Source: Chloroflexota bacterium
GTDB lineage: Bacteria > Chloroflexota > Anaerolineae > 4572-78 > J111
Direction: 5' to 3'
NCBI GenBank assembly: GCA_020049115.1
Contig: JAIFLK010000063.1
Location: forward strand, 1-33,014
DNA: 33,014 nucleotides
Shown here: positions 1 to 33,014 of the stretch, in pieces
How positions within the stretch are numbered: position 1 is the stretch's first letter
Layout of the letters: each line of letters begins with the position of its first letter
Position numbers and translations under genes: made by a program
Notes under the pieces: generated by a model
Told to the model about the DNA's origin: nothing
Seen by the model: the letters and a program-made list of their open reading frames with translations, nothing else
Database searches by the model: none

Positions 1-47
1 GGAGTCCGCAATTATTTGCGGGCTGTCCGGAAAGGATTGCGGACTCC
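1..47. repeat. Inverted repeat with GGAGTCC ends, at the left window edge
   Basis: The 12-base arm GGAGTCCGCAAT at 1-12 is the exact reverse complement of 36-47, with a 23-base spacer. It starts at base 1, so the arm may extend outside the window. It shares its GGAGT/ACTCC ends with the elements at 103-162, 5851-5906 and 27771-27820. No T-run follows on the minus strand, so an intrinsic terminator is not supported. Confidence 0.8.
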
Positions 48-102
48 TGCCAGTCATAGCAAAAGTGTAACTCTCAAATAAAATCCAGTATAAATCAGTT
101 TT

Positions 103-162
103 GGAGTGCAAACCTTCAGGTTTGCTCGTTCATAGTGGAGCAAACCTGAAGGTTTGCACTCC
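103..162. repeat. Perfect 24-bp inverted repeat made of two hairpin-forming arms
   Basis: Arms 103-126 and 139-162 are exact reverse complements separated by 12 bases. Each arm is also a small hairpin by itself (GCAAACC, short loop, GGTTTGC), so the DNA can form one long stem or two short ones. Ends are GGAGTG/CACTCC. It lies just beyond the 3' end of the hybrid kinase gene. It is probably a REP/MITE-like element. A role in mRNA stability or termination is possible, but the minus-strand continuation is not T-rich. I see nothing else in 1-221. Confidence 0.9.
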
Positions 163-221
163 TCTGTCCACGACTCATTTAGAACATCTATAGCACCCTA
201 ATGAGGTTAATTATTACGAAA

Positions 222-2315
222 TTACAGGAATTGTTCAACTAAATTAAGAATCTGGTCTTCCTCAAAATTCTTTGCCAATTGTTGTAGCTTGGCGGCAAAG
301 GGTTTAAACTTAGGGTCTAATTGGCTAATTTGCCCCGCCCGTTTTTGAATTTCAGGCATATTCCCGCGCATCGCCAGGTCAAATAAAATAACCATTTCCT
401 CTGGGGGGGGTGGAATAAAAACAGCCGCGGCCTCATTGTTACTCTCCAAATCATTCCCTATAAGCACTACTTCACTAGGCAAATCAGCCTCTTTATCATA
501 AACCCATTCCAAATCTAAATATGTTTGTAATAAATCTAATAATTTTTTCATACTCACTGGTTTTGATAAAAAAGCATTACAACCCGCCAACAGACTTTCG
601 CCACCCTCTAAATCAAAGATACTGGCAGATAAAGCAATAACCAAAACCTCAGCTAATTCAGGAATTTGGCGGATTTGCTTCACCGCTTCAAAACCCGTCA
701 TCACAGGCATAACTAAATCTAACAAAATAACATCGGGGTGGATCGCTTTAGCTTGGGCCACCCCAACTTGACCATTGGCCGCTTCCACCACCTTAAACCC
801 TAAGGCTTCAAAAAAAATCGTTAGCACCAAGCGATTATAAGGTTTATCATCAACCACTAAAACCTGCCGTAATGGCCCTTTATAACCAATAATAGTGCCT
901 TTTTGTTTCTCATCTAATTCAGTTTGGTCTAACGAAATTGGTACATCTAAATCAAACCAAAAAGTGCTGCCATGTTCATAGTCACTTTTAACCTGCAATT
1001 GCGCGCCCATCAGTTGCACTAATTGTTGGCTAATAGATAAACCTAAGCCTGCACCCTCAGCCCAACCTTGATTATCGTTCGCCTGCTCAAAGGGCCTAAA
1101 AATTTTAGTGAGATATTCGGGAGTCATCCCAACACCCGTATCCATGATTTCAAATCGAATTTGCGCCTTCATTTGATTATTTCGTTCACCCACAAACGGA
1201 TTAATTACCATTACGGTAAGTGTCACTCCCCCGTCTGAGGTAAATTTAATGGCATTATCTAACAAATTAATCAATACTTGTCGTAAACGGCTTTCATCGG
1301 CCAAAATAGTTTGTGGCAATAACGTTAACAGCCGATAATGAAAACTAAGCCCTTTCTGTTCAGCCCGCAAACGCATAATACCCACAATCCCATGCAAAAA
1401 ATTCGCGAGTGAAAAATGATTAGGCAAAATCTCAAGTTTGCGCGTTTCCAAATAAGACATGTCTAAAATATCGTTAATTAAAGTTAATAAATGTTCCCCA
1501 CTTTGTTGAATAATATGCAAACCATCTGCCTGTAATACACTAATGTTTTTATCTCGTTTCAAAATTTGCACATACCCCAAAATACCATTCAACGGAGTAC
1601 GCAGTTCATGCCCCATTTTACCCAAAAAAGCACTTTTAACCCGATGAGAAGCCTCAGCCGTTTCCTTTGCTTTTAACAATTCTATCGCTTGCTGCTCTAA
1701 CTGATTTTTTTGTTGTTCTAGCTCCTCAGCCCGCTTTTCTAGTTCCATATTAGCCTGTTGTAAAGCCGTAGCCGTTTTTTGTAACTGTTCGTTTTGACTT
1801 TGCAAACTTTGGGCCAAACTCTTAATATGCAAATGAGTCATGACTCTAATCAAAACATCTTCATGGTTAAACGGCTTAATAATATAATCGACCCCACCGA
1901 CTTGAAAACCTCTCACCTTATGTTGGGTTTCAGTCAAAGCCGTCATAAAAATAACGGGGATATGTTGCGTTTTCTCACTCGCTTTCAAACGATAACAAAC
2001 CTCAAACCCATCCATTTTCGGCATCATCACATCTAACAAAATAATATCAGGCCGCGCATATTCCGCCCTTTTCAAAGCACTTTCACCATCTTGAGCAATT
2101 AAAGTGGTAAAACCATAGCCCTTTAAATAACTGGCTATCAGCCGTAGATTAATCGAGCTATCATCCACAATCAACACGGTAAATTGTTGGGGTTGCAACC
2201 CCGATAAGTAAGATTTCCAACCAGGCAAATCTATCCCAGGGTTAGGTAAATTCTGAGTGGTAATATCAGAAAAATCAAATTGAGTAACAGCGGGTTTCTC
2301 TAAAGCTGAATCCAT
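222..2315 (-). CDS. Soluble hybrid histidine kinase (REC-HisKA-HATPase-REC)
   Basis: A 697-residue cytoplasmic phosphorelay protein with no membrane segment. Domains in order: receiver 1 (about 46-165; DD at 51-52, phospho-acceptor D95, T125, K147); a Gln/Glu/Leu-rich coiled coil (about 166-225); HisKA with the GHELRTPLNG motif (phospho-acceptor H236); HATPase (about 335-460; N-box N354, DTGVG 392-396, GAGLGL 421-426); receiver 2 (about 485-600; D533, K585). The last 60 residues form a helical tail starting with a poly-Pro stretch (PPPPEE), often seen in cyanobacterial-type hybrid kinases. All catalytic residues needed for kinase and relay activity are present. It has no sensor domain of its own; the N-terminal receiver implies that an upstream kinase controls it, plausibly the membrane kinase encoded at 4263-5807. 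No clear Shine-Dalgarno precedes the ATG. Confidence 0.95.
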   Translation of the reverse strand: MDSALEKPAVTQFDFSDITTQNLPNPGIDLPGWKSYLSGLQPQQFTVLIVDDSSINLRLIASYLKGYGFTTLIAQDGESALKRAEYARPDIILLDVMMPKMDGFEVCYRLKASEKTQHIPVIFMTALTETQHKVRGFQVGGVDYIIKPFNHEDVLIRVMTHLHIKSLAQSLQSQNEQLQKTATALQQANMELEKRAEELEQQKNQLEQQAIELLKAKETAEASHRVKSAFLGKMGHELRTPLNGILGYVQILKRDKNISVLQADGLHIIQQSGEHLLTLINDILDMSYLETRKLEILPNHFSLANFLHGIVGIMRLRAEQKGLSFHYRLLTLLPQTILADESRLRQVLINLLDNAIKFTSDGGVTLTVMVINPFVGERNNQMKAQIRFEIMDTGVGMTPEYLTKIFRPFEQANDNQGWAEGAGLGLSISQQLVQLMGAQLQVKSDYEHGSTFWFDLDVPISLDQTELDEKQKGTIIGYKGPLRQVLVVDDKPYNRLVLTIFFEALGFKVVEAANGQVGVAQAKAIHPDVILLDLVMPVMTGFEAVKQIRQIPELAEVLVIALSASIFDLEGGESLLAGCNAFLSKPVSMKKLLDLLQTYLDLEWVYDKEADLPSEVVLIGNDLESNNEAAAVFIPPPPEEMVILFDLAMRGNMPEIQKRAGQISQLDPKFKPFAAKLQQLAKNFEEDQILNLVEQFL

Positions 2316-2334
2316 ATCAATAGAATTAAGGCAG

Positions 2335-2367
2335 AGACCTCCGCGATTTTTGCAACCTCGAAGGTCT
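2335..2367. repeat. Imperfect 14-bp inverted repeat in the 115-bp gap
   Basis: AGACCTCCGCGATT (2335-2348) pairs with AACCTCGAAGGTCT (2354-2367) at 11 of 14 positions around a 5-base loop. The right arm matches the AGACCTTCGAGGTT-type palindromes that recur in some cyanobacterial and Beggiatoa-like genomes (recalled, not searched). It lies between the lipoprotein gene and the hybrid kinase gene. Nothing else was recognised in 2316-2430. Confidence 0.5.
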
Positions 2368-2430
2368 ACTATAACTTACAAAGAAGTGACAAATACCTTA
2401 AAAGTATCTGCCACCTACGTCATACTGATA

Positions 2431-4266
2431 TTAAGGTTGCGTTGGTTGTAGATTATGAATAATTTCATGACTACTTTGCCACCATGTGGGGGGGTGAATA
2501 TAATTATTCTTCGCAGTCGGCCAGCCTGTCCAGTAAGTAGAGTTAAAAGGAATGAGTACACCCGCTTGCACCAGCGGAATAACGGGTAACTCCTGTAACC
2601 AAATATCCATGGCCTCCACAAACAACCCCTCAATATGAGGGTCGCCCAAAGGTAATGAGCCAATTTCATCGACTAGGCGGCCATATTTCTCCGCCCCTTT
2701 ACCCGACCATCGCCAAATATTTTGACCCTCGCCTGTTCGTTGGTCAATCGGTTTAAGCCAACGGGGATTAAACGTATCCATTGAAGCCCACGGCTCATTG
2801 ACTGAGCCACAACTCCACCACCCCACCATGGCCGTAAAATGTCCCACCAATAATGTATCATACCAGCCACCGTAATCTTGCGCCTGCATTTCACTTTTAA
2901 TTCCCACCCGTTGAAACTGCTGTTGCAAAATTTCACCCATATTTCTAAAAGCAGTATCATTCGCCACCGAAAAGTTAAAGGTTAACGGTTGCCCCTCTTT
3001 TTCATACATTCCATTCGCATTAAGCTGATACCCTTTTGATTCAATAATGGTTTTAGCTTTTTCCACATTATGCTCTAACAAAGGATATTTTTCATATAAT
3101 CCTTTTTGCTCTAATAAATCAACATAACGATTTAAGGCAGGGTAAGAAGGGAAAAAATGACGAGCAGGAATAGTAGTATCATTAAACGCAAAACTGACAA
3201 TTTCATTACGGTCAATAGCGTAATTTATCGCCCAACGCATCTCTGGGTCATTCCAGGGCGGCACAGTATGGTTAAAGTCAAAGGAACGCGAGCAAGGGTC
3301 AGGTATCCAGGCATAAGGTAAATCATCAAAATAGGTAACGATGTGAGGGCTTTGTTTTTTCATCTTCAGGAGTGAGTCTAACGAAATACTACCCAATACA
3401 TCAACCTCACCCGCAATCATCCGAGCCACTCGTGTTTCCTCATCCCCTGAAGCTATCCAAGTCAATTTCTCAGGCTTAGGCAACGCTTTCCAAGCACTTT
3501 GCGCGCCCCACCAATTATCATCACGAACATAGCTAATTTGGTCTGGGCTAACATTACTTAATTTATATGGCCCCGTAAAAATCGGCCAGCCCTGGCCAGG
3601 GTCATAATTTTTGAACGTCAATGGATCCTGCCCTTGCCAAATATGTTGCGGAACAATCGTTGGGCCGCCCCAAACTTTCACCGACCATAAATCAAGCTGA
3701 AAACGGGGATTAGGCTTACGCAGTGTAAACCGAATGGTTAAATTATCGACCTTCTCTAACTGTTTAACCCAGGTCTGCATGTCGGCTGAACCATTCAAAT
3801 CGGGCGCATGGCTTAACAATAAATTCACCGTAAAAATCACATCATCGGCACTAAAAGGTTCACCATCACTCCATTTAATTCCTGAACGTAATTTCAATGT
3901 CCATACATCCAAAGCATCATTGACTGTCATACTTTCACCTAACCATGAGTCAATTTTACCTGTCTCATAATTAAGAATAAAAAGTGGCTCAATCAGAGCT
4001 TGATGAAAACCATTATCCATGCGCCGTTCTGCGGCTAAAGGATTCCAATTTTCTGGGTCACGCACCGTACCATCAATCATTTCAAAAATGACTGTTTTGG
4101 CCCGTTCAGAGTCAATCACCGTCGTAGCGGAAATCACTTCAGTTATATTGCCAGTCAATGGCTTAACTGGAGGGTTGGTTTCAAACACAGTTGCGCCATT
4201 ACAAGCCGTTACAAATCCCAATAAGCCAATGATAAGCCATATAAACCCATTATTTCTGCGCTTCAT
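2431..4266 (-). CDS. Family 5 extracellular solute-binding lipoprotein (peptide/oligopeptide type)
   Basis: A 611-residue binding protein of the SBP_bac_5 (DppA/OppA/NikA) family, expected to be a surface lipoprotein. The N-terminus has positive charges (MKRR), a hydrophobic stretch and a lipobox ending in C22 (VTAC). The family signature around W132 (SDGEPFSADDV) is intact, and the full two-lobed domain spans about 90-560. Its ATG overlaps the stop of the upstream histidine kinase gene by ATGA, so the two are probably translationally coupled. No permease or ATPase gene of an ABC importer is nearby. This suggests either that it serves a transporter encoded elsewhere or that it is a ligand receptor for the coupled kinase. 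The ligand cannot be predicted from sequence alone; peptides are the family default. Confidence 0.93.
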   Translation of the reverse strand: MKRRNNGFIWLIIGLLGFVTACNGATVFETNPPVKPLTGNITEVISATTVIDSERAKTVIFEMIDGTVRDPENWNPLAAERRMDNGFHQALIEPLFILNYETGKIDSWLGESMTVNDALDVWTLKLRSGIKWSDGEPFSADDVIFTVNLLLSHAPDLNGSADMQTWVKQLEKVDNLTIRFTLRKPNPRFQLDLWSVKVWGGPTIVPQHIWQGQDPLTFKNYDPGQGWPIFTGPYKLSNVSPDQISYVRDDNWWGAQSAWKALPKPEKLTWIASGDEETRVARMIAGEVDVLGSISLDSLLKMKKQSPHIVTYFDDLPYAWIPDPCSRSFDFNHTVPPWNDPEMRWAINYAIDRNEIVSFAFNDTTIPARHFFPSYPALNRYVDLLEQKGLYEKYPLLEHNVEKAKTIIESKGYQLNANGMYEKEGQPLTFNFSVANDTAFRNMGEILQQQFQRVGIKSEMQAQDYGGWYDTLLVGHFTAMVGWWSCGSVNEPWASMDTFNPRWLKPIDQRTGEGQNIWRWSGKGAEKYGRLVDEIGSLPLGDPHIEGLFVEAMDIWLQELPVIPLVQAGVLIPFNSTYWTGWPTAKNNYIHPPTWWQSSHEIIHNLQPTQP

Positions 4267-5807
4267 GAAAGTTCCTGCTCCTTATCCTCAGTAGAAATGG
4301 GAATTGTCGCCCATGGCACCGTAAACTTAAATTGTGTTCCCTCACCTAAAACACTCTCCACCCAAATATCCCCGCCATTTTTTCGCACCATTTCATGACA
4401 CATCACCAAACCTAAGCCTGTTCCTTGCTCCTTATTTGTGCCAAGGGTGGTATGATGAACTTCTATTTTAAATAATTTCTCCACATCTTCCGCCGCAATC
4501 CCCACCCCCGTATCAGCCACCGAGACTTCGACCTCTGACGAACTAGGTAAAATGTAAGGAAAAGCAAGGTTCGCATCGTTAATTGAACGTTGCAACGACG
4601 ATTCATGCCTGACTTCACGCACTTGGGCGGCAATGGTAATTGACCCACCATGTGGGGTAAATTTTAGGGCATTAGCAGTTAAATTACGAATAACGGTATC
4701 TATCATGTGTTGATCGGCATAAATAAAAAGAGGTTGGTGTAATGTAGTTTGTAAGATAATGCCTTTATTCACCGCAGTTTCATTTAATAATTTAACATTC
4801 CGCTCAACGATTGCTTCTAGGTTAATTATTTCTGGTTGATATTCCATGCGGCCCATCTGCATGCGTGACCATTCCAATAAATTCTCTAAGAGGTTAAAAA
4901 CATTACGGGCTGAACGATATAATGATTGCCCCATTTCTTTAATATCTTCCGGTTTTAACACATCAGCCATCTCCGCCAACAACTCAGAAGCCCCTAACAA
5001 AGGCGAAAATGGGCCACGTAAATCATGCGCTACAATGGAGAAAAATTTATCTTTACTGGCATTCAACCGTTGTAAATCGGAAACCAATATCTCCAACTCG
5101 GCATGAGCCATTTTTAATTTACTTTCACTTTCAGCTAAACGAAAATTGGTTGTTTCTAATAATTGATTAGCTTTCTTGATTTGCAGTTGGCCTTCAAACA
5201 ATTCATCCCGACGATTTTTCGCTTTGGCCTGGCTTTGAACCGCCCAACTATAAGCCGTAATTAAATTATTAGCTCCGCCCCAGGTAATAAAAGCCAAAAC
5301 CACCGCCAAAGTATTAGGGATAAGTAACAAATCAACTTTAGTAGGTTGAGTCCCTCCCACCACTATCATACTAATAATAAAATTGACCCCAGCAACTACA
5401 AACGCGCCCCGCGGCATAATCAGTAAACCCGCCACCGCGACCACCATTAAGGTAAGGTAAGGGTAAAATGACTCTAACGCATTGGGCAACAACAAAAGGA
5501 TATTAATAACTATGACTATCCCCGTCATAATAACTTGCGCGGCAAGTTCAACCTTATCTTGTTTCTGATAACGATGGCTTAACCAAGTGGCAAAAGCTAA
5601 AATAATTGAAGCAGATAACCAAATCCAATGAACGTTAGAAAGGCCCGTTTCATTGATGTTGGGGCGCAAAACTAGCCCATATGCATAACGTTGTAGAAAT
5701 AGGAAAACTACGAAACCACATCCTATCAAAACATTCTGTAAGGCACTTTTTCGTAAATCTTGTAAATCTACTTTTGAACTTTCCATCGGTTTTTCAGTAT
5801 TCAACAT
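4263..5807 (-). CDS. Membrane sensor histidine kinase with six predicted TM segments
   Basis: A 514-residue histidine kinase. The N-terminal 180 residues hold about six hydrophobic segments (near 24-41, 61-78, 89-107, 115-131, 136-152, 160-178) with short loops and no periplasmic domain. A coiled coil follows (about 195-250), then HisKA with phospho-acceptor H261 in VAHDLRGPF, then HATPase (N379 in NLTANALKF, DTGVG 432-436, GTGLGL 462-467). It should autophosphorylate H261 and pass the phosphate to a receiver; the nearest receivers are in the hybrid kinase two genes downstream. With so little extracellular sequence, it probably senses within the membrane or through a partner, for which the overlapping binding-protein gene is the obvious candidate. 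The start could also be the TTG codon directly after the ATG (see 5808-5816). Confidence 0.94.
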   Translation of the reverse strand: MLNTEKPMESSKVDLQDLRKSALQNVLIGCGFVVFLFLQRYAYGLVLRPNINETGLSNVHWIWLSASIILAFATWLSHRYQKQDKVELAAQVIMTGIVIVINILLLLPNALESFYPYLTLMVVAVAGLLIMPRGAFVVAGVNFIISMIVVGGTQPTKVDLLLIPNTLAVVLAFITWGGANNLITAYSWAVQSQAKAKNRRDELFEGQLQIKKANQLLETTNFRLAESESKLKMAHAELEILVSDLQRLNASKDKFFSIVAHDLRGPFSPLLGASELLAEMADVLKPEDIKEMGQSLYRSARNVFNLLENLLEWSRMQMGRMEYQPEIINLEAIVERNVKLLNETAVNKGIILQTTLHQPLFIYADQHMIDTVIRNLTANALKFTPHGGSITIAAQVREVRHESSLQRSINDANLAFPYILPSSSEVEVSVADTGVGIAAEDVEKLFKIEVHHTTLGTNKEQGTGLGLVMCHEMVRKNGGDIWVESVLGEGTQFKFTVPWATIPISTEDKEQELS

Positions 5808-5816
5808 ATCCTCCTC
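5808..5816 (-). promoter_or_regulatory. Strong Shine-Dalgarno of the membrane kinase gene
   Basis: Read on the minus strand this is GAGGAGGAT followed directly by ATGTTG. The AGGAGG core sits only 2 bases from ATG but 5 bases from the following TTG, so initiation at either codon is possible. It is one of the few clear ribosome-binding sites in the window. Confidence 0.7.
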
Positions 5817-5850
5817 ATTGAGGTGATACTCCTAAAAAGAGTGTTAATAC

Positions 5851-5906
5851 GGAGTCCAAAGCCGTAGGCTTTATCACACGGCTCAAAGCTTACGGCTTTG
5901 GACTCC
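5851..5906. repeat. 22-bp inverted repeat with GGAGTCC ends
   Basis: Arms 5851-5872 and 5885-5906 are reverse complements with one mismatch and a 12-base loop. Each arm is itself a hairpin (AAAGCC, GTA, GGCTTT). The size, loop and GGAGT ends match the element at 103-162, so they look like members of one structural family with different inner sequence. A short outer pair AGGTGAT (5821-5827) / ATCACCT (5913-5919) encloses it. It sits upstream of the kinase/lipoprotein genes. No promoter was recognised in 5808-5935. Confidence 0.85.
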
Positions 5907-5935
5907 ATTGCCATCACCTGAAAATTTACAGGTGG

Positions 5936-8050
5936 CTATAGTTTATCCTCAAGCCTAATTTCTATATTGGCATGAGTTGCGCTGAGACGTTTACCTAATT
6001 CCTCAGTGGCAATTTGCATTAAACGACTGAAATTAGGTGCAGACCGTAACTTATCCGTTATTTCACGAATAATTTGTTCGTTGGTTGCTTGCCGACGGGT
6101 ATTTTCAAATAAACGTAACCGTTCAGCAATCTGCCCCAATTGGTCTACAACTGCTTCAATCGTCATTAAATCCTCATCCTGCCAAACCTTACCCCGATGA
6201 GCATGCAGTTGAACTGTCCCAATTTCAATATTTCGAAATGTAACTGGTAAGGTTACTGCTTCCCAACTCAACCCTGCGGCTTCAAGTGAAATACGAGTCA
6301 ACCGTTCTGAAGCTAAAGTCGCCGCTTTAGCTTGAACTATTATCGCTTCAGGCAAAGGGTTTGCTTGATTTTGGCTATATAAATAGCGCATTTGAGCCAA
6401 TAACAAATCCCTATTCCAACCCACTTCCAAATATTGCCGTTGAACCGCTTGGGTCTCAACTAAAGCTGCTTCCACTTGAGCAAACAATCTCGCATTACGA
6501 ATAGCTACAGCAACTTGGTTCGCTAATGACCGTAATAAAGCAATATCACTTTCATCTAAAGAAGCGGGTGGGCTTTGTTGTACATGTAACACCCCTACTA
6601 CCCGTTGCTCTAAAATAATCGGCACCGCCATCTCCGCCATCTCTACCCCACCAACATTTAGTTTAATTTCGGCTGTTTGTGCCGCTTGAGCCACTAAACT
6701 GGTAGGCAAATCCAAAGCAATCGTTTGTCCACCTGGCTGCATTGCCTCGCTTTCATCACGTAAACCCACTTGCATGACCAATAATTGCCGAAATTCATCT
6801 AGCAAATAAACCTGAACTTGATGATAATGAAAATGCGCTTTAATCTGCTGAACTAATTCCTCTAACAATTGATTTAAGTTGAGAATAGCGGTTAATTGCT
6901 CACTAACAGTAGCCACAATTTCTAGTTGTCTGGTTCGTTCAACAATTTTGCCTTCCAAACTACCAATTACGGAACTTAATTGGCTAGTCATGGCATTAAA
7001 TGCCTCGGCTAAATGTCCAATCTCATCCTGTCGCTCAATTTGAGCCACTTGAGATAAATCCCCCGCGGTAATTCGGCTAGCAGTCTCAGCTAAATTGACC
7101 AAAGGATTGGTAATATTACGAGTAATAAAAAGAGAAGCAATGACTGTAAAAACAGTGGCTATCAGCCCAATAATTAAGTTATTTAACAAATTTTGGTAGG
7201 TCGGGATTAACGCCTCAGCTTGGTCTTGTTCGGCTAATAAAGCCACCTGTAACTCTGGCAACCAACGATACGCCCCAATAACGGGCTGGTTACGATAATC
7301 ATTATAGACCGCCACCCCATTCACATGCTGATTTAAAGCCCGTTCACTGCCTAATGTGTTGACATAAACTGTCCCCGTCAAAAAGCGTGAAGGAGTCAGT
7401 TGAATGCCACTTCCCGCCACTAAATAAGTTTCACTGGTTTCAGTTGTCCCGACTAAACGCTCCATAATCTTTACCAAAGGAACAATACTGGCGCGTCCTG
7501 CTAAAACCGCCACCACTTCCCCCTGAATATCCCGAAGTGGATAAGCCACGATAACTGACCAACGGTCTAAAGTAGCCTCATAAAAAGGCGTACTAACGGT
7601 GGGTTTGGTCAAGCCCTGTTGAAAAAAAGGTTCAGTAGTATAAACCTTACCGACCTGATTGAGTTCAGTCGAAATTATCACCTGGCCTGATAAATCAAGG
7701 AGGAATAACGCCTCAAAAAAAGGGTTCTTATTTATTACTTCATCAAAACGTAATTTAATGGCCGTTAATTCAGCGTGAGGCTGAATGAAGGCCACTTGTT
7801 CAGCCGTAAGAATAAGCGTTAAACTATTTTTTAGATTACTCACCCATAACTCTATTTCCGCCTCTTTTAATACCGCCACCGATACTAACCGATTGGTTAC
7901 TTGCGTTTGTCCATCTTGAAACCCTAAGATAATCGAACTGAGGCCAATAACCAAAACAGGTAACAACACTGTTAGCATAAAAGCCAAAAGTAGCCGAGTT
8001 TGTAAACTCATTGTTTTATTAAAACTTACATGCTTAACGTTAGTCGCCAT
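5936..8050 (-). CDS. Membrane receptor: TM-dCache-TM-HAMP-GAF, no output domain
   Basis: A 704-residue transmembrane sensor. TM1 is about 19-45, an extracytoplasmic double-Cache-like domain about 50-285, TM2 about 288-309, and HAMP about 310-362 (P316, DEIGHLAEAFN 342-352). A GAF domain spans about 385-523 and ends in NQVAVAIRNARLF. A linker with a conserved Trp (RQYLEVGW) leads to a sequence like the second half of a GAF (about 598-648), then a helical tail (IIREITDKLRSAP..., about 658-704). The expected path is a periplasmic ligand, then HAMP rotation, then GAF. There is no kinase, GGDEF, EAL, HD-GYP, PP2C or methyl-accepting domain, so output must go through a partner. Followed by a 128-bp gap to the membrane kinase. 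The start codon is followed by a short cytoplasmic N-terminus and has no clear ribosome-binding site. Confidence 0.92.
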   Translation of the reverse strand: MATNVKHVSFNKTMSLQTRLLLAFMLTVLLPVLVIGLSSIILGFQDGQTQVTNRLVSVAVLKEAEIELWVSNLKNSLTLILTAEQVAFIQPHAELTAIKLRFDEVINKNPFFEALFLLDLSGQVIISTELNQVGKVYTTEPFFQQGLTKPTVSTPFYEATLDRWSVIVAYPLRDIQGEVVAVLAGRASIVPLVKIMERLVGTTETSETYLVAGSGIQLTPSRFLTGTVYVNTLGSERALNQHVNGVAVYNDYRNQPVIGAYRWLPELQVALLAEQDQAEALIPTYQNLLNNLIIGLIATVFTVIASLFITRNITNPLVNLAETASRITAGDLSQVAQIERQDEIGHLAEAFNAMTSQLSSVIGSLEGKIVERTRQLEIVATVSEQLTAILNLNQLLEELVQQIKAHFHYHQVQVYLLDEFRQLLVMQVGLRDESEAMQPGGQTIALDLPTSLVAQAAQTAEIKLNVGGVEMAEMAVPIILEQRVVGVLHVQQSPPASLDESDIALLRSLANQVAVAIRNARLFAQVEAALVETQAVQRQYLEVGWNRDLLLAQMRYLYSQNQANPLPEAIIVQAKAATLASERLTRISLEAAGLSWEAVTLPVTFRNIEIGTVQLHAHRGKVWQDEDLMTIEAVVDQLGQIAERLRLFENTRRQATNEQIIREITDKLRSAPNFSRLMQIATEELGKRLSATHANIEIRLEDKL

Positions 8051-8066
8051 GTTCGATGTGATTCCA

Positions 8067-8178
8067 AGACTTACGCAATTGCGTGGTCTACCCCCCTTAA
8101 TTCCCCCGACATCGGGGGGAGACGTTACTCCCTCTCCTATGTAGGAAAGGGTTGGGGTGAGGTGTTTACGTAAGTCCT
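8067..8178. repeat. MITE-like element, copy 1
   Basis: About 112 bp with imperfect terminal inverted repeats: GACTTACGCA at the left and the reverse complement of GGACTTACGTAAA at the right. It fills most of the gap between two receptor genes. It is a near-identical inverted copy of 16058-16167 (roughly 90% over the core by eye) and includes the internal pairing CCCCCGACATCGGGGG (8104-8119). No transposase is encoded, so mobility would be in trans. The rest of 8051-8215 shows nothing recognisable. Confidence 0.85.
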
Positions 8179-8215
8179 GTGATTCGAGAAAAATATCATT
8201 ACAAAATATAAGAAA

Positions 8216-10459
8216 TTATTTTTTTAGCTCAAACACAGCCGTATTCGCCCGAATTTTTTGTAAATCTACCCCTAATTCTAGCACCGTGTGACGGACACCT
8301 AACCGTTGGCCTAGTTCGCGGGCCGCAATATCCAATAAAGTGTCTAGGTTGGGGGCTAAACGCAGCTTATCCGTAATCTCACGAATCACTTGCTCCCGCC
8401 CCGCACGCTCACGAGTTTCTTCAAACAAGCGCAAATTCTCGGCTGCTTGCGCGATTTGGTCAATCACCGCGGTGATAATCGCGACCTCATCTTTATTCCA
8501 CCCCATCTCTTGATATTCTAGCCCCACTCGATGCAACTGTAAATCACCAATTTTACGCCCCATGACAGTAATTGGGCTAATTAAAGAGTGGGTTGGATGA
8601 GCAGTTTCCTCAAAGTGTTTGACCTGGGGTTTAGAGTAATGTTGAGCCAACTCATGCCCTTGCTCAACCACCTGTTCAGGCAAAGTTAGGGCATGAGGAG
8701 CGGCATAAGCATGGCTTTTATGTTTCAAAGTCGCAATAACTTTCTCCCATGATTGCTCTAAATAGCGCGCTTGAATGGCATTTGATTCTACCAAAGCGGC
8801 TTCAACCTCAGCAAATAAGCGAGCATTACGAATAGCTATCGCCACTTGATTGGCTAAAGAACGTAATAGCGCCGCGTCGCTTTCATCAAAACCAGCCACC
8901 TTATCTTCCTGCACATCAAGCACGCCCACCACTTGCCCTTCTAAACTAATTGGCACCGCCATTTCAGAGCAAGTTAAAGCTAAAAGGGGATTAGGCAGCC
9001 AATCAATCGCTTGACGCACATCATCAACCCGCACAATTTCACCACTACGCGCCGCCCGCGCCACCAAACTGGTTACGGTATTCAAAGGAATATAATGCCC
9101 TTTGGCCTTCATTTTACTACCTGCCACGCCAAAACCAGCCGTCATAATTAAGTTTTGGCGTGGCTCATCTAACAAATAAACATGTACATGGTAATAATTA
9201 AAGCTGGTTTTAATCTGGGTCACTAAATTTTGCAACAGTTGGTCTAAATCAAGAATAGCACTCAGTCGCTCACTTAAACTCGCCACCGTCTCCAAACGCT
9301 CCGTCCGTGCCGCCACTCGTTGTTCCAACGAACCAATTAAATCCCGCAATTGCGCCGTCATAATATTAAATGCCCTAGCTAAACCAACAACCTCAATGGG
9401 GCCAGCTAACGAGGCAGTTAAATTTAATTCCCCCTCAGAAATTCGGGTGGCGGTGGTCGTTAAATTAAGTAAAGGATACGCTAAACGTCGTGAGGTATAA
9501 ATCCCCCCCATCGCTGATACCCCCCCCACAATAAATAAGAAACTAAGCGATAGAATAATGGTGGAGATGACCCCTTGATAAGCCTCAGTAATCGGTAACT
9601 CCGTTACCACGGCCCAATCTGGCACCCCTAATGGCACAAACGCTCCTACAACATAATTATTACCAATACCAACAGACCAATCATACCCATTTTTATGGCT
9701 AGAGTCATCATGGATAAATTGAGCCACTTCTTTAAGCTGACTTACGTTTTCACCCGCTAACACGCGAGCGGTATCTTGAAAAGCAAGTAAGTTACCCTGA
9801 TGGTCAACAATATAGGCTACCCCATGATCACCCTGTTGTCCTATTTGTAATTGAGCGACCAATTCCCACATAAATTTCAGGTTTACTTGCACCACCAATG
9901 CGCCCTGGAAATTGCCAAAAATATTAACCACTGGAATTGCCACCCACGCTAAAGGTTGTTTGGTCTGCTCATCAATGAATATGGGGCTGATATAACGCCT
10001 ATCTTCAGAAACAATACGGAACAATTCGCTATCGGCCTGACTCTTCAACTCAACTTGGGGTACTACGGCATACTGTGATTGTTTAGCTATTTCTTGGCCT
10101 TGCTTATCCAACAACGTTACGGCCAAAAAAGTGGGTTGTAACCCTAAGAGATTTCGCAAAAATAGTTTTTGCTGCGTGTTATCTTTAGTAATAGGGTCGC
10201 TGACTTGAACCGCCGACTCAAGGGCTTGAAATATAGCATTAATAAAACTTGAAACTTCATGGGCGGCGTTAGTGGCAATCAATTCTTGTTCACGCGCAAC
10301 CACGGTTTCTTGCGCTTGAAAATTAAGAACTAGCAAAAAACTACTCCCTAATACGAGGGCAAAAACGGTTAAAAGCGTAAAAGCCGTCGCCAGAGTAGCA
10401 GCTAAACTACGAGCATGCTTAGATTGTTCACTTGAAAAATCAGAGTTGGCCGTTGCCAT
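8216..10459 (-). CDS. Membrane receptor: TM-dCache-TM-HAMP-GAF, with a degenerate HAMP
   Basis: A 747-residue transmembrane sensor. TM1 is about 20-46. A dCache_1-like domain spans about 50-295, including RYISPIF followed by VAIPVVN and GALVVQVNL, typical of the membrane-distal Cache fold. TM2 is about 297-320, HAMP about 321-372, GAF about 405-548. A Trp linker (ARYLEQSW), a GAF second-half-like segment (about 625-680) and a tail (VIREITDKLRLAPNLDTLL, about 691-732) follow. In the HAMP, the usual Asp-Glu-hydrophobic-Gly motif is replaced by IEVVG, so its signalling geometry may differ from its paralogues. The GAF is strikingly similar to that of 27849-29984 (shared VDDVR/VDNVR, SEMAVPI, LLRSLANQVAIA), indicating a fairly recent duplication. 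No output domain. The ATG lacks a Shine-Dalgarno. Confidence 0.92.
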   Translation of the reverse strand: MATANSDFSSEQSKHARSLAATLATAFTLLTVFALVLGSSFLLVLNFQAQETVVAREQELIATNAAHEVSSFINAIFQALESAVQVSDPITKDNTQQKLFLRNLLGLQPTFLAVTLLDKQGQEIAKQSQYAVVPQVELKSQADSELFRIVSEDRRYISPIFIDEQTKQPLAWVAIPVVNIFGNFQGALVVQVNLKFMWELVAQLQIGQQGDHGVAYIVDHQGNLLAFQDTARVLAGENVSQLKEVAQFIHDDSSHKNGYDWSVGIGNNYVVGAFVPLGVPDWAVVTELPITEAYQGVISTIILSLSFLFIVGGVSAMGGIYTSRRLAYPLLNLTTTATRISEGELNLTASLAGPIEVVGLARAFNIMTAQLRDLIGSLEQRVAARTERLETVASLSERLSAILDLDQLLQNLVTQIKTSFNYYHVHVYLLDEPRQNLIMTAGFGVAGSKMKAKGHYIPLNTVTSLVARAARSGEIVRVDDVRQAIDWLPNPLLALTCSEMAVPISLEGQVVGVLDVQEDKVAGFDESDAALLRSLANQVAIAIRNARLFAEVEAALVESNAIQARYLEQSWEKVIATLKHKSHAYAAPHALTLPEQVVEQGHELAQHYSKPQVKHFEETAHPTHSLISPITVMGRKIGDLQLHRVGLEYQEMGWNKDEVAIITAVIDQIAQAAENLRLFEETRERAGREQVIREITDKLRLAPNLDTLLDIAARELGQRLGVRHTVLELGVDLQKIRANTAVFELKK

Positions 10460-10505
10460 AATTATTTAACCGTTATTTTTAACAATAAAACTATTCATTA
10501 GAGTT

Positions 10506-10614
10506 TATACCGATTAAAAAATCGTTGAGATTTTGTAGGGGCAATGCCTTGTGCTTGCCCCCATTGTGGGCAAGCACAAGGCATTGCCCCTACGAAAATC
10601 ATTAAATCGGTATA
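10506..10614. repeat. Nested palindrome with 26-bp inner arms and TATACCGATT outer ends
   Basis: Inner arms 10535-10560 and 10568-10593 are perfect 26-base reverse complements around a 7-base loop and begin GTAGGGGCAATGCC. Outer arms TATACCGATT (10506-10515) and AATCGGTATA (10605-10614) form terminal inverted repeats, giving a small MITE-like unit. It fills most of the 162-bp gap. On the minus strand the inner stem is followed by mixed sequence before a T-run, so it is not a standard terminator, although transcriptional attenuation remains possible. Nothing else seen in 10460-10621. Confidence 0.88.
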
Positions 10615-10621
10615 ATGTCTA

Positions 10622-12940
10622 TTAAACAGGCTTTGCTTCATGGGCAACCATGTCTGTATGTAACTCTAACGTCACTTCAGAAGCCCCTAATTTATTGCCC
10701 AACTGCGCTACGGCGGCCCGCATGACCTCTTCAATTTTATTTGAAGCCCACACTTTGGCGGTCGTTTCACTAATCATCTGGTCACGCCAGGCATTACGTT
10801 GAGTATCATCAAATAAGCGGGCCGCATCTAAAGCCAAAGCCACCTGTTCGGCTAAAGTACGTATCATGACCAATTCATCTTTAGTCCAAACGGCGGCGGC
10901 CTTACGCTCAATTCCAATCACACCAATCACCTCTTCCCGTAACATAAGCGGAATAGAAACGCTAGTGGTAGGCTCATCTAATGATACAGTTTCAAGCATC
11001 ACCTCACTAGGTTGACTATAAACGAGGTCACGTTGCTTAATGGCTGTGGTCATGGTTGATAGCCATTGGGTCAATTTATCTTTAATGGGTTGAACTTCTT
11101 GTTTGGTAAAAACATAACCTGCTGCGGCAGTTTTTTGAGCGATATTTTGCCAAGCGGTCTGAGTTAAACGACGATTCAGAGCCTCCACCGCCACCAAAGC
11201 CGTTTGATTACGTTGAAATAAACGAACATTATCAATCGCCACCGCGACTTGGTCAGCAATAGATTGCATGAGCGTTAAATCAGCTTGATTAAAACCACCT
11301 AACTCCTCACTTTGCATATCCAAAACGCCAATAACCGTCGAACCTTTACGTAAAGGAATAGCTAACTCTGATTTTGTTTTGGGCAATAAAGGATTACGAA
11401 AAAAATAGGGAATAGCATCCACATCATCAGCCAAAAAAGATTGCCCACTCAAAGCCACTCGCCCCACAATGCCCTGCCCCACCGGCAAACGATGTTGTTT
11501 TGCTTTCAATTGTTGCCCAACTTCACCCGACCCCTCGACCATAATTAGCTCTTTAGCCAATTCATCCATGAGATAAAGATGACAATGATAAAAATTAAAA
11601 TCCTGTTGAATTCGTTCAATTACATAACGTAATAGCTCATCTAAATCCAACATAGTGGCAATTTTACGACTAATCTCAGCACTTGTCTCTAAGGCTTGCG
11701 TTCTATCATTAATCCGCTCTTCTAAATTATCCACCAAACTTTGGATCTGCTGCGTCATCAACTCAAAATTGTGGGCTAATTGCCCAATTTCATCCTGGCC
11801 TTTAACCAATAAATGTGCTTTCAAATCTCCTTGAGCAATCCGCGCCGTAGCCTCGGCCAACAAACGAATGGGGGTGGTAATTGTACCCGCTAACCAAACA
11901 GAAAGGAAAATAGTGGCTAACATGACCACAATAACTAAACTAAAAATGGCCCCCCCCAACACATTAATATCCGCCAAAACTGCCTCACCAGGGAGGCTTT
12001 TAGCTAAAAACCAATAATGGTCAGGCCGTTGTGTATCGTAATAAATTTTTTGTACCGCCATAACCCGCCGCGTTTGGGGGTCAATTGCGGCTATAATATC
12101 TTGCCCTTTAGCCTGAGACATTATCCAAGAAAAATCTTGCGTTAGCTTGGCCTCAAGCCCTAAATCAAAGCCAAATTCAACCTCAGGGTTGGGATGATGT
12201 AAATAATAGCCATTTTGATTAGCCAAATAAACTTCAACTCTATCATTAGGAGTTTCTACCAACAAATTAAGAATATGGCTGGCATAAACATTTGAGATAA
12301 CCAGCCCTTTGAACTTACCCGCTTGATTAAATAAGGGTACAGCATAACGCAACACCGGCGTATGAGGCACTTGAATTTGGTCATGGTCACGGTTAAGGTC
12401 TACTTGAGAAATATAAATTTGGTCGCTTTTCAATTTCGCGGCCTCTATAAAATAATCTCGCTGGCTCTTATCTTGCAGTTCAGCAGACGATACAATATTG
12501 ATTTTTTGAGTAATAGGGTCAAAATTAACCCGTACCCGCTCATAACCATGCTCATCTAAATAACGTAATTGTTGGTAAGTTCTCTTGCGCTTAGAAACCT
12601 CAGCAAAAACATCTGTCAAGCGTTGCGCCCAAATTTCATAACTAAGGCCACTTTCAGGGTCAATTCCCCCATTATCAGTCGCTTGAATTATCGCATGAAT
12701 AGCCGAATTTTGGCTAAGGCTTAAAATATCTGTTTCATATTGCAATAAAAAACTCTTCAAATTTTGGGCAGTGGCTTGATTAGCAACATCAACCTCATGT
12801 AACGCATTCGCTTCCAAGGTGCGTTGAAACTGAATGTAACTAATGAGCGCGAAAATAATCAACGGAATTAAAGCTACCGCTAATAAAATAATCGTCATTC
12901 TAATTCGCAAACTGTTTTTAAAGCGTGGAAGTTTTATCAT
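10622..12940 (-). CDS. Membrane receptor: TM-dCache-TM-HAMP-GAF
   Basis: A 772-residue transmembrane sensor. TM1 is about 13-37. A large dCache domain spans about 45-325; the LRYLDEHGYERVRVNF stretch and SQRDYF are typical of dCache sensors found on kinases and cyclases. TM2 is about 329-350, HAMP about 351-402 (P357, DEIGQLAHNFELM), GAF about 427-575 (FYHCHLYLMDE ... DQVAVAIDNVRLF). A divergent Trp linker (RRLTQTAW), a GAF second-half-like segment (about 660-710) and a helical tail (MISETTAKVWASNKIEEVM, about 722-762) complete it. No catalytic output domain. It begins three bases after the stop of the PAS/LOV protein gene, so the two are almost certainly co-transcribed and perhaps coupled in translation; the leader has only a weak AGGG. 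The Cache ligand cannot be predicted; I do not see the amino-acid-binding dCache motif clearly. Confidence 0.92.
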   Translation of the reverse strand: MIKLPRFKNSLRIRMTIILLAVALIPLIIFALISYIQFQRTLEANALHEVDVANQATAQNLKSFLLQYETDILSLSQNSAIHAIIQATDNGGIDPESGLSYEIWAQRLTDVFAEVSKRKRTYQQLRYLDEHGYERVRVNFDPITQKINIVSSAELQDKSQRDYFIEAAKLKSDQIYISQVDLNRDHDQIQVPHTPVLRYAVPLFNQAGKFKGLVISNVYASHILNLLVETPNDRVEVYLANQNGYYLHHPNPEVEFGFDLGLEAKLTQDFSWIMSQAKGQDIIAAIDPQTRRVMAVQKIYYDTQRPDHYWFLAKSLPGEAVLADINVLGGAIFSLVIVVMLATIFLSVWLAGTITTPIRLLAEATARIAQGDLKAHLLVKGQDEIGQLAHNFELMTQQIQSLVDNLEERINDRTQALETSAEISRKIATMLDLDELLRYVIERIQQDFNFYHCHLYLMDELAKELIMVEGSGEVGQQLKAKQHRLPVGQGIVGRVALSGQSFLADDVDAIPYFFRNPLLPKTKSELAIPLRKGSTVIGVLDMQSEELGGFNQADLTLMQSIADQVAVAIDNVRLFQRNQTALVAVEALNRRLTQTAWQNIAQKTAAAGYVFTKQEVQPIKDKLTQWLSTMTTAIKQRDLVYSQPSEVMLETVSLDEPTTSVSIPLMLREEVIGVIGIERKAAAVWTKDELVMIRTLAEQVALALDAARLFDDTQRNAWRDQMISETTAKVWASNKIEEVMRAAVAQLGNKLGASEVTLELHTDMVAHEAKPV

Positions 12941-12943
12941 GCC

Positions 12944-15900
12944 CTAATAGCCCAAAAGCTCATGTTCCGTCCCTAATTGAATGACAACTTTTGAAGCATT
13001 CAATTTTTTACCCAATTGCTCCACCGTTGTTTGCATCACCAATTCTAGCTCACCCGAAGCCCACACTTGCTGAATCATTTCCGCAATAAGTTGCTCCCGC
13101 GCTGCCCGTTGTTGCGTCTCCTCAAATAAACGTAGATTTTCTAACGTTAAAGCCAACTGCTCTGAAACCGCCTCAATTAACGCCACTTCATTCGTTGTCC
13201 ATTCACGTTCCGTAGCCTCATCCTGTAAACTGACCGTACCAATCACTTGCCCCCGTAAAGAAATGGGCGCAACGACAGCCTGACCATGAGTATCGGTTTG
13301 TTGCGTCGCCATAATTTTGGTTTTACCCTCATGCGTCACCTCAGTTTGTATGGCGGCCAAACTCATCTGCAATGGTGTTACTGGACGTTGCGGGTGGCTA
13401 TAACTAACCTGTTGCACCACTTGATGTTCAGCTAAAAATTGTTGCCATTCATGACGAACATATTGCCGATAAGTCGCCTCAAGTTCAGCTAATAACCGTT
13501 TCTGCTCCTGCTCCGCCGTCTTAATATTTGTAATATCACGGCCAATGGTCGCAAAAAACTCCACCTGATTATCATCGCTCATTTGAGCCACTAAAACCTG
13601 AGAAATGGGTATCTCCTGCCCCTCTTGAGTCAGCAAAGCTGCCTCTTTCGCCCAAACTTCCCCTAAACTCGCTTTAGGAAAGGCTTCATTCATTAATAAA
13701 TCTAACGTCCATTGCGGGTGAAAATGACTAATATGAAATCGCGTAATATCTTCATCTAGTCCGAGGCCAATCATAGCCCGTCCCGCGGGATTAATGTACA
13801 ACACCCGCCCCTCTAAATCAGTAATGCCGACAAAATCGGTGGTTATTTCGACAATCGCCGACAAACGCCGTTGAATGGCCTCCCCTTCTTTAAGATGAGT
13901 TACATCCGTTTGCACCCCAATAAAATTAATTAATTTACCCTCAACATCAAAAATAGGATTAATAATTAAGCGATTCCAAAAGGGGCTGCCATTCTTACGA
14001 TAGTTTAATAACTCCACCGTACAAGAACGTTGCGCCTTAATAGCCGCCCGCATTTCATTGACCGTCTCCAGGTTGGTTTCAGGCCCTTGCAAAAAGCGAC
14101 AATTTTTCCCCATGACCTCGTCCATGTGATAACCCGTTATTTTTTCAAAAGCAGGGTTGATAAAGACCAATGGGTTATCAGGCAAATAAGGGTCACTAAT
14201 CGTCACCCCAATTTCGGCATTATTAATCGCCGCTGCCAATAAATTATTTTGGCGTGAAGCCTGCTTTATCTGCTCCTCCGTTTGCTTACGAGCCGTTATA
14301 TCAATAATCACCCCAACTAACCCCGCCACCTGACCTTCAGCATCAAAGAAAATATTTTTATTAAAAATCATATCTAGCGACTGACCTTTAGCATCCACCA
14401 ACCGCGACTCATACACTTGCGCCGTTTTTTCGCGTAAAAGTAATTCATCTAAATGTTGATTTTCGGCCGCAAAATCGGGTGGCGTGAAATCATGATTGGT
14501 TTTACCGATAATCTCCGCCTCAGAAAAACCCAAATAAGTAGCAAAGGCTTTATTACAACCTAAATATACTCCCTTTGTGTCTTTATAAAAAATAGGGCTA
14601 GTGATTGTATCAAATAAGGTCTGTAAAAAGTTCGCATTGGCCTGCAATTGCTCCTGAGATTTCTTGCGGGTGGAAATATCACGCAAAGTAATATTAAAAC
14701 TGTACGGTTCACCCTGGTCATCGTAATTAGCCGTAATCGTTTGGTCAACGGGAATAATAGAACCATCGGCCCGTAACATGCGCGTTTCTGATAACCAATA
14801 GCCCGCCGTCAAGGCTTTAGGCACAATCTCGGCAATAAATTTTTTAGCCTCCTGTGGCGGGTAAAAATCAATCACCGTCATGGTGGTTATATCATCCACC
14901 GTCATGCCACTCATTCGTAGCCCCGCGGGGTTAATATAAAGTACATTTCCTTCCAAATCACTCACCCCAATAAAGTCAGTATGGTTTTTAGCAATAGTTG
15001 CTAAACGTTGCGATTCTTTCAGGGCTATTTCCGTCCGCGCCAATAATTTAGCGTTTTGCTGATGAGCCTCTTCCATCGCTAAATAAGCCCGACGGCTGGC
15101 AACCACCGCCGAGGTTGGTTCAAGCAAGCGGCGTAAAATAAAGCGTTCATCAGCCGTAAATTCCCGCACCTCAGACCAAGCAAAAATAATGACCCCTTGC
15201 CATTGCTCACTACTATATAAAGGAATAATGGCCAGGGCCTTAGCCCCTAACTCCACTAAAGCCGCCTGTTCATGCTCAACCAAACGGGTATCTGTCAATA
15301 TATTATCGATTAAAACGACCGTATGCGGCTGACTCATGACCAATTGCACTAAAAAAGTTTTTGCCACCGAATAATGCTGCCCTAACTGGGGGTCATCCGT
15401 CCAAATCCCCCCCGCCCGCCAACTCGCTGCCCCCCATAAAGTGAGTACAGATTCAGTAATGGCTGTCTCAAAATAGCTTAGGCGAATAATAAAAGGATAG
15501 TTCGTTTCAAAACTAAAGGCTAACGCTTGCACTAACTCAGTTTCGTTATGGGCTTGAGATAAAATTCCTTCCACCCGCGCCAATTGTTCAAGTTGCCTGG
15601 CCCGTTGGCGAGCTTGTTGAAACAACAGCCGATTATTTAGCGTCACCGCCTCCACATCTTTTTCCAACTGCGTAATTTGCCCACGCCAAACCTGCTCAGT
15701 TTGTTTAGCCGCCGTCATATCCTGCCAAGAAACATGCAGTAAAAATCGCCCCGCCATAGTTAAGGGACGTAAGGTCACTTGAGCAAAAAATACGCCATGA
15801 GGTGGGCGAGACTCTTGCCATTCAAAGGAAATAACTTGTCCCTGTTCAGCCACCTCAAGAGCCTCATGCCAAGAGTCGGGCGCGACCAATGACCTGAAAG

Positions 15901-16039
15901 ATTGCCCCAAAACCGCCTCCTTCGTTGGCTGCCCCAACCCAAGCAAAGCTGCCGAGTTACAAGCAATAATTTGCCCTTGCTCCAACAAAACCATGCCCTC
16001 AGTTGAGGCTTCTAGTAAAATTTGACTTAAATTATCCAT
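12944..16039 (-). CDS. Soluble PAS/GAF/LOV multi-sensor protein
   Basis: A 1031-residue cytoplasmic sensor with no TM segment. Domains in order: PAS1 (about 5-112), GAF (about 155-320, ending in ASRRAYLA), PAS2 (about 345-460), PAS3 (about 470-585), PAS4, which is a LOV domain (about 598-718), and PAS5 (about 720-840). Then comes the Trp linker (YRQYVRHEW), a GAF second-half-like segment (about 920-972) and the helical tail (about 982-1028). PAS4 carries the LOV signature GKNCRFLQG with the candidate flavin-adduct cysteine C647, plus N679, N689 and Q710 at the FMN-contact positions. The other PAS domains lack the cysteine. PAS2 and PAS5 are alike (both contain EGxVLYINPAG), suggesting internal duplication. 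There is no kinase or cyclase. The gene starts without a Shine-Dalgarno, 19 bases from the MITE-like element, and runs into the receptor gene at 10622-12940. Confidence 0.93.
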   Translation of the reverse strand: MDNLSQILLEASTEGMVLLEQGQIIACNSAALLGLGQPTKEAVLGQSFRSLVAPDSWHEALEVAEQGQVISFEWQESRPPHGVFFAQVTLRPLTMAGRFLLHVSWQDMTAAKQTEQVWRGQITQLEKDVEAVTLNNRLLFQQARQRARQLEQLARVEGILSQAHNETELVQALAFSFETNYPFIIRLSYFETAITESVLTLWGAASWRAGGIWTDDPQLGQHYSVAKTFLVQLVMSQPHTVVLIDNILTDTRLVEHEQAALVELGAKALAIIPLYSSEQWQGVIIFAWSEVREFTADERFILRRLLEPTSAVVASRRAYLAMEEAHQQNAKLLARTEIALKESQRLATIAKNHTDFIGVSDLEGNVLYINPAGLRMSGMTVDDITTMTVIDFYPPQEAKKFIAEIVPKALTAGYWLSETRMLRADGSIIPVDQTITANYDDQGEPYSFNITLRDISTRKKSQEQLQANANFLQTLFDTITSPIFYKDTKGVYLGCNKAFATYLGFSEAEIIGKTNHDFTPPDFAAENQHLDELLLREKTAQVYESRLVDAKGQSLDMIFNKNIFFDAEGQVAGLVGVIIDITARKQTEEQIKQASRQNNLLAAAINNAEIGVTISDPYLPDNPLVFINPAFEKITGYHMDEVMGKNCRFLQGPETNLETVNEMRAAIKAQRSCTVELLNYRKNGSPFWNRLIINPIFDVEGKLINFIGVQTDVTHLKEGEAIQRRLSAIVEITTDFVGITDLEGRVLYINPAGRAMIGLGLDEDITRFHISHFHPQWTLDLLMNEAFPKASLGEVWAKEAALLTQEGQEIPISQVLVAQMSDDNQVEFFATIGRDITNIKTAEQEQKRLLAELEATYRQYVRHEWQQFLAEHQVVQQVSYSHPQRPVTPLQMSLAAIQTEVTHEGKTKIMATQQTDTHGQAVVAPISLRGQVIGTVSLQDEATEREWTTNEVALIEAVSEQLALTLENLRLFEETQQRAAREQLIAEMIQQVWASGELELVMQTTVEQLGKKLNASKVVIQLGTEHELLGY
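13886..14248 (-). other. LOV (blue-light, FMN-binding) domain within the PAS/GAF protein
   Basis: Residues 598-718 of the host protein. Visible hallmarks: GKNCRFLQGPET at 644-655 with the photo-adduct cysteine C647 (codon at 14099-14101, TGT), LLNYRKNGSPFWN at 677-689 giving the FMN-ring asparagines N679 and N689, and IGVQTDVT with the glutamine Q710 that flips its side chain on adduct formation in known LOV proteins. All four diagnostic residues are present, so light sensing is well supported by family knowledge. The output path is unknown because the host has no effector domain. Confidence 0.9.
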
Positions 16040-16057
16040 GTGGAATTAAAAAGGTTT

Positions 16058-16167
16058 GGACTTACGCAAACACCTCACCCCAGCCCTCTCCTACGTAGGA
16101 GAGGGAGTAACATCTCCCCCTGATGTCGGGGGGATTAAGGGGGTAGACTTGGCTTTTGCGTAAGTCC
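16058..16167. repeat. MITE-like element, copy 2 (inverted relative to copy 1)
   Basis: 110 bp with perfect 13-bp terminal inverted repeats (GGACTTACGCAAA at 16058-16070 and its reverse complement at 16155-16167). It contains a perfect 22-bp palindrome centred on CCTACGTAGG (16084-16105) and a CCCCC/GGGGG stem. It is the reverse complement of 8067-8178. No coding capacity and no convincing target-site duplication. It occupies the gap 16040-16185 and includes no recognisable promoter. Confidence 0.9.
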
Positions 16168-16185
16168 TGAAGGTAAAAGATTTAT

Positions 16186-18429
16186 TTAACCTTTCTCCTC
16201 CTCAGGTAAACTATCCAGCCGTAAATCAATAATCGTTCGGTCTACGCCTAAGGCTTTGGTTAGCTCTTCCGCCGCAGTTTCAAGAGCCATCTTGACATTA
16301 CGACTGGCGCGAATTTTATCTGAAATCTGGCGAGTAATTTGCTCACGCGTGGCTTGCTGCTGTGTTTCTTCAAACAAACGTAAATTCTCCGCTTTTTGGG
16401 CTAATTGTGAGGCGATTGTTTCAACTAAAAATTTCTCTTCATGCGACCATTGTTTTTCAGGCGGTTTTTGCACCTGTAATTGTCCAATATGGGTATTTTG
16501 AATGGTTAGTGGAGCCGACAAAGTTTCTTTTTCAGTCAGTTGAGAGCTATCAGGCGATAAGGGTTGAACCTCGGCCAGGTTATAGGTAAAAGCCAAATCT
16601 TGTTTAGTGGCTAAAAATTGTAACTTACGTTCCCATGTATTTTGAGTTAACTGTTGAATCGCTGCCTGAGACTTTTGTTGCGCCGCTTGCGCCAAAGCCC
16701 ACTGTTTAGCACTATCAATAGAGAGCGATAATTGAGTCGCCATGGCTTCAAATACCGTTAAATTACGAGAGGTAAAGGCGTTCACTTCCGTTGCATATAA
16801 ATCTAAAACCCCTATCACCCGTTCTTCAACCACCAAAGGAATGGCGAGACGGGAACGTGCTTGTGATAATAAACGGCCACCGCCCCCCTCATTAAAAGTT
16901 TCAGCCATAATTTGCGCTTGCTTGCTTAAAGCAGCTTGCACCGCCAACTCTGCTTCTTGATAAAGAAATAACTTACTACCAATGGCTAATTTTCGCTGCC
17001 CAATCGTCCCCGTGCCTGTTTGTAAAATCAAGGTCTGCCCCACATCGTCCATTAAATAGGTTTGCACATAATAAAGCCGAAAGCGGTCACGAATCAATTC
17101 CGTTACCGTTGGTAATAATTCAGCCAAATCACGAATGGCCGCCGCCCGTTGTCCCACCTCCAAAGAGTAGGTTAAATCAACCATGCGGGCTTGAACCTGC
17201 TCTTCTAAGGAGCTAACAAGATTATTAAGTCGTAAGGTCATGCCATTAAAAACTTGCGCCAACTGTCCAATTTCGTCTCGCGAGGTAATTTTGGCCTGAA
17301 CCAACAAATTTCCAGCCGACACCTGTTTAGCCACCTCAGTCAACTCCACGATGGGTCGGGCAAAAAATCGGCCAATCCCAAAAGCAACCATCGCTATCAC
17401 CCCCGCAATTCCTAGAGCTAAAAACAAAAAATTGCGCCCTTGCGCCTGAATCGGAGCTAAATAAATCTCTTCTGGTTGAGCAAAAACCATGAGCCAGGGT
17501 TTCGTTTTTAGCTGAATCACGGCAGCAGTACTCAACTGAGAATTAAAAATCGCCAATTGGCTAGTAAAATAGGGTTCATTACTGTTGACTTTAGCTAAAC
17601 CGACCGCAAAACCAGATAAATTGGTAGTCAAATCAGCCTCAGAAACTTTAGCTAAACGCCCCTCATGCTGTAACTCGGTTAATTTTTCGGGAGCTAAAGG
17701 TACCACTGACTTAAAATTCAAATTGGCATCAAGTCCATGTGCCAACCGAATATAATTCTCATCCAACAAGATTGAAAATGATTGGTCACCTGCTAGACCA
17801 TTATTTTGGCTTACAATCCGTTGTAAAATGGCGGCATCGTAACGAGACCGCAACACCCCTATCACTTTATCTTGGTCATCTCGGACAGGGCTACTAAAAG
17901 ATAAAATCCAAACATGGGTATTCTCATCCATACTAACCGCTGAGACGTAGGGTAAACGAGTTTTTAGGGGCTGTTGAAAATAATCTTTCGCCGCATGGGT
18001 TGTCCCAATGCCGATGCCATCGGTCGCAAAAACCATAATACCGTCATGGTCAAACAAAGTATAGGAAGAGTAAAATAGCTGGTCTTTACGGCTTAAAATA
18101 TTCAGTGTGGTAATCACTTCTGACTCCAAAGAGCTATTGGCTCGTTGCTCAAGGGGCAAACTTAAATAAGCTGTTAATACCGGCAATTGAGCATGAATCC
18201 GAATGGAATCTAGGTTATTAGTGAGAAAAAGGTCTAGATTATCAGCCGAATGTTCCGCGGCCGCCAATAAAATACGATTAGCATTACTAATAAGGTTTTT
18301 ACGCGCAAAGTAATTTGAAGCCGAGGCAACAATGGCGACTGAAACCAAACTAATCAGCACAAAACTTAATACAAGTTTCGTGCTGATGGAATAGTTCATA
18401 AAACGCTTGGCAAAAGGTAATGGGGTCAT
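16186..18429 (-). CDS. Membrane receptor: TM-Cache-TM-HAMP-GAF
   Basis: A 747-residue transmembrane sensor. TM1 is about 19-41, the extracytoplasmic Cache region about 45-330 (YVSAVSMDENTHVWILSFSS, then VIGVLRSRYD, as in dCache folds), TM2 about 333-354, HAMP about 355-405 (P359, DEIGQLAQVFNGM), GAF about 430-575. The GAF is more diverged than in the other receptors, with a Gly-rich loop (EGGGGRL). A Trp linker (IQQLTQNTW), a GAF second-half-like segment (about 637-685) and a tail (ITRQISDKIRASRNVKMAL, about 698-738) follow. No output domain. The gene starts 14 bases after the stop of the multi-GAF gene upstream, which indicates one transcript. The start has no Shine-Dalgarno, so reinitiation from the upstream gene is plausible. 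Confidence 0.92.
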   Translation of the reverse strand: MTPLPFAKRFMNYSISTKLVLSFVLISLVSVAIVASASNYFARKNLISNANRILLAAAEHSADNLDLFLTNNLDSIRIHAQLPVLTAYLSLPLEQRANSSLESEVITTLNILSRKDQLFYSSYTLFDHDGIMVFATDGIGIGTTHAAKDYFQQPLKTRLPYVSAVSMDENTHVWILSFSSPVRDDQDKVIGVLRSRYDAAILQRIVSQNNGLAGDQSFSILLDENYIRLAHGLDANLNFKSVVPLAPEKLTELQHEGRLAKVSEADLTTNLSGFAVGLAKVNSNEPYFTSQLAIFNSQLSTAAVIQLKTKPWLMVFAQPEEIYLAPIQAQGRNFLFLALGIAGVIAMVAFGIGRFFARPIVELTEVAKQVSAGNLLVQAKITSRDEIGQLAQVFNGMTLRLNNLVSSLEEQVQARMVDLTYSLEVGQRAAAIRDLAELLPTVTELIRDRFRLYYVQTYLMDDVGQTLILQTGTGTIGQRKLAIGSKLFLYQEAELAVQAALSKQAQIMAETFNEGGGGRLLSQARSRLAIPLVVEERVIGVLDLYATEVNAFTSRNLTVFEAMATQLSLSIDSAKQWALAQAAQQKSQAAIQQLTQNTWERKLQFLATKQDLAFTYNLAEVQPLSPDSSQLTEKETLSAPLTIQNTHIGQLQVQKPPEKQWSHEEKFLVETIASQLAQKAENLRLFEETQQQATREQITRQISDKIRASRNVKMALETAAEELTKALGVDRTIIDLRLDSLPEEEKG

Positions 18430-18443
18430 TTATTTAACAACTT

Positions 18444-21134
18444 TTATCTTACTTTCAACTGAACGGTCGTTTGCGGAGATTTCAGACTAAGCCCAACTTC
18501 TTTAATCGCCATTTGCATGGCCTCTTCTAAGGTGTGTGCGCCCCGAATTTTGTCACCAATAGCATTCACATGTGCCTCTAACGCGGCCCGTTGTTGGGTT
18601 TCATTAAGCAACCGTAAATTTTCAGCCGCTTGTGCCGCTTGCTCGGCAATGGCCTCAATTAAAGCAATTTCTTCAGGTAGCCACACCCGTCCATCTTCAA
18701 TTTCCTCTAACCCAACGATGCCAATCGTCTCACCACGGACTTGTAAGGGAACAGTGAAGGTGGGATTATAGTTTGTCAGTGGGGTTGAGTCCGTCGCCGC
18801 GAGGGTTGACTCTTCCCGCCGTTTTTCATACCTAAACTTGGGCTGTTTGGCATGATAATTTTCCCATGCTTGCAAGGTATAACGACGTTGAATGGCTTCA
18901 ACCTCGGCTAAAGCGGCTTGAGTTTCCATCAATAATCGTTGGTTTTCTAAAGCCACCGAAATTTGGCGCACTAACGCCATGTAAAGTTGCGTTTGATGCA
19001 AGCTGAAATGACAGGGTTTATCACTCGCCAACAACACTACGCCTCGCTGAACCTCACCACTCCACAAAGGTAAAATGGCAACCGCCGTCATCGCAAGACT
19101 TTGTAGTAATTCAAACGACTCCAAAGAAACCCGTTCATCTAAGGAAATATTGTCAAAAAATAGGGGGATTGTGGTTAGCAAATCAGCAAAAATAGCAAAT
19201 TTATCTGGTAAATAATAGGTGCCTACCACCAATGATAACGGGATTTGCTGACGATGCCAAGTTGCTGCCACTAAAACAGATTGCACTTTGTCCAATGAAT
19301 CATGCTGAAAGGTAAAGAGAATCACCCGATTAATCTCAGAAATGGTATCACTTTCACCCACCGCGGCCACTAATTCTGATAAATTATGCGCCTCGTTAAT
19401 CCGCCGACTGGCATAATAGAGATGCTCCGTTTCATAACGGGTCGCTTCAGTGGCTAAATAAGCCCGCCGACTCGCCACCACTGCTCCCAATGACTCCATC
19501 AACCGTCGAAATATAAATTTTTCCCGTGCGGAAAAGTTATGGGGCTGCGCCCAAATAAAGCTCACCACACCTTGCCATCTCGCCCCACTTAACAAAGGTA
19601 ACATGGCCGCCGCTTGAAACCCTAACTCTTGGGCCTCCTTCTTTTGGGCCTGAGTTACCCCCATCTCCATTTGCACATCTTCAACCAAAGTTAATTGGTC
19701 AGGAGTCTGTAACCAATGAGTCAAAAAAACTTGTTTTAGCGGTACTAACTGGTTAAGAAACGTCATATCCGTTTGAATGACCCCATTATGCCACCAAGCT
19801 ACTGGCTGCCAACTCTCTGTGCCACTTATTTCATCTAATTGCAAATAATCTAAGGTAATGAGGTGCGGCAAATGAGCTTGCATACTGGGTAATAACGCTA
19901 AAATTATTTCATTTTCGTGGGTTGCTTGAGATAATGTCGCCTCAACCCGTGCAATAATTTCTAGCTGCTCGGCCCGTTCCTGCGCCTGTTCAAATAACAA
20001 CCGATTATTAACCACTATGGCGGTTTGCAACATCAACGTTTTATATAAACGCCGCTCAACAGAACTAAACGCATGGGGCAACGGCCAATTGATACTCACC
20101 GTCCCCACCCATCGCCCACCTAACTTCAACGGTAACATGGCAATGGCCTGGTCATCAAATTGTAATAATGCTTGACGCAAATGATTGTCCAATTTAGGGT
20201 CAGTGACAATATTACTAATTAAAGTTGGCTGACTACCATCTGCAAAATAAGTAACCAAATTGGGTAAGTCTGGCAAATAAGTCCGCGCCCCGACTTTCAT
20301 TTTAGAAATACCCTCTTTATCCCACACCGCCACACACTCATCCCAACGAGGTCTACCATCCTCAGCCAACTCATAAACAAAAAGACGAGCCGCATGCGCC
20401 CCTTGTTGAATGGCTGGCTCAATAATTATCTGTAAAATATCATCTAACGTATTTGCTGTATTAAGTTTAATTGCTAAATCATATAAAAATTGTGTTTCTT
20501 GCAACGCCGTCTGAGTTTGGTCAAATAACCGTTGATTTTCTAATGCCAGGCCCAATTGTTCAACCACCGCGCTGGCCGCAGTTAATTCATCTTCAGACCA
20601 GGTTTGACTCGTTTCACGCTCAAAGCCCAATAACCCAATCAGTTGGCCGCTATAACTTATCGGTAAGGCTAAATGACTGAGTTGGTTTGCCTCATCAGTA
20701 TAAACCGGCTGCTGATTTTGCACCGCTTGAGTTAAAAGTGGCTGCCAACTTACAGTATCCCCTATCTCAGACGTTTGCGCCAATTCAGGCTGTAAATTTA
20801 ACTCCTCCGCCGTATATTCCAACCATTCATTTTTAAGATAACGCCCCTGTAAGGCTTGCATTTCATCCAACGCAATCTCTAAGGCACGGGTACGGTCAGC
20901 AATGCGCTGTTCCAACTCGGCCTGAGTTTGCACTTTTTCAGCTAACAAAGCCTGCATGTCACCCAATAAATGGCTGAGAGCTAACCCTAACTCATTCAAG
21001 CTAGGAATACCGTCAGGAATCGTCACTTCTTGCGGCAAATGACCTGCTTTAGCCGAGGTCAATAAAACTAACATGGCTTGGGTTTGCGCTTCCACGACCT
21101 GTTTATAATCAGAATAAGTAAGTTCTTGGGTCAT
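18444..21134 (-). CDS. Soluble multi-GAF protein (three full GAF domains)
   Basis: An 896-residue cytoplasmic protein. An N-terminal helical/coiled-coil region (about 1-95, ending in AELEQRIADRTRALE, like the helix that follows HAMP in the membrane paralogues) leads to a Trp linker (QGRYLKNEW) and a GAF second-half-like segment (about 155-200). GAF1 is about 222-378, GAF2 about 396-555, GAF3 about 570-735. A second Trp linker (QRRYTLQAW), a second half-GAF (about 792-842) and the helical tail (about 853-896) follow. The linker/half-GAF unit thus occurs twice. GAF2 matches blocks in the PAS/LOV protein and in the other multi-GAF proteins (RVEATLSQATHENEI, VVASRRAYL). No known chromophore cysteine pattern or cyclic-nucleotide motif is evident, so the ligands are unknown. 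AGGAACT upstream of the ATG is a possible, distant ribosome-binding site. Confidence 0.92.
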   Translation of the reverse strand: MTQELTYSDYKQVVEAQTQAMLVLLTSAKAGHLPQEVTIPDGIPSLNELGLALSHLLGDMQALLAEKVQTQAELEQRIADRTRALEIALDEMQALQGRYLKNEWLEYTAEELNLQPELAQTSEIGDTVSWQPLLTQAVQNQQPVYTDEANQLSHLALPISYSGQLIGLLGFERETSQTWSEDELTAASAVVEQLGLALENQRLFDQTQTALQETQFLYDLAIKLNTANTLDDILQIIIEPAIQQGAHAARLFVYELAEDGRPRWDECVAVWDKEGISKMKVGARTYLPDLPNLVTYFADGSQPTLISNIVTDPKLDNHLRQALLQFDDQAIAMLPLKLGGRWVGTVSINWPLPHAFSSVERRLYKTLMLQTAIVVNNRLLFEQAQERAEQLEIIARVEATLSQATHENEIILALLPSMQAHLPHLITLDYLQLDEISGTESWQPVAWWHNGVIQTDMTFLNQLVPLKQVFLTHWLQTPDQLTLVEDVQMEMGVTQAQKKEAQELGFQAAAMLPLLSGARWQGVVSFIWAQPHNFSAREKFIFRRLMESLGAVVASRRAYLATEATRYETEHLYYASRRINEAHNLSELVAAVGESDTISEINRVILFTFQHDSLDKVQSVLVAATWHRQQIPLSLVVGTYYLPDKFAIFADLLTTIPLFFDNISLDERVSLESFELLQSLAMTAVAILPLWSGEVQRGVVLLASDKPCHFSLHQTQLYMALVRQISVALENQRLLMETQAALAEVEAIQRRYTLQAWENYHAKQPKFRYEKRREESTLAATDSTPLTNYNPTFTVPLQVRGETIGIVGLEEIEDGRVWLPEEIALIEAIAEQAAQAAENLRLLNETQQRAALEAHVNAIGDKIRGAHTLEEAMQMAIKEVGLSLKSPQTTVQLKVR

Positions 21135-21159
21135 AAAATAAAGTTCCTAAAGGGAAATT

Positions 21160-21243
21160 TATCACCCTCACCCCTGCCCTCTCCCATAGGGCGAGGGTGA
21201 TAAGTGACTCCCTCGCCCCCTGGGAGAGGGTTGGGGTGAGGGT
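21160..21243. repeat. Compound palindrome of CCTCACCCC/GGGGTGAGG type
   Basis: The arm 21166-21185 (CCTCACCCCTGCCCTCTCCC) is the reverse complement of 21222-21241 with two mismatches. A second, competing pair TATCACCCTC (21160-21169) / GAGGGTGATA (21193-21202) shares the left arm, so two alternative stems are possible. The sequence resembles the GC-rich part of the MITE-like elements at 8067 and 16058 (CACCTCACCCCAGCCCTCTCC), suggesting a related lineage. It fills the gap 21135-21252. Confidence 0.8.
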
Positions 21244-21252
21244 TTAGAATAA

Positions 21253-24200
21253 TTACAGCCGCTTCAATAATTGCTCACGAGTCCCTAATTCTGTCACGAC
21301 AGGCGTGGCCTGTAAAAGCTGGCCGATTTCTTCACGGGCCGTATTTAAGATGGCTTCACGCCCTACCGTTTGGCGAATCTTATTCGTAATTTCTCGCACT
21401 TGTTTTTCTCGTTCAGCCCGCGCCTCGGCCTCATTCAACAAACTATTACGGTCAACCACCAAGGCTAATGGCCCCGTCAAGGCTAAATAAGGCTCTAACT
21501 CTTCCGCCGTAAAATGATGAATTTCTTCCGTTTCTAACAACAATGTCCCCAATTGCCGCCGCCCTACAGTTAAAGGCAAAATTGCCACCGAAGCAATATT
21601 TTGTTGTATCAACACTTGCAGAGCTAATGGTGTCAATTGTGAGTCATGTTGAGCATCCTCAAACATGATTAGCTCAGGGTTAATAAAGATGAAAAGATTT
21701 TCCAAATACCGCGTCGGATAACGCTGCCCCACCGATGTTGGCAATGCCCCCACCCCACTATGCCAATTGGCCGCCACCACCACCCCCACTGCCTCGCCAG
21801 GCCGCACCCAATCAATCAACAACATTACGCCGCGATTAACCGCCAAAATCGGCTGGGCTTCAAAAACCGCCGCCATGGCCGTTTGTAAATCATTACTATT
21901 CAATCGCCGTCCCGCTTCATAGAGCCGTTGCGTCAGAGCTAAAGTTCGCTGCATTCGGTCTAGTAATAATTGGTTCTGTATGACCGCTGCCACTTGGTCG
22001 GTTAAATTACTAATCTGACGAATCTCAAGGTTACTCACGGGCAAAGGTCTATGAGTGGTCGCGCCACTAGTAAAACCAATCCATTGCCCACCCGCAATTA
22101 AGGGGAAAAAAAGCATGCCATAAACATTCAACTGCTCCACTGCCGTTTGAAACGAGGGCGATTCAAACTGTTGCTGCGTCCTTAAATCTCGAAAAATTAA
22201 CGGTTCATCTCGCCGCATTTGATAAATGGCAGGAAAATCCGCAAAGGGAATTTGTGTCCCTATCTTAAGTAACTCAGGCTGCGACGGCTGATACCACACC
22301 GCCACCGCCTTAATGAATTGAGGGCTGGTCTGCTCAAAAGGCTGGTCAAACAATAAAATAGCCACCGTATCTAATTGGGCTAAAGCCGTAGACTCCACCA
22401 AAACCTGCAAAATTTCGGTGGGATTACTCGCCCGTACAATGCGGTCACTCCCCGCATAAAGAGCCTCCGTTTCCGCCAAAGCTGCTTTTTGCGCCACATA
22501 CGCCCGCCGACTCGCCACAATTGCCCCAACGGGTTCTAGCAATTTAGTAAAGATAAATCGCTCCTCCTCAGACAAATCATGGGGCTGTGTCCAAGCAAAA
22601 ACGATGAGGGCTTGCCAGCGTCCGCCAATAAACAACGGCAAAATCGCCACCGACTCCACGCCCATTTTATCACCAATCAAATGGGCCGACTCACGGGCTG
22701 AAATACCCTGTTTCAAATCGGCTATAAATATTAATTGGTCTGATTTTTGCACCCAGATAGGCGGATTGAATAAATCATCAACAAGATGGACTTGGCTAAT
22801 CAAACGACTATCCATGAGCGACTCACTATTCTTGACCGATAAAATTGTAATACTAATGGGTTGCCCCAACTCATTAACTTCAACGTAATTCAAGAAAATA
22901 ATCGGTTTGGCTTCGGGCGGGGTCGCTAAAGCAATCGCCGTCAAAATATCCTCCTCGGTCACGGCTAAAGCTAACGCGGCCTCCACTTGGGCTAATTTCT
23001 CCAAATAGTTGGCCCGTTTTTTAGCCTCCTCAAATAACCGTTGATTTTCTACCGTGGTTGCTAATAATGACGCAATTTGCTGCATTAACTTTTCATCTAA
23101 CGAATTATATTGATTGGCCTGTTTATGCCAAATATTGAGCGTCCCAATCACCTTACCCCCCGCCACCAACGGCACTAAAATACCCGACCGTAGCCCCTCC
23201 GCCACCAAAAGTTCTACTCCTGGAAAAGTAATTTCGCGCGTATCCGTTACTATCATCAGGGTATTCGTCCGCACCACCTCCCCCGCGACGGTTTGATTAA
23301 CAGATAAATAATCCGTAACTTGTGGTCGTACCCCATGCAGCCCAATATAACTAAATGTGTCTCCCGTCTCATTTAATAACAAAATAGTCGCCCGTGTAGA
23401 GAGCATAATATCATTTATTTTGAGCGACATCACCTTAAAAATTTGCTCTAAGGTGCGCGCCCGCGTTAGCTCTGCGCCCAACTCATTCAGCAAACCCAAT
23501 CGATGGGCTTGTTGTTCTAATTGCGCCGCGGCCTGACGGGTTTCTTGATAAAGCCTGGCATTTTGGATGGCAACGGCAACTTGCGCCGCCAAAACCCCAT
23601 GAATTTGGACATCTTCCGTTGTAAAGGCATTAATTTGGCTTGATAGGACCCCTAACACGCCTAACATTTTGTCTCCCGCGACAATCGGTACCGCTAAAAT
23701 TGCCCTAACCTCAGGTAAGAAAGGGTTAGGTAAAAAGCTGGTGGAAGCGCGCACATCATTCACTAAAACGCCGCTTTGAGTACTCGCCGCTTGCGCCATG
23801 ACCGAGTTGGTTCTATCAAGGGGAATACGCCAGCCCAGCTTCATGGTTTGTTGCCCAATTTCACCTGCTCCCGCCGCTAGTTCTAGCTCTTGCGTGGCTT
23901 GATTGAGTAAATAAATATGGACATGGTAGAGATGAAAGCGAATTTTAGTCAGGTTGACCACTGTTTGCAATAATTTATCGACCTCTAACACACTCGAAGC
24001 CATGATACTCACCTGCGCCACCGCTGCCAACTCGACTGCCCGTTTACGGGTTTGCTCCAATAAACGCGCATTATCTACGGCTTCAGCCACCTGCTGCGAG
24101 ATGGTTTCCAGCAATTCACGTTCCTCCGCCGATAAGGACGCGCCCCCTTCATCATATAACCCCAATAATCCAATGGACTCCCCGCGCACCATGAGGGCTT

Positions 24201-24843
24201 GGGTCTGCGCCATTTCCTCTATGGGTGGGGTTAATTCAGCCCAACCTTGCGTGGGGTCAAATAAATAACTAGAAGTGGCGGCATTAATTTGATAAGCCTG
24301 CCAAGCCTCACGCGTTAAGAAACGTTGCAGGGCGTTTAACTCATTCAGCCGTTCTTGTAACTCGCTCTCCGCGTGTTGACGTTCCGTAATTAAGCGACTG
24401 TTTTCCATCGCCAATAAAATATCATTTTGGGACTGTACCTGACGTAAGGTTTCTTCGGTCTGCTTACGCTGAGTAATATCTATTAATGTACCAATAACTG
24501 CCACTTCGCCCTGATAGGTGATGGTTGCGCCACTGACCTCAAGCTGAATTATCGTCCCATCTTTACACAATCCACGAAAATCATATTGGGCGGTTTGAAT
24601 TTCACCCGCTAACCGCCGTTGTAAATTTTCCAAAACCAGTGGCTGGTCTTCAGGGTGAATCACGGTTAGAACCGTCTCTAAGGCTAAACATTCCGCGACA
24701 CTATAACCAAAACTAGCCGCCAGGGCAGGATTAACATAGGCAAAACGGCCATGTTGGATGATATAAACACCCATTAACGAAGATTGTTCAACGAGGTTGT
24801 GATAAAAAATTGATTCAATACTTTCTGTGTTTGGCGGGGTCAT
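21253..24843 (-). CDS. Soluble PAS/multi-GAF protein (five full GAF domains)
   Basis: A 1196-residue cytoplasmic protein, the longest in the window. PAS domain about 15-125 (HGRFAYVNPALAASFGYS ... IGTLIDITQRKQ), a coiled coil, the Trp linker (LQRFLTREAW) with a GAF second-half-like segment (about 215-262), then GAF1 (about 278-432), GAF2 (455-602), GAF3 (618-780), GAF4 (795-960) and GAF5 (970-1135). A C-terminal helical tail (VREITNKIRQTVGREAILN, about 1149-1188) ends it. Here the linker/half-GAF is followed by complete GAF domains, which helps to identify the tail of its paralogues as the start of a GAF. GAF1 is closest to the GAF of the membrane receptors; GAF3 to GAF5 match the other soluble arrays. 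No catalytic domain. The ATG at 24841-24843 has no Shine-Dalgarno. Confidence 0.92.
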   Translation of the reverse strand: MTPPNTESIESIFYHNLVEQSSLMGVYIIQHGRFAYVNPALAASFGYSVAECLALETVLTVIHPEDQPLVLENLQRRLAGEIQTAQYDFRGLCKDGTIIQLEVSGATITYQGEVAVIGTLIDITQRKQTEETLRQVQSQNDILLAMENSRLITERQHAESELQERLNELNALQRFLTREAWQAYQINAATSSYLFDPTQGWAELTPPIEEMAQTQALMVRGESIGLLGLYDEGGASLSAEERELLETISQQVAEAVDNARLLEQTRKRAVELAAVAQVSIMASSVLEVDKLLQTVVNLTKIRFHLYHVHIYLLNQATQELELAAGAGEIGQQTMKLGWRIPLDRTNSVMAQAASTQSGVLVNDVRASTSFLPNPFLPEVRAILAVPIVAGDKMLGVLGVLSSQINAFTTEDVQIHGVLAAQVAVAIQNARLYQETRQAAAQLEQQAHRLGLLNELGAELTRARTLEQIFKVMSLKINDIMLSTRATILLLNETGDTFSYIGLHGVRPQVTDYLSVNQTVAGEVVRTNTLMIVTDTREITFPGVELLVAEGLRSGILVPLVAGGKVIGTLNIWHKQANQYNSLDEKLMQQIASLLATTVENQRLFEEAKKRANYLEKLAQVEAALALAVTEEDILTAIALATPPEAKPIIFLNYVEVNELGQPISITILSVKNSESLMDSRLISQVHLVDDLFNPPIWVQKSDQLIFIADLKQGISARESAHLIGDKMGVESVAILPLFIGGRWQALIVFAWTQPHDLSEEERFIFTKLLEPVGAIVASRRAYVAQKAALAETEALYAGSDRIVRASNPTEILQVLVESTALAQLDTVAILLFDQPFEQTSPQFIKAVAVWYQPSQPELLKIGTQIPFADFPAIYQMRRDEPLIFRDLRTQQQFESPSFQTAVEQLNVYGMLFFPLIAGGQWIGFTSGATTHRPLPVSNLEIRQISNLTDQVAAVIQNQLLLDRMQRTLALTQRLYEAGRRLNSNDLQTAMAAVFEAQPILAVNRGVMLLIDWVRPGEAVGVVVAANWHSGVGALPTSVGQRYPTRYLENLFIFINPELIMFEDAQHDSQLTPLALQVLIQQNIASVAILPLTVGRRQLGTLLLETEEIHHFTAEELEPYLALTGPLALVVDRNSLLNEAEARAEREKQVREITNKIRQTVGREAILNTAREEIGQLLQATPVVTELGTREQLLKRL

Positions 24844-24887
24844 AGAGGAAATAAGAAGTAAGAAGTAAGAAATAAGAAGATTATTTC
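24844..24887. repeat. Short AAGAAGT-type direct repeats
   Basis: The 44-bp gap holds tandem imperfect 7-mers (AAGAAGT, AAGAAGT, AAGAAAT, AAGAAGA) followed by TTATTTCTTACT, which can pair back with them. On the transcribed strand this is a pyrimidine-rich leader before the PAS/multi-GAF start, without a ribosome-binding site. It could be replication-slippage sequence with no function. Confidence 0.55.
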
Positions 24888-27701
24888 TTACTCGCCACTC
24901 CCACTTTGAGACTGATTTTCCAGCTTGATAAAGGTTTTACGCCCAAAGGTTTGGGCAATTTTACGGGTAGCCGTCCGCATGACCGTATCGACATCTAAGG
25001 CACGGCGAATTTGGGCTGTAACTTCACGCAAGATACGCTCTCGTTCTACTTTGGCCTGAGCGTCTGCCAATAACAGTTTATTTTCTAGGGCAATCGCAAT
25101 TTGACCCGCTAACGTAATATAAGGTTGCATATCATGGAGGGTAAACGCATGAACGGCCTCGCTTATGAGCAATAAAACACCTAACTGGCGACTCGCGACC
25201 CATAACGGTAAAGCCGCCAACGTCCCTACCTGCTGTTGCTCTAATGGAAATTCGTCAAACATTAAAGGCGTTTGACTGCCTAAAATTTTAAGCGAAGTCA
25301 TTATTTCGTGGGGATAATTCGCCCCAATCGGCAAGGGAGGCGTACCAGAACCACGATACCAATTCGCTATCACGAGACTCTCTTGAAATTTAGCTGCCAC
25401 ATCATAATTAAATTTAAGCAGCAACGCTTGGTTGACGGCAGGAATAGGCATAGTTTCGATTAACGCCTCCAGAATTTCCTGCATGTTCATGGCGGCATTA
25501 ATCCTTAAACTGGCTTGATAAAGTTTTTCGGTAATGATTAATAAGCTCAGCTGCCGCACTGTCGCCCGTCGGCTGGCAACAATGGCGGCGAGGGGTTCAA
25601 GCAAACGGCGGAGATAAAACTCTTCATTCGCCGAAAATTTATGCGGCTTATCCCAACCAAAAACAACGATACCTTGCCAATGATTACTGCTCCATAAAGG
25701 GAGTAACACAATAGCCGCAAAATTAAACCGCGCTAATTCCTGACGCATTCCGTCATCTAAACGGTCATCTGTCGCCACATCAGGCAGGAAAATAATATCA
25801 TTATGGACTTGTAACCAAAGCGAGCGCAATGGCAAATCTTGAACCGCATAGACCTGAGTCAATTCGGGGTCATCTGCCACCACGATGCCATCATGCCAAA
25901 TCGCCATATTTCGTAACTCAACAGGCCGACCTTGCTCATCTAAATCTAAATATTGCAGCCAGCCCGTAAAATTCATCTCCGCCAAATCAAAACACATGGT
26001 CACTGCAGTCAAAATTTCGGCCTCATCGGTAGCTTGGGATAAAGTCACTTCAATCATGGCTAACCATTGTAATTGATTAGCCCGCGCCTGAGTTGCCTCA
26101 AGCAATAATAAATTATCCACCCGCACGGCGGCCTGGTTAGAAACTAAGGTAAAGAGTTGCTTGTCTCTCGCTAAAAATTGATAGGGTGAAACCCACCGTA
26201 CAATAACTAAACCTATCCAACGCGCCCCCACCTGCAACGGAATTAAAGCCACCGCCCCCACTTGTAATCGCTGAAATAATTCCCGCGAATTAGCATCTAA
26301 TAAGGCCGAGGTAGTCACATCCTCCACCAAAACAGCTTCATGAGGATTGGTGAGCCATAAGCGATTAAAAGGAAATTCAGATAAATGAAAACGCATGCCT
26401 ACCGTCACAACGGGCGCATTTTCGGCCGACCAAACGGATTTACAAACCGTATATTCAGGTTGTTGTGCTTCATTAAATTCAAAAATGAATAGTCCCACCC
26501 CTTGAGCCGACGCTAAAATATGGCTAGGAATAACCGCCGTAATAATATCATCTAAGTGCGTGGTCACATTCAGCCGAGCCGTAATTTCATAAAATGTTTC
26601 GGTGGCTAAGAGGGCTTGTTGGGCCTGCTCATAAAGATTGGCATTTTGTAAGGCTACCGCAATTTGCGCTGCTAATGCTTGATAAACCCGTAAATCAGTG
26701 GGGGTAAAATAATGGGCTTCAGCCGATTGTAAATCTAACACCCCTAAAACACGCTGCCCTAACATCAATGGCAGCGCGATTTGGGAACGCGTTTCAGGAA
26801 GTAATGGACTAGGCGGAACAACTTCAGAGGCGAGTAAGCCCACTTTATCTTGGGCGGCTTTAGCTACTAAAAGGTCAGTGGCTTGCAAAGGAATATGCCA
26901 ACGAGCCGCGATGAGGTGTTGCCCTAGCTGCCCCGATGCGGCTTGTAATACTAATTCATTATCCAAATCATTAAAAATAAAAATCTGGGTATGGTATAAA
27001 TTAAATTTTTCCTGCGTTAAACTAACAATTTGTTGTAACAATTGGGTGGTGCCTAAAATAGTGGAAGTAATCGTACTAATATGCGTCACTTTTTCTAACT
27101 CAACGGCCAGCTTGGCAAAAGCCTGCTCAGTTTGACGGCTTTGCTGTAGCAATTGATAATTATCAACCACCGCCGCCACCATGACCGTTACTTGGCGCAA
27201 AAAACCCTCATCAATCAACTCATTCCCATGAACCGATTGACTACCCACCCATAAAAACCCCACAATTTGCTCCCGCGCTAACATCGGACTAACGGCCACT
27301 GAACGAAGTTGTTGTTTTTCAGCCAAATAATTATCTACATCAGCCTGTCCCGTAGGCAGATTAAGGGAAATTAAAAAATGGGTATCTTGAGGTACAGTTT
27401 TAATAAAAAGTAACTCTGGGGATAGCGATAATAGGGAGGACACCTCAGCCGATAACGGAGAGTCGGTAAATAAATGATGGCTATTATTATGAACCACGCT
27501 CAAGCCAACCCAATCGCAATCCAACAAAGCCGCCCCCCTAACCGCAATCACCTGAGCCATTTCTGCCAGGTCCGTCACGAGGTTGAGTTCTAAACTTATT
27601 TCATTAAGTAACGCCAGCCGTTGCGCCAACATTTCGACCACAGCTAAGGCATTTAAAGTTTCATGTAATAAATGGTCATCATGGGATGTATTGTTAGTCA
27701 T
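24888..27701 (-). CDS. Soluble multi-GAF protein (five GAF domains)
   Basis: A 937-residue cytoplasmic protein built almost only of GAF domains: GAF1 about 25-185, GAF2 about 205-358, GAF3 about 370-530, GAF4 about 545-712, GAF5 about 725-875, followed by the helical tail (ILREVTAQIRRALDVDTVM, about 890-930). GAF2 resembles the receptor-type GAF (FNLYHTQIFIFND, VLGVLDLQSAEAH). GAF4 and GAF5 resemble the soluble-array type (MIEVTLSQATDEAEI, IVASRRATV). It lacks the Trp linker and half-GAF found in most other members. No output domain, no TM. Residues typical of bilin or cyclic-nucleotide binding are not recognisable. It is likely co-transcribed with the PAS/multi-GAF gene 44 bases downstream. 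The ATG is not preceded by a Shine-Dalgarno. Confidence 0.92.
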   Translation of the reverse strand: MTNNTSHDDHLLHETLNALAVVEMLAQRLALLNEISLELNLVTDLAEMAQVIAVRGAALLDCDWVGLSVVHNNSHHLFTDSPLSAEVSSLLSLSPELLFIKTVPQDTHFLISLNLPTGQADVDNYLAEKQQLRSVAVSPMLAREQIVGFLWVGSQSVHGNELIDEGFLRQVTVMVAAVVDNYQLLQQSRQTEQAFAKLAVELEKVTHISTITSTILGTTQLLQQIVSLTQEKFNLYHTQIFIFNDLDNELVLQAASGQLGQHLIAARWHIPLQATDLLVAKAAQDKVGLLASEVVPPSPLLPETRSQIALPLMLGQRVLGVLDLQSAEAHYFTPTDLRVYQALAAQIAVALQNANLYEQAQQALLATETFYEITARLNVTTHLDDIITAVIPSHILASAQGVGLFIFEFNEAQQPEYTVCKSVWSAENAPVVTVGMRFHLSEFPFNRLWLTNPHEAVLVEDVTTSALLDANSRELFQRLQVGAVALIPLQVGARWIGLVIVRWVSPYQFLARDKQLFTLVSNQAAVRVDNLLLLEATQARANQLQWLAMIEVTLSQATDEAEILTAVTMCFDLAEMNFTGWLQYLDLDEQGRPVELRNMAIWHDGIVVADDPELTQVYAVQDLPLRSLWLQVHNDIIFLPDVATDDRLDDGMRQELARFNFAAIVLLPLWSSNHWQGIVVFGWDKPHKFSANEEFYLRRLLEPLAAIVASRRATVRQLSLLIITEKLYQASLRINAAMNMQEILEALIETMPIPAVNQALLLKFNYDVAAKFQESLVIANWYRGSGTPPLPIGANYPHEIMTSLKILGSQTPLMFDEFPLEQQQVGTLAALPLWVASRQLGVLLLISEAVHAFTLHDMQPYITLAGQIAIALENKLLLADAQAKVERERILREVTAQIRRALDVDTVMRTATRKIAQTFGRKTFIKLENQSQSGSGE

Positions 27702-27738
27702 GGGGATGTTTTAGTAATGAGTGATGCGTTTTGGATTT

Positions 27739-27842
27739 ATACTGCGCGAGGTCATGAATTAAACTTTTCAGGAGTGCGAAAGTTTTACTTTCGCCTGTCA
27801 AAATAAAATTTTGACACTCCAGTTTATGCCCTCACGCAGTAT
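27739..27842. repeat. Double-hairpin element inside ATACTGCG outer repeats
   Basis: The core 27771-27820 has GGAGTG/CACTCC ends enclosing two independent hairpins: GCGAAAG-TTTTA-CTTTCGC (27776-27794) and TGTCAAAAT-AAA-ATTTTGACA (27796-27816). An outer pair ATACTGCGCGAG (27739-27750) / CTCACGCAGTAT (27831-27842) matches at 11 of 12 positions. The core follows the same plan as 103-162 and 5851-5906 (GGAGT ends, two hairpins) but here the two inner hairpins are unrelated in sequence. It fills the gap 27702-27848. Confidence 0.85.
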
Positions 27843-27848
27843 AATTCA

Positions 27849-29984
27849 TCACTCCTTCTTATCTAGCTGGACAAAAGTGCGGGCGGGTCTAAGCAGGCGG
27901 GATAATTCAGAAACCGTAATCTCCATGAGGGCATCCATGTCAGGGGCGCGGCGCAACTTATCTCCAATCTGGCTGATGAGTCGTTGGCGGCTAGCTTGCT
28001 CCTGTACTTCCTCCACCAAACGCAAACTTTCCGCGCTTTGCGCCACCTGGTCAATCACCGCTTTAATCAAGGCTAGTTCACCCTCACTCCATTGATGACC
28101 CGCCTCCACGCCATAGAGTTGTAAACTCCCAATAACGGATTGTTCTAAATGAATCGGAGCCGCCCAAACGGTATTGATATCAACATTCGGTTGGTCAATT
28201 TGCACCAAAGAGGCTTGTTTATGTCGCACCACCTGCTGCCGAATATAAGCCACTGCCTCTTCATGGAGAGTGGTTGACTCGCCCAAACTAAATTGAGCGC
28301 GCCCCCGATTACGCCGCAGGATTTTTTCTCTATCCCAAGTTTGTTGCACATATCGCTCTTGATAAACCTGCATGTCCTCTAAAGCCTGCTGAGTTTCATT
28401 AAAAAGTCGGGCATTTCGTAGAGCAATCGCCACTTGATTGGCTAAAGAACGTAACAAATTTTCATCACTATCATCCAATCCGCCCACTCTATCTTGTTGC
28501 ACATCTAACACGCCCATGACCTGATTATCTAACACGATCGGCACCGCCATCTCCGAGAAAGTCTGTGGTAATAAAGGGTTAGCCAGCCAATCCGCCGAGA
28601 GACGAACATTATCCACCCGCACAATTTGTGACGTGCGAGCCGCCCGTGCCACTAAACTCGTCCGTTGATTAACGGCAATATGATGCCGCTGCCGCTTCAT
28701 GATTTCACCTGGTTCGCCCGTCCCTTCAGCCACCACTAAATTTTCGCGCGCCTCATCAAATAAGTAAATATGGACATGATAATAACCAAAATTTTCCTTA
28801 ATACTTCCTACTAACTCCGATAATAACGCCTCAAAATTCAGGATAGCCGTGAGGCGTTCACTTAACATGGCGACAAGTTCTAACCGACGGGTACGAGTGG
28901 CAACTTTTTGTTCTAAGGTCGTGTAAAGTTCCTCAATCTGCGTCGCCATTTGATTAAAGGTGCGAGCCAACATGCCAATTTCATTATCTGACGTAACCGC
29001 TACTCTAACCCCAAACTGCCCCGCCCGAATTTGACTGGCCGCCACATTAAGTTCATGCAAAGGCAGCACCACACGTCGTGAAAAACGGAAGCCCATCGCG
29101 ATCGTTAGGAAAGTAAATAAAAGCAACATCGCCACCATCGCGGTCATTTGTTGATAAATAGGCTCATAAACTTCCGCCGTTGGCAATTCAACCACCACCG
29201 CCCCATTGAGCGTAGAAATAGGCAACATGAGGCCAAAAACCTCGTCACCATATAAACCTTGATACGTTTTAAGTGAATCGCTGGCGTTGTTCATTAAAAT
29301 AGCCAAAAAAGAACGATCAGAAATATTGACCAATTCAAAATCTTCCGTGCCGCTATTTTTTTCGGCTAAGATATTATGCTGCTCATCCATAATATAACTA
29401 TAGCCCGTATTGCCCACTTTAATTTGATTAATAATCGTCCATAAAGTACGGAGGTTCACTTGAGCCACCAAAACACCCCCCACCTTATCCTCATTATTCA
29501 GCACTGGCACAGCTAATATGACGATAGGCAAATGCGTTTGCGGGTCAACCTCCACCGCGCTCACCGTCGCTTTTTCGGCCTTAAATACTTCGGAAAATAG
29601 GGTCGAATCGGTTAAGTTATCAAATGATGCAGTTGGCCCCGACACCGCGAAAGAAACCTGAACTTGACCCTTTTGGTCAAGGATAAGTAATTTTTCGTAC
29701 GCGGCATTATGATGCACCAACCCCTTCAAGAAAGATTGCTGCATGGCGGGTGAAACCTCCGTCAACCCATGCACATGCGAAAGGTAACTAACTTCATGTT
29801 CCAATTGACTCAGATAGGTATTAATTTGATAGGCCACCAGTTCCGCCCGCGCCTCTTGGATAATTTGTAATTGGGTTAGCTGGGTCTGCATGTTATAATA
29901 AATAACTAAACTACCCATCAGGAATAAACTAATTAGCCCAATAATGGCAATCCCATAACGTAATTGATTTGTAATTGAGTGCAT
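27849..29984 (-). CDS. Membrane receptor: TM-dCache-TM-HAMP-GAF
   Basis: A 711-residue transmembrane sensor. TM1 is about 10-30, dCache_1-like domain about 35-275 (VVSAVEV-like segment, then VILAVPVLN and GGVLVAQVNLRTLW), TM2 about 278-299, HAMP about 300-352 (P308, NEIGMLARTFNQM, with Asn in place of the usual Asp), GAF about 376-526. A Trp linker (YQERYVQQTW), a GAF second-half-like segment (about 605-655) and a helical tail (LISQIGDKLRRAPDMDALM, about 669-706) follow. The GAF is the closest relative in the window to that of 8216-10459. No output domain. It is the first receptor after the ATPase/HNH pair; its start lies 31 bases past the end of the broken HNH reading frame and has no clear ribosome-binding site. 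Confidence 0.92.
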   Translation of the reverse strand: MHSITNQLRYGIAIIGLISLFLMGSLVIYYNMQTQLTQLQIIQEARAELVAYQINTYLSQLEHEVSYLSHVHGLTEVSPAMQQSFLKGLVHHNAAYEKLLILDQKGQVQVSFAVSGPTASFDNLTDSTLFSEVFKAEKATVSAVEVDPQTHLPIVILAVPVLNNEDKVGGVLVAQVNLRTLWTIINQIKVGNTGYSYIMDEQHNILAEKNSGTEDFELVNISDRSFLAILMNNASDSLKTYQGLYGDEVFGLMLPISTLNGAVVVELPTAEVYEPIYQQMTAMVAMLLLFTFLTIAMGFRFSRRVVLPLHELNVAASQIRAGQFGVRVAVTSDNEIGMLARTFNQMATQIEELYTTLEQKVATRTRRLELVAMLSERLTAILNFEALLSELVGSIKENFGYYHVHIYLFDEARENLVVAEGTGEPGEIMKRQRHHIAVNQRTSLVARAARTSQIVRVDNVRLSADWLANPLLPQTFSEMAVPIVLDNQVMGVLDVQQDRVGGLDDSDENLLRSLANQVAIALRNARLFNETQQALEDMQVYQERYVQQTWDREKILRRNRGRAQFSLGESTTLHEEAVAYIRQQVVRHKQASLVQIDQPNVDINTVWAAPIHLEQSVIGSLQLYGVEAGHQWSEGELALIKAVIDQVAQSAESLRLVEEVQEQASRQRLISQIGDKLRRAPDMDALMEITVSELSRLLRPARTFVQLDKKE

Positions 29985-30015
29985 AAGGAAGACTCGCTTG
30001 AAAAGTAAAGTGAAA

Positions 30016-30653
30016 CTACCAGGTTAAGGCTTCGGGGATTTGCTTAAATAGTTTGGCTAATTGAGGAATTGTTTCATGTTGACGTTGCATCTCTTGCCAA
30101 ACGGTGGGATGTGCTTCCGTCTTGAGTTCATTTATCATATTGTCTAACTCTATTTGTGGCCTATTTGCATTTCGTTGCATGAGATAATATTCCAGTCTAT
30201 GTCTATAATTTCCGGTGGTGGTTGTCTTGATACATTTTTCTGAGGTGGTTGTGTTGGTTTATTTTCTGGTGGGGTTAAGTGAACTACATTACCATCCACA
30301 TCAATTATCGCGCAGTGATTATCTTTGGGACTATTACAAGTTCCACAACTATATAAATAGTTATCCCAATTGTAACAAAGATTGGGGTAAACATCTTTTG
30401 GTAAGATATGTTCTACTTCATCAGCCTTAGAATCTTCACAATAATGACAACGCTCGGCCCCGCTAGACATTTGAATTAACTTCTTTTTGACCTCATCAAA
30501 AGTACGATTTCCCATTTTATTGCTATTCCTAAAACTATCTTTAGCAAACTCAACTTGAGCCAAGTAGTCCGCTTGTTTATCCACTTTAGCTTGATACCGA
30601 GCCAGTTTTTCCATAGCGCGTTCAGATAATTCAGGTCGAGTTAAGTTTATCAT
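30016..30653 (-). pseudogene. HNH endonuclease (PtuB/TIGR02646-like), frameshifted and probably internally deleted
   Basis: The open frame 30653-30150 encodes 167 residues with an HNH/zinc pattern: C69-x2-C72, E81-H82, N98, C103-x2-C106, N107 and K110 (CHYCED ... VEHILPKDVYP ... CGTCNSPK). This matches the HNH nuclease family paired with AAA ATPases in Septu and some retron systems. The frame ends at TAG, but another register continues to a TAG at 30016-30018 and reads YRHRLEYYLMQ, then HPTVWQEMQRQH and IPEALTW, a C-terminus I recognise from the same family. Between residue about 140 and this tail, the usual stretch of some 50-70 residues is not found. So there is a frameshift plus a likely deletion. 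The catalytic part is intact, so a shortened active nuclease is still conceivable, as is an assembly error. The start overlaps the ATPase stop by ATGA. Confidence 0.75.
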
Positions 30654-31903
30654 GAGGTAGTGGGTAATATCGCTCTTAATTCATTCAAGTGTAACTTTTC
30701 ATCAGGGGTAATTATTCCCTTAAAAGATTTAACATTTAAGTCCGCCAATTCCTTAATCATTTTTTGCGCGGCTTCCGACTGGCTGGCATTTGCCCCAAAC
30801 AACTCCGTCCCATACGCGTCTAATACATTGCCATAAATTAATCTATCCTTATCCACCCCTACAATTTCCTGCGATTCAACCCCGCTGCCTGGGGCTGCCA
30901 ACTGCCAAATCGAACCGTTATCACATGCCCGACACACTAAGGGGCTATGGGTGGTCACGATAAATTGAATGTTAGGGAAATATTGCGTAAACCATTGCCC
31001 AATGCGCGTTTGCCAAGTGGGGTGCAAATGAGCGTCCACTTCATCAATAATGACTACACCAGGCAAGTTAATAATGGTTTGATTTTTAGTTGGAAAAACC
31101 GCTTTATCGCCATAAGTATCTAAAAGCAATCGAATTATATCCAGGGTCATGCTCAAAATAGAACGATACCCATCACTCATTTCAAATAATGATATATTAA
31201 CACCATTCGCATCTTTTAATTTCAGCCCATCAGAATCAATATCCGTCAGTAAAATAGCCCCATCAGGTAATAATTTTGCGGCATTGATAAATCCAATAAG
31301 ACCATCAAGTATTGCTTTAGCCGTAGCTTTTTTAGGCGCATCTAACGCCAAATCTTTCAGCCAAGCCGTCACTTGAGTTAAAGCAATATCATCTCGAAAG
31401 GCACTTAAACAGGCTAATATTCTAGGGCGAGAATTTACCATGTGAGCAAAAGTATCATTTCCCCCACGCAACCGCCTAACAGGGCCATAAGCTGAAATAT
31501 ACCATCCCTTGCCACTATTATCACCCCATAAGCCATTTTTTGGCTTGATACTTCCCGTAATATTAACGTTGCCATTCCCCTTGATTCTGATAATAGCTAG
31601 ATTAGAAGTCACCACATCCTTACCCTTATACTCAGGTTTATCATAGTCATTATCCCGAAGTATTGATATTTTAATTTCCCCTTTTTCTATGTGAGGTGGC
31701 AACCATTTAGCAAAATCTTCCAATAAAAATAAAGCCTGAGCATCCTGCTCCCCAATCATCCCCAACGCCACCGCCCGCACCACGCTTGATTTACCTGACC
31801 CATTATCGCCAATCAACACATGCCAACCTGCGGGTTTAGCAAAGGTCATCTTAAAGTGACCAATGGAACGTATATTTTTTATCTCAACTTCTTGGATGTA
31901 CAT
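30650..31903 (-). CDS. ABC-type AAA ATPase (Septu PtuA-like / RecF-SMC-like)
   Basis: A 417-residue cytoplasmic ATPase of the AAA_15/AAA_21-like (OLD/RecF/SMC-related) class. Walker A is GDNGSGKS (32-39), the ABC signature-like segment MSDGYRS (242-248), Walker B VVIIDE (283-288, catalytic E288) followed by the D-loop VDAHLHP, and the switch histidine H319 in TTHSP. The segment YISAYGPVRRLRGG (135-148) is typical of ATPases that neighbour TIGR02646-type HNH proteins. All ATPase residues are intact. By family knowledge such ATPases, together with an HNH nuclease, form anti-phage complexes (Septu type). The downstream HNH partner is damaged here. The start is set by a good Shine-Dalgarno lying inside the end of the upstream GAF gene, so the ATPase is co-transcribed with the sensor genes. 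The specific Septu assignment is less sure than the ATPase class. Confidence 0.88.
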   Translation of the reverse strand: MYIQEVEIKNIRSIGHFKMTFAKPAGWHVLIGDNGSGKSSVVRAVALGMIGEQDAQALFLLEDFAKWLPPHIEKGEIKISILRDNDYDKPEYKGKDVVTSNLAIIRIKGNGNVNITGSIKPKNGLWGDNSGKGWYISAYGPVRRLRGGNDTFAHMVNSRPRILACLSAFRDDIALTQVTAWLKDLALDAPKKATAKAILDGLIGFINAAKLLPDGAILLTDIDSDGLKLKDANGVNISLFEMSDGYRSILSMTLDIIRLLLDTYGDKAVFPTKNQTIINLPGVVIIDEVDAHLHPTWQTRIGQWFTQYFPNIQFIVTTHSPLVCRACDNGSIWQLAAPGSGVESQEIVGVDKDRLIYGNVLDAYGTELFGANASQSEAAQKMIKELADLNVKSFKGIITPDEKLHLNELRAILPTTS

Positions 31904-31905
31904 AC

Positions 31906-33014
31906 TTAACTCTCCAAATCCAGCCCCAACTCTACAAAAATATGCTCTGCCGAGAAATGGCGGCCTAATTCCTCCGCCGTAATTTTAACCAATTGCTGCA
32001 AGCTGGTCGCTTGACGCATCTTTTCCGTAATTTCTTGTACCAAACGGTCATGGCGCACCCGTTGCTCAACATCATGGCGAGTTTTCTGCTCTAGCAGATA
32101 AATCCGCCGCGTCGCCACCGCTGCCGCCGTTGGCTCAACCAAACGCTCTAACACAAATTTTTCCAGGTCATTAAAGATGTAAGGCTTCGTCCAACTACAA
32201 AATATAATCCCCTGCCACCGCCGCCCACTATATAACGGAATGATAACGAGCGCATGGCTATTGAGTTTTAAAAACACGGCGCGCGTCGGCTCATCAATGC
32301 GCGGGTCGTCGGCGATGTGAGGCACAATAAAAATACTACTGGGCTTTTCCAACCACAAATGCGCCAACGGAAAATCCACCAACTCAAAACGGTGGTGCAT
32401 TAACGCATCTTGCAGTTGTAATTGGCCGTATTGCCAAATCGCCACCACCTCAGAAGCCACTAACTGCCCCTGGTCATTCGTCTCGGTATAATGTAATGTT
32501 AGCCGTAAATCTTGGTTTGAGTTTATTTGAGCAGCCCGCGTATTAAAAAATACTAAGCCCAGGACTGCTAAAAGCTCACCCTCATCAGTGGCTTTAGATA
32601 ACGCCACTTCCACTTGAGAAAGTAACTCTAATTGGGCGGTTCGTTGCTGTAAAATCTCAATATTTCGTAAATTTTGAATCGCAACGGCTGATTGCGCGAT
32701 TAAAGTGGTCAAACGACGCACATCTGCGGCAAGAAATTGGTGTGGGCAAGGATAAGCAATATTAAAAAAACCGAGCCATTTCCCCCCCACCACTACTGGC
32801 ACGAAAATCACGCTCTGAAAGCCCACATCTAAATACCATTTCCGCAAAGATTCATCTAAAATCGGCGAGGTGGTCACATCTTCAATAATTGTGGGTCTAT
32901 CAGGGTGCAAAATAGCGAGGGTCGAGGGAAAAGCGGAAATGGGATAATGGGTTGGCAATCCCTCAGTAGGGAGATTGGTACGTCGGGCCAAAACGTCTAT
33001 TGATTGCGGCGTAG
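31906..33014 (-). CDS. Multi-GAF protein, 5' end outside the window
   Basis: The frame stays open to the right edge (first codons read as TPQSIDVLARRTNLP), so this is the C-terminal part of a longer soluble protein. A TTG near 32991 could be read as a start but interrupts a normal GAF sequence, so I reject it. Counting residues from that TTG: the end of one GAF (about 1-110), a full GAF (about 120-300; QVEVALSKATDEGEL ... AVATRRIYLLEQ) and the helical tail (LVQEITEKMRQATSLQQLV, about 318-355). This is the same soluble-array type as 18444-21134, 21253-24843 and 24888-27701, showing that the sensor cluster continues beyond the window. No output domain in the visible part. Its stop codon lies two bases before the ATPase start. 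Confidence 0.9.
   Translation of the reverse strand, partial: TPQSIDVLARRTNLPTEGLPTHYPISAFPSTLAILHPDRPTIIEDVTTSPILDESLRKWYLDVGFQSVIFVPVVVGGKWLGFFNIAYPCPHQFLAADVRRLTTLIAQSAVAIQNLRNIEILQQRTAQLELLSQVEVALSKATDEGELLAVLGLVFFNTRAAQINSNQDLRLTLHYTETNDQGQLVASEVVAIWQYGQLQLQDALMHHRFELVDFPLAHLWLEKPSSIFIVPHIADDPRIDEPTRAVFLKLNSHALVIIPLYSGRRWQGIIFCSWTKPYIFNDLEKFVLERLVEPTAAAVATRRIYLLEQKTRHDVEQRVRHDRLVQEITEKMRQATSLQQLVKITAEELGRHFSAEHIFVELGLDLES
31909..31915 (-). promoter_or_regulatory. Shine-Dalgarno of the ATPase gene, inside the GAF gene's last codons
   Basis: Minus-strand GGAGAGT lies 5 bases before the ATG at 31903 and overlaps the last two sense codons and the start of the stop codon of the upstream gene. 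It fixes the ATPase start and implies translation of both genes from one message. Confidence 0.75.

Follow-up and report, generated by a model that had tools for sequence, protein, structure and literature searches.

The window, that is, the whole stretch of 33,014 nucleotides analysed from a Chloroflexota bacterium (contig JAIFLK010000063.1), contains a co-directional gene cluster in which two dCache-HAMP-GAF sensor genes and a lipoprotein gene are separated by a gene for a membrane histidine kinase, and the order continues from kinase to lipoprotein to hybrid kinase (Table 1). These genes had first been described in a sequence-only reading, which took the lipoprotein and the six-TM kinase for the two halves of a split receptor of a peptide-like ligand. 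Its account of the locus was borne out: the kinase stop and lipoprotein start overlap, the hybrid kinase with its N-terminal receiver comes next, and H261, D95 and D533 are where they had been placed. Searches of the window's 15 proteins detected neither a permease nor an importer ATPase family. The window has further sensors with dCache-like domains (10622, 16186 and 27849); the survey of upstream genes reported below covered the 5936 and 8216 dCache types and the six-TM kinase. The promoter and terminator scan of positions 1-11000 gave 22 and 9 sites versus 23.4 and 10.7 in shuffled sequences and was uninformative for operon structure.

Table 1. Features of the gene cluster in the window.
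Feature	Position	Strand	Remarks
Hybrid kinase REC-HisKA-HATPase-REC, soluble	222..2315	-	Pfam; D95, H236, D533; by eye no TM segment
SBP_bac_5 lipoprotein, orphan solute-binding protein (SBP)	2431..4266	-	611 aa; Pfam; lipobox-like Cys22
ATGA overlap, kinase stop / lipoprotein start	4263..4266	-	4 bases shared by the ORFs
Histidine kinase, five to six TM segments, no visible extracytoplasmic domain	4263..5807	-	514 aa; HisKA and HATPase_c; H261
dCache-HAMP-GAF sensor without recognised output domain, candidate receptor	5936..8050	-	HAMP and GAF over Pfam cut-off
dCache-HAMP-GAF sensor without recognised output domain, candidate receptor	8216..10459	-	dCache_1 65.4 bits, over cut-off

The lipoprotein matches SBP_bac_5 (PF00496) with 221.5 bits against a cut-off of 32.4, over nearly the full length of the profile (positions 3-360 of 368), and its AlphaFold model has a pLDDT of 86.4. 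The best PDB matches of this model were the sugar binders TM1223 and TM1226 of Thermotoga. The top solved matches were 1vr5, 4pft and 4pfu by sequence, 4pfu by profile, and 1vr5 (Z 35.8), 4pfy and 4pfu by fold. The closest solved relatives by both sequence and fold are thus the oligosaccharide-binding cluster of PMC8449061 (Thermotoga MnBP and CeBP, Vibrio CBP), which fills the first 14 rows of one fold listing, with the cellobiose binder 2o7i only 24th, and the first 17 rows of another. The peptide-like ligand proposed earlier was not supported, because these nearest solved structures are oligosaccharide SBPs. A firm sugar ligand is not claimed either: the ligand residues Trp363-x-Asp365 of VhCBP appear not to be kept in the window lipoprotein when it is aligned with the Thermotoga proteins. 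The stretch GWTDW of the Thermotoga proteins, presumably the site of Trp363/Asp365 (VhCBP itself being absent from the alignments shown), is replaced by a THEAFIEKQ-like stretch in the SBP subfamily and is changed again in the window protein. Judged by sequence and model, an oligosaccharide-like solute is more likely than a peptide.

The neighbourhoods of the lipoprotein's relatives fall into two kinds. Outside the sensor-linked family, DppB/DppC was in view in 46 of the 51 relatives fetched and a kinase in none, which is the pattern that the sequence-only reading had named as contrary to it; the sensor-linked subset does not follow this pattern. This subset comprises 12 intact SBP copies that lie with sensors and have no permease in view (eight from Chloroflexales, two from the window's own genome, and single copies from Rhodospirillaceae and a gammaproteobacterium). 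Directly downstream of the SBP, 10 of the 12 have a gene for a dCache-HAMP sensor with a kinase or GGDEF output instead of one for a six-TM kinase. For example, the output is a kinase at loci L174 and L182 and at the own-genome locus C27, and GGDEF at L176 and L189. A dCache gene was directly downstream of the SBP in all eight Chloroflexales loci found. In the order holding L182 the SBP was detected at E <= 1e-140 in one of 317 genomes, a sporadic case. Of 86 transporter-linked SBPs, 32 had a LacI regulator within 4 kb; none of the 12 sensor-linked ones did.

These neighbourhoods bear on whether the lipoprotein serves, as an additional SBP, an importer whose genes lie elsewhere in the genome, its place among kinases being incidental or regulatory. 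DppB/DppC was also in view in 57 of 80 named relatives, a set that overlaps the 51 whole-genome relatives, and Dpp-type importers are encoded on other contigs of the same genome, where 35 BPD_transp_1 hits lie in 20 regions. However, no cognate permease was found among these 35 hits, the best identity being 25-37% compared with 50-86% between cognate operons; the genome is 55.9% complete and a cognate permease may be missing from it. Also, both own-genome copies of the SBP (55% identical) have kinase genes as neighbours and no permease in view; a kinase cluster likewise harbours a decayed copy found in another genome of the window's family. In a quick tree of 75 of the 115 distinct SBP sequences, from which 40 transporter-linked rows were left out, the window, C27 and L182 SBPs formed one clade (SH-aLRT 98) and the sensor-linked SBPs were spread over three clades. 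The simplest reading of this tree is repeated recruitment of the SBP subfamily to sensors, with losses also possible. A role as a second importer SBP is, on this evidence, improbable.

The N-terminus of the kinase at 4263-5807 has five Kyte-Doolittle maxima above threshold, two of them overlapping; on inspection by eye, six TM helices are plausible, and no sign of a periplasmic domain can be seen, in agreement with the earlier description. The ATGA overlap suggests coupled translation, and it could be taken to mean that the lipoprotein docks directly on this kinase and that the signal passes through its membrane helices. The own-genome locus C20 offers a parallel, in which a second six-TM kinase, 32% identical in its sensor part, is followed 50 bases downstream by a Peripla_BP_6 lipoprotein gene. 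However, this lipoprotein gene itself precedes a gene for a large membrane sensor, the usual partner position. No SBP gene lay directly upstream of the kinase gene in 19 loci of six-TM-kinase relatives (7 of 26 loci had no upstream gene in view), and one, that of C20, lay directly downstream. No relative of the window lipoprotein was found in the 20 loci fetched around kinase relatives, in three of which the sensor part was not re-found. Judging from these loci, the adjacency of kinase and lipoprotein is not a recurring pair. As the kinase also has no visible extracytoplasmic domain on which to dock, direct docking appears rather unlikely. The relay proposed earlier from H261 to D95 or D533 is possible.

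The dCache sensors of the window resemble the partners of permease-less SBPs. The sensor at 5936-8050, whose dCache_1 match of 42.8 bits is just below the cut-off of 45 and whose AlphaFold model is poor (pLDDT 45, six alignment rows), is 36-39% identical in its N-terminus to five dCache proteins adjoining such SBPs and is of the type of the Chloroflexales partners. The N-terminus of the sensor at 8216-10459 is 41% identical to the C27 partner and 32% identical to the L182 (Rhodospirillaceae) partner. In each of the eight SBP-bearing Chloroflexales genomes, the gene that matches the 5936 dCache best is the one adjoining the SBP (155.5-185.9 bits); the 54 genomes searched alongside that lack the SBP gave at best 142.3 bits. 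Six genomes of the window's family without an intact copy of this SBP retain a strong 5936-type match (156-210 bits). As to the choice between the two sensors, the 8216 type is favoured by the SBP tree. The dCache tree, a quick tree of 68 rows with long branches (L321 and five loci of Chloroflexales that were in the set already were left out), does not resolve the 8216 sensor beyond a basal position within its type, and does not join it to the two SBP_bac_5-linked sensors.

The survey of upstream genes extends this association to other SBPs. An SBP gene of one of at least five families lies directly upstream of the dCache gene in 35 of 54 surveyed loci of both types, whereas the window lipoprotein gene is downstream of its dCache genes. 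For the 5936 type it was present in 19 of 29 loci (NMT1, SBP_bac_5, Peripla_BP_6, SBP_bac_1/8) and absent in 10; for the 8216 type it was present in 16 of 25 (ABC_sub_bind, Peripla_BP_6) and absent in nine, four of 29 loci having no upstream gene in view. At C27, a Bmp-family SBP gene also takes this upstream position. The loci were the best 29 of 62 other 5936-dCache matches and the best 29 of 34 8216-dCache matches; they were picked by likeness to the window sensors and include some near-copies. Fisher tests on these counts take no account of relatedness, and no weight is placed on their values. Family assignment used Pfam counts for genes on the same strand and no more than 350 bases away (22, 24 and 15 proteins) together with phmmer comparison to SBP-family seeds, which other SBP families among the few remaining upstream genes could escape. 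Peripla_BP_6 was counted as the seven found by phmmer, Pfam giving eight members. For two 5936-type positives, L262 and L267, the score was taken from loci that overlap them, L248 (where the gap between SBP and dCache is about 560 bases) and L251, because spurious opposite-strand ORFs had masked the SBP. The upstream proteins of L299 and L308 in the 8216 type were not counted; both have GAF parts and L299 also has a Peripla_BP_4 match.

It could be argued that the SBP gene was swept by chance into a gene-dense sensor array and has no signalling role, as kinase genes abound in the genome (171 matching stretches) and kinase neighbours are frequent. However, the same SBP type stands beside sensors in Chloroflexales and Proteobacteria, at loci that are unlike such arrays, and other SBP families hold the same position ahead of the same dCache types. 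Chance is therefore a very improbable explanation.

An SBP that feeds a receptor is the best reading of the locus, because an importer-type SBP and some of its relatives sit with sensors and not with permeases. This part of the split-receptor proposal is supported; the choice of the six-TM kinase as its particular partner is not, the recurring neighbour of permease-less relatives being a dCache-HAMP sensor. We put at about 0.58 the probability that an importer-type SBP was recruited from an importer into signalling, that the loaded or empty lipoprotein docks on a dCache sensor and that the kinases relay the signal. The data show the gene content, the permease-free window, the sensor linkage of part of the SBP lineage, and that SBP and dCache genes recur as a pair in which outputs and SBPs are exchanged; we infer the docking, the direction of the signal, the partner dCache, co-transcription and the relay. 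The lipoprotein, anchored at the outer face of the membrane, would capture a small solute and, loaded or empty, would dock on the extracytoplasmic dCache domain of 8216-10459 or 5936-8050 in the manner of LuxP-LuxQ. Because the dCache sensors have no recognised output domain, the six-TM kinase (H261) and the soluble hybrid kinase (D95/H236/D533) would receive the signal from them within a membrane complex. The lipoprotein probably reports an outside molecule, perhaps sugar-like, to neighbouring membrane sensors. A bolder and more tentative reading is that in these bacteria a few dCache sensor types serve as a universal socket, open to solute-binding lipoproteins from six or more families. The window would then be an extreme form, with output-less dCache-GAF sensors, SBP, six-TM kinase and hybrid kinase as separate subunits of one receptor hub.

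Sensing that depends on SBPs is known from single systems; no account of this exact SBP/dCache/kinase association was found in open-licence papers. In LuxP-LuxQ, the Vibrio AI-2 receptor, a periplasmic binding protein reports its ligand to a kinase with a double-PDC (dCache-like) periplasmic part (PMC8534201). The window differs in having a family 5 SBP of importer origin and dCache proteins with no recognised kinase domain. Excerpts of the sources also describe HptA-HptS of Staphylococcus aureus (PMC8534201) and ArtI-STM1987, with a dCache diguanylate cyclase of Salmonella (PMC8846402), as a binding protein with a dCache or double-PDC sensor. Their outputs, kinase or GGDEF, are the same two found beside window-type SBPs; the binding proteins are others than that of the window, and these excerpts mention no sensor array. 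The chitin-oligosaccharide-binding protein CBP of Vibrio controls the membrane kinase ChiS (PMC5519180 and PMC8449061) and is close in fold to the window lipoprotein (1zty, Z 32.2). However, CBP also serves an ABC importer, and its Trp363/Asp365 appear not to be conserved in the window lipoprotein. In CuaD-CuaS-CuaR of Ruminiclostridium cellulolyticum, a second SBP lipoprotein beside a two-component system binds the sensor by two-hybrid (PMC10384115). There, the cellobiose binder CuaD has 410 residues and CuaS is a kinase complete in itself, whereas the presumed receptor and the kinases of the window are separate proteins. The window system would be a variant of already known SBP-dependent sensing. 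Here, one importer SBP subfamily occurs with sensors in three clades, and the same dCache types have upstream SBPs of several families. If the proposed reading is true, it would offer a natural system in which to study the acceptance of various binding proteins by a dCache domain, together with a rule by which orphan SBPs of little-studied phyla could be assigned to their receptors.

The window is one entire 33 kb contig of a genome of 4.44 Mb in 397 contigs (55.9% complete), and its 15 ORFs of 150 aa or more all lie on the minus strand. The ATGA overlap between the six-TM kinase and the lipoprotein, together with H261, D95 and D533, was found by sequence check where the sequence-only reading had placed it. 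In the ten GAF/PAS/dCache proteins upstream (5936 to 29984, and 31906-32991, minus strand), Pfam identified no kinase or other output domain. The C-terminal tails of these ten co-directional proteins look alike by eye. A Septu-like defence pair lies within the GAF array by PADLOC models, with a PtuA-like ATPase (449 bits) and a PtuB-like HNH protein (182 bits) that is shorter than its profile.

Features of the window, with the last five genes in transcription order
Feature	Position	Strand	Basis and remarks
dCache-HAMP-GAF protein	8216-10459	-	Pfam; first of the five
dCache-HAMP-GAF protein	5936-8050	-	Pfam; second
Six-TM kinase	4263-5807	-	Pfam; third; H261
SBP_bac_5 lipoprotein	2431-4266	-	Pfam; fourth; lipobox-like Cys at 22
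Soluble hybrid kinase REC-HisKA-HATPase-REC	222-2315	-	Pfam; final gene transcribed
Septu-like pair	30150-31903	-	PADLOC

The lipoprotein's parent subfamily consists of importer SBPs, since DppB or DppC was in view in 46 of 51 neighbourhoods and 57 of 80 named loci; a LacI-type regulator is often close by (32 of 86 transporter-linked SBP sequences). The 51 were all the neighbourhoods outside the window's family from two sets of relatives, with lipoprotein matches in 10 of 100 related genomes (E <= 1e-80) and 44 of 396 genomes of the class (E <= 1e-130), own genome counted in both. The 80 loci came from a separate scan and overlap with the 51. None of the 51 neighbourhoods held a kinase match, and three of the 57 loci (L196, L198, L211) had one 4.5-8.6 kb off. 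Neither permease was in view in the other five neighbourhoods (L048, L080, L091, L095 and L098), of which four are short contigs. Relatives outside the family thus follow the pattern that the sequence-only reading named as refuting (lipoprotein with Dpp-type permeases, kinase unlinked), but a sensor-linked subset with no permease in view, from the own genome, Chloroflexales, L182 and L177, does not.

This subset is real. Both own-genome SBP copies (window and contig C27, 55% identity) have kinase genes around them and no permease in view. In family genome G007 all that is left of the SBP is a fragment of 70% identity, split over two frames, inside a kinase cluster. That fragment (L094 9692-10423) directly precedes a gene reading like a truncated kinase. 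Among the 23 named loci without permease, a dCache gene is directly downstream of the SBP in L174, L176, L180, L185, L189 and L190, which we take to be Chloroflexales, and also in L182 (Rhodospirillaceae record); in L177 (gammaproteobacterial record) a kinase-receiver gene follows, without a dCache domain by Pfam. The remaining 15 comprise five contig ends, two SBP_bac_5-SBP_bac_3 fusions (L175, L184) and eight others; neither permease nor same-strand sensor adjoins the SBP in L165, L188 and six Poribacteria loci. The related SBPs of Poribacteria L200, L203, L204, L208, L212 and L214 have no permease or kinase match in view. Fused SBP_bac_5 and SBP_bac_3 domains occur at L175 7911-10370, L177 5674-8199 and L184 7920-10379, from SAR324, a gammaproteobacterium and an Oceanospirillaceae record. 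At their C-terminal end the SBP-adjacent dCache proteins carry a kinase in L174, L182 and C27 and GGDEF in L176 and L189; the L182 partner (9824-12172) has a C-terminal hemerythrin domain. In the order of L176 the SBP was found in 8 of 82 genomes, with dCache directly downstream in all eight. The SBP tree places sensor-linked SBPs in three clades: window, C27 and L182 (SH-aLRT 98), Chloroflexales (100), and L177 with the fusions (99).

The dCache sensors are preferred over the six-TM kinase as candidate docking partner of the lipoprotein, mainly because, in the surveyed loci, 19 of 29 genes of the 5936 type and 16 of 25 8216-type genes are immediately preceded by an SBP gene, versus 0 of 19 six-TM-kinase relatives. 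Docking on the six-TM kinase instead is considered unlikely. Against the preference for the dCache sensors, the window's gene order is unlike that of other SBP-dCache loci, and an SBP directly upstream was not scored for 10 of the 29 and 9 of the 25 genes. A further point against it is that, on own-genome contig C20, a Peripla_BP_6 lipoprotein comes directly after a second six-TM kinase; that lipoprotein itself precedes a 1367-aa sensor. The C20 locus (L143 467-8206) thus reads as six-TM kinase-receiver, lipoprotein and apparent membrane sensor.

As to which dCache sensor is the partner, the 5936 N-terminus matches five Chloroflexales partners at 36-39% identity (152-192 bits). The 8216 N-terminus shares 41% identity with the C27 partner (236 bits) and 32% with the Rhodospirillaceae one (164-173 bits), and cross-type pairs reach at most 96 bits. 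The clade of window, C27 and L182 SBPs argues for the 8216 type. In the dCache tree the C27 and L182 partners are joined (96), with the 8216 sensor outside any resolved grouping. A strong 5936-type match (156-210 bits) is kept in six family genomes that lack an intact copy of the lipoprotein; NMT1-family SBP genes are directly upstream of it in G005 and G001, and no SBP is there in the other four. Own-genome 5936-type matches have an NMT1 SBP directly upstream on contig C393 and a Bmp one on C27. At L289 351-7055 (genome G774), the genes after a 5936-type dCache protein are a response-regulator-like one and those of an apparent DppA-DppB-DppC operon.

The ligand is taken to be sugar-like, as a putative assignment. 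The nearest solved proteins by sequence bind mannoside, cellobiose and chitin-oligosaccharide, and such binders fill the top 14 and top 17 rows of two fold listings for the lipoprotein model; the cellobiose binder ranks 7th in one and 24th in the other, there behind some nickel and peptide SBPs. Excerpts of PMC8449061 describe four residues fully conserved among five such proteins, including Trp363 and Asp365, which in our alignment apparently lack counterparts in the lipoprotein's subfamily. The C-terminal WTGWP stretch is retained and probably holds the counterpart of Trp513.

Among the open-licence papers listed, none was seen to describe members of this importer subfamily next to dCache sensors, or different SBP families taking each other's place upstream of one dCache type. 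Judged from gene order, these arrangements may offer a testable rule for candidate SBP-sensor pairing. SBP-dependent sensing is a kind already known, since, in the excerpts available, binding proteins act through dCache/double-PDC sensors in LuxP-LuxQ and HptA-HptS (PMC8534201) and ArtI-STM1987 (PMC8846402), sugar-binding SBPs act on kinases in CBP-ChiS (PMC5519180, PMC8449061) and CuaD-CuaS (PMC10384115), receptor interaction is reported for SBPs of 13 families (PMC9602780), and in Pseudomonas syringae an entire amino-acid transporter locus is reported to have been co-opted for signalling (PMC7386598).
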